Source: Sinosporangium siamense
GTDB taxonomy: Bacteria > Actinomycetota > Actinomycetes > Streptosporangiales > Streptosporangiaceae
Length of the DNA: 64,000 nt
Assembly (NCBI RefSeq): GCF_016863435.1
Contig: NZ_BOOW01000034.1
Coordinates: 62,001 to 126,000, forward strand
Direction: 5' to 3'
In this document: in pieces, positions 1 through 64,000 of the stretch
How the letters are laid out: each line of letters begins with the position of its first letter
Position numbering within the stretch: position 1 is the stretch's first letter
Made by a program: the position numbers and the translations under genes
The notes under the pieces: model-generated
Told to the model about the DNA's origin: nothing
Seen by the model: only the letters and a program-made list of their open reading frames with translations
Databases searched by the model: none

Positions 1-2
1 GC

Positions 3-1106
3 CGCCCCTCCGGCACCATCTACCGCTATCAGATCGCGACCGGCGTCTACGAGGTGCTCGGTGTGCCGTTCCCCGAGGCGGCCACCTGTCGTGTGCTCGA
101 GCACGGCGGCAAGATCTACGGCCTGCAGGACACGGGCGTGTTCGTCTACGACCCGGCGAACGGGAACATGGACTACCGCAGCCACGTGCAACGCGGATTC
201 CGGGCCGCGGCCGAGGCGCCCATGTCGGTGCACTCCGACGGCAAACGGGTCTACGTCGGCGGCAAGAGCGGCGCCGACATCCACGACCTGGCCAGCGGCA
301 AGGTCACCCGGCTGTCCATCCCCGGCGAGCCCAAGACCATGATCACCCACAAGGGTGTCACCTACCTCGGCATCTACACCCAGGCCGCGCTCTACTCTCA
401 CCGCGCGGGTGAGGCCGAGGCCAAGCTGCTGTTCCGCACCGGCAACCAGCAGGACCGCCCCAGGGATCTGTGCGTCGACCGGCTGACCGGCCTCATCGTG
501 ATGCCCACCCAGTCCGAGCCGGGCCACCCCAACGGCGCCCTCGACGTCTACAACCCCCGCACCGGCAAGCTCGACACCTACCGCCCGGTGATCGACCGCC
601 AGACCGTCTTCTCCGTGACCGCCGTGCTCGGCACCGTCTACCTCGGCACCAGCACGCAGGAGGGCCTCGGCTCCCCGCCGGTCACACCCAACGCCAAACT
701 GGCCGCCTTCGACCTGCGCACCCGCAAGGTCACCTGGCAGATCGAGCCACTCCCCGGCATCTCCGCCGTCACCGACCTCGCGCACACACCCCTGGCGGTG
801 TACGGCATAAGCAACACCGGCGTGCTGTTCGAATATCACCTGCTGAAGCGCAAGATCACCCGCACGCTCAAGGTCAACAACCGGGGCGGCGACCTGCTGA
901 TCGCCGGCTTCACCGCCTACACCAGCGACGTCAACGCGGTCTACCGCATCGACCTGCGCGAGTGGACCGTCTCGAAGATCGTCGAGGGTCTGGCGAGCGA
1001 CTGGTTCGGCGGCGGCTCCAAGCTCAACATCGACCCCTCCCAGAAGGCGCTATACGGCATCAAGGGCCGCAACCTCATCAAGATCGCGATCTCCCCGCAC
1101 CACTGA
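3..1106 (+). CDS. beta-propeller repeat protein, C-terminal part (5' end outside window)
   Basis: The reading frame is open from base 3, before any start codon, so the gene enters from the left edge. The visible ~367 residues contain repeated short beta-rich units with 'YDPANG', 'HDLASGK', 'YNPRTGK' and 'FDLRTRK' motifs, each followed by a hydrophobic strand. This is typical of PQQ/WD-like propeller blades (xDxxTGK). No catalytic motif or signal peptide is visible because the N-terminus is missing. The gene ends at TGA 1104-1106 and is followed at once by a strong hairpin terminator. It may be the propeller part of a secreted or cell-surface enzyme; the function is not determinable here. Confidence 0.75.
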   Translation, partial: RPSGTIYRYQIATGVYEVLGVPFPEAATCRVLEHGGKIYGLQDTGVFVYDPANGNMDYRSHVQRGFRAAAEAPMSVHSDGKRVYVGGKSGADIHDLASGKVTRLSIPGEPKTMITHKGVTYLGIYTQAALYSHRAGEAEAKLLFRTGNQQDRPRDLCVDRLTGLIVMPTQSEPGHPNGALDVYNPRTGKLDTYRPVIDRQTVFSVTAVLGTVYLGTSTQEGLGSPPVTPNAKLAAFDLRTRKVTWQIEPLPGISAVTDLAHTPLAVYGISNTGVLFEYHLLKRKITRTLKVNNRGGDLLIAGFTAYTSDVNAVYRIDLREWTVSKIVEGLASDWFGGGSKLNIDPSQKALYGIKGRNLIKIAISPHH

Positions 1107-1114
1107 CGGTGACC

Positions 1115-1149
1115 GGAGACCCCGCCGTGCTGCGTGCGGCGGGGTCTCC
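1115..1149 (+). terminator. hairpin terminator after the propeller gene
   Basis: A perfect 13-bp inverted repeat (GGAGACCCCGCCG at 1115-1127, CGGCGGGGTCTCC at 1137-1149) with a 9-nt loop starts 9 bases after the stop codon. There is no U-tract, as is common for terminators in GC-rich actinomycetes. Confidence 0.8.
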
Positions 1150-1152
1150 TCA

Positions 1153-1188
1153 TGTCATGACAGTAAAAAATTTTAGTATCATCCATAC
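1153..1188 (+). promoter_or_regulatory. promoter/operator of the PadR gene
   Basis: This is an AT-rich island between the terminator and the PadR start. It holds a perfect palindrome TGTCATGACA (1153-1162), a -10-like TAGTAT (1174-1179) and an inverted repeat GTAT-N5-ATAC (1176-1188) that ends at the start codon. PadR proteins usually bind dyads of this kind over their own promoter. With the -10 only 10 bases from the ATG and no Shine-Dalgarno sequence, a leaderless mRNA is likely. Confidence 0.5.
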
Positions 1189-1719
1189 ATGTCACTTCGT
1201 ATGGCCTTACTGACGCTGATCGCCGGGGCACCCCGCAGCGGATATGACATCGGGCAGGAGTTCGACGGCGTGCTCAAGTTCGTGTGGCACGCCAAACCCA
1301 CGCAGGTCTACCCCGAGCTGAAGCGGCTGGCCGGAGAGGACCTCATCCGCGAGCAGGACACGGGGTCACGCGGGCGCAAGCCGTACGAGATCACCGAGAA
1401 GGGCGTCGCGGAGCTTCGCGCCTGGCTGACCGGCACCTCGGCCGACCATTCGCAGCGCAACGAGACCGCCCTGCGGTCGTTCGCGCTGTGGACGGTGAGC
1501 CCCGCCGAGGCCGGGGACTTCCTGCGCGAGGAACTGGAATACCACCGCGCCCGCCTGCGAGGCATGCGCGCGCTGAAGAACGGCCTGGACCTGTCGCAGG
1601 CCCAGGACCGGGCCGCGCTGCTCGGCGTGGAACTCGGGATCCGGCGGCTGGAGGCGATGGTGTCGTGGGCCGAGTGGGCGATCGAGAACGTGGCGGCGTG
1701 GCCGGAGGGGTCGCAATGA
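1189..1719 (+). CDS. PadR family transcriptional regulator
   Basis: A 176-residue protein. Residues ~1-80 form the PadR winged helix (opening L-T-L-I; G-Y-D-I near residue 19; 'P-T-Q-V-Y-P-E-L-K-R-L' recognition region; 'G-R-K-P-Y-E-I-T' wing). Residues ~90-170 form the helical Vir-type C-terminal dimerisation domain. The ATG at 1189 has no ribosome-binding site and follows a -10 element closely, suggesting leaderless translation. Its stop overlaps the start of the downstream hydrolase (ATGA), so the two are co-translated; the regulator probably senses a ligand related to that hydrolase and represses the pair. Ligand unknown. Confidence 0.88.
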   Translation: MSLRMALLTLIAGAPRSGYDIGQEFDGVLKFVWHAKPTQVYPELKRLAGEDLIREQDTGSRGRKPYEITEKGVAELRAWLTGTSADHSQRNETALRSFALWTVSPAEAGDFLREELEYHRARLRGMRALKNGLDLSQAQDRAALLGVELGIRRLEAMVSWAEWAIENVAAWPEGSQ

Positions 1720-2561
1720 GCCTCGGATACGAGGAGTTCGGCACCCCTTCGGGGACGCCTGTGCTCTTTGTCCACGGTTACGCCTCCTCCCGGTGGGCGG
1801 CAGGGTGGACGTTGTCGGCCGGCACACTGGACAAGTACGGCGTGCGCGTGGTCTCGGTCGACCGGCCCGGATACGGCAGGTCGAGCCCGCAGGCCCAGTG
1901 GACGCGGGACACCGTGGGCGTCCTCGACCGTCTTGGGATCGAGCGGGTGGTGGCCGTGGGCGTGTCCATGGGAGCGTCGTCCGCCTTGCGCCTCGCCGCC
2001 GCCCACCCCGGCCGCGTGGCAGGCGTCGCGCTGCTCGGCGGCATGCCGCCCGTCCCGGTCGGCGAACGCTGGGCACCGGCCAGCCGCGCCGACGCTTTCT
2101 ACTGGCGGCTCGCCCGCCGCGCCCCATGGCTGCTCGGCGGATTGTGCGCCATGAGCGCCAAGGCGATGGCGTCGGCAGCCAGCGGCGACGCCGCCGCGTT
2201 GACGGCGCGGGTGGGCCGGGCACTCCCCGAAGCCGACCTGCGAGTGTTCCGCACCCTGACGAGTACGGCGGAAGCCGCCTTCATCGCCGACATCGCCGAA
2301 AGCGCCCGCCAGGGCGGCGCGGCCATGGCACACGACCTGCGTGCGCATCTGCGGCCCTGGGGGTTCGAACCGAAAGAGGTGGACATGCCGGTGCATCTCC
2401 TCCACGGGATCGACGACCCGAAGGTGCCGGTGGACCTGGTGCGCCGCCTCGCGGCCCGCCTGCCCCGCGCCACGGCCGACTACCTGCCGGGCGGCCACTT
2501 CGCGGCCTTCGCCGACCAGGACGCACTGATGGGCGTGCTGCTGCGGCTCGCCTCCGGCTGA
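1716..2561 (+). CDS. alpha/beta hydrolase
   Basis: A 281-residue alpha/beta-hydrolase fold protein. Visible motifs are the oxyanion-hole HG (residues 20-21, 'FVHGYASS'), the nucleophile elbow G-V-S-M-G with Ser84, an acid in 'HGIDDP' (about Asp233) and the catalytic His in 'GGHFAAF' (about His261). There is no signal peptide, so it is cytoplasmic. The ATG at 1716 overlaps the PadR stop codon, so expression follows the regulator. The same frame is open further upstream, but that part is antisense-type noise inside PadR. Likely an esterase, lactonase or C-C hydrolase; the substrate cannot be told. Confidence 0.85.
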   Translation: MSLGYEEFGTPSGTPVLFVHGYASSRWAAGWTLSAGTLDKYGVRVVSVDRPGYGRSSPQAQWTRDTVGVLDRLGIERVVAVGVSMGASSALRLAAAHPGRVAGVALLGGMPPVPVGERWAPASRADAFYWRLARRAPWLLGGLCAMSAKAMASAASGDAAALTARVGRALPEADLRVFRTLTSTAEAAFIADIAESARQGGAAMAHDLRAHLRPWGFEPKEVDMPVHLLHGIDDPKVPVDLVRRLAARLPRATADYLPGGHFAAFADQDALMGVLLRLASG

Positions 2562-2573
2562 GGCACGGGCCCC

Positions 2574-2646
2574 GGCGGATGCGGGGTATCCACGCGGAGA
2601 CGGCCCGCCGGTAGGCCTCGTAGGCTTCGCCGTACGTGCGGAGCCG
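2574..2646 (-). pseudogene. remnant of an isoprenylcysteine-carboxymethyltransferase-like gene
   Basis: On the minus strand about 24 codons read 'RTYGEAYEAYRRAVSAWIPR', very like the conserved C-terminal end of ICMT/PEMT-type membrane methyltransferases (FG-xx-Y-xx-Y-xxxV-xxW-P). Upstream the frame is broken ('IFFLV' lies in another frame) and no start is found. I read it as the tail of a lost gene; the match is by eye only. Confidence 0.35.
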
Positions 2647-2711
2647 GGCGCCACCAGAAAGAAGATCGAGGTGCTACCGTCGCCGTGGTCCTGTTCACCC
2701 GGAACCTCCCA

Positions 2712-3193
2712 TCACATTCCAGGCTCGGCGTTGTCCAGGTCGTGCCAATACATTCGGGTGAACTCGGCGACGTACGGCTCGCGCTCCGGGTGGCGAGGGC
2801 CCGGTAGGTACGCGCGGGAGCGGATTCCCTCCTGGGTGCGCTCGCACAGGGGCCAGTCCTGGCGGTGCGCAGCGTGCCGTCCATGTCGTAGGACCACTGG
2901 TGATACGGGCAGACCAGGCGGCGCCCTCGGCCCGGACCGGGGTCGCAGAGCGTGGCGCCCCGGTGCCGGCAGGTGTTGAAGACGGCGTGGATCAAGCCCT
3001 CCGCATCCCTGGTGACGACGATGTTCTCGCCCAGCACCTGAAGCGCGATATACGAGTTCGGCTCGGGGATCTGGGACTCGTGCACGGCGTACTGCCATGT
3101 CGGCCGGAACAGGACATCGAGTTCGTGCTCGAACCAGACTGGGTCGAGGTATTGGTCCCTGGTGAACCCCGTCTCCAAGCGCTTCGAGGTCAT
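2712..3193 (-). pseudogene. Rieske aromatic-ring-hydroxylating-type oxygenase alpha subunit, internally deleted
   Basis: The ATG at 3193 has a good ribosome-binding site (GAAAGGAG). The first ~110 codons are a normal N-terminus of a Rieske oxygenase alpha subunit with both [2Fe-2S] ligand pairs (C-R-H and C-P-Y-H). Near 2860, after 'DGTLRTA', the sequence jumps to another frame and straight to the family's C-terminal tail ('LCERTQEGIRSRAYLPGP...RMYW'), ending at TGA 2712. The catalytic domain (mononuclear iron site, roughly 200 residues compared with the usual 370-400) is missing. It is the last gene of the FAD-oxidase/ABC-importer unit. The ancestor was probably a GbcA/stachydrine-demethylase-type N-demethylase, which would fit the flanking amine oxidases. 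Confidence 0.8.
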
Positions 3194-3272
3194 CGATCGG
3201 CTCCTTTCGACTTGGACGGTTACCTGCAAGCACGTTGTACGGCGGAGCCGGAGCCGGCTCATGCCTCGGCTG

Positions 3273-4583
3273 TCAGCCCATCACCGTGAAGCTGGTGCTG
3301 CTCGGCTCGACTACGCGGTTGCGGCTGTAGTGGCCCAGGTTCACCTCAAGGCCCGTCCTGGGCAGCACGTAGGACACGGGATCGGTGTCGTGGTCGCGTC
3401 CGTTCTCCGAGGCGTCGACGATCGCCGTGAGCATCCCGCCGACGACCGGGGCGTTCTTGAACTGGTTGCCGCTCGTGCCGATCGCGACGTAATACCCGCC
3501 GAGCGAGGTCCGGTCGTAGATCGGGATCCAGTCGTCGGACACGTCGTACACACCGGCGATGCCACGCGGCTTGTCGGCCACCCCAAGGTCCGGAAGCCGG
3601 CGCGCGGTACGGATGACCTGGGCGTCGAAGCGGGGCTTCGTCGCCTGCGGGTCGTAGTCGTCGGCGTCGTCGAGCCACTCCAGCGGGTCGCATTCCGGTT
3701 CCATGCCGCCGATCAGCAGGCCGCCGCCTGGAGTGCCGCGGAAGTAGACGCCGAGGTCCATGTCGGCGATCAGCGGCCCCGGCCCGTCCTGTACGGCGAA
3801 GCCGTCGGGCGCGCGGACCTCGTGGACCTCCTGCCGCATCGGCCGGGTGCGCACTTTGAAGTCGGTCTCCACGCCCGCCATACGGTTGATCACCGACGAG
3901 TGCGGCCCGGCGACGTTGACGACGGTGCGGGCCGACAGTGTGCGTCCGTCCTCGCAGACCACGCCGGTGACCCGGTCGCCGTCGCGCTCGATCCGCGTGA
4001 CGCCGTTGCGGAACAGGAAGGTCGCGCCGTTGCGCACCGCCGCGGCCATGAGGTTGTGGGCGGCGAGTTGCGGGTCGTCGACGAATCCGCTGTCGGGGGT
4101 CCAGAGGCCGCGAAGGACACCGTCCGGATCGTCCCAGAAGCGGGAGTCCGCGAGTGCCTTGGGCGGGTGGTGACGGCCCGGGTCGATCATCGGCATCCGC
4201 CACCTGATGGTCGCCGCGTCCCAGACCTCGTACGGCACGCCGACGTCGGCGAACAGCGACGTGACCCGGTCGAAGTCCTGCTCGGGGGACTCCAGGGTGA
4301 GGCCGCCGGTGCGGATGAAGCGGGCCAGGCCGGCGTCGTCGGGCCCGGTGAACGAGGCCCAGTCGGTCCAGGCGTGCACCGACTCCCAGGCGACCGCGAC
4401 TCCGACACGCGTGGAGTAGTTGTACCGGATCACCGCGGACGAGGCACTGGTCGAGCCGGATCCGGCGCCGGCGCCCCGCTCGACCACCACGACCGATCGT
4501 CCACTGGCGGCGAGCGCGTTCGCGACGGAGCAGCCGATCACACCGGCGCCAATCACGATCGCGTCATGAGTCTCGTGTGCCAT
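3273..4583 (-). CDS. FAD-dependent amine oxidase (DAO family)
   Basis: A 436-residue D-amino-acid-oxidase-superfamily protein. The N-terminal Rossmann dinucleotide site is G-A-G-V-I-G (residues 12-17) followed by 'VVVVERG'. A central part has the DAO-type 'GGL' region and the C-terminus has the second FAD-contact segment ('YYVAIGTSGNQFKNAP'). The family oxidises C-N bonds of sarcosine, dimethylglycine, glycine or imino acids with O2. ATG at 4583 is preceded by GGGAGGAAGG. It lies downstream of the PucR gene and upstream of the Rieske remnant on the same strand. With the latter it suggests stepwise oxidative N-demethylation of a methylated amine or betaine. The substrate is inferred from context only. 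Confidence 0.85.
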   Translation of the reverse strand: MAHETHDAIVIGAGVIGCSVANALAASGRSVVVVERGAGAGSGSTSASSAVIRYNYSTRVGVAVAWESVHAWTDWASFTGPDDAGLARFIRTGGLTLESPEQDFDRVTSLFADVGVPYEVWDAATIRWRMPMIDPGRHHPPKALADSRFWDDPDGVLRGLWTPDSGFVDDPQLAAHNLMAAAVRNGATFLFRNGVTRIERDGDRVTGVVCEDGRTLSARTVVNVAGPHSSVINRMAGVETDFKVRTRPMRQEVHEVRAPDGFAVQDGPGPLIADMDLGVYFRGTPGGGLLIGGMEPECDPLEWLDDADDYDPQATKPRFDAQVIRTARRLPDLGVADKPRGIAGVYDVSDDWIPIYDRTSLGGYYVAIGTSGNQFKNAPVVGGMLTAIVDASENGRDHDTDPVSYVLPRTGLEVNLGHYSRNRVVEPSSTSFTVMG

Positions 4584-4726
4584 GCCTTCCTCCCGTCAGC
4601 GGGAAGCCGCGGTTCCGGGCTCCCGGACAAGGATCGCTAAGCACGCGGGCCTGGGAGTATGGGCAATCGGCGGGTAATCAGGCACCCGGTGTCGACCGGC
4701 GTCGATCCGGCCGGCGGGGGCTTCGA

Positions 4727-5970
4727 TCAGGTCCTCTCGATGCTGACCAGATCGTCATACTGACCGGTGAGCCTGGCCAGTTTGATGCCCAGATGCAGCG
4801 TCAGGCGGCTGGTGCCGTCGCGCAGGCTGAGGCCCGAGACGGCCTCGATCCTGGACAGGCGCTGATAGAGCGTCGCGCGGTGCACGTGGAGGGCCTGCGA
4901 CGTCGCCTGGACGTCGCCCGCCAGGTCCAGGTAGGTCTCGATGGTCGACAGCAGCGCCTCGGCGTTGCGGTCCGCCGCCAGCCTCAGCAGCGCCGGCGGA
5001 TATGCCTTGAGGCTGACGTCGTCCGGCGACAGTTTGGCCAGCAGCGCGAACACACCGAGGTCCTCCCAGCCGACGATGTCACCGAGTGCGGGAAGGATCT
5101 GCGCCGTCCTCTGCGCGATCCGGGCCTGCTCATGCGAGATGTGCGCGTCCCGGAGACTCGGCTGTTTCATCCCGAGACCGGCCACGCAGCGGATCCCCGT
5201 GGCCTCGCTCAGGTGATCGACCACCCACACGGCGGCGTCCCGGATCGACTGGACCCGCGTCGCGGCGCCGCCGGTGACGAGCAGGGTCAGCTGCCGGCGG
5301 CGCGCCTGGACGATCGCGCTGCCCTCGGGATAGGAGCCCAGCAGCCGGCGGCACATCTGCAGGATCGCGGTCTCGACCTTCTCGGGATCCTGCGTCTCCG
5401 ACTGGGCCGCCGGCAGGACGCGCACCCGCATCACCCGCACCTGCTTGAAGTCCCGCAGCAGGCCCTCCTCGCGGATCTCGGCGAGGGCCGAGTTGCGCGA
5501 GGCCGCACGCTCGGCGAACAGGTCGCGCACGAGGGCGTCGACGGCGGCTTGGCGGCGTTCAAAGGCGACGTCGGTCTTGTAGAGGACAAGCCCGGCGGCT
5601 TCCGCGACCGCCGACGCGGCGGCGATCTCCTCCGCGGTGAGCGGCCTCTCCTCGATCAGCCAGAGGTAGCCCAGCAGGACCTCGTTGTAGCGGACCGGGA
5701 CGCAAAGCCGTGCCTTCAGCTCAAGTGGCGGGAACGGCGGGATGTGCTGCGGCTCGGTCGCCCGGTCGATGCCCAGCGAGAGCACGTGGTCGCGGATGCC
5801 GTTTTCTCGACTCCGCGGCCGAGCACGGACTTGATCCGGACCGGGTCCTCGTCGCCGAAGTGTTTGCTCGCGACGATGAGCCGGATCTGCCGGTCGTCGA
5901 TCGCCACCGAGCGCTGCAGCCTGTTCGCCAGGCTGTCGACCATTTCCTGCAAGCTCTCCGGAGTACGAAT
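4727..5970 (-). pseudogene. PucR family transcriptional regulator, frameshifted
   Basis: The C-terminal ~345 residues carry a GGDEF-like/CdaR middle part and the PucR helix-turn-helix at the end ('SQALHVHRATLYQRLSRIEA'). The N-terminal ~50 residues ('MVDSLANRLQRSVAIDDRQIRL') lie in a different frame. The two frames meet at a run of four A (minus strand; plus 5802-5805), where a fifth A would restore one protein (V-E-K-N-G-I-R-D-H). The start is also odd: a good GGAGG lies 7 bases before an in-frame ATT (5970); other in-frame options are TTG 5952 and ATG 5943, which have no ribosome-binding site. It sits between the importer and the second amine oxidase and would be the pathway regulator. Confidence 0.75.
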
Positions 5971-5997
5971 CGCTGCACCTCCCTTCCGCGGCGAGGC

Positions 5998-6797
5998 CTA
6001 GTGGTCGCCCGGGGCTGGTGACTCCGGCCCGTGCCGTACAGCGCTGCGTGCGTTGACCAGCGACCGGGTGTATGGGTGCCTGGGCTCCGACAACATCTGC
6101 GCGGTGGGACCGGCTTCGACGATATCGCCACGGTAGAGCACCAGGCACGTGCCGGTCATGTGGTTGAGGACTGCGAGGTCGTGGCTGACCAGGACCCACG
6201 CGAGGCCCCGCTGCTCACGCAGGTCCAGCAGGAGGTTCAGGATCTGGGCCTGGACGGAGACGTCGAGGGCCGAGGTGGGTTCGTCGGCGATCAAGACCTG
6301 GGTTCACAGGCCAGTGCCCGGGCGATCACGACCCGCTGCCGCTGTCCGCCGCTGAGCCGCTTGGGCCGCACGTCGAAGGAGCGCTCCGGGAGGCCGACCG
6401 ATCCGAGCAACTCGCGGGCCTCGGCCCGCCGCCGGGCCCGTGGCATCCCGCGGCAGACCGCCAGTGCCTCCTCGACCGCCTGGCGCGGGGACAGGAGCGG
6501 GTTCAGCGCACTGTAGGGGTCCTGGTAGACCATCTGGGCGATGAGCCGCTCGGGGTCGCGCCGCTTCACGTCGCGCCAGGGGCGTCCGCCGACCCGGACG
6601 GCGCCGCGGACGGGATCCAGTTCCCCGAGCAGCGCCCGGGCCAGGGTGGACTTGCCCGATCCGCTCTCCCCCGCGATGCCGATAGCCGCGCCGGCGTGGA
6701 CCACGAGCGACGCGTCGCGGACGACGGCCGGCCCGCCCGGGTAGGCCAGGTCGACCGACTCCGCCTCCAGCAGCGGGACGCCTGTGGACGTTGACAT
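5998..6797 (-). pseudogene. peptide/opine-type ABC transporter ATPase (second ATPase), frameshifted
   Basis: The first 168 residues contain Walker A (G-E-S-G-S-G-K-S-T), the Q-loop (V-Y-Q-D-P) and the signature (L-S-G-G-Q-R-Q-R). The frame then ends at a stop just after 'ALACEP'. The next frame continues perfectly with Walker B and D-loop (L-I-A-D-E-P-T-S-A-L-D), the H-loop ('VLVSHDLAV') and the DppF/OppF-type C-terminus ('RHPYTRSLV'). One extra base at plus 6297-6298 (a CC run that should be CCC) would give '-P-R-V-L-I-A-D-E-P-'. The ATG at 6797 follows directly on the TAG of the upstream ATPase. Without repair the importer would have only one ATPase. Confidence 0.85.
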
Positions 6798-7801
<1,004 letters not shown>

Positions 7802-7805
<4 letters not shown>

Positions 7806-8677
7806 CCCTCGATCCGTTTGATGACGCCGTTGGCGATCGCGGCCAGCGAGATGCCGCTGAGCGCGAGCATCATCGCCGGGAAGGCGACGATCCACCAGCT
7901 CGTGGAGATCAGGTCGCGCCCTTCGTACATGATCTGGCCCCATTCGGGCGTCGGCGGCGCCACGCCGGCGCCGAGGAACGCGAGTGACGAGGTCAGCGCG
8001 ATGGCGACGATCGCGTCGCCTACGGCGTACGCCAGGGTGACCATGGAGACCTGCGGGAACAGGTGGCGCATCGTGATGCGCACGTCCGAGTAGCCCATGG
8101 TCCTGGCGGCCTGCACGAAGTCGCGCGAGCGCAGCGACAGGGCCTGCGACCTGGCCAGCCGCGCGTAATATGCCCAGCCGATGAGCGCGTAGACGAGGAG
8201 CACGCTCGGCAGGCCTCGCGGGAGTCCGAGGACGGTGAAGTCGGGGCCGAGAATGACGCCGACCGTGATGACCAGGATGGTCAACGGGAACGCGATGGAC
8301 GCGTCGATGATCCTGCTGAACACCCAGTCGGCGCCTGCCCGCCGGACGGTCGCCATCAGCACGCCGGCCAGGCTGCCGACGCCCCCACACCAGACGATGA
8401 CGACGGCACCTATCAGGTAGTCGACGCGTGCGGCGGCCATGGTGCGCACCAGCAGGTCGCGTCCGAACTGGTCGGTCCCGAAAGGATGCTCCGGGGAGGG
8501 CGGCAGCAGCGGCTCGGCGACGAACTCGTCGGTCCCTTGGCCGGTGAGGACAGGCAGCAGGAAGCTCAGGGCGAGGACCGCGACGATGAACGCGAGGCCG
8601 GCCCACATCGCCCGGCTCGCCGGTCCCGGCACCCGGATGAGGCGTGCCATGCGGACCGCCGGGTGCGCCGCGCTCAT
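7802..8677 (-). CDS. ABC transporter permease (DppC type)
   Basis: A 291-residue membrane protein. An N-terminal membrane helix ('AFIVAVLALSFLLPVL') is followed by a periplasmic segment ('HPFGTDQFGRDLLVR') that is characteristic of DppC/OppC subunits, then five more hydrophobic segments and the EAA loop for ATPase contact ('RSRDFVQAARTMGYS'). ATG 8677 overlaps the stop of the first permease (ATGA); its own stop overlaps the start of the first ATPase. Confidence 0.92.
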
Positions 8678-9609
8678 GACGCCACCCTGGTTCGGGGGTC
8701 GGCCACCACGTAGAGCACCTCGCACAGGAAGTTGATGAGCACGACCGTTACGGCGGTCAGAAGCGCCAGCCCCTGGATCACCGGGTAGTCGCGTTCCGAG
8801 ACTGCGGTGGACAGGACCTGGCCGAAGCCCGGCACCCCGAACACCGCCTCCACGACGACCGCACCGGCGATGAGGAACGACGCGTTGAAGCCGACGATCG
8901 TGATGACCGGGAGGAGCACGTTGGGCAGGATGTGGCGGAAGGTGAGCCGCGAGCGGGAGAGCCCGCGCGCCTCCCCCGCCTCGATGAACTCCTCGCCCGC
9001 GAGTTCGCGCGCCCGTTGCTGAACGGTCCGCGCGATCTGCGGCAGCAGGAGGCCGCTGAGCGCGAGGCTGGGCAGCCAGGCGTAGGAGAGGTTCGCCGGC
9101 CACGACCCGGCCCAGCCGCCGGCGGGCGCCAGGCCGAGCCCGATGGCGACGCCGACGATGAGGAGCAGCGCCAGGGCGAACGGCGGGATCGACAGGATCG
9201 ACACCGCGGCGGCACTGACCGCCCGGTCCACCGAGGGCCGTGAGAGCGCGCCGGCGAGACCGGCCAGGACACCGCCCACCAGCGAGATCGCGAGCGTCAG
9301 CCCGATGATGGAAGCGGTGACCGGCAGTGCGCCGGCGGCGAGGCCGGCGACGCTCTGCTCGGGGTTGGACAACGAGTGGCCGAGGTCGAGGCGGACGTAG
9401 CCGGCCAGGCTCGATCCGATCTGCTCGATCACCGGCCGGTCGGCGCCGAGGGTGTGGTTCAACGCGTCGACCTGGTCCTGGCTCGCCCGCGGGCCGAGGA
9501 TCGCCCGGCCGGGACTCCCCTGGGCGAACTGCATCAGCAAGGTGGTGAACGTGACCACCAGCAGCACCACGACACCGACGTCGCGCAGTGCTCGAAGGGG
9601 GCGTTTCAC
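8674..9609 (-). CDS. ABC transporter permease (DppB type)
   Basis: A ~311-residue membrane protein with the DppB/OppB plan: first helix ('GVVVLLVVTFTTLLMQFAQGSPG'), the 'LG-DRP' region with the LGLDRP-like 'HTLGADRPV', then a five-helix core with EAA motif ('EFIEAGEARGLSRSR'). GTG 9609 is chosen from the start of similarity; another in-frame GTG at 9621 has a weak GAGAA ribosome-binding site and is also possible. It lies 20 bases after the substrate-binding protein stop. Confidence 0.9.
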   Translation of the reverse strand: MKRPLRALRDVGVVVLLVVTFTTLLMQFAQGSPGRAILGPRASQDQVDALNHTLGADRPVIEQIGSSLAGYVRLDLGHSLSNPEQSVAGLAAGALPVTASIIGLTLAISLVGGVLAGLAGALSRPSVDRAVSAAAVSILSIPPFALALLLIVGVAIGLGLAPAGGWAGSWPANLSYAWLPSLALSGLLLPQIARTVQQRARELAGEEFIEAGEARGLSRSRLTFRHILPNVLLPVITIVGFNASFLIAGAVVVEAVFGVPGFGQVLSTAVSERDYPVIQGLALLTAVTVVLINFLCEVLYVVADPRTRVAS

Positions 9610-9629
9610 TGCCGGCAGCACGATCGTTC

Positions 9630-11186
9630 TCAGCCCTTCGGCGCGACGGTGATGAAGGCGGTCGCGCCGATCGAGGCGTAGCCGCGGGCGTCGTCCCGCA
9701 CCGCCCACACGGCCGCGTAGTCGGTGAGGGTGGCGAGCGGGGCGTCCTTCTCGAAGATCGCGTTCACCCCGGCGTAGGCGTCCTTCAGGTTCGCCTCGTC
9801 GGTCGCGGTGAGCGCCTCGTCCACCGCGGCCTCGGCTTCGGCCGACTTGTAGCCCGTGTAGCACGAGAGGAAGCCGTAGGAGTGCGACAGGCAGTATTGC
9901 GGCGTCGCGTCGGGGACGTCGGCGTAGGCGCCGAAGTAGCCCAGCGCGAGCTGGAAGTCACCCTTGCCGAGGCGGTCGTACAGTGTGATCGTCTCAAGCG
10001 GCTGAATCGAGACGTTGACCCCGATCTCCTTCAGGTTCTGCTCGATGACCGTGGCCGAGGAGGACTGCCATCCCGAGCTGCCGTCGAGGAGAAGTGAGAG
10101 CGAGCAGCCGTTCTCGCATGCGGTGCCCTTGAGCAGTTCCTTGGCGACCGCCGGGTCCGCACCTGTGTTCCCCGGCTTGGCGCCGATCGACGTGGTCGGG
10201 AGCAGGCCGGCGTTCGGCGGCATCGCTCCCGCCCAGGCGATCTGGCTGATCTTGTTGCGGTCGAGCGCGAGGGAGACGGCCTTGCGCACTTTCACGTCGG
10301 TCAGCGGAGCGGTGTTGTCGCTGAACGTCAGCTGCGTGATGATCATGGACGGGTTCGCGTGCACGCTCACCCCCGGCAGGGACTGCGAGATCGCCTGGAC
10401 ACCGATGTCGACGGCGAGGTCGGCCTGGCCGCCGCGCACCTGGGTTAGCCGACCGGCGGCGTCGGGGACGACGGTGAACGAGATCTTCCGCACCGACGGT
10501 TCGGGGCCTGCATAGGCGGCGTTGCGGGTCAAGGCGTAGGAGTTGCCCTTGACGTCGCCTTCGACGACATACGGCCCGGCGAGTGTCGGGGACGAGGGGA
10601 TCGCTCCCTTGGCGCCGATCTCCGACTTCTTCAGGATTGAGAACTCCGGGAACGAGAGCATCATCTCGAACGACGGGAACGCCCGGCTGAAGGTGAATTC
10701 GAGGGTGGCCGAATCGATCACGGTCACCTTCCGCACCGGCGCGAACTCGCCGGCGTAGACGTTGGACTCGAACGTGCGCGCCCGCTCGAATGTGGCGGCG
10801 ACATCGGCCGAGGTCAGCGGGCTGCCGTCACTGAAGGTGAGGCCGTCCTTGAGGGTGACCTTGTAGGACTTGCCGTCCGCAGCGAGCTCGCCGGACTTGG
10901 CGAGGCCCGGTGTCGCCTTCTTGCCGTCGTAGTCGAGGGCGAAGAGGGTGCCCCCGACCAGGCTGAGGACCTGGACCTCGGTGACGCCGGAGGCGACCAG
11001 CGGGTCGATGCTGTCGACCTTGCTCGGCACGGCGACCTTCAGATCGGCGCGCTCGGGCTTCGCCGAGATCGCCTTGGAGTCGATGCTGCCCTTGACGGTC
11101 GCCTCCGGGGTGGCGGCCTGACCTCCACAGCCGGCGGCCAGGGTGACAACCCCAGCCACGGCGATCAGTGTGGATCGGAGTCTCAT
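9630..11186 (-). CDS. ABC transporter substrate-binding lipoprotein (SBP_bac_5 family)
   Basis: A 518-residue family 5 solute-binding protein. The signal peptide ends in a lipobox L-A-A-G-C with Cys20 as the lipidated residue. The family opening ('PSKVDSIDPLVASGVTE') and the 'L-K-D-G-L-T-F-S-D-G-S-P-L-T-S-A-D-V' motif are clear. Such proteins bind peptides, opines, nickel chelates or other amino compounds outside the membrane and deliver them to DppB/C-type permeases, which are encoded just downstream. ATG 11186 is preceded by AGGAAGG. As first gene of the importer block it has the longest upstream gap (149 bases), where an internal promoter may lie. Confidence 0.93.
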   Translation of the reverse strand: MRLRSTLIAVAGVVTLAAGCGGQAATPEATVKGSIDSKAISAKPERADLKVAVPSKVDSIDPLVASGVTEVQVLSLVGGTLFALDYDGKKATPGLAKSGELAADGKSYKVTLKDGLTFSDGSPLTSADVAATFERARTFESNVYAGEFAPVRKVTVIDSATLEFTFSRAFPSFEMMLSFPEFSILKKSEIGAKGAIPSSPTLAGPYVVEGDVKGNSYALTRNAAYAGPEPSVRKISFTVVPDAAGRLTQVRGGQADLAVDIGVQAISQSLPGVSVHANPSMIITQLTFSDNTAPLTDVKVRKAVSLALDRNKISQIAWAGAMPPNAGLLPTTSIGAKPGNTGADPAVAKELLKGTACENGCSLSLLLDGSSGWQSSSATVIEQNLKEIGVNVSIQPLETITLYDRLGKGDFQLALGYFGAYADVPDATPQYCLSHSYGFLSCYTGYKSAEAEAAVDEALTATDEANLKDAYAGVNAIFEKDAPLATLTDYAAVWAVRDDARGYASIGATAFITVAPKG

Positions 11187-11334
11187 TCGTCTGCCTTCCT
11201 GGAGCAGCGGACGTCGTATACCGAAGACGGAATTTGTGGAGATTGTGGTAGACGAGCCGAGGGACGGAAATCGACGTTGGACGCCTGTTCGAGGGCCTGT
11301 TATGGACGGTTGTCGGGCTGTCGCCGGTGCCGAG

Positions 11335-13293
11335 TCACTTGGACGGCAAATGTCGAGCCAAAAAATCGAGGATCCGGGCCCCGTGATCGACGAGCGCCCG
11401 CGGGTCGTGGACGCCGTGCCCCTCCTCCGGATAGATCACCAGCTCGGACTCGACGCCGTGCTCACGAAGGGCCCGGTGGTACATCAGCGCCTGCTCGGCC
11501 GGGGTCGCCAGGTCCTTGCCGCCGGCGATCAGCAGCACCGGAGCGCCGGCCAGTGCGGCACGGTGGAGCGGGCTGCGCGTCCGGTAGTCCGAGGACGGGT
11601 CCAGGGGATCTCCCTCCAGGCACATCCGGTCAAAGCCCGGCAGGTTGGACGCGTAGTGCTGGCTGACCCACTCCGTGACCGGCGACCGCGAAACGGACGC
11701 CGCGAAGACGTCGGTGGCGGTCACGAGCCAGGCCGCCATCAGCCCGCCGTAGCTGAGGCCGGAGACCGCGACACGGTCCGGATCCGCCAGGCCGGCGTCG
11801 ACCAGGTGCCGTACGCCGGAGATCAGGTCGGGCACGTCCCGTTCCCCGCACATGTCCTTCAGGCCGGCCCGGACGAACTCCTGACCGCGGCCGGTGCTGC
11901 CCCTGATGTTCGCGTGCAGTACGGCATAGCCGGCCGAGACGAGGAGCGGAGTCAGCGTGTCGCCGGTCATCCAGGAGTTCCGCCACGCCCAGACCGGGCC
12001 GCCGTGCACCTCGGCGACGAGCGGGAACGGTCCATCGCCGTCCGGGACCGCGAGGAACCCCTGGACGAGCGTCGAATCCGGCGCCTCCCACTCCACGGCA
12101 CGCATCGTTCCCGCGCGGGCGATCACGTCCTCGGCACCGGGTGCGCGCAGGTCCAGGCGGACGCGGGCTTCGCCGTACTCGATCACGGCGAGCGCGGGCG
12201 GACGCGCGTAGCTGTGCAAGGTGATGGCGACGGTCCCGCCTCCGGCGGCGAAGGTGGGGACCGGCTCGCCGCAGGTCTCCTCGGACTGCCAGAGAGTGGC
12301 GTTCCGTCCACTGGTGACGTCGTATGTCGCGATCACGGTGGTGAGGCCGCGCAGGCCGGCATAGGCCAGGACGGTCTCGTCGATCCAGTGCTGGTCACTG
12401 ACGTCCACCCCGTGGGTGTCGACCAGCTGCCAGTCGCCCCCGGCCGGCTCGAGGACATATAGGTATCCCGAGTCCAGGCCCCGGTCGCTCATCAGGCCGG
12501 CCACGACGGAGAGCCTGCTCCCGGACTGGTTCGCCCCGGGCATTGCCACCTGCGCCGCGGGACGCGGGAGCGGGGTCGAATCCATGCTTGCGAGGTCGAC
12601 CCGCACCAGGTCGGCCGTGTACCACGCGGACTCGTCGGGCGCGGCGGAGACGACGCACAGGAGCGCCCGGTCGCCCGCCCAGCACGCCTGCCACACGGTC
12701 TTGCCGTCCACCGGCCGCACGATCGCGCCGGTCGCCGGATCGAGGACAAGGGCACGCCGAGGGCCGTCGCCGTCGTGCTGCGGACTCAGGATGGGCCGCC
12801 ACGCGTCGTCCTCGGTCCGCTCCGACGGAATCCGGCCGGAGCCGAAGGCGTCCGAGAGGCTGGCGCCCGGCTCGGCGAGGCCGACCAGCAGCCGGCTTCC
12901 GTCGGGAGACCACGCGAGCGATTCGACGACACCGGCGGCCAGCGGGTGCGCCTCGCCGGTGAACGGACGGCTTGCGTCCCAGGGCCCCACGTGCACGGTG
13001 GGCCGGTCGGGGCCCTGCACCGCCCACGCGAGGCGGGTGCCGTCGGGCGACCACACGGGCAGTGTCGTTCCTGGCGACATGTGCAGTGCCTGGGTCTCCA
13101 GGTCGAGCACGCAGGCGGCCTGGGCGACGCCGCCGTCCTCGTCCGCGACGGCCCCGGCGAAGCCGACCCGCCTGCCGTCCGGCGAGACCGCGAGGCTTTC
13201 TGCGCTCGCCGGGACGTCACGGCCCGGCCGTCCGAGAGCCTCGTAGTGCTCCGCGGCCAGCTTGAGCAGGTGGCCGGGCAGGTCCGCGCTCAC
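11335..13293 (-). CDS. S9 family (prolyl oligopeptidase/acylaminoacyl-type) peptidase
   Basis: A 652-residue protein with a seven-bladed propeller-like N-terminal half (repeats such as 'LAVSPDGRRVGFAG', 'PVWSPDGTRLAW', 'LAWSPDGSRLLV') and a C-terminal alpha/beta-hydrolase domain. The nucleophile lies in G-L-S-Y-G-G (about Ser514), with an acid in 'GGKDLATP' and His in 'EEGHGVHDP'. It has no signal peptide and is probably cytoplasmic, where it would cleave a short peptide or acyl-amino conjugate brought in by the ABC importer. GTG 13293 overlaps the stop of the upstream FAD oxidase (GTGA). The same frame is open further upstream, but that part is shadow of the oxidase gene. Confidence 0.88.
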   Translation of the reverse strand: MSADLPGHLLKLAAEHYEALGRPGRDVPASAESLAVSPDGRRVGFAGAVADEDGGVAQAACVLDLETQALHMSPGTTLPVWSPDGTRLAWAVQGPDRPTVHVGPWDASRPFTGEAHPLAAGVVESLAWSPDGSRLLVGLAEPGASLSDAFGSGRIPSERTEDDAWRPILSPQHDGDGPRRALVLDPATGAIVRPVDGKTVWQACWAGDRALLCVVSAAPDESAWYTADLVRVDLASMDSTPLPRPAAQVAMPGANQSGSRLSVVAGLMSDRGLDSGYLYVLEPAGGDWQLVDTHGVDVSDQHWIDETVLAYAGLRGLTTVIATYDVTSGRNATLWQSEETCGEPVPTFAAGGGTVAITLHSYARPPALAVIEYGEARVRLDLRAPGAEDVIARAGTMRAVEWEAPDSTLVQGFLAVPDGDGPFPLVAEVHGGPVWAWRNSWMTGDTLTPLLVSAGYAVLHANIRGSTGRGQEFVRAGLKDMCGERDVPDLISGVRHLVDAGLADPDRVAVSGLSYGGLMAAWLVTATDVFAASVSRSPVTEWVSQHYASNLPGFDRMCLEGDPLDPSSDYRTRSPLHRAALAGAPVLLIAGGKDLATPAEQALMYHRALREHGVESELVIYPEEGHGVHDPRALVDHGARILDFLARHLPSK

Positions 13294-14510
13294 TCGTACT
13301 CCGGTGCGGCGTTGAGGATCTCGTCCTCGGTCATGTCCCTGCGCTCGAACCGGTCCACGGCGTAGACGGACGGGTCGACGTAGTCCACCGCGTTCCCGGC
13401 GACGAGGTCGGCGACCATCCGGGCGAGCCCGGGACCGTGCGTCACACCGGCCTCGTTGTCTCCCGCCATGACGTGCAGGCCGGGCACCTCGGGCACGGGG
13501 CCCGCGATGAACCGCCCGTCGGGCGTGTAGCACGGGACACCCTGAGTCCAGGCGGCGACCGAGCGGTCGCGGCCGTTGAGCAGCACGTCAAGGCGGGGCC
13601 CCAGCGCGGCGCTCATCGCGTCGACGAGTTCCTCGACCCGGGGGTGATCGCCGACCGCGATCCGGTCGGCATAAGCAGACAGGGGCGCGTAGCCGTCGGG
13701 ATTCCCCCAGGTGATCCCGCCGCGGTGTTCACGCAGCCATAGACCGTTCCATTCCGGGACCATGACGGTCGGCGACGACTCCGCGACTCCCGAAGGCGGC
13801 GAGACCACCCGGGACGCGATGACCCGCGCGATCGGCACGGCGGCCTGGAGCGGGCGCAGCAGCTCGTTGGTCCAGGCGCCACAGGCCAGGATCACCGTAC
13901 GGCTGCGCAGATCGCCGGCCGGGGTGCGGACACCGCGGACGCCGCGATCGTCGGCCAGAAGCCTGTTCACCGGGGCGCCGGACCGGATCTCGACGCCCTC
14001 GGCACCCGCCAGCGCGGCCAGCGCCCGGGTCGCCCGCCCGGCGCTGATCTGTATGCCGCCGGGGTGGAGGACGGCGGTGGTGACGGCGTCGGCGCTCAGG
14101 AGGTGCCCGGTGACCTTCGCGGTCTCCAGCGGGTCCAGGGCCCGGGTGCCTGCCGGAGCGAGCGGGTGGTCGGCCATCTTCGCCACGCGCGGCGCGCCGG
14201 CCTCGGAGGTGGCGACGAAGAGACTTCCGTTGCCGCGGTAGTCGATCGGCTTCCCGCGCTCGGACAACGAGCGGTAGAACCGCACGCCGTAGTCCTCAAG
14301 GGCGTAGTCGTCCGTCGAGGGGACCGGCATGTAGCCTGCCGTCCAATAGCCGACGAAGCCCGCACCCGAACCGGAGGTCCCCCGGCCGGGCTCACCGGCG
14401 TCGAGCATGACCACGCGGCCGATGCCCGCCTGCTGAAGGTGATTGGCGAGGGCGGCGCCGAAGATTCCCGCACCGACGACGATCGCGTCGGCATCCTGGT
14501 GGTCCGTCAT
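13290..14510 (-). CDS. FAD-dependent amine oxidase (DAO family), first gene of the unit
   Basis: A 406-residue DAO-superfamily oxidase. N-terminal FAD site G-A-G-I-F-G-A-A and 'VVMLDAGEPGRGTSG' are followed by a substrate domain and a C-terminal 'G-L-H-V-M-A-G-D-N-E-A-G-V-T-H-G-P' FAD segment. It is only distantly like the other DAO enzyme at 3.3-4.6 kb, so two successive C-N oxidations are plausible. ATG 14510 has a GGAGAG ribosome-binding site 4 bases away; the open frame upstream of it has no coding character. It leads the operon and overlaps the S9 peptidase start. Confidence 0.87.
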   Translation of the reverse strand: MTDHQDADAIVVGAGIFGAALANHLQQAGIGRVVMLDAGEPGRGTSGSGAGFVGYWTAGYMPVPSTDDYALEDYGVRFYRSLSERGKPIDYRGNGSLFVATSEAGAPRVAKMADHPLAPAGTRALDPLETAKVTGHLLSADAVTTAVLHPGGIQISAGRATRALAALAGAEGVEIRSGAPVNRLLADDRGVRGVRTPAGDLRSRTVILACGAWTNELLRPLQAAVPIARVIASRVVSPPSGVAESSPTVMVPEWNGLWLREHRGGITWGNPDGYAPLSAYADRIAVGDHPRVEELVDAMSAALGPRLDVLLNGRDRSVAAWTQGVPCYTPDGRFIAGPVPEVPGLHVMAGDNEAGVTHGPGLARMVADLVAGNAVDYVDPSVYAVDRFERRDMTEDEILNAAPEYE

Positions 14511-14562
14511 GGCTCTCCTTGCTGTGCGGACGGTGAGAGCCTGCCAGGAACGCCCATTCGGG

Positions 14563-14606
14563 GTCAATTGACGCTTGTCGGGCAGAACAGGACTTTCTAG
14601 TGACAA
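14563..14606 (-). promoter_or_regulatory. candidate operator upstream of the amine-oxidase operon
   Basis: The leader of the operon holds a perfect palindrome GTCAATTGAC (14563-14572) and a wider dyad TTGTC (14575-14579) / GACAA (14602-14606), 55-95 bases before the ATG. These are the only obvious dyads in the leader and could be sites for the operon's PucR regulator. No binding evidence; the -10 is not clear. Confidence 0.3.
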
Positions 14607-14661
14607 ATGCCTATGGGCACCGGCTGCCATTGCACTGGAGGGGAGATCGCGGTGTGTCTGA

Positions 14662-14693
14662 GGGCCCTGGCGCACCGTCCTGCACCAGGGCCC
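14662..14693 (-). terminator. hairpin terminator of the secreted protease gene
   Basis: An inverted repeat GGGCCCTGG (14662-14670) / CCAGGGCCC (14685-14693), extendable to 13 pairs with one mismatch, lies about 70 bases downstream of the protease stop on its strand and before the amine-oxidase operon. Confidence 0.65.
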
Positions 14694-14765
14694 GTGTCGT
14701 CATACCCGGCGAATAGGCGGCCTCCACCGAAAGTGGTTCAAGGCCGGAAGTCCTTGCACGAGGGG

Positions 14766-15584
14766 TCAGCCGTACTTACGGATCGTCGCGTGGATCCAGT
14801 CGGCGTAGGCGGGCACGTTGACGTAGAGGCCCGGGCCCGTCTCGCACGACGGGCTTGGGGCGCCCGGGCCTGAGGTGGCGCCGATGAGTTCCCACCTGCC
14901 GTCCCGGCCGCGCTGCATCTGGGGCGAGCCGGAGTCGCCGTTGCACGCCATGGCGTCGGGCACCCGGCTCACCGTGCACAGCCGGGCCTTGCCGGCGAAT
15001 CCCGGGGCGCACTCGGAGGCGGCGCCTATGCGGGTGTCGAGTTCCTGGAGGCGGTCGGCCATTCTCCAGTCGGCGGGGTTCTTGCTGGACACGGTGGTGC
15101 CGAAGCCGATGATCCGGGTCAGGCTGCCGGGCGGGCCCGGCTGCTCGGCGATCGGGATGGGCTTGTAGGAGACCGGGCGGTCCAGGCGGATCAGTCCGAT
15201 GTCGTCAGTGTTGGGCACGCCCGGGGTGAAGCGCGGGTGTATCACCTCCTTGACGATCTCGCGGACCGTGCCGCCGGACTGCCGGTGGTCGCTGCCGATC
15301 CGGACGGTTCCCTCCGGGATCGAGCCGGCCTCCGCGTTGAGGCAGTGGGCCGCGGTCACCACCCACTGCGGGTGGATCAGCGATCCTCCGCACACCTCGT
15401 CTCCGAGCCCCCGGCCGGGGGGCGAGATCTCGAGCGACGCCATGAACGGGTAGGACTCGGTGGAGTCCTTGCCGTTGATGATCGCTCGGGCGGTGCCGGC
15501 CGGCGCGGTGACGCAGACGGCGCCTGCCATCACGATGATGATGAAACGCGAGAGAGCACGATCGGGCGATTTACTACCAAACAT
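14766..15584 (-). CDS. secreted trypsin-like serine protease (S1 family)
   Basis: A 272-residue protein from ATG 15584 (a longer TTG start at 15620 is less likely). A signal peptide (basic start, hydrophobic 'FIIIVMAGAVCV', cleavage about 'TARA') is followed immediately by I-I-N-G, the activated N-terminus of S1 proteases. The triad is visible as His in T-A-A-H-C, Asp in T-D-D-I-G-L-I and Ser in G-D-S-G-S-P. Cysteine pairs fit a chymotrypsin fold. Because the mature N-terminus follows the signal peptide directly, the enzyme appears to lack a zymogen propeptide and would be active on export. A single gene with its own terminator. Confidence 0.9.
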   Translation of the reverse strand: MFGSKSPDRALSRFIIIVMAGAVCVTAPAGTARAIINGKDSTESYPFMASLEISPPGRGLGDEVCGGSLIHPQWVVTAAHCLNAEAGSIPEGTVRIGSDHRQSGGTVREIVKEVIHPRFTPGVPNTDDIGLIRLDRPVSYKPIPIAEQPGPPGSLTRIIGFGTTVSSKNPADWRMADRLQELDTRIGAASECAPGFAGKARLCTVSRVPDAMACNGDSGSPQMQRGRDGRWELIGATSGPGAPSPSCETGPGLYVNVPAYADWIHATIRKYG

Positions 15585-15741
15585 TTGGAATAAACCCTTA
15601 AATTGCGGATCGTGACGCAATCACGCTAGAAGTCACCACAATGCGTGGCGGGATGCCCTCCGGTCGGGCGGTGGGGGCAGCCTTCGTGATCGCCATTCGA
15701 GCCTGAGGCCGCGCGGTAAGGGCGCAGGTCGGGGCCAGAAT

Positions 15742-15773
15742 GGGCGTGAGGCGCCCTCATCCCGCTCACGCCC
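15742..15773. terminator. hairpin terminator between protease and LLM operon
   Basis: A 9-bp inverted repeat GGGCGTGAG (15742-15750) / CTCACGCCC (15765-15773) lies about 100 bases beyond the stop of the minus-strand LLM operon. The T's (TTTG) follow on the plus side. It probably ends the operon read from 21.5 kb. Confidence 0.5.
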
Positions 15774-15872
15774 TTTGTCCTCTCCCCCCACCATATGCGC
15801 CCGCCCCAGATGAGCTCCTTGGGTGCTCTCACCCAGGCGAACTCGATCGGTTCTCCACGCCGGCGAGGCCCT

Positions 15873-16832
15873 TCACGGCATTAGGCGCGCGGCCGCCCCC
15901 AGCAGGGCGTCGACGTCGATCTCCGGGTCGTCGCGGACGACCGCGACGTCCAGCCCCGCGGCGGCGAGGCGGCCGAGGGATCCGGCGGCCTCGGCAGCCG
16001 TGCCGCTCGCGGTGAACAGGTCGAGCAGATCGTCGTCCACGAGGTCCACGCGGGGTTTGCCCGACCGCCACCCCTCGCGGAAGGCCAGGCACAGGTCGGC
16101 GGACAGCCCGGCCGTGCGGGTGATCTCGTGGTCGCCGTGTACGCCCAGGTAGGTCGCCACCATGGGCCGGAGCCTCCCCCGCGCCGCAGAACGCGACACG
16201 CCCCCACCCTCAACCGATAGGCCGACATACGCTGACAATTCCATCGCGGCACCCAGGCGTCGCCGTACCGCCGCGATGTAGGGCGCCGAGGACAGGATCG
16301 ACAACAGCACCCCGTCCGCCCGCGAGGCCGCGACGTCGAGCGCCCGCGGGCCCTTCACGCCCAGCACGATCGGGGGCGCGGCGCGCGGCGGGACGAACGA
16401 GAGCCCCGCGTCGACCCGGAAGCCCTCGCCGGCGAACTCCACCCGCTCGCCCGTCAGCATCGCGCGGACGATGTCGACCGCCTCGGCGAGCCGCGTCACC
16501 GGCCGTTCGAAGGGGATGCCGAGCTGCTCGGTCATCCACCGCGCATTGCTCGCCCCCAGCCCGAGCACTCCCCGGCCGCCGCTGATCTCCTCCAGCGCGG
16601 CGAACTCCATGGCGATGAGCGCAGGATGCCGCGTCCACGGATTCACGACGCCGATGCCGACCCGGATGCGCGACGTCGCGGCGGCGATCGCCCCGGCGAG
16701 GGCGAACGCGCCGCGCTCGCAATAGTCCTCGGTCACCCACACCGTGTCGTATCCGGCGTCCTCCGCCTTACGCGCCACCTGTACGGCGGAGCCGGCGTGG
16801 CGGTGCCCCGAGATCGAGAAGGCGAGCCTCAC
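15873..16832 (-). CDS. LLM class flavin-dependent oxidoreductase (small)
   Basis: A 319-residue luciferase-like TIM-barrel protein. Typical features are 'A-R-K-A-E-D-A-G-Y-D-T-V-W-V-T-E-D', 'R-I-R-V-G-I-G-V-V-N-P-W-T-R-H-P' and 'G-R-G-V-L-G-L-G-A-S-N', the pattern of F420-dependent reductases/dehydrogenases (MER-like). FMN use cannot be excluded. GTG 16832 overlaps the stop of the PLP enzyme gene. Last gene of the five-gene operon; it would oxidise or reduce an intermediate. Confidence 0.9.
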   Translation of the reverse strand: MRLAFSISGHRHAGSAVQVARKAEDAGYDTVWVTEDYCERGAFALAGAIAAATSRIRVGIGVVNPWTRHPALIAMEFAALEEISGGRGVLGLGASNARWMTEQLGIPFERPVTRLAEAVDIVRAMLTGERVEFAGEGFRVDAGLSFVPPRAAPPIVLGVKGPRALDVAASRADGVLLSILSSAPYIAAVRRRLGAAMELSAYVGLSVEGGGVSRSAARGRLRPMVATYLGVHGDHEITRTAGLSADLCLAFREGWRSGKPRVDLVDDDLLDLFTASGTAAEAAGSLGRLAAAGLDVAVVRDDPEIDVDALLGAAARLMP

Positions 16833-18079
16833 CGGGCCGCCGTTTCGAGGGCGCTGTCCATCGCCGCCACGGTGGGCTCGATCACGGGGACGGCGGGCAG
16901 GGTCGCGGAGGTGGCGCCGATGTCCTTGAGACCGGTGGAGGTGCCGACGACGACCACCGTCGACCCCTCGGGCAGGCCGAGCTCCTCCACGGCCAGCACC
17001 GCCGTCACCGACGACGCCTCAAGATAGAGCCCGCTCTCCCGGCCCAGGCGGCGCTGCGCGTCGAGGATGCGCGTGTCGTCGCCGACGGGCACGGCGGCGC
17101 CGCCGCTCGCCCGCAGGGCCGCGAGGCCCTGGTAGGTGCCGTACGGCGAGCCGATGGAGAAGGCGACCGTGGCGTCGGCCGGCACCGGGCCCGGCGTGTC
17201 AGTGCCGGCGGCGAGGGCGCCCGCGTGGGGCCCGAACCGCTCGGCAGCGATCATGCGTGGCATATGGGGTGCCACGCCCAGGGTGACGAGGTCGGCGAAG
17301 CCGCGCTGGATGCCGGCCAGGCCGTCGGCATAGGAGACGGGCACGACGACGACGTCGGGGACCGCGCCGAGGTCGGAGACGATCTCATAGGCGATGGTCT
17401 TGTAACCGTCGACGCCGAACCCGATGGAGCCCACCGGCGGGGCGGCGTGGCCGGACAGGGCCAGCCAGCCGCGCTTCTCCACCAGCTCCCGCATGAGGGT
17501 CCACCGGTCGGGGGCGTGCTCCAGGGCCACGACGCGGGCACCGTACACCTGCATGAGGGTCTTCATGGCCTCGGGCACCGACGCCACGGTGAGCACGACA
17601 CACGGCAGCCCCGCGCGGGCGGCGTAGGCGGCGACGGCGGCACCGTGGTTGCCGGTGCTCGCCACGACGACCGCCTCCACGCCGAGCTCGACCGCCTTGG
17701 TGACCGCGACCGAGGCCAGCCTGTCCTTGTAGGACCAGGTGGGGTTGCGCGTCTCGTCCTTCACGTGGAGGCCGCCGAGTCCGAGCCGCGCGGCGGTGCG
17801 CTCCAGGGGGACGAGCGGTGTGCCGCCCTCGCCGAGGCTCACCGCCGGGGTGCCGGGGCGCAGCGGCAGCAGCGCCCGGTGCCGGAACAGGCCGGGCTGA
17901 TCGCCCGCCAGGGGCAGCCCGGCGCCGCGCGGCACGTCGTAGACGGGCAGGACGTTGCTCGGCGCGCCGTCGAGCTCGCAGGCCGGGCAGCCCCGCCCGA
18001 CCAGCGGCAGCGACGGGTCGGGGTAGGGGGCGGCGCAGCGGACGCAGGCCAGGGACCCGGTGTAGTAGGAGGCGGTCAC
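16829..18079 (-). CDS. threonine-synthase-like PLP-dependent enzyme with N-terminal zinc-ribbon-like motif
   Basis: A 416-residue fold-type II PLP enzyme. Residues ~10-40 hold two Cys pairs (C-V-R-C and C-P-A-C), as in threonine synthase and related lyases. The PLP lysine is in 'N-P-T-W-S-Y-K-D-R-L'; the phosphate-binding stretch is 'A-S-T-G-N-H-G-A-A-V'. The setting inside a permease/LLM/M24 operon makes a role in threonine biosynthesis unlikely; beta-elimination or beta-replacement (ammonia-lyase type) on a breakdown product is more plausible. GTG 18079 overlaps the M24 stop (GTGA), and its own stop overlaps the LLM start. Confidence 0.85.
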   Translation of the reverse strand: MTASYYTGSLACVRCAAPYPDPSLPLVGRGCPACELDGAPSNVLPVYDVPRGAGLPLAGDQPGLFRHRALLPLRPGTPAVSLGEGGTPLVPLERTAARLGLGGLHVKDETRNPTWSYKDRLASVAVTKAVELGVEAVVVASTGNHGAAVAAYAARAGLPCVVLTVASVPEAMKTLMQVYGARVVALEHAPDRWTLMRELVEKRGWLALSGHAAPPVGSIGFGVDGYKTIAYEIVSDLGAVPDVVVVPVSYADGLAGIQRGFADLVTLGVAPHMPRMIAAERFGPHAGALAAGTDTPGPVPADATVAFSIGSPYGTYQGLAALRASGGAAVPVGDDTRILDAQRRLGRESGLYLEASSVTAVLAVEELGLPEGSTVVVVGTSTGLKDIGATSATLPAVPVIEPTVAAMDSALETAAR

Positions 18080-19230
18080 AGGGGCACCACCGGCAGCTCG
18101 CGCGGCGCCACCGTGAACATGTCCACCCCGGAATCGGTCACCACCAAGGTGTCCTCGACCATCATCCCGCCCCATCCCAGCTTGTAATACGGCGTCTCAA
18201 AGCAGAATGTCATCCCCGCCGCCAGCGGCGTCACGACGCCCGGCGACACGATCGGCGGCTCGTAGATCGCGAGCCCGATCCCGTGCCCGCAGTGCTGGCG
18301 GCGGTAGGGGGTGATGCCGCCGCGTTCGACCCCCGCCATCGCGACCTCGAACACCGACTCGGCGGGCACCCCCGGCGCGGCCAGGGCGAGCTGGTCGTCC
18401 AGCCCGGCCAGGATCGCCGAGTAATGCGCGCTCTGCACGGAGTCGGGCGCGCCGAGCACGGCGGTGCGCCCGATGTCCGACCAGTAGCCGCCGTAGAGGC
18501 AGCCCACGTCGAACCGCACCGGCTCCCCCGCCGCCCACCGGCGGTCACCCGGGTGGGCGTCGGCCAGCGCCGAGCGCGGCCCGGTCAGGGCGACCACGAA
18601 ACGGGGCTCGCCGCCGCCTGCGACCATGGTCGCGGCCACCTCGCGGGCCAGCTCACGTTCCGTCACCCCCTCACCGGCCGTCGCGAGCGCGGCCCGCACG
18701 CCCTCCTCGGCGAGGTAGGCGGCGTAGCGCAGCAGCTCCACCTCCTCCGGCAGCTTCACCCCGCGCAGCGCCGACACCCAGGCGGTCGCGTCCACCGCCT
18801 CCTCGATCCCGGCGCCTTCTATGCCCAGCCGGGCCACCCCCACCTGCTTGAGCGCCACGGCGAGCGCGCTCGGCAGGTCGGGGTGGCGGTCGGCCATGCC
18901 GGTGAGCGGCGTCGCCGACGCCGACTCGAAATAGAACCTGCCGAACGGCACAAGCCGGTCCACGGGCACTCCCGCGTCGGCGGCCGGGGCCGTGTCGGCC
19001 GCCGGGCACACCAGCCACAGGTCGTCGCCGGTCACCACCGCGGCCATCTGATGGGCGCGGAAAAGCGGCCCGGCGACGCTCCGGTAGCCCGTGGCGTACA
19101 GGACGCTCTCCGGCGAGGTCAGCACGACCGCGTCGAACGGCGCCTCGGCCAGCGCCGCCCGCAACCCGGCCAGCCTGCGGCCGGCCAGCTCGCGCAGGTC
19201 GATGTCGGGGGCGGGACGCAGCGCGCTCAC
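18076..19230 (-). CDS. M24 family metallohydrolase (Xaa-Pro peptidase/creatinase fold)
   Basis: A 384-residue protein with a creatinase-like N-terminal domain (~1-130) and a C-terminal pita-bread domain. Metal ligands are visible: Asp in 'FDVGCLYGGYWSDIGRT', His in 'CGHGIGLAIYEPP', Glu in 'CFETPYY' and Glu in 'VEDTLVV', so a dinuclear metal site is intact. Family members split X-Pro peptides, creatine or ectoine; the operon context (NCS1 permease, LLM enzymes) fits a small N-containing compound better than a peptide. GTG 19230 overlaps the stop of the LLM gene upstream. Confidence 0.88.
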   Translation of the reverse strand: MSALRPAPDIDLRELAGRRLAGLRAALAEAPFDAVVLTSPESVLYATGYRSVAGPLFRAHQMAAVVTGDDLWLVCPAADTAPAADAGVPVDRLVPFGRFYFESASATPLTGMADRHPDLPSALAVALKQVGVARLGIEGAGIEEAVDATAWVSALRGVKLPEEVELLRYAAYLAEEGVRAALATAGEGVTERELAREVAATMVAGGGEPRFVVALTGPRSALADAHPGDRRWAAGEPVRFDVGCLYGGYWSDIGRTAVLGAPDSVQSAHYSAILAGLDDQLALAAPGVPAESVFEVAMAGVERGGITPYRRQHCGHGIGLAIYEPPIVSPGVVTPLAAGMTFCFETPYYKLGWGGMMVEDTLVVTDSGVDMFTVAPRELPVVPL

Positions 19231-20240
19231 GCCTGCCGCCCCTGCCGTGCGATGACCGTCTCGCCGAACTCCTCCATCATGTCCAGCGTGGCCGGCACCG
19301 AGTCCGCCGCGAACAGCAGGCCCGCCAGGGTGTCGACGCCCGCCGCGCGATATTCCTCCACCTGCTCGGCCACGCTCTCCGGCGTGCCGATGAGGTTGCG
19401 CCGGGCGAGGTCGGCGACTCCCTGGTCCTTGAGCGTCGTGCCCGACAGCGACACCAGGTGGTTGTGGAGCTGCGAGGAGCGGAAGCGCTCCCACGCGAGC
19501 TCGTGCGTCGGCGCGACGCTCACCGCCACCTGGAGCGCCACCTCGAACGCCTCGGGCAGCTCACGTCCCGCCGCCTCGGCCTGCGCGACGATCTCCGACC
19601 GGCCGCGCGCCACCTCCTCTGGGGTGAGGCAGGCGGGCAGCCACCCGTCGCCGTAGAGCGCGGCCCGCGTGCGGGAACCGGGCGCGTTGCCGCCCGACAG
19701 GATCGGCAGCCGCCCCACCGGCTTGGGGAACGACTCGACGTCGCGCATCCGCACGTATTTCCCGTCGAACGACGCGCTGCGCCGGGTGAACAGCGCCGTC
19801 AGGGCCTGGATCGCCTCCGCCGCGTGCTCACCCCGGTTGATTTTGCCGTCGGGATGCATCGCCTCGTATTCCTCGCGGTAGGCGCCGATGCCCACCCCGA
19901 GGACCGCGCGGCCCTTCGACAGCCGGTCGAGCGTCGCGGCCTGCTTGGCCGCGACCACCGGGTGCCGGAAAGGCAGCACCATGATCGCGGTCGCCAGGCG
20001 GATCCGGCTCGTCAGCGCGGCCACGTAGCTCAGATACGCGAACGGGTCGTAGTAGCGGGGCGGGGTGTCGAACTCCTCGCGGACATACGCCTGTGTGGTC
20101 ACATGGTCGTTGCCCCAGATCGAGTCGAACCCCAGCCGCTCCGCCGCCAGCGCCAGCTCGACCGCCTGATCGGCGTCGGCATAAGGGACGGGATACATCA
20201 ACCCTTCCGTCCCCGTCGGCACACCCAGGCCGAACCTCAC
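19227..20240 (-). CDS. LLM class flavin-dependent oxidoreductase (large)
   Basis: A 337-residue luciferase-like protein. 'MRFGLGVPTG' start strand, 'A-E-R-L-G-F-D-S-I-W-G-N-D-H' and 'L-S-K-G-R-A-V-L-G-V-G-I-G' mark the family. It is clearly different from the smaller LLM of the same operon. Class C flavin monooxygenases of this type open heterocycles or cleave C-N/C-S bonds using reduced flavin; no flavin reductase gene is present nearby, so F420H2 or a distant reductase would be needed. GTG 20240 overlaps the permease stop (GTGA). Confidence 0.9.
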   Translation of the reverse strand: MRFGLGVPTGTEGLMYPVPYADADQAVELALAAERLGFDSIWGNDHVTTQAYVREEFDTPPRYYDPFAYLSYVAALTSRIRLATAIMVLPFRHPVVAAKQAATLDRLSKGRAVLGVGIGAYREEYEAMHPDGKINRGEHAAEAIQALTALFTRRSASFDGKYVRMRDVESFPKPVGRLPILSGGNAPGSRTRAALYGDGWLPACLTPEEVARGRSEIVAQAEAAGRELPEAFEVALQVAVSVAPTHELAWERFRSSQLHNHLVSLSGTTLKDQGVADLARRNLIGTPESVAEQVEEYRAAGVDTLAGLLFAADSVPATLDMMEEFGETVIARQGRQA

Positions 20241-21565
20241 GATGCCTCTCCTTCCACAACTTCCCTCGTGCGTGCTCCCAACCGCCCGGCCAGCAGGCCG
20301 AGTACGGCATAGCACGCGAAGCCGTACACCAGTCCCTCGATGGCGTCGGTGAGCAGCACATCGGTGTACTTCGACAACACCGCCGCCACCACCCAGGCCA
20401 CAAGCGCCTCCACCCGCACCTTCGGCGCCGAGGCCAGCAGGTCGGAGCCCGACCTGTTCCTCGCCAGCACCCAGAAGTGCGCGATCATCACGCCCGCGAA
20501 CGGCGGCGCCACCAGCCCCACGATCTGCAGGAACGTGAGGAACTGCGCCGCGAGCCCGGCGAACGCCACGCAGACCGCGATCACGATGGACACCACGGTC
20601 CAGACCGGCTTGCCGACGCGCAGCCGCAGCGTGTTGGAGGCGTTGGTGAACGCGAGCGAGGCGGAGTAGAGGTTGTTGTCGGCGGTGTTCCACAACGCCA
20701 GCACCAGCATCACGGCGGCCGGGGCCAGCAGCCCGAGGCCCTGCATGACCAGGACGAAGTTACTGTTGCCCACTTTCATCGCCGACACCGTGGCGATGGT
20801 CTCGAAGACCCCCGCACCCACGATGAACCCGCAGAAACTGGAGATCAGCACGTCACGCGGCCGGATCGCGAACCGGCTGACGTCGCTCACCAGCGCCGCC
20901 CCGGTGATCCAGGTGGCGATCACCGCGCCCACCGCCGCGGCGAACCCGATCGGCACCGCCGGCACATGGGCGACCACGTCGCCGAACCCGCCCTCCCGGC
21001 TGCCGATCACGAAGAGGGCGACGAGCGCGATGCCGATCTCGATCGGCACGGCGATGGCGGAGAACTTCGCGAGGCCCTTGAACCCGAAGATCGCGGTCGA
21101 GGTGATCGCGAGCGCGAACGCCAGCACGAACGCCCACGACGGGATCGCCGGCAGCAGCTTGTTGACCGCGCCGCCCCACGTGTCCATCAGCACCCCGATG
21201 AACCCCATCGCGAGCACGCCGAGCAGCAGCGACACAACGACCGCGCCCTGCCGGCCGAACACGACCCGCGCGGCGAGATAGCTGGTCAGACCGGTACGGT
21301 GACCCACCAGGCCCACCAGCGTCGCCACCACGACGAGCACCAGGTTGCCGACGGCGATGGCGGCCATGCCCTCGCCGAACGACGTGCCGCCGCCGACCAC
21401 GCCTCCCACCAGGAAGCTGCTGACACTGATGTTCCAGCCGATCTGCACGATGATCATCTGGAGCAGGGATTTGCGGCGCTCCGGCGGCACCGGTTCGAGG
21501 GCGTGGTCGTTGAGGTCGTCGGCGAGCGACGTGCGCTCTGGGGGCACGGCACGGCTCGTGGTCAC
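20237..21565 (-). CDS. NCS1/cytosine-permease-type transporter
   Basis: A 442-residue membrane protein with about 12 hydrophobic segments and the nucleobase:cation symporter-1 pattern (early 'IGWNISVSSFLVGG', 'GLTSYLAARVVFG' and 'LWNTADNNLYSASLAF' motifs, the last one typical of CodB-like permeases). It would import a purine/pyrimidine- or hydantoin-like compound with Na+ or H+. GTG 21565 has an excellent GAGGAGG ribosome-binding site 5 bases away. It heads the five-gene operon and thus sets its substrate; divergent PucR regulator next door. Confidence 0.9.
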   Translation of the reverse strand: MTTSRAVPPERTSLADDLNDHALEPVPPERRKSLLQMIIVQIGWNISVSSFLVGGVVGGGTSFGEGMAAIAVGNLVLVVVATLVGLVGHRTGLTSYLAARVVFGRQGAVVVSLLLGVLAMGFIGVLMDTWGGAVNKLLPAIPSWAFVLAFALAITSTAIFGFKGLAKFSAIAVPIEIGIALVALFVIGSREGGFGDVVAHVPAVPIGFAAAVGAVIATWITGAALVSDVSRFAIRPRDVLISSFCGFIVGAGVFETIATVSAMKVGNSNFVLVMQGLGLLAPAAVMLVLALWNTADNNLYSASLAFTNASNTLRLRVGKPVWTVVSIVIAVCVAFAGLAAQFLTFLQIVGLVAPPFAGVMIAHFWVLARNRSGSDLLASAPKVRVEALVAWVVAAVLSKYTDVLLTDAIEGLVYGFACYAVLGLLAGRLGARTREVVEGEAS

Positions 21566-21620
21566 GAGGTCCTCCTCACACAGGCCATTTGGGACCTGGC
21601 CTTGTGATAGTCCATAGTCG

Positions 21621-21640
21621 GTGAGGGTGATGAACCTCAC
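21621..21640. promoter_or_regulatory. candidate operator between divergent permease operon and PucR gene
   Basis: The only clear dyad in this short divergent region is GTGAGG (21621-21626) / CCTCAC (21635-21640) with 8 bases between. It lies 56-75 bases from the permease start, as expected for an autoregulated divergent control site. Confidence 0.4.
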
Positions 21641-21676
21641 TACGTGGACTGCTCGGAAGATACAGGGGGCGTTCTT

Positions 21677-23140
21677 GTGGATTCGCCACAACACTCGCAC
21701 TCCGACGACCCTAACCCGGCCGATCCCCGCAGCTCAGATCACGCAGAGGCCTGCCCCGCCCATCCCGAAGATCCCGCCTGCTCGGACGACTCCGCCGGCC
21801 CTTCAGGCTCAGATTCGGCTCCCGCCGGCCCCGCCCCGGCCACCCCCAGCGGCTCGCAAAAGTCCTCGCCCAGTGGCGGTCGTTCCGACCTGCCCGGCTC
21901 CGCTTCATCCGCACCTGTAGGCCCTGGAGAGGTGCCGCCCGGCCCCGGTCCCGAGCTGGCGCGGCGGGCCGCGCGGCTGCTGGAGCAGGTAGACGACATG
22001 TCCGCCGCGCTCGTCGACGCCGTCTGGGAGCACCTCCCGGGCTACGATCCCGCCCGCATGGACGTCCGGGACCTCGCCGACGTCGTCGCGCCCAACATCC
22101 GCGCCGTCCTCGCCGCAGTCGCCGAACGGCGAAGCCCGGCGGGCGGGGAGCTGACCCCGGCCGCGGCCCTCGGCGAGCGGCGGGCCATCCAGGGGGTCCC
22201 GGTGGAGGGCGTGGTGGCGTCCTGGCACGCGGCCGAACGGCTGCTGCTCCAGCGTTTCGCCGCCGTCGGCCCGCCGATGGAGGCGCCGGTGCTCACCGAG
22301 CTCACCCACCGCCTCGCCGCCGTCGTGGACACCATGATCGAGGCGTCGACCGACGCCTACCGACAGACCCGCAGCGAGGCCGCGGGACACCTCGACCAGA
22401 TCGCCACCGACCTCGTCTCCCGCCTGGCCGGCGGCGAGCCGCTCGACCCGTCCGAAGTGGAGGAGCGCGCCCGCCTCATCGGCGTGCAGGCCCAGGTCCC
22501 CCATCGGGCCGCGGCCATCGGGATGCGCGGCGCCGTACGACCCCTGGAGATCACCCGTGCCCAGCGAGTGCTGCTCGACGCCCTCCGCCCGCGCCTGCGC
22601 AGCCGCGTGCTCGCCGGCACCCGAGGGCAGGCCCTCCTGCTCGTCCTCGCCGACGCCCCCGGCATCCCCGAGGCCCTCACCCGCGCCGCAGGCCGCCCCG
22701 GCGTGCCGCCCGGAGTCGTCGTCGGCCTGGGCGAACCCCGCCCCCGCCTCGGCGAGGCGGGGGCCTCCTGCCGGGAGGCCCTCGCGGCCCTGGAGGCGGG
22801 CCTGCGCATGGGCGCCGACCGCGCCGTCATCCCCTTCGAGAGGGTCATCCCCGAGGTGCTCCTCATCGACAACCCCCTGGACGCCAGGCGCCTCGCCGAC
22901 ACCATCCTCGCTCCGCTACGGCAGAGCCCTGCCCTGGTGGAGACCCTGCGCGTCTTCCTCGCCACCGGACTGTCGACCCGCCTCACCGCGCGCCGCCTGC
23001 GCATCCACGAGAACACCGTGAGCTACCGCGTCCGGCGCGTGGTCCAGCTGCTTGGGGTGGACTCCGCGGCCGAGTTGGTGAGGGCCGACGTCCTCCTCGC
23101 CCTGCGCGCCGAGGAACTCGGCGAGGCACCCGACCGATAG
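21677..23140 (+). CDS. PucR family transcriptional regulator
   Basis: From GTG 21677 (AGGGGGC before it) 487 residues; an upstream GTG at 21644 and a later one near 21,930 are also possible. The first ~85 residues are low-complexity Ser/Pro/Asp-rich and probably disordered. The conserved part starts near 'ARRAARLLEQVDDM'. The middle is the helical RsbT-co-antagonist-like/CdaR region ('GVPVEGVVASWHAAERLLLQRF'), and the C-terminus is the PucR helix-turn-helix ('TARRLRIHENTVSYRVRRVVQLL'). It is divergent from the NCS1/LLM operon and is its likely activator, sensing the imported compound or an intermediate. Confidence 0.85.
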   Translation: MDSPQHSHSDDPNPADPRSSDHAEACPAHPEDPACSDDSAGPSGSDSAPAGPAPATPSGSQKSSPSGGRSDLPGSASSAPVGPGEVPPGPGPELARRAARLLEQVDDMSAALVDAVWEHLPGYDPARMDVRDLADVVAPNIRAVLAAVAERRSPAGGELTPAAALGERRAIQGVPVEGVVASWHAAERLLLQRFAAVGPPMEAPVLTELTHRLAAVVDTMIEASTDAYRQTRSEAAGHLDQIATDLVSRLAGGEPLDPSEVEERARLIGVQAQVPHRAAAIGMRGAVRPLEITRAQRVLLDALRPRLRSRVLAGTRGQALLLVLADAPGIPEALTRAAGRPGVPPGVVVGLGEPRPRLGEAGASCREALAALEAGLRMGADRAVIPFERVIPEVLLIDNPLDARRLADTILAPLRQSPALVETLRVFLATGLSTRLTARRLRIHENTVSYRVRRVVQLLGVDSAAELVRADVLLALRAEELGEAPDR

Positions 23141-23159
23141 CCCCCGGTCGAGGTACGGA

Positions 23160-23182
23160 CAAGCCGGGTTCGCCCGGGGCTT
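23160..23182 (+). terminator. hairpin terminator after PucR gene
   Basis: AAGCC-GGG / CCC-(GG)-GGCTT arms around a TTCG tetraloop at about 23161-23182, starting 20 bases after the stop codon. Small bulge; no U-tract. Confidence 0.45.
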
Positions 23183-23509
23183 CGCGAGGTCACGGTAGTG
23201 GCGCGTCCACGGGATGTCCGCCACTTCGCCCGCCGACCTCCCTGATCACCCGCCATGCCCCGTCGCCGAGGTGATCCCGTCGGTGATGGGAACCGGCTAC
23301 CGGACACACGGCGCACTTTCCGGCTCCCGCCGTACGTTGCACCGGCACCGGCACCGGCGCCGGCGGAGGGCGGATGGCGGAGGCGGCGGTCGCCCCGCGT
23401 GCGGGAAACCGGGCACGTCGCCGGAAGGCCCGCCGCGTGGCGGCGGGAATCGCGGGACTCCGGCTACACGACGATGTGTGCCGGGGTCACGGGCGAAAGG
23501 GGTGGGCGG
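23183..23509. other. intergenic region without recognisable gene
   Basis: About 330 bases between the convergent PucR and propeller genes. It has a short (GGCACC)n-like run near 23341-23365 and GC-rich inverted segments, but no coding pattern, remnant or promoter I can recognise. Confidence 0.5.
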
Positions 23510-24793
23510 TCAGCTTTCCGTGCCCACCTTGCCGAGGGAGAACTGCTCGCCTCCCCTCAGCGGGAGGTCCCGGAGGCGCTGGGAGGCGCCACTGCGCACG
23601 TCGACGGCGTAGTAGCCGAGGGATCCCCGTCCGCCCGCCTTGTCCGCCCGCACGACGTATTCGTGCTCGTTGGCCCAGCTGCGGCCGGTGGCGGACGCCG
23701 TCTTCGGCTGGGAGAGCAGGCGGAGTTCGTGCTTCTTGAGCACACGGCCTGCCGTCTTGGTGTTGTAGATGACGAGTTGTTCCTTGCCGGACTCGTCGAC
23801 GTCGGACCGCACCTCCACCAGACGGAGGCCGTCGGGTGAGAGGCTGTAGTCGATGCCGTCCCGCCGCCACTCCCCCTGGATCTTGCCTCGCCGGTCGAGG
23901 ATGGCCACCGTACCCTTCTTCACCGGGGAGCTCCCGGCCGCGTCGCGGCAGCCGCGCCCGGCGGCGATCACGGTGGCGTTGCGGCTGATGCCGAGCACGT
24001 CGCAGAATCCGCGGAAGGTCGAGGTCTTCCGGGTGGCCGCGTTGGTGACCAGCACCCTCGGGCTTTCCCCGGAGAACGACACTGAGAAGAACCGGCCGTC
24101 AGGGGATATGTCTACACCTTGGAACTCGGCGAGTGTCGCGACGTCCATGCGGGGGGAGACGGGCTCGATGCGGGCCGTCGGGAGATGCCATCCGACGAAC
24201 TGCATGCGGCTCGCGCTGAAATAGACGACGCTGTGCCCGTCGGGGCTGATTTGAAGGGGCATCGAACGCGTGGTGCTCTCGTCGATTTTGGCGAAGTTCA
24301 CCGCGTCGTGGAGCCGGATGTTGCTCCAGCACCCCCGCTGCGAGCATGTGCGCGAGTGCGCGAGCCCCTGTTCGTCGGGCTTCTCGCCGTTGGTGTGTTT
24401 GACCCGGAGGGTCCAGCCGTTGCACGCGATCGACTCGGAGACGTCCTGCGGAGACGCCCCCCGGCGGCAATTGTGAAGGTCCGGAGCATAGGCATATTGC
24501 ACGGGAAGCGTGAACGGCTGCGGTGTCCACTCTTCCGCCATGGCGGGCGTGCTGCTCACCACCGGCGTCGGCGCGGCACTCGGAGGTGGGGCCGGCGTCG
24601 GCCCGGCCTGCGCCGCCTCCCCTGGCACGTCGGTCAAACTCACATAGGTGAACGCGCCCCCCACAAGCACAGCCAGAGCCAGGGCATAGCGCCCGAACCT
24701 CCCGGGTGCCCCCCCTCGCTCACCACCCGGCGCGGAAGCCGACTGAACCGACCCTCCCGCCAGGCCCTTCTTCTTATCTCTCACATCGGACAA
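23510..24793 (-). CDS. membrane-anchored WD40/PD40-type beta-propeller protein
   Basis: A 427-residue protein starting at TTG 24793 (GAGG 8 bases before; GTG 24784 is the alternative). A short basic cytoplasmic part is followed by one membrane helix ('YALALAVLVGGAFTYVSL', ~36-53), a Pro/Ala/Thr-rich linker (~60-85) and an extracellular propeller with 'ISPDGHSVVYFSA', 'ISPDGRFFSVSF' and 'LSPDGLRLVEV' blades. Three Cys in the first blade region may form disulphides. It resembles the sensor half of actinomycete kinase-WD40 proteins without the kinase. Function unknown; possibly cell-wall or ligand sensing. Confidence 0.75.
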   Translation of the reverse strand: MSDVRDKKKGLAGGSVQSASAPGGERGGAPGRFGRYALALAVLVGGAFTYVSLTDVPGEAAQAGPTPAPPPSAAPTPVVSSTPAMAEEWTPQPFTLPVQYAYAPDLHNCRRGASPQDVSESIACNGWTLRVKHTNGEKPDEQGLAHSRTCSQRGCWSNIRLHDAVNFAKIDESTTRSMPLQISPDGHSVVYFSASRMQFVGWHLPTARIEPVSPRMDVATLAEFQGVDISPDGRFFSVSFSGESPRVLVTNAATRKTSTFRGFCDVLGISRNATVIAAGRGCRDAAGSSPVKKGTVAILDRRGKIQGEWRRDGIDYSLSPDGLRLVEVRSDVDESGKEQLVIYNTKTAGRVLKKHELRLLSQPKTASATGRSWANEHEYVVRADKAGGRGSLGYYAVDVRSGASQRLRDLPLRGGEQFSLGKVGTES

Positions 24794-25511
24794 GACTCAG
24801 TCCTCGCCAACCGTTCAAATGCTCGTTATCCCCATATGGGCAAGCCAAGATGGTACTTCGTGTGATCTTGCTCCCGTGGCCCGTTCGCTGCGAACCCTCA
24901 CCCGATCCTGGAGGGCCAGGCCGGGGACCTGCATGGATCACGAGCACTTCGGCGGTTGACAATCTGCGGCTCTGCCGTACTCCGCACCCGAATGCCGCCA
25001 CTCGCCGCGCGAGGCGCGCCTCCCGATCCAGCGCCGCCTTTCTGCTCTTCATCCAATGCTGGAAAAGATCCATGCGTGACTTGACGACCTTGCCCAGGAC
25101 GACCTTGACCGCCTCCGTCTCACACGCGTCCTTGGCCGACATGAACGCCTCCTGGTGCGCGTTGTTTATGCTGACGGCCAGATTCGGATCCTCCGGCGGC
25201 ACCAACGCCCCTGAACTGGGGTCGTCGGGGTAGATGTAGCGGGCGAAGGTCTGGTAGCCGTACTTACTCCTGAACTGCTTGACCGCCTCGTAGTCGCCGT
25301 TCGCGACCCGGCGTTGAAGCTCGGTCTCCTGGTCGGGGGCCACGAAGGCGATGTACTTGAAGCCCTTGGCCTTCATGCATTCGGCTATCTTGCGCTCGAC
25401 CTTTCATTTGACCTCCATCGCATCCTGCGCCGGCTTCGACGCCGGTTTCGACGCCTGTGCGGAGGTCGCGGGCGCGGCTCCCTCAGTGGCGGTCCCGCAC
25501 GCGGCGACAAG
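24774..25511 (-). pseudogene. hypothetical lipoprotein gene with internal stop
   Basis: An open frame of 200 codons (ATG 25376) begins 'MKAKGFKYIAFVAPD'. The same frame upstream encodes 'V-A-A-C-G-T-A-T-E-G' (a lipobox-like start at ~25497), an Ala/Lys/Pro linker and 'V-E-R-K-I-A-E-C', interrupted only by TGA at 25404-25406. The sequence thus looks like a secreted lipoprotein whose gene has gained a nonsense codon and lost the hydrophobic signal. After 'RRVAAFG' (about 24975) the C-terminal part looks non-coding and runs into the start of the next gene. No function known to me. Confidence 0.55.
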
Positions 25512-25524
25512 ATCCCGATGGTTT

Positions 25525-25601
25525 CGTCTTGAGGCGTGGCGGGACCTGTCGCGAGTCGTGGCCGGTCGCGGCAGATTCCAACGGTTGCGTCTTGAGGCGT
25601 G
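25525..25601. repeat. 14-bp direct repeat pair
   Basis: CGTCTTGAGGCGTG occurs at 25525-25538 and again at 25588-25601, 63 bases apart, exactly where the signal-peptide region of the broken lipoprotein gene should be. It may mark the rearrangement that damaged that gene. Confidence 0.6.
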
Positions 25602-25725
25602 ACGACCCGTCTGCGGACCGAATCAGGGGGCCGCGCGGGCTCTGCCGTAACCCTAGATCATCATGAAACGGTGTTGATCGATGCCGCACTGGGGGAGCAT
25701 CGCTCTCACAACGGGAGGAATGAGC

Positions 25726-26640
25726 ATGGGAAAGCATGTCGTCGTCGGATCCGGGCAAGTGGGCACTCATCTCGCCACCAAACTCCTCACCCGGGGGCAT
25801 GACGTCACCGTCGTCACCAGATCGGGCGGCGGCCCCGACGGCACCCACAGAGTCACGGCCGACGTCGCCGATCAAAGACGTCTAACGGAGGCGGCCGAGG
25901 GGGCCGACGTCCTCTACAACTGCGTGAGCCCGAAATATCACCGCTGGCTCACGGACTGGCCACCGCTGGCCGCCTCCTTCCTCGCCGCAGCCGAGGCGAC
26001 GGGCGCCGGACTGGTGATGCTCGGCAACCTCTATGCATATGGACCGGTCAACGGACCGATGACCGAGGACCTGCCGCTCGCCTCCACCACCCCGAAGAGC
26101 CGGCTTCGCGGCGCGATGTGGGAGCAAGCGCTGGCCGCCCACCAGGCAGGCAGGATCAGAGCGACCGAGGTCCGCGCATCCGACTTCTTCGGCCCCGGCG
26201 CCTCCGACCAGTCCTACCTCGGAGCCCGATTCGTGAAGCCCCTACGGGCCGGGAAACCCGTTCCGCTCCTGTGGCCCGCAGACATGCCACATAGCTGGAC
26301 ATACCTCCCCGACGTCGCCGAAGCCCTGATCGTCGCGGGCACCGACGAACGTGCCTGGGGCCGCCCCTGGCACGTTCCCACCAACCCGCCCCTCACCTTC
26401 CGCGAGGTCGCCGAGCGGATGGCGGACATCATCGGCAGACCCATGCCGGGGGTACGGGAGCTCCCGTGGCCGCTCATCCGGGCGGCCGGCCTGTTCACCC
26501 CTTTGCTCGGCGAGCTCAGACATGTCCGCTATCAGTTCGCCTCTCCGTTCGTCGTCGACTCCTCGGCCTTTGAGAGCACGTTCGGCGTGGCGCCGACCTC
26601 GATGGACGAGGCGTTGAGAGCCACAGTCGACGCCTTCTGA
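25726..26640 (+). CDS. NAD(P)-dependent epimerase/dehydratase-like protein
   Basis: A 304-residue extended SDR. The dinucleotide site is 'V-V-V-G-S-G-Q-V-G-T-H-L-A' at residues 4-16; later 'NLYAYGPVNGPMTEDLP' corresponds to the active-site/Y region of atypical epimerases, and the C-terminal part ends with a substrate domain. ATG 25726 is chosen because GGGAGG lies 7 bases away; the ATG at 25720 is too close. It stands alone with nothing functionally linked upstream; downstream is the TGACGTCA array. Substrate unknown. Confidence 0.82.
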   Translation: MGKHVVVGSGQVGTHLATKLLTRGHDVTVVTRSGGGPDGTHRVTADVADQRRLTEAAEGADVLYNCVSPKYHRWLTDWPPLAASFLAAAEATGAGLVMLGNLYAYGPVNGPMTEDLPLASTTPKSRLRGAMWEQALAAHQAGRIRATEVRASDFFGPGASDQSYLGARFVKPLRAGKPVPLLWPADMPHSWTYLPDVAEALIVAGTDERAWGRPWHVPTNPPLTFREVAERMADIIGRPMPGVRELPWPLIRAAGLFTPLLGELRHVRYQFASPFVVDSSAFESTFGVAPTSMDEALRATVDAF

Positions 26641-26648
26641 TGCCCATA

Positions 26649-26709
26649 TGACGTCACTCCATCATTCGGTGACGTCAAAATGACGTCATGCTGTGTTAGC
26701 CTGACGTCG
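26649..26709 (+). promoter_or_regulatory. array of four phased TGACGTCA palindromes
   Basis: TGACGTCA occurs at 26649-26656, 26670-26677 and 26681-26688, and TGACGTCG at 26702-26709. Start-to-start distances are 21, 11 and 21 bases, i.e. two, one and two helical turns, so all four sites face the same side of the DNA. The array fills the whole region between the epimerase stop and the ABC gene and overlaps the probable promoter (TGTTAGC before the fourth site). It is a strong candidate for a cooperative operator of an unlinked regulator. Confidence 0.7.
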
Positions 26710-26756
26710 TGATGGTGCGCAAGGCGGCGTCACCCATTTTTGGCGGGAGGGCGCTC

Positions 26757-27917
26757 ATGAGGCATTCGGCGATCTCGGTGACCGGTCTCCGCAAGGCGTT
26801 TGGCAGCCAGGTCGTGCTCGACGGCATCGACCTCCACGTGCCCCCAGGCACGATCTTCGCCCTACTCGGCCCAAGCGGCGTGGGCAAGACGACGATGCTG
26901 CAGATCTTGTCGGCCCAGCTCCGGCCCGACAGCGGAGAGGTTCGGGTCCTCGGCCACGACGTGGCGACCGAGGCCGATGCCGTGCGATCGGCGGTCGGCG
27001 TCGTCGGCCAGTGCACGGTGGGCGACGGTCGACCTGACGCCCGTGTGGGGGCATGCATATCGGCTGCTCCCGCCACGGTCGGCACCGTGTCAAACGGCAC
27101 GATGCCGACCGTCACCAGGGCGGCCGAAGCCATGCTGACGGATCCCCAATCGACAGATCCCCGATGGGCGGCCCCCCAATCAGCTAACCCCAAGCCGATC
27201 GCCCCCATATCCGCCGATCCCCTGAAGGCCAGCCTCATGCTGGTCGACCCCATGCTCACAGGCGAACAGAACCTCACCCGGGCAGCCGCCCTGCACAATA
27301 TGGGAGTGATTGCAGCCCGCCACCGCGTGGCGGATTTGCTCGAAGGGTTCGATTTACGGGAGGTCGCACAGAATCCCGCCTTCACCTACTCGGAAGGAAC
27401 ACGCCTCCGCCTTGACCTGGCGATGGCACTCGCCGGCAACCCCCACGTCCTCTTCCTCGACGAGCCAACAGCAGGCCTCGTCCCCCGCAGCCGCCACCAA
27501 GTATGGGAAATCATCAAACGCCTGGCGGCCAACGGCGTCACAGTCTTCCTGACCACACAGCACCTAGATGAGGCCGGCCACCTGGCCGACCACATCGCAG
27601 TGCTCGACCGCGGCACCGTAACGGCCGAGGGCACCCCCGACGAACTGAAGCGCCTCGCGCCAGCCGGACACGTCCGCATGAGCTTCACCGACCCCGGCCA
27701 GTTCGAGATGGCCGCCCGCACCCTCCCCACCCTGATGCGAGACGACAACGCCTTCGTCCTCCACGTCCCCACCACCGGCGACCAACGCTCACTGAAGGCC
27801 CTACTCGACCAGCTCGACGAAGCCCTGATCGACGTCGACCGCCTCACGGTCCACACCCCCGACCCCGACGACGTCCTCCTCGCCCTCACCGGCCGCCCTC
27901 ACGCCTTCGCACGATGA
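26757..27917 (+). CDS. drug-type (DrrA-like) ABC ATPase with tandem-repeat insertion
   Basis: A 386-residue protein from ATG 26757 (GGGAGG 6 bases before); upstream GTG/ATG 26709/26712 could be used from a leaderless transcript. Walker A is intact (G-P-S-G-V-G-K-T-T). After the Q-loop glutamine there is an insertion of ~75 residues containing a degenerate pentapeptide repeat; then 'LTGEQNL' resumes the DrrA pattern. The signature reads Y-S-E-G-T-R instead of Y-S-G-G-M-R, and the D-loop G-L-V-P instead of G-L-D-P; Walker B (L-F-L-D-E-P) and the H-loop are normal. No permease follows. The protein may be impaired in ATP hydrolysis, or specialised. Confidence 0.8.
   Translation: MRHSAISVTGLRKAFGSQVVLDGIDLHVPPGTIFALLGPSGVGKTTMLQILSAQLRPDSGEVRVLGHDVATEADAVRSAVGVVGQCTVGDGRPDARVGACISAAPATVGTVSNGTMPTVTRAAEAMLTDPQSTDPRWAAPQSANPKPIAPISADPLKASLMLVDPMLTGEQNLTRAAALHNMGVIAARHRVADLLEGFDLREVAQNPAFTYSEGTRLRLDLAMALAGNPHVLFLDEPTAGLVPRSRHQVWEIIKRLAANGVTVFLTTQHLDEAGHLADHIAVLDRGTVTAEGTPDELKRLAPAGHVRMSFTDPGQFEMAARTLPTLMRDDNAFVLHVPTTGDQRSLKALLDQLDEALIDVDRLTVHTPDPDDVLLALTGRPHAFAR
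27141..27260 (+). repeat. eight degenerate 15-bp tandem repeats inside the ABC ATPase
   Basis: Units of 15 bases, consensus about GATCCCCAATCGGCN, run in frame and encode a five-residue repeat of the form x-[DAN]-P-x-x (DPQST, DPRWA, APQSA, NPKPI, APISA, DPLKA, then DPMLT after one diverged unit). The last unit is the conserved '-D-x-x-L-T-G-' motif of this ATPase family, so the array may have grown by duplication of that motif. Confidence 0.65.
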
Positions 27918-28184
27918 CAGCCACCCAGACGCACGACACAGGCCGCCATCAACAGTGACACGCCCCCGTGACAAGCGGACGGTCCCCGACCCACCGGAGA
28001 TCACCCCGCCCGCTGATACCGGACCTCGGCTCGACCTCACCGATGTCAGAATGACGACTTCCCGATCATGGGACATGACCTCTGACCTCGGTGAAGTGTT
28101 CGGGTTGAGCGCCGATCTCCGATGTGCTCACCAGACAGGCCAGGGCACGCTCGGGCCTTGGCGGCCCTCCCGCTCCCGATTCCC
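27918..28184. other. intergenic region without recognisable gene
   Basis: About 270 bases after the ABC ATPase. No permease gene, no coding pattern and no clear promoter are seen. Confidence 0.5.
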
Positions 28185-28204
28185 CCGTCGCCTAAAGGCG
28201 ACGG
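28185..28204. terminator. small perfect hairpin (CCGTCGCC-TAAA-GGCGACGG)
   Basis: An 8-bp perfect stem with a four-base loop between the ABC ATPase and the alcohol-dehydrogenase remnant on the opposite strand. It could end transcription in either direction; no U-tract. Confidence 0.5.
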
Positions 28205-28239
28205 TCCCCCTCGAGAGGAACTGATGGGGTCAGCCGGGT

Positions 28240-28600
28240 CACGGAGGATGAGATCGAGTACGGCCTTGCCTTGAACCCGGCGACCGAGGAGGGCATCTAT
28301 CGCCTCGTCCACTCGTTCCCATGGACCGCGCCAGCCGATCTGCGGATCGAGCTCCCCTTTCTCCAGCAGGTGGATCAGGTAGGCGAGATCCAGCCCAAAG
28401 GGAGCGGCTACGGTGAAGGGTTCGAGACGCTTGAGAACGCCTTTCATCCGTTCTTCCTCGAAGTCGATGACGATCGGTTCGCGGGATGCCCATCCGATGG
28501 ACAGGGCAACGCCGCCGTCTTCCAAGGCCCCGAACGCCTCGGCCAGCAGATTGCCGCCCACATTGTCGAGAACACCAAAAAAAATTCCGCCACTACCCAC
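28240..28600 (-). pseudogene. C-terminal fragment of an MDR (quinone/alcohol) oxidoreductase
   Basis: About 120 codons match the last third of zinc-independent MDR enzymes: '-V-L-D-N-V-G-G-' then 'ALEDGGVALSIGW', 'LIHLLEKGELDPQI' and 'GRRVQGKAVLDLI' at the end. The N-terminal catalytic domain and the nucleotide-binding GxGxxG are absent; the break is at an A8 run near 28577-28585. No start or ribosome-binding site. A dead 5'-truncated gene. Confidence 0.75.
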
Positions 28601-28677
28601 ACCTCTTGCGCGGGAACCTCTAATTCCTCCGTGACTTCATGTGAAGCATGGCGTATGAGGCGAACTCCGTTTGCAGT

Positions 28678-29913
28678 CTACGGAGACTCCACAGAAGGCG
28701 CGGATGGCGTGAGCCTATCGGCGAGGTCGATAAGCACTGACTCCTCGGAGTTCCTCATGGCCTCTAGCACCATCAGCAAGTCCGCACGAATCCGTGCAGA
28801 TTTGACACTCTCGGCATCAGCAAAGCAGCGCTCTATCTCGGACACGGCTCGCGCGAGATCCCTGTTCTTCACGAAGATAACTGCCAATCGCGTACGACAA
28901 CGCAGAGCAGTTCTTACGCGCTCACTGCCCAACTTCGCCAGTGCCGCACTAAGGCGACCCTGAGCTTGATCCAGCATATCTAGGGCGAAGTACGCCAAAC
29001 CCAAAGCACTCTCGTGATGCCCTGGGGAGGCGGTGACGCGACGCGCCCACTCTGGACCACCTTCAGATCTCGTCTGTGCCAGCGATTCCTCAGCCAGGGA
29101 AATATGCCGTATGCCCGAATCGCGATCTCTCGCGTAGGCACAGTGCCGTGCTGCGACAGCATGCAGGTTCGCCTTCTCCTGCAAACTGATGCGCTCATCC
29201 CCGAGCGCCATCCGGAGCACTTCGACCGCGGCCCTTGGCTTCCCAGAATCCGCGAGAACGACTGATAAGTCGAGCATTATGTGCGCCCTGAGGTCTCGAT
29301 CACTACCGCGAGAAGCGAAGTTCAGGGCGAAGGTCAACATCCTCCTCGCGCGTACGGTGTCCCCGAGGTCGTACAGCGCCCACCCAAGACGGTCGGCAAG
29401 CAGGCCGATCCCATTGACCACATGGTCACGGACAGGATCTGTCATTTGCCCGTCAAGCAGCCCAACTGCCCATACCAGGGCACCTCGCGCAATGGCGATC
29501 ACGGGCTCGCCGCCACGGGAGAGGTCCATCTTGGTGTAAAACTCAACGGCCTCTTCGAGGGCCTTCACCTCACGCATACCTACTGCGTTTGGCGTCACCA
29601 TCAGGTCGTCGAGAAGCACGGAAGTATCGACCACCGAAGCCCCCACACATGCCGCCGCAATAGCGCTAAGCATGCCGTTGTCATCATCAAGCGACGAAGA
29701 GTCGGCTGCCGTTTCAGTAATCTCTGTGATGTTTGCGGCAATCTCTGGTCCTAGCGCTTCCCTATAGCGCTGAACGACCGTTGGACTGATAGCCCTCTGC
29801 CCTCGTTCCACACGGCTTAGGTGCCCCGTCGACATGCCGATACGGCTGGCCATCTCATCGAGGCTGACGTCCGCACGCTCCCGCGCCCTGCGTAGATCGG
29901 CTCCGGTGATCAT
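28678..29913 (-). CDS. XRE family regulator with TPR-like helical domain
   Basis: A 411-residue protein. Residues ~5-60 are a helix-turn-helix ('LRRARERADVSLDEMASRIGMSTGHLSRVERGQRAIS'); the rest is all-helical with TPR-like repeats ('DRLGWALYDLGDTVRARRMLTFAL', 'ALGLAYFALDMLDQAQGRLSAAL'). ATG 29913 has a perfect AAGGAGG 6 bases away; the longer upstream frame has no coding character. Such proteins are common in filamentous actinomycetes and are usually paired with a serine-kinase-like ATP-binding protein, which lies divergently here at 30.3 kb. Likely a developmental or antibiotic-related regulator; ligand unknown. Confidence 0.88.
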   Translation of the reverse strand: MITGADLRRARERADVSLDEMASRIGMSTGHLSRVERGQRAISPTVVQRYREALGPEIAANITEITETAADSSSLDDDNGMLSAIAAACVGASVVDTSVLLDDLMVTPNAVGMREVKALEEAVEFYTKMDLSRGGEPVIAIARGALVWAVGLLDGQMTDPVRDHVVNGIGLLADRLGWALYDLGDTVRARRMLTFALNFASRGSDRDLRAHIMLDLSVVLADSGKPRAAVEVLRMALGDERISLQEKANLHAVAARHCAYARDRDSGIRHISLAEESLAQTRSEGGPEWARRVTASPGHHESALGLAYFALDMLDQAQGRLSAALAKLGSERVRTALRCRTRLAVIFVKNRDLARAVSEIERCFADAESVKSARIRADLLMVLEAMRNSEESVLIDLADRLTPSAPSVESP

Positions 29914-29925
29914 TGCGCCTCCTTC

Positions 29926-29955
29926 TTGCCGCAATTCGTTGCCGCAATGCCGCAA
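29926..29955 (-). promoter_or_regulatory. triple TGCCGCAA repeat in front of the XRE gene
   Basis: TTGCCGCAA at 29926-29934 and 29939-29947 and TGCCGCAA at 29948-29955 are direct repeats lying right at the XRE start, the first overlapping its ribosome-binding site. They look like autoregulatory binding sites that would block promoter or translation start. Confidence 0.45.
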
Positions 29956-30143
29956 CGATGTTTTGCCCTGATCGCAAGGTCGATGCTTTACCAGCGAGCT
30001 ACGACTGAGCCAGGGCGGGACACGGCTACACACTAATGTCACCCTGCTTGCGCGCAAGGTCAATGCCCACTCTAGGCAATGTAGGCGGAAACGCCCGAAC
30101 CATCACCTTCGGGCGCATCCTCGATCGCATGGAGGAGCGATCC

Positions 30144-30221
30144 ATGGCGCAGTCTAGGGCTGCCCGCCCCGGGCAGCGGAGCAAATTCCCCGTTACATCC
30201 ATTCGGCCCGACGCATGGTAG
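30144..30221 (+). CDS. possible 25-residue small protein
   Basis: ATG 30144 is preceded by GGAGGAG at ideal distance and encodes a basic 25-residue peptide 'MAQSRAARPGQRSKF...', ending at TAG 30221. It lies between the XRE gene and the ATP-binding gene. The ribosome-binding site is the only support. Confidence 0.35.
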   Translation: MAQSRAARPGQRSKFPVTSIRPDAW

Positions 30222-30226
30222 GCACT

Positions 30227-30301
30227 ATGAGCGCTGAGCAGCCCGAAAGGCTGCAGGCTTCAACACCAGATCAGCACAAGTGGGTGGCATTGTGCGATTA
30301 A
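30227..30301 (+). CDS. possible 24-residue leader peptide
   Basis: ATG 30227 to TAA 30301 encodes 'MSAEQPERLQASTPDQ...'. It begins 5 bases after the previous small frame and its stop overlaps the start of the ATP-binding gene (GTG 30292) in another frame, so it could couple translation. No ribosome-binding site is evident. Confidence 0.25.
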   Translation: MSAEQPERLQASTPDQHKWVALCD

Positions 30302-30783
30302 GGGAGTCCACCGGTCTCGGCGATCCATGCCATCCCGAGCATGTCCGGTATCAGCGTGTTGGGGCACGTCGCCTGGACCTGGCGGGAGCGCTCTCATCCG
30401 CTTCTGTGGCACGAGCCTGGATATGGGGGCACCTGGCGGAGAAGCACATGTCAGCGGATCAGGCTCACGTAGTGGTCCTCTTGACGAGCGAACTTGTGAC
30501 CAATGCGCTCACGCACTCCAAGTCAAGGCACGGAGAGGTGACGGTACTTCTCCAGGTGAGTCAGTACTGCGTACGGGTCGATGTGATGGACGACGGCTCA
30601 GCTGGCGGACCGGTGCTCGGTCCTACCAGAGTCGACGCAGAGAACGGCCGAGGCCTGGTTTTGGTGGATCAGTTGGCCCACCGTTGGGGCGACTACTTCG
30701 AAGCGAGCGGAAGAGCCGTCTGGTTCGAGGTCGAACGTCAACTCCCCGCCGGAAACGGAGCGATCTTTGAGCACGCATCTTGA
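30292..30783 (+). CDS. ATP-binding protein (RsbW/anti-sigma-type HATPase)
   Basis: A ~163-residue single-domain GHKL ATPase. The N-box is 'TSELVTNALTHS', the G1 box 'DVMDDGS' and the G2 box 'ENGRGLVLVDQLAHRWG'. No histidine-kinase dimerisation domain is present, as in anti-sigma serine kinases. Start uncertain: GTG 30292 or GTG 30280, neither with a good ribosome-binding site. It is the partner normally found beside TPR-type XRE regulators in these bacteria, and may phosphorylate or sequester a regulator. Confidence 0.82.
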   Translation: MRLRESTGLGDPCHPEHVRYQRVGARRLDLAGALSSASVARAWIWGHLAEKHMSADQAHVVVLLTSELVTNALTHSKSRHGEVTVLLQVSQYCVRVDVMDDGSAGGPVLGPTRVDAENGRGLVLVDQLAHRWGDYFEASGRAVWFEVERQLPAGNGAIFEHAS

Positions 30784-30871
30784 TCTGGCAATCGTGGGTG
30801 ACCCTGGCCACACATAGAGCTTGAGGTCACTTACGGAGAAGACCTCACGGATTAGCGCTCAGGAGGCCGAG

Positions 30872-30934
30872 ATGGGCTTGCGGCTGCTGTTCGACGGGTC
30901 CAGCGATATCCAGGCGCGCATCGACATCCGGTGA
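30872..30934 (+). CDS. possible 20-residue small protein
   Basis: ATG 30872 has an AGGAGG 6 bases upstream and encodes 'MGLRLLFDGSSDIQARIDIR' before TGA. It is followed by a hairpin terminator, so it would be a complete small transcription unit or the truncated start of a lost gene. I do not recognise it. Confidence 0.3.
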   Translation: MGLRLLFDGSSDIQARIDIR

Positions 30935-30959
30935 AGGCCGCGGCCTGGCCCGAAGCGCT

Positions 30960-30978
30960 GGGCGGCCTTTGGCCGCCC
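30960..30978. terminator. hairpin GGGCGGCC-TTT-GGCCGCCC
   Basis: A perfect 8-bp GC stem with a 3-base loop, about 25 bases after the small frame. Likely terminator of the ATP-binding locus. Confidence 0.6.
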
Positions 30979-31325
30979 ACGCCCCCAACCAGACCTCTCC
31001 GCCCCTGCGGCCTGCCGCAGCCACTAGGTGCTTTCACCAACAGCAGCAAAAGGGGTCGTAGCCGTGCCCAGAACCACCCCTACCCCTATGAAAGCTGCAC
31101 GTTCAAGGCGACGACGGACTGGCCCACTGCTGTTCGATAGCGGGAGTTCCTGCCCTCTTGCGTTCTAAGGTCGCCGGCCCGCGACACCGAACCTTGACCT
31201 TGAGCTTGGCACGAAGGGATGCCGCCAGTCCGGTTGTGCAGGTGGCCGTTCAAGCCGGTCAGGGATGCCGCACATGCGGGCGCGTCGTAATTCGCCCTCG
31301 GCACCGGGGCTTGCGAGCAATAATC
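30979..31325. other. intergenic region without recognisable gene
   Basis: About 350 bases. Apart from a short hairpin (TGCGG-CCTG-CCGCA near 31008) I see no coding pattern. It leads to the ArsR-type operator. Confidence 0.5.
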
Positions 31326-31366
31326 GCAACCTGTAGGTTGCTACTCATTGGCAACCTACAGGTTGC
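31326..31366 (+). promoter_or_regulatory. tandem ArsR-type operator (two mirror-image palindromes)
   Basis: GCAACCTGTAGGTTGC (31326-31341) and GCAACCTACAGGTTGC (31351-31366) are reverse complements of each other; each is itself a dyad GCAACCT-N2-AGGTTGC. Centres are 25 bases apart. They precede the GAAGGAGG ribosome-binding site and ATG 31381. Such dyads are bound by ArsR/SmtB-like repressors in SRPBCC-ArsR operons. Confidence 0.75.
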
Positions 31367-31380
31367 GAAGGAGGGTGGGC

Positions 31381-31768
31381 ATGGTTTCGGATGCGATCGA
31401 ACGTGTGGTGGTACTGCGCGCACCCCATCGAGCGGGTGTGGGCCGCGCTGACCACCGCGCAAGGACTCTCGCGGTGGTTCGGCTCGATAGCGGAGATAGA
31501 TCTGCGGCCAGGTGGGCGAGCATTCTTCCGCTGGGACGACCTTGACGAGGAATCCGTCGCCACGATCGCGCTGGTCGACCCGCCACACCGTTTCGCGTTC
31601 AGGTGGGCGATCGAGGGCATGCCGGAGGGTGACGCACCTCAGACGCTTGTGGACTTCACCCTGGAGCCGGTACCGGACGGCACCCGGGATGACCGGCTGG
31701 CCGCGCTGAAACGCGCACTGGACGCCACCGATACGAACCAAGGAGTTACGCATAATGAGCAAGCCTGA
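31381..31768 (+). pseudogene. SRPBCC (AHSA1-type) gene fused by deletion to the end of an ArsR gene, plus frameshift
   Basis: ATG 31381 (GAAGGAGG before it) starts a normal AHSA1 N-terminus ('MVSDAIERVVVLRAP'). At a CCCC run (31423-31426) the frame slips by one base; the next frame continues with 'IERVWAALTTAQGLSRWFGS' and the hydrophobic-cavity strands. After 'PVPDGT' (near 31687) the SRPBCC C-terminal half is missing and the frame goes on as 'DRLAALKRALDATD', which looks like the last helix of an ArsR regulator. So an SRPBCC-ArsR pair seems to have been collapsed by an internal deletion; the repressor's DNA-binding domain is gone. Confidence 0.65.
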
Positions 31769-32138
31769 ATTCACGGCCGGCCTGAACATCGCCATGAAGA
31801 TCCCCAAGGCGCAGTACGAGGCCACGGTGGCCTTCTACCGCGACACTCTGGGCTTCGAGGTCAAAGAAGACGACGTCTCCTACGCTCCGACTGTCTCGAG
31901 AACTCATTCGGTGCGGTTCGGCCCCAATACGCTGTGGCTCGACTGTGTCGACAACTACGGCCGGCCCGACCTGTGGCTGCAGTTGCACACCGATGACCTG
32001 GACGCGGCAGCGAGCAAACTGGCCGACATCGGCATCCACCCGTGTGACGAGGTCGAGCCCCTGGAGAACCTCGATTCCAGGACCCACTGGATCAAGAACC
32101 CAGCCGGTGTCATTCATCTGCTCGCGGAGTCCCGCTGA
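31755..32138 (+). CDS. VOC/glyoxalase superfamily protein
   Basis: A 127-residue protein of the vicinal-oxygen-chelate fold, two beta-alpha-beta3 modules ('ATVAFYRDTLGFEV' in the first; 'WIKNPAGVIHLLAE' at the end). Start ATG 31755 has AAGGAG upstream and overlaps the end of the fused SRPBCC frame. It is the distal gene of the former SRPBCC-ArsR-VOC operon and is still under the tandem operator. It could be a dioxygenase, lyase or antibiotic-binding protein; a full metal-ligand set is not obvious. Confidence 0.8.
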   Translation: MSKPEFTAGLNIAMKIPKAQYEATVAFYRDTLGFEVKEDDVSYAPTVSRTHSVRFGPNTLWLDCVDNYGRPDLWLQLHTDDLDAAASKLADIGIHPCDEVEPLENLDSRTHWIKNPAGVIHLLAESR

Positions 32139-32526
32139 TCCTGATGTCCCGGTGAGGTGAGCCGCCCCCCTCGGCGCTAGCGCGGAGCGTGGCGGCCGGC
32201 TTCCCGAGTTGCTCAAGCTTCGATGACACAAGCCCAAGGTTTGCTGGTAACCCGACCTGCTCATGAGCACCACGGTGCTTATGTCAACAGGCGGGGTGTC
32301 GCAGACACAAAGCTGTCGCACCACAGCGTGCTACACAGGGTTAGACCAGTCCCATCTTCGGCGACGTAGGATTTCGACAAGCGTTAGAACTGGCAGAGTC
32401 GCGCCCTCATCGCTCTCGCACACATCCTGACCGCATCGGCCGGGTGTCTACCCGGGACCTCATCGTCGCCGCCGTGCCACTGACCGGATCCTTCGCTCGC
32501 GGCAGGCGACCTCGTGTCGCACCTTG
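32139..32526. other. intergenic region without recognisable gene
   Basis: About 390 bases between the convergent VOC and TetR genes. There is a small hairpin AGCACC-AC-GGTGCT at 32266-32279 and a less GC-rich stretch around 32280-32400, which may be foreign or remnant DNA. No protein remnant was recognised. Confidence 0.5.
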
Positions 32527-33096
32527 TCATAGCGGGCGGCGCAGCCCGTCCAGCACGAGGGTGATGACATCGTCGGCCTCGGCCCGCCAACAGGGGCGGT
32601 CATGGGCCGCACTGATGCCGTGCAGCGCCATCATCACGGCACCGGCGTCCACGTCGTCGCGAACGGCGCCGTCCCGCACGGCGGCGGCCACCAGGTCTGT
32701 GACAGCCTGCTCAAGCGCCCGGCTGCCCTCGGCGAGGGCACCCGCGCGATCGGCCATGAGCGTGGCCAGCGTCCGGGCCAAGCCCTCGTGGGCATCTATG
32801 TGGTCGACCATGCCGCGCAGGAAGGCCGCCAAAGCCTCCGCCGCGGGCAGCGTGGCCTGTAGCAGGCGGGCGCGGTCGCAGAGCGCGGCGACCTCCCCGT
32901 GGTAGACCGCCTCGGCCAGTGCCTCCCGGGTGGGGAAGTGGCGATACAGCGTGCCGGTGCCCACCCCGGCCAGGCGTGCGAAGTCATCGAAGCGCAGGTC
33001 GAAGAAGTCGCCGGCGTCGAAGACCTCTCGTGCCTTGGCGATCAGGAGATCGCGGTTGCGTTGGGCGTCGGCCCGCAGCGGCTTGTCGGCGGTCAT
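32527..33096 (-). CDS. TetR family repressor
   Basis: A 189-residue TetR protein. N-terminal helix-turn-helix 'RFDDFARLAGVGTGTLYRHFPTREAL' (~35-60) followed by a ligand-binding helical domain with the TetR_C-type 'GMVDHIDAHEGLARTL' region. ATG 33096 has GAGG 7 bases away. It is divergent from the ketopantoate-reductase-like gene, and the two near-identical 15-bp dyads between them are its probable operators. Confidence 0.9.
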   Translation of the reverse strand: MTADKPLRADAQRNRDLLIAKAREVFDAGDFFDLRFDDFARLAGVGTGTLYRHFPTREALAEAVYHGEVAALCDRARLLQATLPAAEALAAFLRGMVDHIDAHEGLARTLATLMADRAGALAEGSRALEQAVTDLVAAAVRDGAVRDDVDAGAVMMALHGISAAHDRPCWRAEADDVITLVLDGLRRPL

Positions 33097-33109
33097 GTGC
33101 TACCTCGCG

Positions 33110-33159
33110 TTGACAAGTGGAGATGACCTCCATATTTTCCAAAGTGGAGATGGTCTCCA
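33110..33159 (+). promoter_or_regulatory. strong promoter with two TetR operators
   Basis: TTGACA (33110-33115), 17-base spacer, TATTTT (33133-33138): nearly consensus sigma-70-type. The spacer is entirely filled by the dyad TGGAGATGACCTCCA (33118-33132), and a second dyad TGGAGATGGTCTCCA (33145-33159) covers the expected transcription start. Both are TGGAG-N5-CTCCA, 27 bases apart. Binding of TetR would block the promoter of the divergent reductase gene. Confidence 0.8.
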
Positions 33160-33186
33160 AATCGATCGTACCCCACGAGGTGCAGC

Positions 33187-34152
33187 GTGAAGATCTTGAT
33201 GTTCGGCCGAGGCGTGATCGCCACCGTCTACGGCTGGGTCCTGCAACAGGCGGGACATGACGTCGAGTTCTACGTCCGTCCGGGTCGCGCGGAGACGTAC
33301 GGGGACGCGGTGGACCTCGACCTGTTCGATATGCGGCGCCGGGTGTGGGGGCAGCGCGTCGCCGAGAGGTGGCCGGTGCGCTACCGCGAGGCGCTGGAGC
33401 CGGACCACGACTTCGACCTGATCGTGCTCAGCGTGCCCCACCATCGCCTCGCGGGCGCGACGGCCTTCCTGGCCCCGCGTGTCGGCCAGGCCACGGTGCT
33501 GGTCTTCGGCAACCTCTGGACCGAGCCGCTCGCCGCCATCGGCGCACTCCCCGCCGACCGGATCGCCTGGGGCTTTCCCCAGGCCGGTGGCGGTTTCTGC
33601 GCGGACGGCGTACTCCGAGGGGCACTGCTGCCGTCGGTCGTCTTCGGCACACTCGACCGGCCCCCGACCGACCGGGAACGGGCCGTGCGCCAGGCGTTTC
33701 GCGAGGCCGGGCTCCGGATCAAGGAGCGGCCTGACTTCCGCGGCTGGCTGTGGGTCCATTTCGCGTCGGATGCCGGCATGTTCTCGCAGGGCCTGCGGCT
33801 GGGATCCCTGTCCCAACTGGCCGGGGCAACGGGCGACCTGCGCGAGGCGCTGCTGGCCGGCCGCGAGCTGCTGCCGCTCCTCAAGGCGCGCGGCGTTGAC
33901 TTGCGACGTCACCGGGGCGGTGTGCTGCTGTTCCGGGCGCCCACCTGGCTGACGGCCCCCGCGCTCGCCTGGCTGACTGCTCATTTCGCGCCCGTGCGCG
34001 TGAATTTCGCGGCGCACTCCGACCCCGAGGCCGAGGAGCCGCGTGAGGTCTGCCGGGACACCCTGGCCGAAGCACGACGGCTGGGCATCTCGGCGCCGCG
34101 CCTGGAAGCGGCGGAACCGAACTTCGCCCGCAAGGGGACGGGTCGAGTCTAA
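33187..34152 (+). CDS. ketopantoate reductase-like (PanE/ApbA family) oxidoreductase
   Basis: A 321-residue protein. The N-terminal NADP site reads 'MKILMFGRGVIATVYGWVL', where the usual GxGxxG is G-R-G-V-I-A. The N-domain 'FDLIVLSVPHHRL' matches the family's V-K-x-(Y/H) region, and the C-terminal helical domain is present. GTG 33187 is preceded by GAGG. Under tight TetR control, so it is more likely an inducible detoxifying or catabolic ketoacid reductase than the pantothenate enzyme. Confidence 0.82.
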   Translation: MKILMFGRGVIATVYGWVLQQAGHDVEFYVRPGRAETYGDAVDLDLFDMRRRVWGQRVAERWPVRYREALEPDHDFDLIVLSVPHHRLAGATAFLAPRVGQATVLVFGNLWTEPLAAIGALPADRIAWGFPQAGGGFCADGVLRGALLPSVVFGTLDRPPTDRERAVRQAFREAGLRIKERPDFRGWLWVHFASDAGMFSQGLRLGSLSQLAGATGDLREALLAGRELLPLLKARGVDLRRHRGGVLLFRAPTWLTAPALAWLTAHFAPVRVNFAAHSDPEAEEPREVCRDTLAEARRLGISAPRLEAAEPNFARKGTGRV

Positions 34153-34310
34153 ATTCACCGATGTTGTCGGTCCGTATCCGCTTCATGTGGGGTCGGGGAT
34201 GTGACCGTTCATGCGCTGTCGGGTGCCCCGCACCTGCGGGCCGCTCTTGATATGGCAGGTCAGCGGTGAGGTCCACGAAAATCCTGAGGTGCCGCCTGAC
34301 CAAGGACACC

Positions 34311-34323
34311 TAGACTCCCGGGC
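34311..34323 (+). promoter_or_regulatory. -10 element directly before the GNAT start
   Basis: TAGACT (34311-34316) ends 7 bases before the ATG and no Shine-Dalgarno sequence is present, so the message is probably leaderless. Confidence 0.4.
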
Positions 34324-34719
34324 ATGACGATCTTGTATGAGTGGCGCGGGAACTTCGACAACGCCGACGTCAACGTGTTGCATGCCGAAGGGTTCGATCA
34401 CAAGGTGCTGGACATCGACTGGCTGGCGCAGGTGCGTCGGCACAGTCTCGGGTGGGTCTGTGCGTGGCGTGATGGGGAGCTTGTCGGGTTCGTCAATGTG
34501 GCGTGGGACGGCGGGGTGCATGCCTTCGTCCTGGACACCGTGGTCAGGGGTGAGTTGCGTCGCGCCGGCATCGGGAAGGGGCTTGTGGCGGAGGCCGTCA
34601 AGGGCGCTCGGGCGGCGAAATGTGAGTGGTTGCACGTCGACTTTGACGATCACTTGCGGAAGTTCTACTTCGATGCCTGCGGGTTCGAGCCCACCAACGC
34701 GGGGCTCATCGCGCTCTGA
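34324..34719 (+). CDS. GNAT family N-acetyltransferase
   Basis: A 131-residue protein with the GNAT core: strand 'GELVGFVNVAWDGG', then the acetyl-CoA pyrophosphate loop 'VRGELRRAGIGKGL' (R-R-x-G-I-G) and the final strand-helix 'YFDACGFEP'. It is close in size to small housekeeping acetyltransferases. A monocistronic gene, probably leaderless (see the -10 at 34311). Acceptor substrate unknown. Confidence 0.88.
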   Translation: MTILYEWRGNFDNADVNVLHAEGFDHKVLDIDWLAQVRRHSLGWVCAWRDGELVGFVNVAWDGGVHAFVLDTVVRGELRRAGIGKGLVAEAVKGARAAKCEWLHVDFDDHLRKFYFDACGFEPTNAGLIAL

Positions 34720-34812
34720 GCTGCTAGAGCGGCACACGGTCCAGCCGCATCCGCCTGGCCTGCCAGCCACTAAGACGCGAAAAATCCATATTTACATCAA
34801 AACGCTACCCCC

Positions 34813-35487
34813 ATGTCCACCTCCGCGCGATCGCTCACCGAGCGTGTCTACACCGCCCTGCGCGGCGAGATCCTGGCCGGCCGCGTGACGCCCGGCCGCA
34901 AGCTCAAGCCCTCCGAGCTGAGTGCCGCCCACGGGGTAAGCCTCAACGTGGTGCGTGAGGCGCTGAGCCGGCTGGCCGGGGAGAGGCTTGTGCGGGCGCT
35001 GCCGCAGCAGGGGTTCGCTGTGGTTGATGTCTCGGTGGCCGATCTTGAGGATCTGACCGAGGTGCGGGCGACGATCGAGGGCAGCGCGTTACGGCGGTCC
35101 GTCGAGCGGGGGGATCTCGCCTGGGAGGCGGCGCTCGCCGCGGCACACCACCGGCTTGCGGGGACCCCGATGGGTGACCCGGAGCGGCCGGGCGCGGTGG
35201 CCGAGGAGTGGATCCGTGCGCACGACGAGTTCCACAAGGCCACCATGGCGGCCTGCGGCAGCCCGCGGATGATGGAGATCGTCGCGGGGCTCGCCGAGTC
35301 GGCCGCGATCTACCGCTACTGGTCGCGGCACTACGACGAGGGGCGGCGGGACATCGCGGGCGAGCACCGGGCGATTTTCGAGGCGGTCATGGCGCGGGAC
35401 GCCGACGCGGCGTGCCGGCTGCACCAAGAGCACATCCGGCGCACCGCCGGCATCGTCGTCGCCGGTGTCGAACGTGGGGAGGGCTGA
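34813..35487 (+). CDS. GntR family regulator (FadR/FCD type)
   Basis: A 224-residue protein with an N-terminal winged helix ('VYTALRGEILAGRVTPGRKLKPSELSAAHGVSLNVVREALSRL') and a C-terminal FCD domain. The FCD metal/ligand residues are visible in 'HDEFHKATM' and 'EHRAIFEAV'. ATG 34813 has no ribosome-binding site; an AT-rich 'CATATTTACATC' lies 13-26 bases before it, again suggesting a short or absent leader. It heads the aromatic-type operon and likely represses it, released by a carboxylate intermediate. Confidence 0.88.
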   Translation: MSTSARSLTERVYTALRGEILAGRVTPGRKLKPSELSAAHGVSLNVVREALSRLAGERLVRALPQQGFAVVDVSVADLEDLTEVRATIEGSALRRSVERGDLAWEAALAAAHHRLAGTPMGDPERPGAVAEEWIRAHDEFHKATMAACGSPRMMEIVAGLAESAAIYRYWSRHYDEGRRDIAGEHRAIFEAVMARDADAACRLHQEHIRRTAGIVVAGVERGEG

Positions 35488-35488
35488 C

Positions 35489-36346
35489 ATGCGCATCGCC
35501 AACCTGGCCGGACGGCTGACGCTGATCACAAGCGGTGGGGCGGTCGACGTCGCGCGGGCCTCGGGGGGACGGTTTTCTGCCGATCCTCAGGCCGTCTATG
35601 CGCAGTTCGACGAGTTTCGCCTGTGGGCCGAGGAGGCGGCGCTTCCACCAGGCGAGGAGTTCGACCCGGCGCTCCTTGGAGCACCGGCGCCGGCGCCGCG
35701 GCAGTTGTTCGCCGTCGGGCTCAACTATCGGGCTCACGCCGCCGAGGCCGGCTTCGCCGTACCCGACAGTCCTGCGGTCTTCACCAAGTTTGTCACCTCG
35801 ATCACCGGCCCCCACTCCAAGATCACGCTGCCCGAAGGCAACGTGGACTGGGAGGTGGAGCTGGTGGCGGTGATCGGCCGGACCGCGCATCGGGTGGCGG
35901 AGAGTACGGCGTGGGCCCACGTGGCCGGGCTCACGGTCGGCCAGGATCTGTCCGAGCGTGTGATGCAGATGGCGGGGCCGGCGCCGCAGTTCAGTCTGGC
36001 GAAGTCCTATCCGGGGTTCACCCCGATGGGGCCCTGGCTGGTCACGGTGGACGAGTTCGCCGACCCGGACGATCTTGAGCTGAGCTGTGCGGTCGACGGT
36101 GAGGTGGTGCAGCGGGGGCGCACCTCCGACCTGGTCTTCTCGGTGCCGGGTCTCGTGGCGCGGCTCTCGGCGGTGACGCCGCTGCTGCCGGGGGACGTCA
36201 TCTTTACCGGCACACCCGCAGGTGTGGGCGTGAGCCGTACTCCTCCCCGCTTTCTCCGCCCGGGAGAGGTGCTGACGAGCGCCGTCGAGGGCGTCGGGGA
36301 AATGCGTCATGTCCTCTGCGGCGGGGAACTATCCACCGATCGATAG
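35489..36346 (+). CDS. fumarylacetoacetate hydrolase (FAH) family protein
   Basis: A 285-residue FAH-fold enzyme. The lid/active-site region is 'FAVGLNYRAHAAEAGF'; the metal ligands lie in 'DWEVELVAVIG' (two Glu) and 'VGQDLSER' (Asp); 'SYPGFTPMGPWLV' and 'GDVIFTGTPAGVG' complete the fold. Family reactions include C-C hydrolysis of acylpyruvates and isomerisation/decarboxylation after ring cleavage. ATG 35489 follows the GntR stop by one base, with GGGGAGGG 5 bases before it. Probably acts on a ring-cleavage product of the flavin monooxygenase pathway. Confidence 0.9.
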   Translation: MRIANLAGRLTLITSGGAVDVARASGGRFSADPQAVYAQFDEFRLWAEEAALPPGEEFDPALLGAPAPAPRQLFAVGLNYRAHAAEAGFAVPDSPAVFTKFVTSITGPHSKITLPEGNVDWEVELVAVIGRTAHRVAESTAWAHVAGLTVGQDLSERVMQMAGPAPQFSLAKSYPGFTPMGPWLVTVDEFADPDDLELSCAVDGEVVQRGRTSDLVFSVPGLVARLSAVTPLLPGDVIFTGTPAGVGVSRTPPRFLRPGEVLTSAVEGVGEMRHVLCGGELSTDR

Positions 36347-36388
36347 ACCGATAGCACAAGAAACCGAAAAAGAACACGGAGGCGTCTC

Positions 36389-37348
36389 ATGGCGAAGGCT
36401 TTCGCCTCATCGGCCGATCTGGAAGACAAGCAGCCCACCCTGGAGATCCTCGCGGACGGCGTCTACGCGCTCACCGCCGAGGGCGACCCCAACGTGGGCG
36501 CGATCGAGGGAGAGGACTTCCTCGTCTGTTTCGAAGCGATGGCGACTCCCGTGGCGGCCCGCGAATGGCTGGCGCTGCTGCGTGAGCACACCGACAAGCC
36601 GATCCGCTATCTGGTGCTCTCGCACTATCACGCGGTCCGCGTGCTGGGTGCGAGCGCGTTCGACGCCGATGTCGTCGTCGCGCACGAACGCACCAAGGCG
36701 CTGATCACCGAACGCGGCAAGCAGGACTGGGAGTCGGAATACGGCCGCATGCCGCGCCTGTTCAAAGATCCCGGCAGCATCCCGGGCCTGACCTGGCCGA
36801 CGCTCACCTTCACCGACGGGCTGACGATCGACCTCGGCGCCGGGCGCGGCGATCTGATGCTGCGTTATCTCGGCCGCGGCCACACCGAGGGTGACATCGT
36901 GGCGTGGCTGCCGCAGCAGAAGGTGCTGTTCGCGGGTGATCTGGTCGAGGCGCAGGCCGCGCTCTACACCGGTGACTCCTACCACCGCGAGTGGGCGTCG
37001 GGCACTCTCGACGGGGTTGCCGCGCTGGAGGCCGAGGCGCTGGTGGGGGGCCGCGGCCCCGTGGTGCGGGGGCGGGACGCGGTCGGCGCCGCCATCGGGC
37101 AGACCCGTGACTTCCTGCGTGTGATGATCGCCGAGGTCACCGCCGTGCAGGAGGCCGGCGGCTCGCTCAAGGAGGCGTTCGAGCGGGTGCGCGCGGCGCT
37201 GGCGCCGCGCTACGGCATGTGGCCGATCTTCGAGCACTGCCTGCCGTTCGACGTCTCCCGGTTGTGGGACGAGCTGCTGGGGGTCGAACGCCCCCACATC
37301 TGGACGGCGGCTCGCGACCGCGAGATCTGGGATCTGCTGCAGGGCTGA
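36389..37348 (+). CDS. metallo-beta-lactamase-fold hydrolase with altered metal motif
   Basis: A 319-residue MBL-fold protein. The motif normally H-x-H-x-D-H reads H-Y-H-A-V-R, so the second-metal ligands Asp and His are missing; the later ligands are present (His in 'GRGHTEGD', Asp in 'FAGDLVE'). A long C-terminal helical part (~230-319) follows. ATG 36389 has GGAGG 7 bases away. Located between the FAH and flavin monooxygenase genes, with a 5-base gap to the latter. It may be a mono-metal esterase/lactonase or have lost hydrolytic activity; I believe related proteins share the variant motif, from memory only. Confidence 0.82.
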   Translation: MAKAFASSADLEDKQPTLEILADGVYALTAEGDPNVGAIEGEDFLVCFEAMATPVAAREWLALLREHTDKPIRYLVLSHYHAVRVLGASAFDADVVVAHERTKALITERGKQDWESEYGRMPRLFKDPGSIPGLTWPTLTFTDGLTIDLGAGRGDLMLRYLGRGHTEGDIVAWLPQQKVLFAGDLVEAQAALYTGDSYHREWASGTLDGVAALEAEALVGGRGPVVRGRDAVGAAIGQTRDFLRVMIAEVTAVQEAGGSLKEAFERVRAALAPRYGMWPIFEHCLPFDVSRLWDELLGVERPHIWTAARDREIWDLLQG

Positions 37349-37353
37349 GGACG

Positions 37354-38910
37354 ATGAGGAACGAACGGCTACCGGTGCTCGTGCTCGGCGCGGGACCGGT
37401 GGGGCAGACAGCGGCGTTGCTCCTGGCCCGGTGGGGCCTTCCCGTCGTGATGCTGGACCGGCGTCCGGCACGCGACCTGACCGGCTCCAAGGCGATCTGC
37501 CAGCAGCGCGACGTGCTCGACGTCTGGGCCGCCGTCGGCTGCGAGGCGATCGCGGCCGAGGGGCTCACCTGGACGACCTCGCGCACCTACTATCGCGACC
37601 GCGAACTGTTCTCGGCGCGTTTCGGCGACCCCGGCCGCTCGCCGCTGCCGCCGTTCGTCAACCTTTCGCAGGCACGCACAGAGGAGATCCTCGACGAGCG
37701 CATCGCCGCCACTCCCCTGATCGACACCCGGTGGGGGCACGAGGTGGTCCATCTCACCCAGGACGAGTACGGCGTAGCCGTCAAATGCGCGGACGGCACG
37801 GTCGTGCGCGGCTCGCATGCGATCGCGTGCACGGGCGCCCGCGGTGGCGCGGTGCGCGAGGCGCTGGGGCTCGGTTTCGACGGCGAGAGTTACGACGACC
37901 GGTTCCTGATCTGCGACATCCGCGCCGAGCTGCCCGGCTGGGAGAGCGAACGGCGGTTCTACTTCGATCCGGAGTGGAACCCGGGGCGTCAGGTGCTCAT
38001 GCATCCATGCCCGGGTTCGGTGTTCCGGATCGACTGGCAGGTGCCGCCGGATTTCGACCTGGAGGCCGAGGAGGCGTCCGGCATGCTCGACCGGCGCATC
38101 CGGCACATCGTGGGCGATCAGCCGTACGAGCTCGTGTGGCGTTCGGTCTACCGTTTCCACTCGCGGCTCGCCGACCGCATGAGCGTCGGCCGGGTCCTGC
38201 TCGCGGGTGACTGCGCCCATCTGGTCGCGCCGTTCGGGGCCCGGGGTCTCAACTCGGGTGTGCCGGACGCCGAGAACGCCGCATGGAAAATCGCGTTCGT
38301 ACGGCACGGCTGGGCACCCGAGGCTCTCCTCGCGACCTATCACGACGAGCGGCGGGCCGCGGCGCTGGAGAACCTGTGGGTGACGGGTGCGACGATGCGT
38401 TTCCTCGTGCCCCGCACCCCGGCCGAGCGGCGGCGCAGGCAGGCGATCCTAGAGCGCGCCGCGGTGGACCCGGAGGGGGTGACCGCGGTGGACTCGGGGC
38501 GTTTCGCCGAGCCTTTCCGCTATACGGCCTCGCCGTTGACCACGCGGGACGGTGAGTTCACCGGGCGGGCGGCGGCCCCGGGTGTCATCCTGCCCGATGT
38601 TCCAGTGTCCGTCCCGGGCAGGCCGGAGGTGTCCCGCTTACGGCACCTCACTCGCGACGGTGTCCTGGTCCTGCTCGCCGGGGGTTGCGATCGCGCAGCC
38701 GTGACCTCCGCCCTTGCCGACGCTGTCTCCGCCCCGGTCCAGGTGACGGACATCGGTGAGTCGGGCGCACTGTCAGACGCCCTCGGCACCCGTCCTCACG
38801 AGGTGTGGGTCATCCGCCCGGATGCACACATCGCGGCAATCCTGACTAACCCCACTTCTGCCGACCTGACCCGCGCCGTGCTCCGAGCCCTGGGCCACCC
38901 CACGTCATAA
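37354..38910 (+). CDS. FAD-dependent aromatic monooxygenase (group A, MhpA-like)
   Basis: A 518-residue PHBH-fold flavoprotein. N-terminal GxGxxG 'LGAGPVGQTAALLLARWG', the FAD/NADPH 'DG'-like segment around 'ACTGARGGAVREALG', and the second FAD motif 'LLAGDCAHLVAPFGARGLNSGVPDAENAAWK'-type region (G-D-x-A-H...G) are intact. The C-terminal thioredoxin-like domain (~400-518) resembles that of phenol/3-hydroxyphenylpropionate hydroxylases. ATG 37354 follows the MBL stop by 5 bases. Expected role: hydroxylation of an aromatic acid, feeding the FAH enzyme. Confidence 0.88.
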   Translation: MRNERLPVLVLGAGPVGQTAALLLARWGLPVVMLDRRPARDLTGSKAICQQRDVLDVWAAVGCEAIAAEGLTWTTSRTYYRDRELFSARFGDPGRSPLPPFVNLSQARTEEILDERIAATPLIDTRWGHEVVHLTQDEYGVAVKCADGTVVRGSHAIACTGARGGAVREALGLGFDGESYDDRFLICDIRAELPGWESERRFYFDPEWNPGRQVLMHPCPGSVFRIDWQVPPDFDLEAEEASGMLDRRIRHIVGDQPYELVWRSVYRFHSRLADRMSVGRVLLAGDCAHLVAPFGARGLNSGVPDAENAAWKIAFVRHGWAPEALLATYHDERRAAALENLWVTGATMRFLVPRTPAERRRRQAILERAAVDPEGVTAVDSGRFAEPFRYTASPLTTRDGEFTGRAAAPGVILPDVPVSVPGRPEVSRLRHLTRDGVLVLLAGGCDRAAVTSALADAVSAPVQVTDIGESGALSDALGTRPHEVWVIRPDAHIAAILTNPTSADLTRAVLRALGHPTS

Positions 38911-38936
38911 CGCGGCGGGCCGCAAGGCCCGCCGCG
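38911..38936. terminator. perfect bidirectional terminator
   Basis: CGCGGCGGGCC (38911-38921), GCAA loop, GGCCCGCCGCG (38926-38936): an 11-bp perfect stem that exactly fills the space between the two convergent stop codons (38908-38910 and 38937-38939). Confidence 0.9.
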
Positions 38937-40109
38937 TCAAGAAGCCCACGTACGGCGGAGGCCGGCGCGCAGCCGGGTGAAGGATCTCGGGGAGTCCACC
39001 CCCAGCACCGCGGTGACCAGGCCCGAGTGTTCGTACACCGCGACGAAAGGCCCGTCCGGCTCGCCCTCCACCACGGTGAACCGGTCGCCAGGTCCGGGGC
39101 GGCCCGCGAACTGGAGGCGGCTGCCGTACTGGTCGGACCAGATGTAGGGCAGCGGGTCGTGCACCGGAAGGGCGGTCGTGTCCTCGCCGCGCAGATCGGC
39201 GAGGAGCGCCCGCGCGGCCACCACCGGCATGTCGCGTGCGTTGGTCCAGTGCTCGACCCGCTTGCGGCCGGTACGGCAGGCGTAGGCGGCCACGTCCCCG
39301 GCCGCGACGACGCCGGGGACGTTCGTCCGCCCCCACTGGTCGGTGAGCACGCCGTCGGCGCAGGCGACGCCCGAGCCGGCGAGCCAGGTCAGGTCGGGGG
39401 CGGCGCCGATGCCGACCACCACGGTGTCAGCGGGCAACACGCGGCCGTCCGCGAGGACGAGACCGGTGACGCGGCGCCCCCCGGTGACGGCGTGCACGCC
39501 GGCGCCGGTGACGAGGTGCACGCCGCTATCGATGTGGCGCCGGGCCAGGAGGCGGGCGGCGGGTTCGCCGAGGGCCGCCCGCAACGGAGTGTCACCGGCT
39601 TCCACGACGGTGACGTCGTGGCCGAGGGACCGGGCGGCGGAGGCGACCTCGCAGCCGATGAATCCGCCGCCGACCACGGCGATCCGGCCGCCCCCGGCGA
39701 GGTCGTCGCGGAGCGCCGTGGCGTCGGCGAGGGTGCGCAGTGTGTGCACTCCCGACTCGGGGAGGTCGCAGGAGAGTGTGCGCGGCCGCACGCCGGTGGC
39801 TATGACGAGGCCGTCGACGTTCAGCCGGTCGCCGTCGCCCAGCCGTACCGTCCGGTTGTGCGGGTCGAAGGCGGTGACGCGGGTTCCGGTGCGCCACTCG
39901 GCGGCGAGCTCGGCCTCGCCCCGCTCGTCGAGCAGGGCGAGGTCCGCCGTCTCGCCGAGCAGCACCTGTTTCGACAGGGGCGGCCTGTCGTAGGGGCGGC
40001 CCGGTTCCTCGCCGATGAAGATGAGGCGGCCGTCGTGGCCTTCGGCCCTCAGGGTCTCGGCGGCGCGGATCCCGGCCAGGCCGGTGCCGACGACGGCTAT
40101 GACGGTCAC
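38937..40109 (-). CDS. FAD/NAD(P)H ferredoxin reductase
   Basis: A 390-residue two-dinucleotide-domain flavoprotein. FAD motif 'VVGTGLAGIRAAETLR' at the N-terminus, NAD(P) motif 'VVGGGFIGCEVASAARSLG' (~145-163) and the second FAD motif 'VPGVVAAGDVAAY' (~265). The C-terminal reductase domain is present. This is the type that passes electrons to [2Fe-2S] ferredoxins of P450s and dioxygenases. GTG 40109 overlaps the Rieske ferredoxin stop (GTGA), so the pair is made together. Confidence 0.92.
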   Translation of the reverse strand: MTVIAVVGTGLAGIRAAETLRAEGHDGRLIFIGEEPGRPYDRPPLSKQVLLGETADLALLDERGEAELAAEWRTGTRVTAFDPHNRTVRLGDGDRLNVDGLVIATGVRPRTLSCDLPESGVHTLRTLADATALRDDLAGGGRIAVVGGGFIGCEVASAARSLGHDVTVVEAGDTPLRAALGEPAARLLARRHIDSGVHLVTGAGVHAVTGGRRVTGLVLADGRVLPADTVVVGIGAAPDLTWLAGSGVACADGVLTDQWGRTNVPGVVAAGDVAAYACRTGRKRVEHWTNARDMPVVAARALLADLRGEDTTALPVHDPLPYIWSDQYGSRLQFAGRPGPGDRFTVVEGEPDGPFVAVYEHSGLVTAVLGVDSPRSFTRLRAGLRRTWAS

Positions 40110-40432
40110 GCCGTACCCTCCGCTTCGACGCAGACCATGCCGTTCACGACGACCACGTCGTAGACGCGGACGGGGCGGCGGGCCGGAGGGCAGTCGGGTG
40201 CGCCGGTGCGCAGGTCGAAGCGTGACTCGTGCAGCGGGCACTCGATCTGGTAGCCCGCAAGCCAGCCGTCGGAGAGCGAAGCGGTCTCGTGTGAGCAGGT
40301 GTCGTCGATGCAGAAGACGCGGTCGCCGATCCTGACCAGGGCGAGGGCCGCGGGCAGGCCGGGGGGTGCGACGCGGGTGACGGTGCCCGCCACCAGGTCG
40401 CCGAGGGGGCACAGTTCGATCATTCGTTTCAC
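40106..40432 (-). CDS. Rieske-type [2Fe-2S] ferredoxin
   Basis: A 108-residue single-domain Rieske protein. The cluster ligands are C-S-H ('DDTCSHETASLSDG') and C-P-L-H ('ECPLHESRFDLRTG'), the usual C-x-H...C-x2-H pattern with normal spacing. GTG 40432 overlaps the P450 stop; ATG 40423, three codons later, is the alternative. Placed between P450 and reductase genes with overlapping ends on both sides, it is the obvious electron carrier between them, although P450 partners are more often adrenodoxin-like or [3Fe-4S] ferredoxins. Confidence 0.92.
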   Translation of the reverse strand: MKRMIELCPLGDLVAGTVTRVAPPGLPAALALVRIGDRVFCIDDTCSHETASLSDGWLAGYQIECPLHESRFDLRTGAPDCPPARRPVRVYDVVVVNGMVCVEAEGTA

Positions 40433-41592
40433 ACCTGTCGCACGGCGTCGTAGCGGACCTGCAGCGCCTCGGGCCCGCGGAACATCCACCCGGTGAACTC
40501 CGGCGGCTCGGCCACCCGCAGCCCGGGGAGCCGGGTGAGGAGCAGCGGCGCGGCGACGCGCAGTTGCTCCCGGGCGAGGTAGGTGCCGAGGCAGTAGTGC
40601 GCGCCGAGGGAGAACGCGAGGTGGTCGCCGAGTCCGGGGCGGCCGGGGTCGAACGCCTCGGGGTCGCCGAACTTGCGTTCGTCGTGGTTGGCGGAGGCCG
40701 CGAGTGCGAGCAGTTTGTCGCCGGCGCGCAGGGTGACGTCGCCGGCGTGGTGGTCGACGGCGAGCTGGCGGGGTAATGCGCCGATCGGGGTGAGCCAGCG
40801 CACGGTCTCCGCGATTGCCGCGTCCAGGGCGCCCGAGTCCTCATGCACATCCCAGGCGATCTCAGGGTGCCGGAGGAGCTGCCACACCAGCGTCGTCAGC
40901 GCGTGCCAGGGTTCGTTGAAGCCGCCGCTGAGCATCAGCCGCACCTGGGTGGCGATCTCCTCGACGCTGAGGGGGGAGTTCGCCATGGCGGCGATCACGC
41001 TGCCCTCCCGTCCCCCGGTCCCGACCTCGGCGGCCACGAGTGCGCCGACCTCGGCGCGGGCCCGGTCGCAGCGCCGCCATACGGCGGGGTCGCCGGCGTG
41101 GTTGGAAAGGCCCGCGATGAAGGCGCCCGACCACTCGACGACCTGCTCGGTCGTCACCTCCGGCAGCCCGATCACCCTGGTCAGGGACCGGGCGGCGAAG
41201 GGTGCGGCGAAGTCCCGGACGAGGTCGCACCCGCCCTGCGGAGCGATGCGGGCGAGGAGTTCCCCGGCGATCCCAAGGAGTTCGGCGGACCAGCGCTGCC
41301 GTACGTTGCGCCGCTTGAGCGGGCCGTCGACCGCCGCGCGGAGCCTGCGGTGCGCGTCGCCGTCGGTGCGGATCATCACGAGCCCCATGGCCCGCTCGGC
41401 GAGCGATTCACGCTGGTGGGCGGTGAAGATCTCGGGGTGCTCGTCGACGAACACCACGTCGTCGTACCTGCTGACGAGCCAGACGCCGAGCCGCTCCGAC
41501 CAGGCCCAGGGCTCGTCGTCGCGCAGCCGCCGGTAGATCGGGAAGGGGTCGCGGTAGAGGTCGTCGCTACCGAGCCGGGTGGCGATCGCCAT
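40429..41592 (-). CDS. cytochrome P450
   Basis: A 387-residue soluble P450. The heme-binding loop is 'FSLGAHYCLGTYLA' with Cys334; the K-helix E-x-x-R is 'ETVRW'. In the I-helix the common A-G-x-(D/E)-T is replaced by G-G-F-N-E-P, lacking the usual proton-delivery Thr. ATG 41592 has AAGGACGG upstream. First gene of a P450-Rieske ferredoxin-reductase operon downstream of an amine permease; it may oxidise an imported methylated or aromatic amine. The substrate is not known. Confidence 0.92.
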   Translation of the reverse strand: MAIATRLGSDDLYRDPFPIYRRLRDDEPWAWSERLGVWLVSRYDDVVFVDEHPEIFTAHQRESLAERAMGLVMIRTDGDAHRRLRAAVDGPLKRRNVRQRWSAELLGIAGELLARIAPQGGCDLVRDFAAPFAARSLTRVIGLPEVTTEQVVEWSGAFIAGLSNHAGDPAVWRRCDRARAEVGALVAAEVGTGGREGSVIAAMANSPLSVEEIATQVRLMLSGGFNEPWHALTTLVWQLLRHPEIAWDVHEDSGALDAAIAETVRWLTPIGALPRQLAVDHHAGDVTLRAGDKLLALAASANHDERKFGDPEAFDPGRPGLGDHLAFSLGAHYCLGTYLAREQLRVAAPLLLTRLPGLRVAEPPEFTGWMFRGPEALQVRYDAVRQV

Positions 41593-41646
41593 GAAGCCGT
41601 CCTTCTGTCGGAACGTTAAATGGGGATGAGGTGTGTACGGCGAAGC

Positions 41647-43104
41647 TCACCGGCCGCCGCCCACCTCTTGGCCGACGGCGGCGGGCGGAGCGGCGTCGGC
41701 GGCCAGGAGCCGGTCGCGGATCTCGCGTCCGGCCTCCCAGTGGACGGAGGCGTCCATGCGCCGCACGACCGGCTTCGCCACCAGCACGAACACCACGGCG
41801 AGCAGCACCAGCCCGAGGTCGACGAAGGCCAGCGCGCGGAACACCGGGTCGGTCTGGGAGGCGACGCTGGAGTAGAGCGAGTAGCCGAGTACGGCACAGG
41901 CCAGCACGCCGACGCCTGCCTTCGCGGGGCTGCCGAGCCGGGCGAACCAGCGCACGCTGAGCAAGCTGATGCACAGGTAGATGGCGGTGATGAGCAGCGC
42001 GGCGGCGGTGGCGACGTACTGGAACGCCATGTACGCCTCCGTCCAGAAGAACCCGGCGCTGAGCACCAGGATGGGCACGGCGCACAGGGCGACCAGCCGG
42101 ACGGGGATACGCTCAGGTTCGCTCAAAGACCCGCCTCCGGAGCGGGCCGCGTCGCGCCGCATCGCGAACAGCGTGCGCACCGCGCCGTTGGAGGCCGCGG
42201 TGATGGTGGACAGGCCGGCCAGGAGCACTACGACCGTCATGACGAACGCGACGGTGGAGCCGAAGTGCTGCTCGGCGAGTTCGAAGAGCGGCGCCGGGGA
42301 GGCCGCGAGCGTGTCGAGGTCGGGGAAGCCGACGTTGATGAACCACGAGGCGAATACGTAGAGGCCGCCGCTAAGCAGGAGCGTCGTCCACATGCCCGCG
42401 GGGACGGTGCGCCCGGGGCTGTCGGTCTCCTCGCTGAGCGAGGCGCCGGACTCGAACCCGCCGAAGGTGCCGAGGGCCAGCGCCATGCCGAGGAACAGCT
42501 TCCCGGGTGTCACCCCGTCGAGGGAGAAGGCGGCGAGGCTCAGGTTGCTTCCGCCGTACCCGCCTTTGACGAGCACGGTGACGCCGATGAGCACCAGGGA
42601 CAGCACCCCGAGCACCTCCAGCGCCACCTGGAAGCGGGTGGAGAACTCGATGCCGCGCGCCACCACATAGACGCACAGCACCCACAGCGCCACCGCGACG
42701 AGCACCCAGGGGATCTCGGGTCCGGAGACGTATCCCATGGCGACGCCGAAGTAGTTGGCCTCGTTGGAGAGCACGCACGCGGCGAAGCCGAGATAGGTGA
42801 GCAGGTAGGTCCAGCCGACGACCACGGCGACGCGCATGCCGCTCAGCACGCCGGCGTAGTAGTAGGCCGCGCCCGCAGAGGAGAAGTGCTTCGCCAGCGA
42901 GGCGAAGATGTAGACGACCAGGCCGCCGGCGAGCACGCCGAGCAGGAACGAGGTGGCTCCGGCGGTGCCGGTCACCGCGACCATGACGGCGGGGAGTACG
43001 GCGGTGCCGGACGAGGGGCCCGACACCGACAGGGGCTGGGCGACGTTGCGGAAGAAGCCGATCTTGGTGGGTCGTGGCCGGGCAGGGCCGGTGGGAGTGG
43101 CCAT
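41647..43104 (-). CDS. APC superfamily amino acid/amine permease
   Basis: A 485-residue membrane protein with about 12 hydrophobic segments and the APC N-terminal hallmark ('SVSGPSSGTAVLPAVMVAVTGTAG'); the 'GTFGGFESGASLSEETDSPGRTVP' segment (FE-x-x-A-x-x-x-E-E) after helix 5-6 is diagnostic of the amino-acid/polyamine permeases. ATG 43104 has GGAGG at good distance. It stands between the aldehyde dehydrogenase and the P450 operon on the same strand and probably imports the compound these enzymes degrade. Confidence 0.9.
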   Translation of the reverse strand: MATPTGPARPRPTKIGFFRNVAQPLSVSGPSSGTAVLPAVMVAVTGTAGATSFLLGVLAGGLVVYIFASLAKHFSSAGAAYYYAGVLSGMRVAVVVGWTYLLTYLGFAACVLSNEANYFGVAMGYVSGPEIPWVLVAVALWVLCVYVVARGIEFSTRFQVALEVLGVLSLVLIGVTVLVKGGYGGSNLSLAAFSLDGVTPGKLFLGMALALGTFGGFESGASLSEETDSPGRTVPAGMWTTLLLSGGLYVFASWFINVGFPDLDTLAASPAPLFELAEQHFGSTVAFVMTVVVLLAGLSTITAASNGAVRTLFAMRRDAARSGGGSLSEPERIPVRLVALCAVPILVLSAGFFWTEAYMAFQYVATAAALLITAIYLCISLLSVRWFARLGSPAKAGVGVLACAVLGYSLYSSVASQTDPVFRALAFVDLGLVLLAVVFVLVAKPVVRRMDASVHWEAGREIRDRLLAADAAPPAAVGQEVGGGR

Positions 43105-43185
43105 GGTGGTGCCTCCAGGGGGGTGCAACAAGGTGCCGGGCGGGGCGTTCGTGTCCGGCGCCTGCCGTGCCGCGGCTGCCGGAGG

Positions 43186-44622
43186 TCAGCTCCGGCGGTG
43201 GTTGATCATCACGTGTTTGACCAGGGTGTAGTCGAGGACGCTGTACACCGACAGGTCCTTGCCGTATCCGGACGCCTTCGCGCCGCCGTGCGGCATCTCG
43301 GGGGTGACCACGTCGTGCTCGTTGACCCAGACGGCTCCGCACTCCAGCAGGCCCGACACCTCCATGGCGCGGCCGGCGTCCTTGGTCCACACCGAGGCGG
43401 CCAGGCCGTACGGCGTGCCGTTCGCCAGCTCGACCGCCTCCTGCTCGGAGTCGAAGGTCTGGACCGTGACGACGGGGCCGAACACCTCGCGTTGCACGAT
43501 CTCGTCGTGCTGGGAGACGCCGGTGACGACGGTCGGCTGATAGAAGAAGCCGCGTTCGTCGCCGCTCGCGCCGCCGGTGAGGATCTTGGCCTCTCCTCCG
43601 CCGAGCCGGTCAACGAAGCCGCTCACGCGGCGGTGCTGGGCGCCGGAGACGAGCGGGCCCATCTCGACGCCGTCGACCGCCGGGTCGCCCACCCGGATCG
43701 TGCGGACCGCCTCCACCAGGCCGTCCACGATCTGGCCGGCGATCCTGCGGTCGACGAGGATCCTGGTGGCCTCCGTGCAGTCCTGGCCGCTGTTGTAGAA
43801 CGCCGCCCGGCGCAGCACCGACACGGTGTGCTCGATGTCGGCGTCGTCGAACACCAGCACCGGCGCCTTGCCGCCGAGCTCCAGGTGGACGCGTTTGAGG
43901 GAGTCTGCGGCCTCGCGGGCGACGGTCCGGCCCGTCGCGGAGTCGCCGGTGAGCGACACCATCCGCACGCCGGGGTGGCGCACGAGCGCGGATCCGGTGG
44001 TGCCGTCGCCGGTCAGGACGTTGAGGGTGCCCAGCGGCAGGATGCCGTCGGCGAGTTCGGCGACGCGCAGCGTGGTCAGCGGGGTCTGCTCGGCCGGTTT
44101 GAACACGGTGGTGTTGCCGGTGGCGAGGGCCGGGCCCAGCTTGTAGGCGAGCATCACCATCGGGTAGTTCCACGGCGCGATCTGGGCGACGACGCCGAGC
44201 GGTTCGCGGCGCACGACGGAGGTCTGGCCGCGGATGTACTCCCCCGCGCTGCTCGCCTCCAGGCTGCGGGCCGCCCCGGCGCAGAACCGGATGTGGTCGA
44301 TGGCGAAGGCGATCTCGGCGCGGGCGCCGGCCTTGGGTTTGCCGACGTTGGCGGACTCCAGGTCGACGAGGGTGTCGATGTCGCGTTCCATCGCCGCGGC
44401 GAGGTCCAGGAGGGCACGGGAGCGCTCCCCCGGGGTGTGCCGCCGCCAGTCGGCGTAGGCGGCGGAGGCGGCCGTCACCGCGGCGTCGACGTCCTCGGCG
44501 GTCGCGATCGGGAACCCGCCGAGCGGCGTCCGGTCGGCGGGGTTGACCACCTCGTGCCGGGCGTGGTCACCTGCGTCGATCCACCGCCCGCCGACGAAGA
44601 ACTGGTCGCGCACAGAGGTCAT
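43186..44622 (-). CDS. aldehyde dehydrogenase (gamma-aminobutyraldehyde/betaine-aldehyde type)
   Basis: A 478-residue ALDH. NAD-binding 'PWNYPMVMLAYKLGPALATGN' region, catalytic Glu in 'LELGGKAP' and catalytic Cys in 'NSGQDCTEATR' are all present, as is the final 'EVFGPVVTV'. The C-E/A-T-R context is typical of aminoaldehyde and betaine-aldehyde dehydrogenases. ATG 44622 is preceded by AGGAGA. Divergent from the XRE-cupin regulator, as in polyamine (Puu-like) loci; it would oxidise an aminoaldehyde to the acid in the cytoplasm. Confidence 0.92.
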   Translation of the reverse strand: MTSVRDQFFVGGRWIDAGDHARHEVVNPADRTPLGGFPIATAEDVDAAVTAASAAYADWRRHTPGERSRALLDLAAAMERDIDTLVDLESANVGKPKAGARAEIAFAIDHIRFCAGAARSLEASSAGEYIRGQTSVVRREPLGVVAQIAPWNYPMVMLAYKLGPALATGNTTVFKPAEQTPLTTLRVAELADGILPLGTLNVLTGDGTTGSALVRHPGVRMVSLTGDSATGRTVAREAADSLKRVHLELGGKAPVLVFDDADIEHTVSVLRRAAFYNSGQDCTEATRILVDRRIAGQIVDGLVEAVRTIRVGDPAVDGVEMGPLVSGAQHRRVSGFVDRLGGGEAKILTGGASGDERGFFYQPTVVTGVSQHDEIVQREVFGPVVTVQTFDSEQEAVELANGTPYGLAASVWTKDAGRAMEVSGLLECGAVWVNEHDVVTPEMPHGGAKASGYGKDLSVYSVLDYTLVKHVMINHRRS

Positions 44623-44648
44623 GAGGTCTCCTGATGATTAGAGGGCAG

Positions 44649-44666
44649 CGTTCGGTAAAGCGAACG
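44649..44666. promoter_or_regulatory. candidate operator CGTTCG-N6-CGAACG
   Basis: A perfect 6-6-6 dyad (CGTTCG 44649-44654, CGAACG 44661-44666) in the 113-base divergent region between the aldehyde dehydrogenase and the XRE-cupin regulator, the natural place for the regulator's operator. Confidence 0.5.
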
Positions 44667-44735
44667 GCCGTGGTAGCGTCCCCACTGGGAGCCGGCGTTC
44701 GCCGAGCCCCGGCGAGGTTGTGAGGAGGTCCCGCT

Positions 44736-45281
44736 GTGGGACGGATGGAGGACACTGTCGCCGCCAACATCAGGCGTTTGCGCGAGGCGCGGCAGATGTC
44801 CCTCTCCGAGTTGTCGCGCCGTTCGGGTGTGGGCAAGTCGACCCTGTCGAGCCTTGAGTCGGGCACGGGCAACCCCACCCTGCAGACCCTGTGGTCCATC
44901 GCGGGCACGCTCGGGTGCGCGCTCGGCGATCTCATCCACGAGCAGATCCCGCGCCTGCTTCCTGCGGGCGAGGGCGTCCGGGTGGACAGCGAGTCCACAC
45001 GCGGCCGGGTGATCGCCCGCATCAGCGCCGGCAGCGGCGTGGACGTCTACGAGGTGACCTTCCTGGCGGGCAGGGTCCACGAGTCGAGCGGCGGCATGCC
45101 GGGCATGACCGAGCGTCTGTATGTGGTGTCGGGCGAGGTCACGGCCGGCATGCCGGGGGCGGAGGTACGGCTGTCGCCCGGCGACACCTACCTGCTGCCC
45201 GGTGAGCCCTACGTCGTGCGGGCGTTGTCGGCGGACGACGCCGTCGCCCTCATGATGATCACCAGGCCCGGCGGCGCCTGA
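44736..45281 (+). CDS. XRE-cupin transcriptional regulator
   Basis: A 181-residue protein. Residues ~10-65 form the XRE helix-turn-helix ('LREARQMSLSELSRRSGVGKSTLSSLESG'); residues ~100-178 form a cupin barrel ('SPGDTYLLPGEPYVVRAL'). Start GTG 44736 has GAGGAGG 7 bases away. This PuuR/SutR-like architecture senses a small metabolite and controls amine or amino-acid genes. It is divergent from the ALDH/permease/P450 unit and convergent with the dehydratase operon, so it may control the former. Confidence 0.9.
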   Translation: MGRMEDTVAANIRRLREARQMSLSELSRRSGVGKSTLSSLESGTGNPTLQTLWSIAGTLGCALGDLIHEQIPRLLPAGEGVRVDSESTRGRVIARISAGSGVDVYEVTFLAGRVHESSGGMPGMTERLYVVSGEVTAGMPGAEVRLSPGDTYLLPGEPYVVRALSADDAVALMMITRPGGA

Positions 45282-45309
45282 TCCGCGTGCGCCGCCGGCC
45301 GGGCGCGGG

Positions 45310-47064
45310 TCACCAGCCACCGTGCCATCCCTCCAGGATGCCGTCCGGCACGTTGTCGGAACCCTCGTCGGGGCGGCCCCGCAGGAAGTCGAAGTCGCAC
45401 CCGGTGTCGGCCTGCCGCACGTGCCGCACGAACAGGGCCTTGTAGCCGCGCCGGTAGCGGGGAGCCCGCGGGGCCGACTCCCGGCGGCGGCGCTCCAGTT
45501 CCTCGGGGGCGACCTCCAGATCGAGGCGGCCGTTCGGTACATCGAGCGAAACGACGTCGCCGTCGCGGGCCAGCGCCAGCGGTCCCCCCACGGCGGACTC
45601 CGGCGCCACGTGCAAGACGACGGTGCCGAAGGCGGTGCCGCTCATCCGGGCGTCGGAGATCCGCACCATGTCGGTGACCCCTTGCGCGAGCAGTTTGACG
45701 GGGATCGGCAACATGCCCCACTCGGGCATGCCCGGTCCGCCCTTGGGGCCGGAGTTCCGCAGCACCAGCACACTGGACTCGTCGACGTCGAGGGCGGGGT
45801 CGTCGATCCTCGCCGCGAGATCGCGGACGTCCTCGAAGACGACGGCGCGGCCCCGGTGGGTGAGCAAATCGGCGCGTGCGGCGCTCGTCTTGATGACCGC
45901 GCCGTCGGGGGCGAGCGAGCCGCGCACGACGGCGAGGCCGCCCGTCCGGCCGCGCGGCCGGGAAAGGGGGGCGATGACCTCCCGGTCGAGGACGGCGGCC
46001 GACTCGATCTCCTCGCCGAGGGTCCGGCCGGTGACGGTCGGCACGCCGGTGTGCAGCAGCGGCGCGAGTTCTTTGAGCACGGCCGGGACGCCGCCCGCCG
46101 CGTCGAGGTCCTGGACGAGGAACTCGCCGCTCGGCCGCAGGTTGGCCAGCAGCGGCGTGCGCGCCGAGACGGCGGCGAAGTCGTCCAGGGTGAGGGGCAC
46201 ACCGACGCGGCCGGCCAGCGCGAGCAGGTGCACGATGGCGTTGGTGGAGCCGCCCAGGGCCATCAGCAGGGTGATGGCGTTCTCGAACGCCTCCCTGGTG
46301 AGCAGCGCGGCCGGGGTCGGCCCGCCGGCCAGTGCCAGCTCCACGGCGAGCCGGCCGGCCCGCGCGGCGCCGGCCAGCCGCCTGCCGTCCATGGCCGGGA
46401 CCGTGGCCGACCCGGGGAGCGCAAGGCCGAGCGCCTCGCTGAGGGCGGTGATCGTGGAGGCGCTGCCCATCTCGGCGCAGTGGCCTGGCGTCGACATGAT
46501 CGCCGCCTCCAGGCCGCCAACCTCGGCCCGGTCGGCGGTGTCGGCGCGCACCCGCTCGGCGAGCTTCCACACGTCGGTGCCGCCGCCAAGCTCGCGTCCG
46601 CCGTACGAGCGCGGGCTGGTCGGCCCCGCCGTCACGACGACGGTGGGCAGGTCGACGCTGGCCGCGCCCATGAGCTGGGCCGGCAGTGTCTTGTCGCATC
46701 CGCCGAGCAGCACGACGGCGTCCATCGGATACATGCGGATGGATTCTTCGACGTCCATCGCCATGAGGTTGCGGAACATCATCGCGGTGGGTTTGGCGAG
46801 GTTCTCCCCCAGCGAGATCGTGGGGAACTCCATCGCCACGCCGCCCGCCTCCGCGACTCCGCGCTTGAGGTGCTCGGCGATCTGCCGGAAGTGCACGTTG
46901 CAGGGGGCGAAGTCCGACCAGGACTGGGCGATCCCGATGAACGGCCTGCCGTCGAAGTGCTCAGGGGACAGGCCGATGGGGGTCAGCGTGGTGCGGTGGG
47001 CGAATCCGCTGATGTCGACGGTGCCGAACCAGCGGGCGCTCCGCAGCTCTCTCCCAGGGTTCAT
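45310..47064 (-). CDS. IlvD/Edd family dehydratase
   Basis: A 584-residue Fe-S dehydratase. The three cluster cysteines are visible: 'D-F-A-P-C-N-V-H', 'L-L-G-G-C-D-K-T' and 'P-G-H-C-A-E-M-G-S-A-S-T'. Mg-binding and active-site segments ('ISDARMSGTAFG') are present. In this operon (aminotransferase, FAD enzyme) it is more likely a sugar-acid or hydroxy-acid dehydratase than the branched-chain biosynthetic enzyme. ATG 47064 overlaps the upstream stop (ATGA), with GGGAGGG as ribosome-binding site. C-terminal ~45 residues are longer than typical IlvD. Confidence 0.9.
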   Translation of the reverse strand: MNPGRELRSARWFGTVDISGFAHRTTLTPIGLSPEHFDGRPFIGIAQSWSDFAPCNVHFRQIAEHLKRGVAEAGGVAMEFPTISLGENLAKPTAMMFRNLMAMDVEESIRMYPMDAVVLLGGCDKTLPAQLMGAASVDLPTVVVTAGPTSPRSYGGRELGGGTDVWKLAERVRADTADRAEVGGLEAAIMSTPGHCAEMGSASTITALSEALGLALPGSATVPAMDGRRLAGAARAGRLAVELALAGGPTPAALLTREAFENAITLLMALGGSTNAIVHLLALAGRVGVPLTLDDFAAVSARTPLLANLRPSGEFLVQDLDAAGGVPAVLKELAPLLHTGVPTVTGRTLGEEIESAAVLDREVIAPLSRPRGRTGGLAVVRGSLAPDGAVIKTSAARADLLTHRGRAVVFEDVRDLAARIDDPALDVDESSVLVLRNSGPKGGPGMPEWGMLPIPVKLLAQGVTDMVRISDARMSGTAFGTVVLHVAPESAVGGPLALARDGDVVSLDVPNGRLDLEVAPEELERRRRESAPRAPRYRRGYKALFVRHVRQADTGCDFDFLRGRPDEGSDNVPDGILEGWHGGW

Positions 47065-48788
47065 TTCTTCCCTCCCGGGCGCCGGGTCGCCAGGTTCGTC
47101 AGCTTGCGCAACCACGGTTGCCGGGCCGCGGTGTTCATGACCTTCTTCAGCGGTGAGGCGTACGCCGCGTGCAGCACGTCCTCGAACCCGCGGCGGCGGA
47201 GTTCCCGCGCGGCGTGCTCGGATCCCCAGGGGCGCGGCGTGGCCACGCCGAGGTCGGTGAGCACGGCCATCGCCGCGTTGTAGCCGCTCGCGCCGAGCAC
47301 GCCTCCGCCGGGGTGCGTGCCGGAGCCGCACAGGTAGAAGCCGTCGACCGGGGTGCGGTATGCGCCCCATCCCGCGACCGGGCGGCCGGACAGGAGCTGG
47401 GCCGGCGTCATCGCGCCGTGGTAGATGTTGCCGCCGGTCAGGCCGTATTCCCGCTCAAGGTCCAGCGGGGTGATGGTGTGGGTGCCGAGCACGGCGCCGC
47501 GCATGTTGGGGGCGTGCTCGTAGAGGCGGTCGAGCATCAGATCGGTGAGATCCTGGCGGGCGTCGTCCCAGGTGCGCCCGGTCAGCTCGAACGGGAGTTG
47601 CTGCACCCCGGTGACGATCATGTGCCTGCCCGGCGGCACGAGCCCCGGCTCGCGCACCGAGTCGATCGTCAGCTCGACCACCGGATCCTCCGGCAGCCGG
47701 CCGGCCCGCGCCGCCTCGAAAGCGGCCTCGTAGTGGTCGAGGTCGGGGCTGAGGAAGGTGTGGCCGTTGTGCTGCGGGCCCTGGCCTTTGGGCAGCCCGG
47801 TGTACTCCGGCAGGCGGTCGGCGGCGATCAGGACACGGCACTGCGATCCGCGTACGTCGTAGGCCTCGACGGCGCTGACCGTCTCGCCGGGCAGGTGCTC
47901 GGGTCCGACGAGGGTAAGCAGGGAACGTCTGGGGTCGGCGTTGGACAGGACCAGGTCGGCGGAGATCTCCTCCCCCGAGGCGAGCACCACCCCGCGGGCC
48001 TTGCCGTCGCGGACCACCACGTGGTCCACCGGAGCGGAGGTGCGCAGCCTCGCCCCGCTCGCGGCGGCGGCCGACGCGATCGCGGCCGTCAGCGCGCCGA
48101 CCCCGCCTCGGGCGAAGCCCCACTTGCCGAAGTGCCCCTCGAACTCGCCGACGCTGTGGTGGGCGAGGACGTAGGCCGTGCCGGGTGTGCTGGGCGCGCC
48201 GTACACCGAGACGACGCCGCTGAACGCCAGGAAACCCTTGAGCAGGTCGGACTCGAAGTAGGCGCCGAGCAGGTCGGTGACGCTGCCGGTGACGAACCTC
48301 TCGTAGAGGCCGGCCGAGCCCCGCCGCTCGAACTCGCCGGCCACATCGGCCAGGGACGGCGGCGGCTGCATCATCAGCGGGCGCAGGACGGCGCCGAGCC
48401 GCTGCATGTCCATGCCGAACTGCGCGAAGGCGTCGGCGTCCCGCGGCCCGAAACGTCTGCGCACCTCGCGCAGGGTCCGGTCCGGCTCCTTCCACATGAA
48501 GAAGTGCCTGCCGGACGGCTCGGTGGTGAACGCCAGGGCGTCGGGCGAGCTGTAGAGCTCCAGTCCGTACTCCTTCAGCCGCAGGTCGGCGACGATCTCG
48601 GGGCGCATCAGCCCGAGCACGAACGCGCAGGTGGAGGCCCGGTAACCGGGCATCACCTCCTCGGTGACGCACGCGCCGCCCAGCATCGGGCGCGCCTCAA
48701 GCACCGTCACCTCAAGCCCCGACCGTGCCAGGTAGGCGGCGGAGACCAGGCCGTTGTGGCCGCCTCCGACGATCACGACGTGCGTCAT
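47061..48788 (-). CDS. CrtI/PYROXD2-like FAD oxidoreductase
   Basis: A 575-residue phytoene-desaturase-superfamily protein. N-terminal FAD site 'VIVGGGHNGLVSAAYLARSGLEVTVLEA' is followed by 'GGACVTEE', and near the C-terminus 'YLCGSGTHPGGGVLGASGYNAA' is the family's final FAD motif. No carotenoid genes are near, so a role in carotenoid synthesis is unlikely; this branch may oxidise amines or unknown acids. ATG 48788 overlaps the aminotransferase stop (ATGA), and its own stop overlaps the dehydratase start. Confidence 0.88.
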   Translation of the reverse strand: MTHVVIVGGGHNGLVSAAYLARSGLEVTVLEARPMLGGACVTEEVMPGYRASTCAFVLGLMRPEIVADLRLKEYGLELYSSPDALAFTTEPSGRHFFMWKEPDRTLREVRRRFGPRDADAFAQFGMDMQRLGAVLRPLMMQPPPSLADVAGEFERRGSAGLYERFVTGSVTDLLGAYFESDLLKGFLAFSGVVSVYGAPSTPGTAYVLAHHSVGEFEGHFGKWGFARGGVGALTAAIASAAAASGARLRTSAPVDHVVVRDGKARGVVLASGEEISADLVLSNADPRRSLLTLVGPEHLPGETVSAVEAYDVRGSQCRVLIAADRLPEYTGLPKGQGPQHNGHTFLSPDLDHYEAAFEAARAGRLPEDPVVELTIDSVREPGLVPPGRHMIVTGVQQLPFELTGRTWDDARQDLTDLMLDRLYEHAPNMRGAVLGTHTITPLDLEREYGLTGGNIYHGAMTPAQLLSGRPVAGWGAYRTPVDGFYLCGSGTHPGGGVLGASGYNAAMAVLTDLGVATPRPWGSEHAARELRRRGFEDVLHAAYASPLKKVMNTAARQPWLRKLTNLATRRPGGKK

Positions 48789-50106
48789 GCGGTGCACTCC
48801 CTCATCCCGGCCAGAGCCGTATCGGCCCGGTCGAGCACCAGATCGATGTCGGCGTCCGTGTGCGCCGACGACAACATCCAGGTGTTCCGCGGCGGCAGGT
48901 AGACGCCGCGGCGCAGCAGCGATTCGGCGAAGGCGCCCGCGGCGGCCCTGTCCGTGCGCGCCGTCACGTCCGCGTAGTCGGCCAGGCGGCCGGGGTCGCG
49001 GACGAAGTGTGTCTGGAGCAGCGCGCCTAGCCGGTGCACCGCCAGGTCGTGTCCGTGCCGCTCCCCCACCTTGCGCAGCCCGTCGGCGAGTTGCCCGGCC
49101 AGCCGCTCCAGCCGCGCGTCGAACCCCGGGCGCATATAGCACTCCAGCGCCGCGAGCGCCGCCGCCGTGGCGAGGGGGTGGCCGTTGAAGGTCCCCATGT
49201 GCGGCGCGGGCCCGGCCGCCGTGTCGAGCACCGCGCTCCGGCCGGCCACCGCGCTGATCGGCAATCCGGCGCCGAGCGCCTTGCCCAGCACCGTCACGTC
49301 GGGGACAACCCCGAACCTGCCCTGCGCGCCCGCGAGCCCGGCGCGGAAGCCGGTGACGACCTCGTCGAAGATCAGCACGATGCCGTGGCGCTCGGTGAGC
49401 GCGCGCACCGCCTCCAGATAGCCGGGCAGCGGCTCCAGCACCCCGGCGAGCGGCACCGGCTCCATGATCACGGCGGCGATCTCGGAGCCGCGCTCGCGCA
49501 GAAGCGTCTCCAGCCCGATTGGATCGTTCCATCGCGCCACCAGGACGTCGTGATCGCGGCCCAGCCCCGCCGACGCGGCCACAGGTGGCAGCGGCACCGG
49601 CCGATCCGCCGCCGCCGGCGGGGTGCCAGGCCCCGACACGGCGATGTCGGAGAACCAGCCGTGATAGTGCCCCTCGAACCGGACGACGGTGTTCCGCCCG
49701 GTCGCCGCCCGCGCGAACCGCAGCGCCGCGTGCACCGCCTCGCTCCCGTGGTCGAGAAGCAGACGGCCTCGGCGCTCGGCACCACCTCCACCAGCACCTC
49801 GGCGAGCTGGGCCTCCAGATAGTGCTGTGCCCCGTAGAGCAGCCCGGCCCGCATCTGCCTGGTCACGGCCTCGACGACCGGCTCCGGGCTGTGTCCCAGC
49901 AGCAGGGGCCCGTTGGCGAGGGCGAAGTCCACATAGACCCCGCCGTCCGCGTCGGTCAGCCGCGCACCTTCTGCCCCGGTGATGACCAGGGGCGCGGGCC
50001 GCACGCCGAGCCTGGCCGCGGACGTCACTCCTGTGGGGATGACCCTCGACGCCCGCGCCATCCATGCGCGGGAGAGGGCGAAATCCCGGGTGTCTTGTAT
50101 GGACAT
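48785..50106 (-). pseudogene. class III aminotransferase (glutamate-1-semialdehyde-aminomutase-like), frameshifted
   Basis: ATG 50106 (GGAGG 5 bases before) starts a normal N-terminus 'RASRVIPTGVTSAARLGVRPAP'. At plus 49745-49747 (a CCC run) the frame breaks: 'VCFSTTG' in one frame must continue as 'SEAVHAALRFARAATGR' in the next. The rest is intact, including 'LIFDEVVTGFR', the PLP lysine in 'VLGKALGAGLPISA' and 'TFNGHPLA'. One added base restores a ~439-residue enzyme. It heads the three-gene operon with the FAD enzyme and the dehydratase. Either a recent pseudogene or a sequence error. Confidence 0.85.
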
Positions 50107-50221
50107 GGCAACCTCCAGTCCGGTGCCCCAGGTCCCTTCGTTCCCTTTATCGAACACCACGGAGAGGCGGTAACGCAATATCTCACGCACTGAGCTTTAC
50201 TTTTAAGCTCCTTGTCACTCT

Positions 50222-50570
50222 TGATCGTTCCTTAAACCGTACGAGGTGTGCCACGTCGGCGACCACGTGCGCGAGCCGGCCCGGCTGGCCGGCCTCGCTC
50301 TGCTCCGCCTGCGCCCCCACGTCGACTGGGCCCCGGCCGTCACCACGATCGACGACGTGCTCAAGCCGCCGCGTCCCCTCGCCCACTCCCGTGACTTCGC
50401 CGGAGTGGCCGAGGGCGACCTGTTCGCGCCGGCCGACGTGATCTGCCGCTGATCGACGCGCCCGTCACCATCGAGGACCGCAGCACCCACGTGCTCGCCT
50501 TCTCCGATCGGCAGGAGGAGGCCGGCTTCATCAGGATCTCCTCGATCCTGCAGCGATCCTGCAGCGCATG
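50222..50570 (+). pseudogene. fragment of a PucR-type regulator gene
   Basis: On the plus strand 'GDLFAPADVIC' (to ~50445) and, one frame over, 'LIDAPVTIEDR' and 'VLAFSDRQEEAGFIRI' (from 50449) match the intact PucR protein at 51.0-52.6 kb ('GELFDLANAIC', 'LIDAPVTIDDR', 'VLAFSDRQEEADFIRV'). The N-terminal part of this fragment ('EPARLAGLALLRLRPHVDWAP') does not match it and is not recognised. No helix-turn-helix remains. A dead paralogue or partial duplication, in opposite orientation. Confidence 0.7.
50543..50564 (+). repeat. 11-bp tandem duplication (CGATCCTGCAG x2)
   Basis: Two perfect adjacent copies at 50543-50553 and 50554-50564 mark the end of similarity of the PucR fragment; probably a scar of rearrangement. 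Confidence 0.7.
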
Positions 50571-50649
50571 ACGCCCGCCGACTTCCACGAGATGTCGCAG
50601 GACGCCGAGTTCAGCGCCGAGACCCCCGTGTTCGTGCCCGGCCAAGCCA

Positions 50650-50985
50650 GGTGTCCTCCCACCACCCGGTGGCGACGAGGTTGCCGAACCACATGTGGGA
50701 GAGCTCGTGGAGCAGGACGGTGGCGCGATCCTCGCGTTCCTGGCCGGTGGCGGCGGGGTTGAAGACGAAGGGGCGCCGAACGTGACGGCACCGGCGTTCT
50801 CCATGGCCCGCGCGCCGGGCTCCAGAGTGGTGATCTGGTGGTATTTCCCGGCGCAGGGGAAGATGCGCTGCGCCCCCACCATGAAGGTCATCGTGGTGAA
50901 GTAGAGCTCGCCGTCGGCCGGATCGATATCGCCCGCGGAGTACGGCGTGAGCCGGATCAGGGCCGGTCGAGCGACAGGCGCGACG
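50650..50985 (-). pseudogene. fragment of an M1 family (PepN) aminopeptidase
   Basis: Minus-strand codons give 'RALIRLTPYSAGDIDPADGELYFTT'-type sequence, then 'A-R-A-M-E-N-A-G-A-V-T-F' (the GxMEN motif with Arg for Gly) and, after a one-base frameshift near 50775, the zinc motif H-E-L-S-H in 'LLHELSHMWFGNLVATGWW'. Both the N-terminal ~200 residues and everything after the zinc motif are missing. It cannot make an enzyme. Confidence 0.75.
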
Positions 50986-50998
50986 GCACGCTCGAACG

Positions 50999-52624
50999 TC
51001 AGGGTTCGAACAGGCGGAGCTGGAGGGCGAGTTCCAGCCGCGTGCGGGGGTCGTCGAGGTCGACGCCGCCGATCTCGCCGATGCGCCGCAACCGGTAGCG
51101 CAAGGTGTTCTGATGGATGTGGCTGTTCTCCGCGGCCAGCACGATGTCGCCGTGGGCGTCCAGCCAGGACCGCAGCGTGGGCAGCATGGAGGCGTTGCGC
51201 GCGTTGTCGTAGGCGAGCAGTTTCGCATAGGCCCCCGTCGGTCCCCAACCGCGCATGCGCAGCAGGTCGCGGCTCTCCAGGAGCAACGCCTCCACGTCGA
51301 CCTCGGCGGCGTGGGCGATGGACCGGCCGTCGCGGGCGGTGCGCAGGACGCGGACGGCCCGGTCGGCGTCGGAGCGGGAGCGTTCCAGGTCGTCGGCGCC
51401 CCGCCCGACGCGCCCAATGCCGATCAGCATCGGCTCGGTGCTGCGGGTGCGGGCAAGGAAGGAACGGCAGGAGCTCTCCACGATCACCTGCACGTCCCTT
51501 AGGCGGCGGGCCGGCACGATGGCGTAGATCTGGTCGTCGATGACGGCGCAGATCGACCCGGGCAGGCTCGCGTCGAGGTGGGTGTTCAGCGCGGTGGCGA
51601 TGCGCTGGCGTTCGCCGTAGCGGCGGGCGATCAGCAGGCTGTCGGTGGCGGCGGCGAGGTCGGTGTCGCCGTTGTCGAACGAGACGGCGAGCACGAAGGC
51701 CGCCGTGTCCGCCAGGCCGAGCTGCCGCAGCGCCGTGGCGGCGGTCGCACCACCGCCGAGGGCGGCGGCGACGCGGTCGCCGCGCACCCGCCGCCGCGCG
51801 TCGGAGCCGCGCAGCCGCAGCATGCGGATGGCCACCAGGCGGGAGCCTTCAAGCAGCCGCTGCTCGCGGTCGGGCGTCGGGGCCTCGCGCACGGCGGCCC
51901 AGATGGTGCCGAGGAACTCCTCGCCGGCCCGGATCGCCACCGCGAGCCGGGGAAGCGTGGGCCTCTCGTCCACCGCCACGGCCTCGAAGTAGACGGGCCC
52001 GGCGGCGCGGCGGATCGCGCGGGCGGCGCCGTCGCGCTGGTAGACCACCGGGGTGCGGCGGCCGAGGATGCACTCGACGCGGATGAAGTCGGCCTCCTCC
52101 TGGCGGTCGGAGAAGGCCAGGACGTTGCCGTGCCGGTCGTCGATGGTCACCGGGGCGTCGATGAGGGTGCAGATGGCGTTGGCGAGGTCGAAGAGCTCGC
52201 CGGTGAGCGCGGGTGAGGAGAAGGGGGCGACGTTTGCCGTCCGGCCGGAGGCATTGAGCAGGGTCAGCGCCTGCAGCCAGCTCGCCCCCGGGGACAGGCC
52301 GAGCAGGACCGTGCCGCACTCCCCCGCCCGGTTTACGAGACGCCCGTCGGCGGCGCTCGAACGGACGACGACGGCGGCCGCCCGGCCCGCGGCCGCCTGG
52401 ACGAGGGCGAGGAGCGACGGACCGTCGTTGAGGCCGACGGCGAGCACGATCGACCCGGCGGGCACGGGCGCGGGGTCGGCGGGGTCGTGAACGTGGACAC
52501 CGGTGACGACGCCCGCCGTCCCAGGATCGCCGGCGAGCAGGTCGACGAGGGTGCTGCCCAGATGCTCGATGGCTCTGGCGAGAGTGGATCCCACCGGCTG
52601 GGCGGGGGCGTCGGTCCAGTTCAC
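50999..52624 (-). CDS. PucR family transcriptional regulator
   Basis: A 541-residue regulator: an N-terminal PucR ligand domain (~20-190, 'GSTLVDLLAGDPGTAGVVTGVHVHDP'), a GAF-like middle, a CdaR GGDEF-like segment and the C-terminal helix-turn-helix ('ENSHIHQNTLRYRLRRIGEI'). GTG 52624 has GGAGGATG as ribosome-binding site. It stands between gene remnants; the aminotransferase operon (50.1-45.3 kb) is the closest intact unit on its strand and its most plausible target. Family members activate amino-acid or purine catabolism. Confidence 0.88.
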   Translation of the reverse strand: MNWTDAPAQPVGSTLARAIEHLGSTLVDLLAGDPGTAGVVTGVHVHDPADPAPVPAGSIVLAVGLNDGPSLLALVQAAAGRAAAVVVRSSAADGRLVNRAGECGTVLLGLSPGASWLQALTLLNASGRTANVAPFSSPALTGELFDLANAICTLIDAPVTIDDRHGNVLAFSDRQEEADFIRVECILGRRTPVVYQRDGAARAIRRAAGPVYFEAVAVDERPTLPRLAVAIRAGEEFLGTIWAAVREAPTPDREQRLLEGSRLVAIRMLRLRGSDARRRVRGDRVAAALGGGATAATALRQLGLADTAAFVLAVSFDNGDTDLAAATDSLLIARRYGERQRIATALNTHLDASLPGSICAVIDDQIYAIVPARRLRDVQVIVESSCRSFLARTRSTEPMLIGIGRVGRGADDLERSRSDADRAVRVLRTARDGRSIAHAAEVDVEALLLESRDLLRMRGWGPTGAYAKLLAYDNARNASMLPTLRSWLDAHGDIVLAAENSHIHQNTLRYRLRRIGEIGGVDLDDPRTRLELALQLRLFEP

Positions 52625-52779
52625 AGGGCATCCTCCGATCGCCGCTGGTTCGCACACCGTAACCCGCGAACGGCCGGGTGCGGTAGCGTCCGTGCAGGTC
52701 AAGGCCCATTCGGAGTGACCCTCGTCACTCTGCGGCGCCGCTCTCGACGCGGGTGAGGATGTCGTCGCGCCCGCCCCTC

Positions 52780-52890
52780 CGCAACGTGCGGCATGTGGGA
52801 ACCGCCTTCGAGGGTCACCCATTCGCAGCCGGGGATGCCGTCGCGGAGCGGCTCGGCCTGTGCGGGCGTCAGCTCGTCGTTACACCATGG
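52780..52890 (-). pseudogene. C-terminal fragment of an alpha/beta hydrolase (proline-iminopeptidase-like)
   Basis: The minus strand reads 'DELTPAQAEPLRDGIPGCEW' then 'LEGGSHMPHVAE', the acid and histidine parts of the triad in the last third of proline iminopeptidase-like hydrolases. The nucleophile half is absent and the frame has no start. Confidence 0.7.
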
Positions 52891-52934
52891 GACCCCGCCG
52901 GTTTGTCCGGGCTCCTACCCAGCCCGGGACCATG

Positions 52935-53022
52935 TTCCGACTCGACGCGAACCGACCAACTTCCGACTCGACGCGGGGTCACGGCCGCGGACCGTGAAGC
53001 GCGCTCCGCCCGCGTCGAGTCG
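52935..53022. repeat. direct and inverted copies of CGACTCGACGCG
   Basis: TTCCGACTCGACGCG occurs at 52935-52949 and 52961-52975 (26-base period), and the inverse CGCGTCGAGTCG at 53011-53022. The second and third copies can form a 12-bp stem just beyond the stop of the LuxR-type gene and may act as its terminator. Confidence 0.55.
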
Positions 53023-53037
53023 CAACTCCTCCTCAGG

Positions 53038-54303
53038 TCAGGAGATCCAGCCTTCCCTGACCGCCAGAGCCCCGAGATGCATCCTGGTCTTCGCGTCCCA
53101 TTCCTCCATCAGGGATGCCACATGGCGGCGCACGGTGCGCTCCGTCACCCCCAGCGACACGGCCACCTCGTGGTCGCTCTGCCCGGCGGCGAGGAGAGTG
53201 AGGATGCGCTGCCGTATGGGGTGCACCTCGCCCGTGACGCCCTGCGCGTCGCTGAGCGGGGTCGCCGTCCGCCAGATGCTCTCGAACAGGTGGCAGGCCA
53301 TCTCCGTGAGCAGCGGATGCCGCACCACGAGCGCCGCCGGCACCGTGGGCGCCGGGATGGGGAAGATCACCTGGTCGTCGACAATGGAGAGCCCGGCGCC
53401 AGGCAACCCGTGGTGCACACGGACGGCCACCCCTTCCGCGGCCAGATCGTGGAACAGCGTGGCGGGGTGAGGCCCGCGGTCCAGGAGATCGCTGGCCACC
53501 ACCGTCCGCAGGAGCCGCATGGGCAGCGGCGGCAGCACCCAGGGCTCGTCGCAGCCGGCCGCGAGGTCCCAGTAGACGGGGGTGTTCACCACCATGATGC
53601 GGTCCAGCGCGTTGACGTGCAGCCCCATCACGGCGGCGGGCACCACGTCGGCGCCCTGGACGAGGTTGACCACCCCGTCCGTCTCCGGCGCCACCGCCGC
53701 CCTCGCCGTCAGCCACGCCTGCAGACGCCCCAGATAGTCGTGCAGACTCAGCAGGTCGCGCGTCCGGTGGTTGAGCTCGGCGTGCATGTCCTCAAGCAGC
53801 GCCTGCTGGTGGGTGAGCACCTTCTCGTAGACCTGGCCGGGCGGCACGGCGTTCAATGTCGCCGGGCGCGTGCCGCTGATCCATGCGAACCCCCTGTCGA
53901 TGAGCTCCGCCACCGCCGGGGCCGGCCCGGGGAGCGTTCCATGGTTGCTGAAGGCGATCGCCGGGGGTGCGGTCGCCCGGGGCCGGCCGCCGCCGGCTGT
54001 GCCCATAGCCGGGCCCATTTCCATGCCCATCGCCGTGCCGTTGGGCACGGCGACGGGCGGGACGTCGAGATGAACGGCGTGGCGCGACGTGGCCGCCGGC
54101 GCCCATGGACCGCTCCCGCCTCCACCCCGCGCTGTCTCCGTCCGCGCGCTTTCCCCGTCCGGTGCGGCACCGGCCCCCGTGCGGGCACCGTACACGGCGG
54201 AGTGGCGGCCCGGCGGCTCAGGGCCGTCGACGATCTCCACGTCGATCGGGAGCGGTCCTTCACGGACCAGACGTTCATAGAGCTGCGCCGCTTCGCCCGA
54301 CAT
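53038..54303 (-). CDS. LuxR-type helix-turn-helix regulator
   Basis: A 421-residue protein. The C-terminus is a LuxR/FixJ-like helix-turn-helix ('RILTLLAAGQSDHEVAVSLGVTERTVRRHVASLM'). The middle (~150-340) is a helical sensor-like part ('VYEKVLTHQQALLEDMHAELNHRTRDLL'). Residues ~40-125 form an unusual Gly/Ala/Met-rich insertion ('GTAMGMEMGPAMGTAGGG'). ATG 54303 has GGAG 7 bases away; ATG 54318 is also possible, with GGAGG only 2 bases away. It resembles the TrmB/LuxR-like regulators of Streptomyces silent clusters. Target genes unknown. Confidence 0.8.
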   Translation of the reverse strand: MSGEAAQLYERLVREGPLPIDVEIVDGPEPPGRHSAVYGARTGAGAAPDGESARTETARGGGGSGPWAPAATSRHAVHLDVPPVAVPNGTAMGMEMGPAMGTAGGGRPRATAPPAIAFSNHGTLPGPAPAVAELIDRGFAWISGTRPATLNAVPPGQVYEKVLTHQQALLEDMHAELNHRTRDLLSLHDYLGRLQAWLTARAAVAPETDGVVNLVQGADVVPAAVMGLHVNALDRIMVVNTPVYWDLAAGCDEPWVLPPLPMRLLRTVVASDLLDRGPHPATLFHDLAAEGVAVRVHHGLPGAGLSIVDDQVIFPIPAPTVPAALVVRHPLLTEMACHLFESIWRTATPLSDAQGVTGEVHPIRQRILTLLAAGQSDHEVAVSLGVTERTVRRHVASLMEEWDAKTRMHLGALAVREGWIS

Positions 54304-54318
54304 TAATAACTCCAGCAT

Positions 54319-55130
54319 TTCCTCCCCTTCTGCCGGACAGAGCGACGCCCGGCTGGTTTACCGATCATTCTTCATCCGGAAGATGACTTGGTCCATAGGC
54401 GGAAGCGCCAAAGGGCTCACAACATTTGTCCGCTGTGTGTGCGTTTGGTGTCCCGGAGGATGGATTGAAGGCAGCCGCGAATATTTACGCTGCGCCATCC
54501 GCCGGTCACCGAACAGCACCCTTATCGGATGGCCTGCCGTCAACCCTACACACCCTTCTCCAAAAGTTGATATGACTCGGCACCACTTTTGTCGCCTTTC
54601 GCGGACGGTGCGAACCTTGGCCATTATTGGCCACCGTCAGTGATCCTTTGACTACCAAGAATCTCGGCTGACGTCGCAGCCCACCCCTCCGGCCCACGCG
54701 GCGGGCACAACGCGCCGAGGGGCGGGCGACGGCTATTCAGAGCGGGAGAGCAGCGTGCGGAAAGCCGACCCGGAGAAGCGCCACCGAAAGGTGGCGTGCC
54801 GCCTTTCGAGGTCGCGGTGCCCTGGCCCGGGAAGCTCACCGGAGAGGATAAAGATCGGCTCGGCGGCAAGACTGAGACAGGCAAACAACCACGCTTTCCA
54901 ATATCGACTATCGTAAATTTCATTTGGATTCCTTTCGCAATCGACGCTCGCTGTCACCAGGTTTTCACACCGCACACCCGAAGAATTCAAATTCGCCGGC
55001 GCCCCGGCGGGCGACGGCCAGACCACCCGCCGGAGAACACCCTGCGGCCCCCAGGCGACACGTTCCCCCAACGATCATCACCCATGAGGTGCCCATACGT
55101 CTGCCCCTGTTTCACCGCCCTGTTGACCCC
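54319..55130. other. long intergenic region, no gene recognised
   Basis: About 800 bases. It contains a TGGCCA-N4-TGGCCA dyad near 54619-54634, two mutually exclusive hairpins at 54780-54808 and an AT-richer part at 54900-54980. Short open frames on both strands lack convincing coding character. Confidence 0.5.
54780..54808. promoter_or_regulatory. two overlapping alternative hairpins
   Basis: GCCACC-GAAA-GGTGGC (54780-54795) competes with CGAAAGGTGGC (54785-54795) pairing to GCCGCCTTTCG (54798-54808). Only one can form at a time, as in attenuator-like elements. No associated gene is clear. Confidence 0.3.
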
Positions 55131-55149
55131 TGCTGCCCGCATTCCCCCT

Positions 55150-56200
55150 CTCTCCACCGCCCTCCGCGGTCCACGTCTCGGGCGCGAGCAGCACCGTGGG
55201 CACGCTCGGCCGACGGCGGGCGCACCTGGTCCAGGCCGGTCGCCGTGGCCTCGGGAAACGACGTCACCAGCGCGCCGATCACCGCCGATCCGCGCCATCC
55301 GTCCCGCCTCTACGCGGCGGGCTCGACCGTGACGCAGCAGGCGGCCGAGGGTGAACCGTTCCACGGCCCCGCGTTCTTCACCGCGAGCCGCAACTCGGGA
55401 CGCACCTGGAGCCCCGCCCGCGTCGTCGTCGCCCCAGGGCCCAGGCCGAATCACCACGGGGCATCAGCTCAGCGTGCTGCAGGCGGCGTCCTCCTCGGCA
55501 CCGTCACGCACATCGACCTCCAGGCCAGGCCGCCCCGCACGCGACGAGGGCGCCACGCCCTCATGGCGATCCGCTCGGCCGACCGGGGTCCCACGTGGAC
55601 GCCGCCGGCGACGGTCGCCGGCCTGCGGTCGACGGTGTCCACGACCCGCAAAACCCCCGGCGACGCGGTGGCCAGGGGCGGGCGGATGGTGGCGCACAAC
55701 GCCGTCCACCCGGTCACCGGACGCGTCTACCTGGTTTGCCAGGACGCCCGCTTCACCTCGAGGCATGCCGACGGCGTCGATCTCCTCATCCGGGGGCGGA
55801 GCCGCCACCTGGACCCCGCTCGTCCAGGTGAACGCCACCCCCGCCACGCTGCCCGCACCGAACCGGCAGGCGTTCACCCCGAGCGGTCGCGGTGGCCGTC
55901 ACCTGCGCCGACTTCCGCCACGACACCGCGGACGCCGCGCTCCTCACGGACCGGTGGACGGCGACGTGCGCGGCGAGGTGCGACACGCAGGCCGGGGTGT
56001 GGCGGGAGACGCGGCTGACGCCCGTGCCGTACGACATGAGGAAGGCGCCGCGGCTCACCGAGAAGGGCCCGCCGGGATGCTTCCTCGGCGACTACACGGG
56101 ACTGGCCGCCACCTGCCGGAATCTCGTGGCCGTGCATGCCCAGCCCCACGGCTCGGACCCGGCGGTGGTCATCGGCACGGTCGTCCGTACACGCCCCTAG
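55150..56200 (+). pseudogene. BNR-repeat (sialidase-like) protein gene with several frameshifts
   Basis: Asp-box motifs S-x-D-x-G-x-T-W occur in order ('SADGGRTWS', 'SRNSGRTWS', 'SADRGPTWT', then a degraded one), but they lie in three frames: 'VHVSGASSTVG' at ~55169, then the main stretch ~55205-55785, then ~55785-55880, then 'DFRHDTADAALLTDRW' to TAG 56200. At least three frameshifts are needed to read one protein, so the gene is dead. It was probably an extracellular exo-sialidase-like or other BNR-propeller protein. Its stop overlaps that of the convergent kinase gene at the palindrome CTAG (56197-56200). Confidence 0.75.
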
Positions 56201-59200
56201 TCTCCAGATCGGGGGCAGACGTCGCGGTACGGCACGCCGATCTTGAACGCCTTCCAGTCGGCGGCCGAGAGCGTCTTGCCGGCCCGGGCGCAGACGGCGG
56301 CGGCGGACTGCTCGGGGTCGACGACGTGCTCGGCGATGTCCCCACCGGCCCCGACGGTGACCAGGTGTGTGCCATCCGCGTTGAAGGCCATCGCCGCGAT
56401 GTACTCGGGATGCACGCTGAACGGCCCGCCCAGGGGGATGCCCGAGCCGGCCTCCCACATCATCACCTTCTGCCTTTCGACGACGGCGGCGACCACGTCA
56501 CCGCGCGGTGAGAAGATGACGCCGGATACCCCCTCGACGAACTGGCCCGCGAGCCGCGTGTCGAGCCTGCGTTGTGTGGCGGTGTCCCACAGCGAGACCT
56601 CTCCGACGGGGGAACGTCCCTCGTCGTCGTAGCCCGCGAGGGTGCCGAGGGCGAAGCGGGTGCCGCCCTTGTCGAACGCCAGCGTGGCCGCGCGGGAGTC
56701 GCCCAGAACCGCGCCGAAGTCCTTGCCGGTCTTGCGGCCCGACACCAGGTCCACCAGGCCGCTCCAGCTGTTGCCGGCGATCGCGAGAGACTTGCCGCCG
56801 GGGGCGAAGGTGAGGCCGCTCGTCCTGCGTTGCCGGCGTTCCCAGCGCAGGCTGCCGCTCGACAGGTCCCACAGCTGCACGGCGCCGTGGGGGTTCTTGT
56901 CGGTTTCGTCCACTGCCATGGCGAGCAGTCCGCCGTCGGCGCTGAGCGTCAGCGTCCGCGCGCCGAGGTGCCGTCTCGGGGTGAGGGTGGCGACCCGCTT
57001 GAGGGTGGAGGTGTCCCATACGTCGACCTTCAAGGTGTAGGGCGAGTTGCCCTCCGTGGCGGCGGCGAGCCGCCTGCCGTCGGCGGAGAAGGTGAGGATG
57101 GAGAACGCGGCGGCGCGGCCGAGGTCGAGGGTGCCGATGGGGGTGCGCCGCCGTACATCCCACAGGGTGACCTTCGCCGTCTCGTCGGCGTGGGTGGCGA
57201 GCAGACGGCTGTCGGGGCTGAGCACGAGGTTGTCGCTCGTTCCTTTGAGCCGGGCGGGGGCGAGTGTCCGGCGGAGATCCAGGGTGACGACCTTCGCACC
57301 GTCGAGGTATCGCATGGTGTGCCCGTCGGGGTCGAAAGCGACAACGGGCTCCACGGTGTCGATCTTGTGCACGAGGGAGGGACTCAACACGCAGTCCGAC
57401 CACACGGTGATGGTGTCGGCGGTGTAGGACACCACGTGCCGCCCGTCGGGGCTCATCTGCACGGTGCCCTGGTCGTAGTCGGCGATGAGCCTGTCGCAGT
57501 AATCCTTCTCGTCGCGGACGGTCTTGAAGTGGATCGCCGATCCGACGGCGACCGCGGCGAATCTGCTGTCGGCGCTGTAGGCCGCGTCGCGGGACATCGC
57601 CCCGAAGTCCCCCCTTTTCCCATCGACGGGACGCCATGTCTCAAGCGCATGGGATTCGCTGTGGCCGACCATGTGCTTCCCGTCAGGTGAGATCTGCGCC
57701 ACGTGGAAAGGCGGTGTGCGCTTGCGACCGGTCGTGAGGTCCCACAACACCTGCTTCTGGCCGGAGTCCAGCGGACCTTCGCCGCCCACGATGAGGATGT
57801 TCTCGGCCTGGCCGAAGGCCACCGCGCGCGGCACCCTCGCGTAAGCCGGTGTGTCCAGAGGGAGCTGGGCCCGCCTCTTACCGGTCCGCAGGTCCCAGAC
57901 GTCCACGCGTGTGCCGTCGACGACGGCGAGGGTCCGCCCGGCGGGGCTGACCGCGGCACTCCGGACACGGGCGCCGACCCCGGCGAACCCGCCTACCTGA
58001 GTGCCCGTGCGCACATCCCACACGCGCACGGTGTTCTCGCCGACGCTGACCAGCGTGCGGCTGTCGTGGCTCAACGCCCTGATCGTGCCGGAGGCGGTCG
58101 CCGGGTCGTGGAACGCCCTGTGCTCGTGCTGTGCCAGCGAGCCGGCGACCGCCGCTCTCGTCTGCGGCGTCGGCGTGATCCGCCAGGCCGCCACGCTGAG
58201 CAGCATCGCCTTCACCGGGTCGGTGGCCCGCAGCGTGTCGGCGAGTGCCGCGATCCGCTGCGACTCGGCCCGGGTCGCCTGTGATTCCGCGGTCGCGCCG
58301 CGCTCCTCGGCGAGCCCGCTCTGCTGTATCGCGAGGCCGCCGGCGACCAGCGCGGCCACGAGCAGCCCGCCCAGCGAGCCGGTGAGCACACGCCCGCGCC
58401 TGGCCCGGCGGCGGGCGAGCGCCGCGCCCGCGTCGAGGAACGCGCGTTCGGCGTCGCTCGGCACGATGTCGCCCCGCTCCGCCGCCGCCCATCGCCGAGC
58501 GTCGGCGAGGACGGCCCCGGAGAGCAGCCCGCTCTCCTTGCGCCCGCCCTGCTCCCAGCGGCGCAGCGCGGTCCAGACCTCGCGGTGTACGGCGAGGCCG
58601 TCGCGGTTGTTCCGCGCCCACGCGCGCAGGCGGGGCCAGGCGTGCGGCAGGGCAGGGCTCGCCGGCCAGATCTCACGTTCGTCGCCGGTGAGCAGACGGG
58701 AGAAGGCACCGAGGATCTCCCGCCCGGCCTCGGGGAACTCGTCGCGCCGTGCCCGCCGCGGCCGCACCTCCCCGTCCTCGTCGAGGGTAACGAGCCGCAG
58801 GAACACGGCGGGAGCCAGCGCCCGCTGCTCCTGCCCGAGGCGCGCGTAGATCTCCTCTGCCCGGGCCCCGAGCGCCGGGTCGTCGCGGTCGCCGCGGATC
58901 AGCCCCGCCTCCCGGCTGCCCTCGGCCAGCAGCGCGGCGGTGCCGGAACGGCCGTCGTCGCTGACCAGCGCCAGCAGCAACTCGCGTGATGCCGGCCTGT
59001 CCCGCGGGTCCTTGGCGAGCGCGGCGCCCACCAGGGACCGCATCGAGACGGGCAGCGGCGTCAGGTCGGGGTCGGACGTCAGCACCCGGTGCATCACACT
59101 GCCGAGGCTCTCCGCCTCGAACGGGTCCTCCCCGGTCGCGGCGAACAGCATGATGCCGCCCCAGGCGAACACGTCCGCCGGCGGCCCGGCCCGCTGCCCC

Positions 59201-59754
59201 GTGAACACCTCCGGCGCCATGTACGTCGGCGTGCCCGCCACCATCCCGGTCGCGGTCAGCGACATCTCCAGGGTGCGGGCGATGCCGAAGTCGATGACAC
59301 GCGGCCCGTCCGGGCCGATCAGCACGTTGTCGGGCTTCATGTCCCGGTGGATCACCCCGGCCTCGTGGACGGCGGTCAGGGCGGTGGCGACAGCCGTACC
59401 GAGCCGGTGGAGGTCGGCACCCGCGAACCTGCGGCCCCCCGCGACCGCTGTGCGCAGGCTGACGCCCTCCACGAACTCGCTGACGATGTACGGCCGTGCC
59501 CCGTCGAGCTCGGCGCCGATCACCGCGGCGGTGCAGAACGACGCCACCCGTCGCGCCGCCGCCGCCTCCCGCCCGAACCGCCCCCGCAGGTCCGGGTCCG
59601 CCGCCGCATCCCCATGCAGCACCTTGATGGCCACCCGATGGCCGTCCGAACCGTATGCCTCGTAAACCACTCCTTGTCCGCCGGCGCCCAAGCGGCCCGC
59701 CAGCCAATAGTCGCCGAGCCGCTGTGGATCCCCGTCGATTAGCGGTGTCGCCAT
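56197..59754 (-). CDS. serine/threonine protein kinase with C-terminal WD40 propeller
   Basis: An 1185-residue protein. Residues ~15-270 are a Hanks-type kinase: glycine loop G-A-G-G-Q-G-V-V-Y, Lys in 'VAIKVLHG', catalytic H-R-D-M-K-P-D-N, D-F-G and 'GTPTYMAPE', all intact. A helical linker (~270-455) and one membrane helix ('LTGSLGGLLVAALVAGGLAI', ~455-475) follow, then a coiled segment ('AEERGATAESQATRAESQRI') and about 12 WD40-like blades to the C-terminus. The topology places the propeller outside or the kinase inside. ATG 59754 is preceded by GGGGGACGG. Probably a sensor kinase; ligand unknown. Confidence 0.92.
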   Translation of the reverse strand: MATPLIDGDPQRLGDYWLAGRLGAGGQGVVYEAYGSDGHRVAIKVLHGDAAADPDLRGRFGREAAAARRVASFCTAAVIGAELDGARPYIVSEFVEGVSLRTAVAGGRRFAGADLHRLGTAVATALTAVHEAGVIHRDMKPDNVLIGPDGPRVIDFGIARTLEMSLTATGMVAGTPTYMAPEVFTGQRAGPPADVFAWGGIMLFAATGEDPFEAESLGSVMHRVLTSDPDLTPLPVSMRSLVGAALAKDPRDRPASRELLLALVSDDGRSGTAALLAEGSREAGLIRGDRDDPALGARAEEIYARLGQEQRALAPAVFLRLVTLDEDGEVRPRRARRDEFPEAGREILGAFSRLLTGDEREIWPASPALPHAWPRLRAWARNNRDGLAVHREVWTALRRWEQGGRKESGLLSGAVLADARRWAAAERGDIVPSDAERAFLDAGAALARRRARRGRVLTGSLGGLLVAALVAGGLAIQQSGLAEERGATAESQATRAESQRIAALADTLRATDPVKAMLLSVAAWRITPTPQTRAAVAGSLAQHEHRAFHDPATASGTIRALSHDSRTLVSVGENTVRVWDVRTGTQVGGFAGVGARVRSAAVSPAGRTLAVVDGTRVDVWDLRTGKRRAQLPLDTPAYARVPRAVAFGQAENILIVGGEGPLDSGQKQVLWDLTTGRKRTPPFHVAQISPDGKHMVGHSESHALETWRPVDGKRGDFGAMSRDAAYSADSRFAAVAVGSAIHFKTVRDEKDYCDRLIADYDQGTVQMSPDGRHVVSYTADTITVWSDCVLSPSLVHKIDTVEPVVAFDPDGHTMRYLDGAKVVTLDLRRTLAPARLKGTSDNLVLSPDSRLLATHADETAKVTLWDVRRRTPIGTLDLGRAAAFSILTFSADGRRLAAATEGNSPYTLKVDVWDTSTLKRVATLTPRRHLGARTLTLSADGGLLAMAVDETDKNPHGAVQLWDLSSGSLRWERRQRRTSGLTFAPGGKSLAIAGNSWSGLVDLVSGRKTGKDFGAVLGDSRAATLAFDKGGTRFALGTLAGYDDEGRSPVGEVSLWDTATQRRLDTRLAGQFVEGVSGVIFSPRGDVVAAVVERQKVMMWEAGSGIPLGGPFSVHPEYIAAMAFNADGTHLVTVGAGGDIAEHVVDPEQSAAAVCARAGKTLSAADWKAFKIGVPYRDVCPRSGD

Positions 59755-59821
59755 GCTTTCCGTCCCCCGTTTCAATGTGCGTCGCAGGATTGGATGCACA
59801 TTTCTGCGGAGAAGTTCCGGG

Positions 59822-59853
59822 GAAGGCCACCCTGTAGATCAGAAGTGGCCTTC
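59822..59853 (-). terminator. terminator of the chitinase gene
   Basis: GAAGGCCAC (59822-59830) / GTGGCCTTC (59845-59853), perfect 9-bp stem with a 14-base loop, 24 bases beyond the chitinase stop. Confidence 0.7.
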
Positions 59854-59876
59854 ACCCGGCTTTGTACGGCGGTGCC

Positions 59877-61457
59877 TTAGCGGCCCTGCAGACCCTTGAC
59901 GTTGTCGCCGAAGGTCCAGCCCTTCGAGCCGTCCCAGTTGATGGACCAGGTCATAAGGCCCTTGAGCTGGCCGTTGAAGCTGTTCCACGCCTGGGAGACC
60001 AGGCCTGGCGCCATGTGGCCGCCGCCCGCGCCGACCTGGGCGGGCAGACCGGGGGCCTGCTTGTCATAGGGGACCCGGATGGTGGTGCCCTGGATGACGA
60101 GGCCGTCGTTGAGGCAGGTGGTCTGGGCGACGAAGCCCTGCACGGTGCCGGCGGCGTAGGAGTCGCCGGAGCAGCCGTACATGCTGCCGTTGTAGTACTG
60201 CATGTTCAGCCACCAGAGGCGGCCGTTGTCGGCGTACTTCTTGATGATGGGGAGGTAGGAGCCCCAGATCGAGCCGTAGACGACGCTGCCGCCGGTGACG
60301 TAAGCCGTCTCGGGGGCCATGGTGAGGCCGAAGTTGGCCGGCATCTGGGCGAGCACGCCGTCGATGATGCGGATGAGGTTGGCCTGGGAGACCGAGAGCT
60401 GGTTGATGTTGCCGCTGCCGGAGAGGCCGGTCTCGATGTCGATGTCGATGCCGTCGAAGTTGTACCTCTTGAGGATCGGCACGATCGTCTGGACGAACCG
60501 GTCGGCGACGGTGGCGGAGCTGAGGTCGATGCCCGCGGTCGCGCCGCCGATCGACATCAGGATCGTCAGGCCGTTGGCCTTGGCCTGGCACATCTCGGCC
60601 GGGGTGGCGACCTTGACGGTGGAGTCCATGCCGTCCTCCCACAGGACGGTGCCGTCCGAGCGGATGACGGGGAACGCCGCGTTGATGACGTTGTAGCCGT
60701 GGGCCGTGATGCGGGAGTCGGTGATCGGGATCCAGCCGAGCGGCGGGTGCACGCCGTTCACGGCGCCGTCCCAGTTCTCCCAGTAGCCGTGCAGGACCTT
60801 GCCGGCGGGCTTGCCCTTCAGCGCGCAGGTGACGTCACTCGTCGGCGACACCGACGGGGACGGGGAGGCTGAAGGGGAGGTCGAGGGCGAAGGGGACGCC
60901 GACGGCGACGGCGAGGGCGACGTGGAGGGGGAAGGCGAGCTCGACGGGGAGGCCGAGGGGGACGGCGAGGGGCCCGGGGCGCCGTCGAAGCTGACGTCGT
61001 CGGCGTGGTAGGTGCCCTGGCCGTACCATCCGTGCAGGTAGACCTCGGCCGAGGTCTGGCTGGCACCCGTGGTGAACGAGACCGTGAGCTCGGTGTAGTC
61101 CGCGGCGGAGGCTGCCCAGCGCGAGGTGCCGCCGACCACGCCGAGGTAGACGTAGTTGCCGCGCACCCAGGCGCTCACCGTGTAGGTCGTGCTGGGCCGC
61201 ACCGACACCGTCTGGGCGCAGCGGGCGTTGTCGGAGCCGCTCGCCGCGCCGGCCAGGGCCTTGGTGCCCGAGCGCGCGGGGGTGGCGACGACCGACCCGA
61301 GGCCGCCGGAGCAGGTCCACGGGGAGAGGGATCCACTCTCGAAGCCGGCGTTGGCGAGCAGGTTGGCGGCGTGCGCCGAGGTCTGCGTGGCGACGACGCC
61401 CAAGGTCGCCAGCATTAATGACACTGCCAGGAGAAGCAAGCGGGGGGTGCGCTTCAT
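59877..61457 (-). CDS. secreted chitinase (GH18) with carbohydrate-binding module
   Basis: A 526-residue enzyme. Signal peptide ~1-30 (Lys/Arg start, 'LLLLAVSLMLATLGVV', cleavage after 'SAHA'). Residues ~31-165 are a CBM-like jelly-roll ('NAGFESGSLSPWTCSGG', 'SAWVRGNYVYLGVVGG'). A Pro/Ser linker (~166-212) leads to the GH18 barrel with the catalytic D-G-I-D-I-D-I-E (Glu342) and the 'MSIGGA' strand. ATG 61457 has only a distant AAGGG. It degrades chitin outside the cell. No clear DasR-type site was found upstream. Confidence 0.93.
   Translation of the reverse strand: MKRTPRLLLLAVSLMLATLGVVATQTSAHAANLLANAGFESGSLSPWTCSGGLGSVVATPARSGTKALAGAASGSDNARCAQTVSVRPSTTYTVSAWVRGNYVYLGVVGGTSRWAASAADYTELTVSFTTGASQTSAEVYLHGWYGQGTYHADDVSFDGAPGPSPSPSASPSSSPSPSTSPSPSPSASPSPSTSPSASPSPSVSPTSDVTCALKGKPAGKVLHGYWENWDGAVNGVHPPLGWIPITDSRITAHGYNVINAAFPVIRSDGTVLWEDGMDSTVKVATPAEMCQAKANGLTILMSIGGATAGIDLSSATVADRFVQTIVPILKRYNFDGIDIDIETGLSGSGNINQLSVSQANLIRIIDGVLAQMPANFGLTMAPETAYVTGGSVVYGSIWGSYLPIIKKYADNGRLWWLNMQYYNGSMYGCSGDSYAAGTVQGFVAQTTCLNDGLVIQGTTIRVPYDKQAPGLPAQVGAGGGHMAPGLVSQAWNSFNGQLKGLMTWSINWDGSKGWTFGDNVKGLQGR
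60830..60975 (-). repeat. coding repeat of the Pro/Ser linker
   Basis: Imperfect tandem units of the form P-S-P-S/A-S encoded by GAGGGGGACGGCGAG-like DNA join the carbohydrate-binding module and the GH18 domain. It is a normal feature of secreted actinomycete glycosidases. Confidence 0.8.
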
Positions 61458-61938
61458 AAAGGGGACAACCCTTCTCAGCCCGGGCGCTTCAACGTCACCC
61501 GGCGTAGACAGCACAACAGAGGTTGCGAGGCCGCGGTGGGTGAGGGCTCGCGAGCTACAATCCACCGAATTATCCGGAGAAACCGCCATATGAGTCCATA
61601 AAGAGAACCTTAAGCGCACCTTTCCGGTCGACATTTGCGAGGGGCTGACCAGGACAAAGTGGCGGGTGGGTATCGGACCTGCTTTTAAAGGCCACGTGGT
61701 GGCGCCGGCCACGGATATGCGGGGCCACATCGGCGCCGCAGCCGAGGCCGGCCAGGTGGTCCCGCAGGGGCGAGCACGGGGCTCGTGCAGGGTGAATGAG
61801 CCCGGCTTGAATGCCGAATGGTGACCTGCGCCCCCGAGGAGTGTGTCCATCATCGGACAGTGCAGACACGGAAAGTAATCAATCATCTACACTACGTGAC
61901 GGCTCGATCAGTCTCTTCCTTCCAGAAAGGACACCGGA
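61458..61938. other. divergent intergenic region
   Basis: About 480 bases with the promoters of the chitinase (minus) and the small secreted protein (plus). AT-rich patches occur at 61590-61620 and 61870-61900; TACACT near 61889 could be a -10 for the plus-strand gene. No gene remnant was recognised. Confidence 0.5.
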
Positions 61939-62238
61939 ATGATCAGCAGGACACTGGCGGCCACGGCACTGGCGGCGCTGGCCGCCGCTGCCCTGGCCGG
62001 CTCGGCCTCCCCCGCCTCCGCGTCGGCCACCACCTCGGCGTCGGCCCGCCCCTGCGGCGGGCCGCACAAGGTCGGCGACAAGGCGGTCTGGTACAACTGC
62101 TCAGGCGTCAATCAGTCCATCTGCGTGCGGCAATACTTCCCCCTGGCCAACTATCGGGCGGTCGTGGCCCCTCGGGGCGAGCACCAAAACTCATGGCGGT
62201 GGACGATCGACATGACCACCGACATGAGCCGCTGTTAG
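61939..62238 (+). CDS. small secreted Cys-containing protein
   Basis: A 99-residue protein with a clear signal peptide (residues 1-31: 'SRTLAATALAALAAAALAGS', cleavage after 'ASPASASA'). The mature ~65 residues contain four cysteines, in 'RPCGGPHKVGDKAVWYNCSG', 'QSICVRQYF' and the final '-S-R-C', likely two disulphides. AAAGGAC lies 8 bases before ATG 61939. It is monocistronic, with its own terminator. I do not recognise the family; an extracellular inhibitor, antimicrobial or cell-wall binding peptide are all possible. Confidence 0.75.
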   Translation: MISRTLAATALAALAAAALAGSASPASASATTSASARPCGGPHKVGDKAVWYNCSGVNQSICVRQYFPLANYRAVVAPRGEHQNSWRWTIDMTTDMSRC

Positions 62239-62289
62239 CCTCCGGCCTCCCGGCGACATCAGGACACCGCCCCGGCGGCGGGTCTCAAT

Positions 62290-62317
62290 CGGGCGAGGGT
62301 CCGTGCCCCCTCGCCCG
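62290..62317. terminator. perfect hairpin terminator
   Basis: CGGGCGAGGG (62290-62299) / CCCTCGCCCG (62308-62317), 10-bp stem and 8-base loop, between the small secreted protein gene and the convergent response regulator gene; probably serves both. Confidence 0.75.
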
Positions 62318-62441
62318 GTCTCCGTCCCGCCTCGCTCTCCGGTGACGATGCGTCTCTCAGCCGGGGTCGCGCCCTTCTCCCGTTCTCCGTCCGCGTGAGA
62401 ACCCCTCGTCCTCCCGTTCGCACCGCACCGGCGGGCGAGGC

Positions 62442-63128
62442 TCACCCCCTCGTGACGGGGACGATGCGATAGAGCAGTTCGGGGCGCCCGACCCCGCCAT
62501 ACTGCGGCACCCGGCTGGCGACGCCGGTGTCGACGAGATGCTCCAGATATCTCCGCGCCGTCACCCTCGACACCCCCACCGCGGTTCCGACGGTCTGCGC
62601 CGAGACCCCTTCCGGCGCCTCACGCACCCGGGTGACGACAACGTCCAGCGTCGACTGGGTCATGCCCTTCGGCAGCGGCGATCCGGCGGTGTCCCGGAGC
62701 AGGGCCAGCGCCTTGTCGACCTCGCCCTGACCGCTGGCCTCCCCCTGGCCTCCGACCGACGAGCGGAAGTCCGCGTAGCGCCGGAGCTTGTCGTGAAGCG
62801 TGGCGAACGTGAAGGGTTTCAGCACATATTGCACAACCCCAACGGATATGGCGGTACGGACGACCGACAGGTCGCGCACCGAGGTCACGGCGATGACGTC
62901 ACAGAGGTTCCCGGCGGCACGCATCGCCCGGCAGACGTCCAAGCCGTGCATGTCCGGTAGATACAGGTCAAGGAGCACCAGATCGGCGGGATGCCGGCGG
63001 AGAAACCGCAACGCCTCCCCACCCGACCGCGCCATCCCGGCGACCCGGAAGCCTGGCACCCGCTCCACGTAGATGCGGTTGCCCTCGGCCGAGATCTCCT
63101 CGTCCTCGACAATGAGCACCGAGATCAC
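62442..63128 (-). CDS. response regulator (CitB/DcuR type)
   Basis: A 228-residue two-domain regulator. Receiver: acidic pair 'VEDEE' at residues 8-12, phosphorylation Asp54 in 'VLLDLYLPD', Thr/Ser in 'VTS' (82-83) and Lys104 in 'VLKPF'. The C-terminus has the DcuR/CitB-type helix-turn-helix ('VSAQTVGTAVGVSRVTARRYLEHL'). GTG 63128 overlaps the stop of the sensor kinase (GTGA), with GGGAGG 6 bases before it. It would activate uptake or use of a C4-dicarboxylate or citrate; no such transporter is in the window. Confidence 0.92.
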   Translation of the reverse strand: MISVLIVEDEEISAEGNRIYVERVPGFRVAGMARSGGEALRFLRRHPADLVLLDLYLPDMHGLDVCRAMRAAGNLCDVIAVTSVRDLSVVRTAISVGVVQYVLKPFTFATLHDKLRRYADFRSSVGGQGEASGQGEVDKALALLRDTAGSPLPKGMTQSTLDVVVTRVREAPEGVSAQTVGTAVGVSRVTARRYLEHLVDTGVASRVPQYGGVGRPELLYRIVPVTRG

Positions 63129-64000
63129 GCCCCACCTCCCGGCGGCCCGGTCTCGACACCCTCCGAAGACCCGATGTCGCCGTCCCCGCCACCCCGGGCC
63201 GGTCCGCTGAAGGGCTCGACGCCGGCTTCTCGTGGCGGCGCAGCGCCGGTGTCCTCCCGAGCGCTTCTCCCGCGCCCCTCTCCCTGGACCTGCCCGCGGC
63301 GCGGCCCATCGGAAGGCAGCGCTTCGATGCCCCTTGACGGCGCAGCGTCGATACCCTCCGGAGCGCCGACGTCGCGGCCCGCCGTGGGCTCGGCCGCGGA
63401 CCCATGTCCGGCGACTGCGACCTGTGGCGACTGCGCTTCGCCGGGCGGCCCGGCCGCGCGGCCCTTCGCAGCCCCGGCTTCCCGCAGAGAAGGCCCGGGC
63501 TCGACCTCACCGCGGCCCCCCGAAGGCCCGGCTCCCGTTTCCTCAGGTGGCTCCGGCAGCGGTAGCCGTACCGTGAAGGTCGCGCCCTCCTCCCTCTCCA
63601 CCTCGATGGTCCCGGCGAGGCGGCGGACCGCCTGGCCCACCATGGCGAGGCCGAGGCCGCGGCCGTCGGCCTTGGTGGTCCAGCCGCGGCGGAAGGCGTC
63701 CGCCGCCTCACGTTCGCCGAGGCCGGGGCCGCTGTCGGCCACGCGGATAAGGACCTCGCCGGCGTCCGCGCGGAGGGTGACGCGCACGCGGGCGGGGCTG
63801 CCGCCGGTGACGGCGGCGTCGAGGGCGTTGTCGACGAGGTTGCCGAGGATGGTGACCAGATCGCGCCCGTCGAGGCCGACGTCGTCGAGTTCGCTGTCCG
63901 GTGTGATCGACAGTTCGACTCCCCGCTCGTCGGCCTGAGCGGTCTTGCCGAGCAGGAGGGCGGCCAGCACGGGTTCGCGTACGGCGCCGACCACCTTGTC
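63125..64000 (-). CDS. sensor histidine kinase (CitA/DcuS type), C-terminal part; 5' end outside window
   Basis: The frame is open to the right edge, so the gene starts beyond 64000. Visible are the end of the dimerisation region and the HATPase domain: N-box 'LGNLVDNALDAA', G1 'DSGPGLG', G2 'GRGLGLAMVGQAVRR'. It lacks a usual ending: after 'FTVRLPLPEPP' there are ~135 residues of Gly/Ala/Pro/Glu-rich, low-complexity sequence before the stop. It is the partner of the downstream response regulator and is translationally coupled to it. Confidence 0.88.
   Translation of the reverse strand, partial: DKVVGAVREPVLAALLLGKTAQADERGVELSITPDSELDDVGLDGRDLVTILGNLVDNALDAAVTGGSPARVRVTLRADAGEVLIRVADSGPGLGEREAADAFRRGWTTKADGRGLGLAMVGQAVRRLAGTIEVEREEGATFTVRLPLPEPPEETGAGPSGGRGEVEPGPSLREAGAAKGRAAGPPGEAQSPQVAVAGHGSAAEPTAGRDVGAPEGIDAAPSRGIEALPSDGPRRGQVQGEGRGRSAREDTGAAPPREAGVEPFSGPARGGGDGDIGSSEGVETGPPGGGA

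Follow-up and report, generated by a model that had tools for sequence, protein, structure and literature searches.

What might Sinosporangium siamense break down with an operon that joins an NCS1 permease, two luciferase-family oxidoreductases (LLM1 and LLM2), an M24-fold hydrolase and a threonine-synthase-like PLP enzyme? Open reading frame analysis of the window, the whole 64,000-nucleotide stretch of contig NZ_BOOW01000034.1 that was analysed, places all five genes on the minus strand in the order NCS1 permease, LLM1, M24, PLP enzyme, LLM2, with a GTGA start/stop overlap at each of the four junctions. These coordinates and overlaps bear out the first-pass annotation, which had described a single GTGA-overlapping module with a divergent PucR gene. 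Its family labels also stood: Pfam, searched with the longest mechanical open reading frames, agrees for all five genes and assigns the divergent gene to PucR HTH_30. The locus contains the following features.

20237..21565, minus strand: operon gene 1, NCS1-family permease (CodB branch), 442 aa; Pfam Transp_cyt_pur, 1.9e-27.
19227..20240, minus strand: LLM1, luciferase-family oxidoreductase, TIGR03619, 337 aa; Pfam Bac_luciferase.
18076..19230, minus strand: M24-fold metallohydrolase with a Creatinase_N domain, 384 aa; Pfam Peptidase_M24, 3.4e-42.
16829..18079, minus strand: PLP enzyme, fold type II, threonine-synthase-like, 416 aa; Pfam PALP, 2.2e-58.
15873..16832, minus strand: LLM2, luciferase-family oxidoreductase of the Mer (F420-dependent methylene-H4MPT reductase) branch, 319 aa; Pfam Bac_luciferase.
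21675..21691, no strand: palindrome TTGTG-N7-CACAA at the pucR 5' end, likely PucR operator, from conservation in relatives.
21677..23140, plus strand, start uncertain (21677 or 21932): divergent PucR-family regulator; Pfam HTH_30, 3.1e-15, and GGDEF_2, 2e-11.

The Bac_luciferase E-values of the two LLM proteins are 7.1e-58 and 3.5e-51. A downstream DAO oxidase protein was considered as a further operon member and rejected, as it had no match at 1e-8 in 80 named and 10 unnamed loci.

The gene order of the operon is conserved far beyond chance. Among 150 genomes of the family, it is kept in 8/8 carriers (M24 gene at E ≤ 1e-60; S. siamense included), so the concern that it might be conserved nowhere else falls away. 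In a sample of 396 genomes of the phylum, three others have an M24 match at E ≤ 1e-45, and two of them show the order too. Carriers are patchy, at 8/150 in the family sample and 4/396 in the phylum sample, with S. siamense counted in both. All four enzymes (LLM1, M24, PLP and LLM2) occur together at 45 of 80 named M24 loci, and the importer beside this core may be NCS1, an NMT1-type ABC system (locus L029) or a dipeptide-type ABC system (L053). Co-occurrence of four enzymes from common families across phyla, while the transporter changes, is a sign of a genuine pathway that has yet to be described. It is very likely, in our view, that the operon is a module devoted to the catabolism of a small nitrogen compound.

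The surroundings of the core vary. Acidimicrobiia and Acidobacteria loci carry an extra xanthine-dehydrogenase-type hydroxylase, a hydantoinase-type subunit and a thiohydantoin-desulfurase-like protein. We rejected a label of S-methyl-thiohydantoin or ergothioneine breakdown: the Acidimicrobiia DUF917 protein reaches 80 of 450 bits against the S-methyl-thiohydantoin desulfurase model, and the window operon has no such protein. By eye, isochorismatase-like proteins lie near the core at L046 and L050, as does a RidA-like protein at L076, the locus of Mycobacterium sp. E1747, where one version is also near a gene resembling a non-ribosomal peptide synthetase. An MFS protein that could be an exporter is found near L029.

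A PucR relative lies divergently beside NCS1 at 19 of the 80 named loci. The palindrome between pucR and the permease, which is new here, is exact in 19/19 loci having both genes, a count that is partly circular for the loci with permeases more than 50% identical, in whose alignment it was first noticed. Loci L051, L027, L028 and L029 lay outside that alignment, and L045 was misaligned in it, its site being located separately. The weight of the palindrome is its conservation, not window statistics: a search of the window by itself gives no significance (allowing one mismatch, the expected number of matches is 0.44, and at least one turned up in 37 of 100 shuffles), and a repeat search of 21520-21720 listed no inverted repeat at length 8. 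Whole-genome scans found the operon to hold the sole site in three of six genomes, with two to five sites in the other three. The S. siamense genome has three sites, of which the two exact extras (C20 and C43), set against six for a reversed control pattern, are taken as chance. For pucR itself, GTG 21677 best fits the position of the palindrome and GTG 21932 is possible; PucR residues before about 85-100 are unconserved in most relatives. A divergent PucR-type HTH_30 gene sharing a palindrome with the operon supports a dedicated regulator for the module, and very probably PucR acts at the conserved site, its predicted operator. Since three of the six genomes carry the palindrome nowhere else, about 5.7 kb may encode the entire pathway, which could be tested as a unit.

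The pathway appears to have been hidden behind misleading labels, namely cytosine permease, threonine synthase and X-Pro peptidase. The solved structure nearest to the permease is CodB (126 bits; Mhp1, 22 bits). According to excerpts of PMC9379551, the CodB side chains Gln105, Trp108 and Phe204 contact cytosine, transport falls sharply when Gln105 or Trp108 is replaced by Ala, and the Phe204 position may be Trp in the CodB family. The aligned residues here are A119, F122 and W219, which departs from the CodB contact set; in relatives, Ala119 is kept in 9/10 (Ile in one) and Phe122 and Trp219 in 10/10 each, leaving both ring-stacking positions aromatic. These residues argue against the cytosine permease label. 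The caveat that the permease might simply act on a standard base did not come true either, since it lacks Gln105, the cytosine transport residue of CodB. Membership of NCS1 is no proof of a ring substrate, because the NCS1 carrier MetT imports metformin (excerpts of PMC13390362).

The PLP enzyme has an N-terminal CxxC..CxxC segment, keeps its PLP lysine in a KDR motif (K118, 12/12) and falls under every listed NCBIfam threonine synthase cut-off, the best score being 194.9 of 303 bits. Threonine synthases have the phosphate-site segments NPxR(L/I)EGQKT and PVGNAGN. Here Gly stands for Arg and GYK for GQK in 12/12 relatives, and the window protein reads S-Y-A-D-G where threonine synthase has GNAGN, residues that argue against the threonine synthase label. 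The genome encodes three other relatives, 34-38% identical.

The M24 protein keeps metal ligands D241, D252, H316, E345 and E359 in 30/30 aligned relatives, and is thus expected to work as a metal-dependent hydrolase, as prolidase and ectoine hydrolase do. X-Pro peptidases are characterised by two proline-subsite histidines, at the LPHG and GLEIHE positions. M24 has D224 at the first (Asp in 28/30, His in 0/30) and Y323 at the second (Tyr in 26/30, His in 4/30). These residues argue against the X-Pro peptidase label, and with the subsite histidines absent, the proviso that M24 might act only on X-Pro peptides was not borne out. Its AF2 model (pLDDT 94.0) ties between prolidase (Z 38.6) and DoeA (Z 38.0). 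The model also matches creatinase (Z 35.4) and the DMSP lyase DddP (Z 32.4), so that the reaction cannot be read from the fold. Scores against two ectoine hydrolase models are under cut-off (TIGR02993, 63.8 of 613 bits; NF038259, 80.6 of 575 bits). Of the proposed creatinase-fold hydrolase, the fold holds, and the five metal ligands shift the reading to a prolidase- or ectoine-hydrolase-like metal enzyme. M24 is very probably a hydrolase, with an even chance that its target is a ring amidine or amide.

Both LLM enzymes lean, in sequence and model comparisons, to putative F420-dependent hydride transfer. LLM1 scores 206.9 bits against TIGR03619, a family named F420-dependent, above the cut-off of 166.9; its Rhodoplanes counterpart scores 200.4. 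The AF2 model of LLM1 (pLDDT 89.4) best matches F420-dependent Mer (Z 34.6), followed by SfnG, an FMN enzyme (33.5), and RutA (30.4). LLM2 lies below every listed F420 family cut-off, its best score being 158.2 bits against the Mer model PRK02271 (cut-off 276), and all seven solved PDB structures that it matches at E ≤ 1e-15 belong to Mer or to another F420 enzyme. Among hand-picked genomes with LLM neighbours, cofD is present in 13/15 (12 over cut-off, one at 248.8 of 257.45 bits) versus 4/18 genomes in which M24 lacks such neighbours (Fisher p = 2.9e-4), a contrast that tracks descent among non-independent genomes. Alphaproteobacteria alone give 4/4 versus 4/15 (p = 0.018). Assemblies of Salinibacterium (L063) and Pseudactinotalea (L064), completeness not given, have the core and no real cofD or cofH match; that of Homoserinibacter (L060), completeness likewise not given, has cofD and no cofH match. 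Because L063 and L064 have the core without cofD or cofH, F420 is not strictly needed unless salvaged. The first-pass annotation had the LLM enzymes opening rings or cleaving C-N bonds. Its luciferase-family assignment stands; the oxygenase role seems to give way to one more like an F420 hydride transferase, though two genomes speak against this.

We propose that these parts form one chain. The NCS1 permease would import an N-heterocycle, as its family suggests. The two LLM enzymes would then transfer hydride with coenzyme F420, at least one of them reducing, and so de-aromatising, the ring; we put this role at even or slightly better. M24 would open the reduced ring at a C-N bond, much as ectoine hydrolase acts on a cyclic amidine, pulling the unfavourable LLM reduction forward. 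The amino acid thus formed would probably lose ammonia, or a different beta group, through the PLP enzyme, leaving a keto acid for central metabolism. PucR would control the operon at the palindrome. The chain as a whole, in which a catabolic operon under PucR control would be largely sufficient in itself for breaking down a small N-heterocycle, is a tentative proposal that we place somewhat below an even chance. More doubtful is its most specific form, an aerobic F420-driven reductive pathway in which saturation of an aromatic ring by the LLM enzymes yields a cyclic amidine, an M24 enzyme opens this ring and a PLP lyase liberates ammonia, the last two each with a new specificity. Such a pathway would, if real, represent a second and convergent kind of reductive ring breakdown to set beside the anaerobic one for uric acid; it would occur in several phyla, and many actinomycetes would control it through a single dedicated regulator. 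Should the enzymes indeed use F420, aerobic bacteria would be employing this cofactor to catabolise natural ring compounds. As the annotation had supposed, we found no described pathway with this gene set in open-licence PubMed Central, for which some search terms were perhaps too strict; excerpts of PMC4617892, PMC13390362 and PMC9477822 held no match to the operon.

The ring could instead be opened oxidatively, with at least one LLM enzyme acting as an FMNH2/O2 monooxygenase, as RutA does on uracil; the open-chain product would pass to M24 for hydrolysis, and the PLP enzyme would set ammonia free. This route, closest to the first-pass view, is doubtful yet a serious contender. It would accommodate the two core genomes without F420 genes, and the LLM1 model lies only about 1 Z from FMN-dependent SfnG. 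The isochorismatase-like and RidA-like proteins seen by eye near the core are also in its favour, both types occurring in the Rut pathway. The LLM enzymes themselves argue otherwise: LLM2's seven solved matches are all to Mer or F420 enzymes, and LLM1 scores 59 bits against the RutA model (cut-off 498) versus 207 against the F420 family, with Z 30.4 versus 34.6. Moreover, Pfam identified no flavin reductase gene within the operon.

An amino-acid or peptide-like substrate is unlikely. Here M24 would take off an acyl or amidino group; the beta-substituted amino acid so freed would be cleaved by the PLP enzyme, and the fragment released would go to the LLM enzymes. Proteobacterial M24 relatives adjoin different PLP enzymes, so M24 may act on an amino-acid derivative; annotated plasmid records place dipeptide-type or other ABC transporters near these relatives. 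In the plasmid collection, where LLM1 had no match at 1e-40, M24 and PLP genes adjoin each other in Rhodococcus sp. JS3073 with neither LLM1 nor LLM2 beside them, as this reading would allow; we found no paper on that strain's substrate in open-licence PubMed Central. Against it, M24 residues in the core group differ at both X-Pro histidine positions, and to our knowledge NCS1 carriers do not take peptides.

Detoxification or natural-product metabolism, in place of nutrient breakdown, is quite improbable: the patchy occurrence in both samples, the synthetase-like neighbour in Mycobacterium sp. E1747 and the possible MFS exporter near L029 would suit it, whereas the transporters of the scanned operons are uptake types (NCS1, NMT1-type and dipeptide-type ABC). 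Least probable by far is another form of the known reductive uric-acid (yanthine) pathway, which has like step classes (LLM reductase, ring hydrolysis, PF00291 lyase), because SsnA is over cut-off in none of 13 genomes other than the window's own (12 with LLM1, M24 and PLP together; all 13 show weaker amidohydrolase matches), the window operon has no SsnA, HyuA, YgeW or YgeY family, and the LLM enzymes near Chloroflexota ssnA are only 27-28% identical to LLM2.

The proposed N-heterocycle pathway recalls several known systems in part. We know of no M24 enzyme, PLP enzyme or NCS1 permease in the picrate system, which works on a nitroaromatic substrate. The likeness is ring reduction by the LLHT family, whose F420-dependent enzymes reduce the aromatic ring for carbon and nitrogen use (excerpts of PMC8498797). 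Ectoine degradation (DoeA/EutD, EutB) resembles the operon in placing an M24-fold hydrolase beside a PLP enzyme of fold type II; the operon scores far below the DoeA (63.8 of 613 bits) and EutB (55.6 of 413 bits) cut-offs, and that route is not known to involve LLM enzymes or an NCS1 permease. The Rut pyrimidine pathway likewise pairs a luciferase-family enzyme with a nucleobase-type permease for a ring compound, yet its RutG is of NCS2 type where the operon has NCS1, and no RutB-RutF family is found in the operon.

Closest is the uric-acid pathway, which combines a PF00291 lyase and ring hydrolases with reductive dearomatisation, a step for which Chloroflexota have a putative F420 luciferase-family enzyme (excerpts of PMC12507026). 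In a small tree, the LLM enzymes near Chloroflexota ssnA group with LLM2 and not LLM1. The pathway's set of XdhD, YgfK/UacX or the luciferase-family enzyme, SsnA, HyuA, YgeW/UacY, YgeY and YgeX has reduction, hydrolytic ring opening and a final PF00291 PLP lyase in common with the operon, and some operon relatives also share a xanthine-dehydrogenase-type hydroxylase and a hydantoinase-type subunit. In the operon, by contrast, one M24 enzyme replaces SsnA, HyuA and YgeY, alongside two LLM enzymes, an NCS1 permease and PucR.

The five-gene operon is probably a catabolic one. A domain scan of the window's ORFs bore out the gene families named in the first-pass annotation, and the PucR-type regulator it placed divergent from the operon is present. 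Coordinates refer to the window:

21675-21691: palindrome TTGTG-N7-CACAA, no mismatches, single copy in the window
21565-20237, minus strand: NCS1 permease, operon gene 1
20240-19227, minus strand: LLM1, a luciferase-family oxidoreductase, operon gene 2
19230-18076, minus strand: M24-fold metallohydrolase (M24), operon gene 3
18079-16829, minus strand: threonine-synthase-like PLP enzyme, operon gene 4
16832-15873, minus strand: LLM2, a second luciferase-family oxidoreductase, operon gene 5

All four operon junctions overlap by GTGA in the window sequence. PucR probably starts at GTG 21677; GTG 21932 is the less likely alternative. A trypsin-like serine protease (14766-15620, minus strand) lies directly downstream of the operon, and an S9-type peptidase (11335-13533, minus strand) overlaps the end of a DAO-family oxidase gene and scores a sub-threshold 90.8 of 400 bits against a lasso peptide isopeptidase model.

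The gene set is conserved. The first-pass annotation had proposed a search for shared synteny, and synteny was found in all eight family carriers and in two of three further phylum matches. M24 occurs at E<=1e-60 in 8 of 150 family genomes, the window genome included, each time with the same surrounding genes; the full order with divergent PucR recurs in all seven other carriers (17-18 kb of each read). Among 396 phylum genomes, four carry M24 at E<=1e-45, again counting the window genome. Two of the other three keep the full order with PucR, and the third, locus L029, reads PucR, LLM1, LLM2, an NMT1-type ABC transporter, M24 and PLP enzyme. Searching named genomes with an M24 alignment gave 86 relatives; the 80 best loci were retained, and neighbours were counted on the M24 strand up to 9 kb away. 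In 49 of these 80, M24 has both LLM1 and the PLP enzyme as neighbours; LLM2 joins them in 45 (just 28-38% identical in 10 of them), and LLM2, NCS1 and divergent PucR all join them in 19. The 80 are not independent: at least six (L031, L032, L033, L035, L036, L059) appear to duplicate family-sample carriers, and a few pairs share one contig or genome. At the thresholds used, 22 of the 80 had none of the partner genes on the M24 strand; many of these are distant proteobacterial relatives and some lie on truncated contigs.

The palindrome accompanies the permease-regulator pair. It emerged from alignment of upstream regions; in the window alone it is not significant, since 37 of 100 shuffles match with <=1 mismatch. 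An exact copy lies about 84-164 bases upstream of the NCS1 start in all 19 loci with NCS1 and divergent PucR, and also occurs in L027, L028 and L029, where PucR is just 32-34% identical. In three of six whole genomes (Streptosporangium amethystogenes and two Jiangella) the operon is its sole site, which suggests a self-contained pathway there. The other three genomes have totals of two (Nonomuraea zeae), three (the window genome) and five (Paractinoplanes lichenicola); a reversed control pattern gives 1 to 7 per genome across the six.

The enzymes are the constant part of these loci, and the importer varies: NCS1, the NMT1-type ABC transporter of L029, or, in L053, a dipeptide-type ABC transporter whose binding protein is of family 5. 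Extra genes in Acidimicrobiia and Acidobacteria loci encode a xanthine-dehydrogenase-type molybdenum hydroxylase, a hydantoinase/oxoprolinase subunit, a short-chain dehydrogenase, and DUF917 and SnoaL-like proteins, as assigned by domain scan for L053 and L048 and by clustering for the rest. Module genes of the molybdenum hydroxylase/hydantoinase type flank the core enzyme genes on both sides in L065, an Acidimicrobiales contig (1147-7571 and 12786-18227), and in L082, a contig labelled Gammaproteobacteria (181-5104 and 10332-15774). A contig labelled as a Poseidoniales archaeon and a marine Acidimicrobiales contig (L068/L069) share gene clusters whose order hardly differs, a match that suggests wrong binning. 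Accessory genes at the Mycobacterium locus L055 comprise Mce genes and genes for a Rieske oxygenase, an alpha/beta hydrolase and an FAA-hydrolase-like protein. The LLM1 match of this locus is partial, and in its genome, Mycobacterium sp. E1747, a differing core version with different accessory genes (L076) sits about 16 kb away on the same contig. In Proteobacteria the M24 relative adjoins other PLP enzymes; L075, L086, L094 and L098 combine it with genes judged by eye to encode an ABC transporter, an IclR regulator and a PLP enzyme resembling cystathionine lyase, possibly a sister pathway.

The best-supported reading of the operon is a four-step route in which the substrate would be imported, receive or yield a hydride through the LLM enzymes, have its ring hydrolysed by M24 and release ammonia through the PLP enzyme. 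Both hydrolase and PLP enzyme depart from their standard labels. The five metal ligands of M24 are retained by all 30 aligned relatives; the two histidine positions of prolidase hold Asp in 28 (His in none) and Tyr in 26 (His in 4). Its model is a near-tie between prolidase (Z 38.6) and ectoine hydrolase (Z 38.0), which opens a cyclic amidine. The PLP enzyme's best NCBIfam match is a threonine synthase model, at 194.9 bits (cut-off 303), and in 12 of 12 sequences the Arg of the NPxR(L/I)EGQKT segment is Gly and GQK is GYK. In their own enzymes the prolidase histidines belong to the proline subsite and the threonine synthase residues to the phosphate site. The permease is nearest CodB (126 bits). 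At the positions aligned with CodB Gln105, Trp108 and Phe204, Ala occurs in 9/10 sequences, Phe in 10/10 and Trp in 10/10; the excerpted text of PMC9379551 has cytosine transport requiring Gln105 and Trp108. With both stacking positions aromatic, the permease would fit a flat-ring substrate, but NCS1 also includes a carrier for ringless metformin (PMC13390362, in excerpt).

The LLM enzymes lean towards F420 as cofactor, with FMN as the alternative. LLM1 exceeds the cut-off of TIGR03619, named F420-dependent (206.9 against 166.9 bits). The models that LLM2 matches best are those of Mer, the F420-dependent methylene-H4MPT reductase, and other F420 families, every one below cut-off, and its seven solved-structure matches at E<=1e-15 are each Mer or an F420 enzyme. 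The fold ranking of the LLM1 model (Mer Z 34.6, the FMN enzyme SfnG 33.5, FGD1 33.0, RutA 30.4) gives a leaning, short of proof. Of 15 hand-picked genomes in which M24 has LLM neighbours, 13 contain the F420 biosynthesis gene cofD, 12 of them above cut-off and the other scoring 248.8 bits against 257.45. Fourteen of the 15 showed the core; the exception, L083, whose cofD frame contains one stop, has LLM2 and M24 only, at a contig end. Among 19 genomes chosen as M24 without core, five have cofD; one of these, L097, carries LLM2 and the PLP enzyme, which brings the count for genomes with no LLM neighbour to 4 of 18. The association (Fisher p 2.9e-4 overall; p 0.018 within Alphaproteobacteria, 4/4 in L101, L080, L083 and L097 versus 4/15) serves as a guide only, because the genomes are related. 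Counting against F420, genome searches gave no real cofD or cofH match in L063 and L064 and no cofH match in L060. All three retain the core operon, so either F420 is salvaged or their LLM enzymes use a different cofactor.

All the families are already known; their combination and its control, as predicted here, were not found described, and open-licence papers yielded no pathway with this gene set or mechanism. The reductive uric-acid pathway works along comparable lines, and its Chloroflexota version has a putative F420 luciferase-family enzyme (PMC12507026, in excerpt). We rejected identity with that pathway because its hydrolase SsnA was above cut-off in none of the 13 genomes examined for it, of which 12 have LLM1, M24 and the PLP enzyme together; all 13 gave weaker amidohydrolase matches. 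SsnA occurs at E<=1e-100 in 40 of 251 genomes from the phylum of a Chloroflexi-labelled locus, 31 above cut-off. Twelve such loci were read; in five, an LLM enzyme that shares 27-28% identity with LLM2 sits no more than a few kb away. The one scanned against models was closest to Mer, and in a tree of 27 rows with few outgroups all five cluster with LLM2 rather than LLM1.
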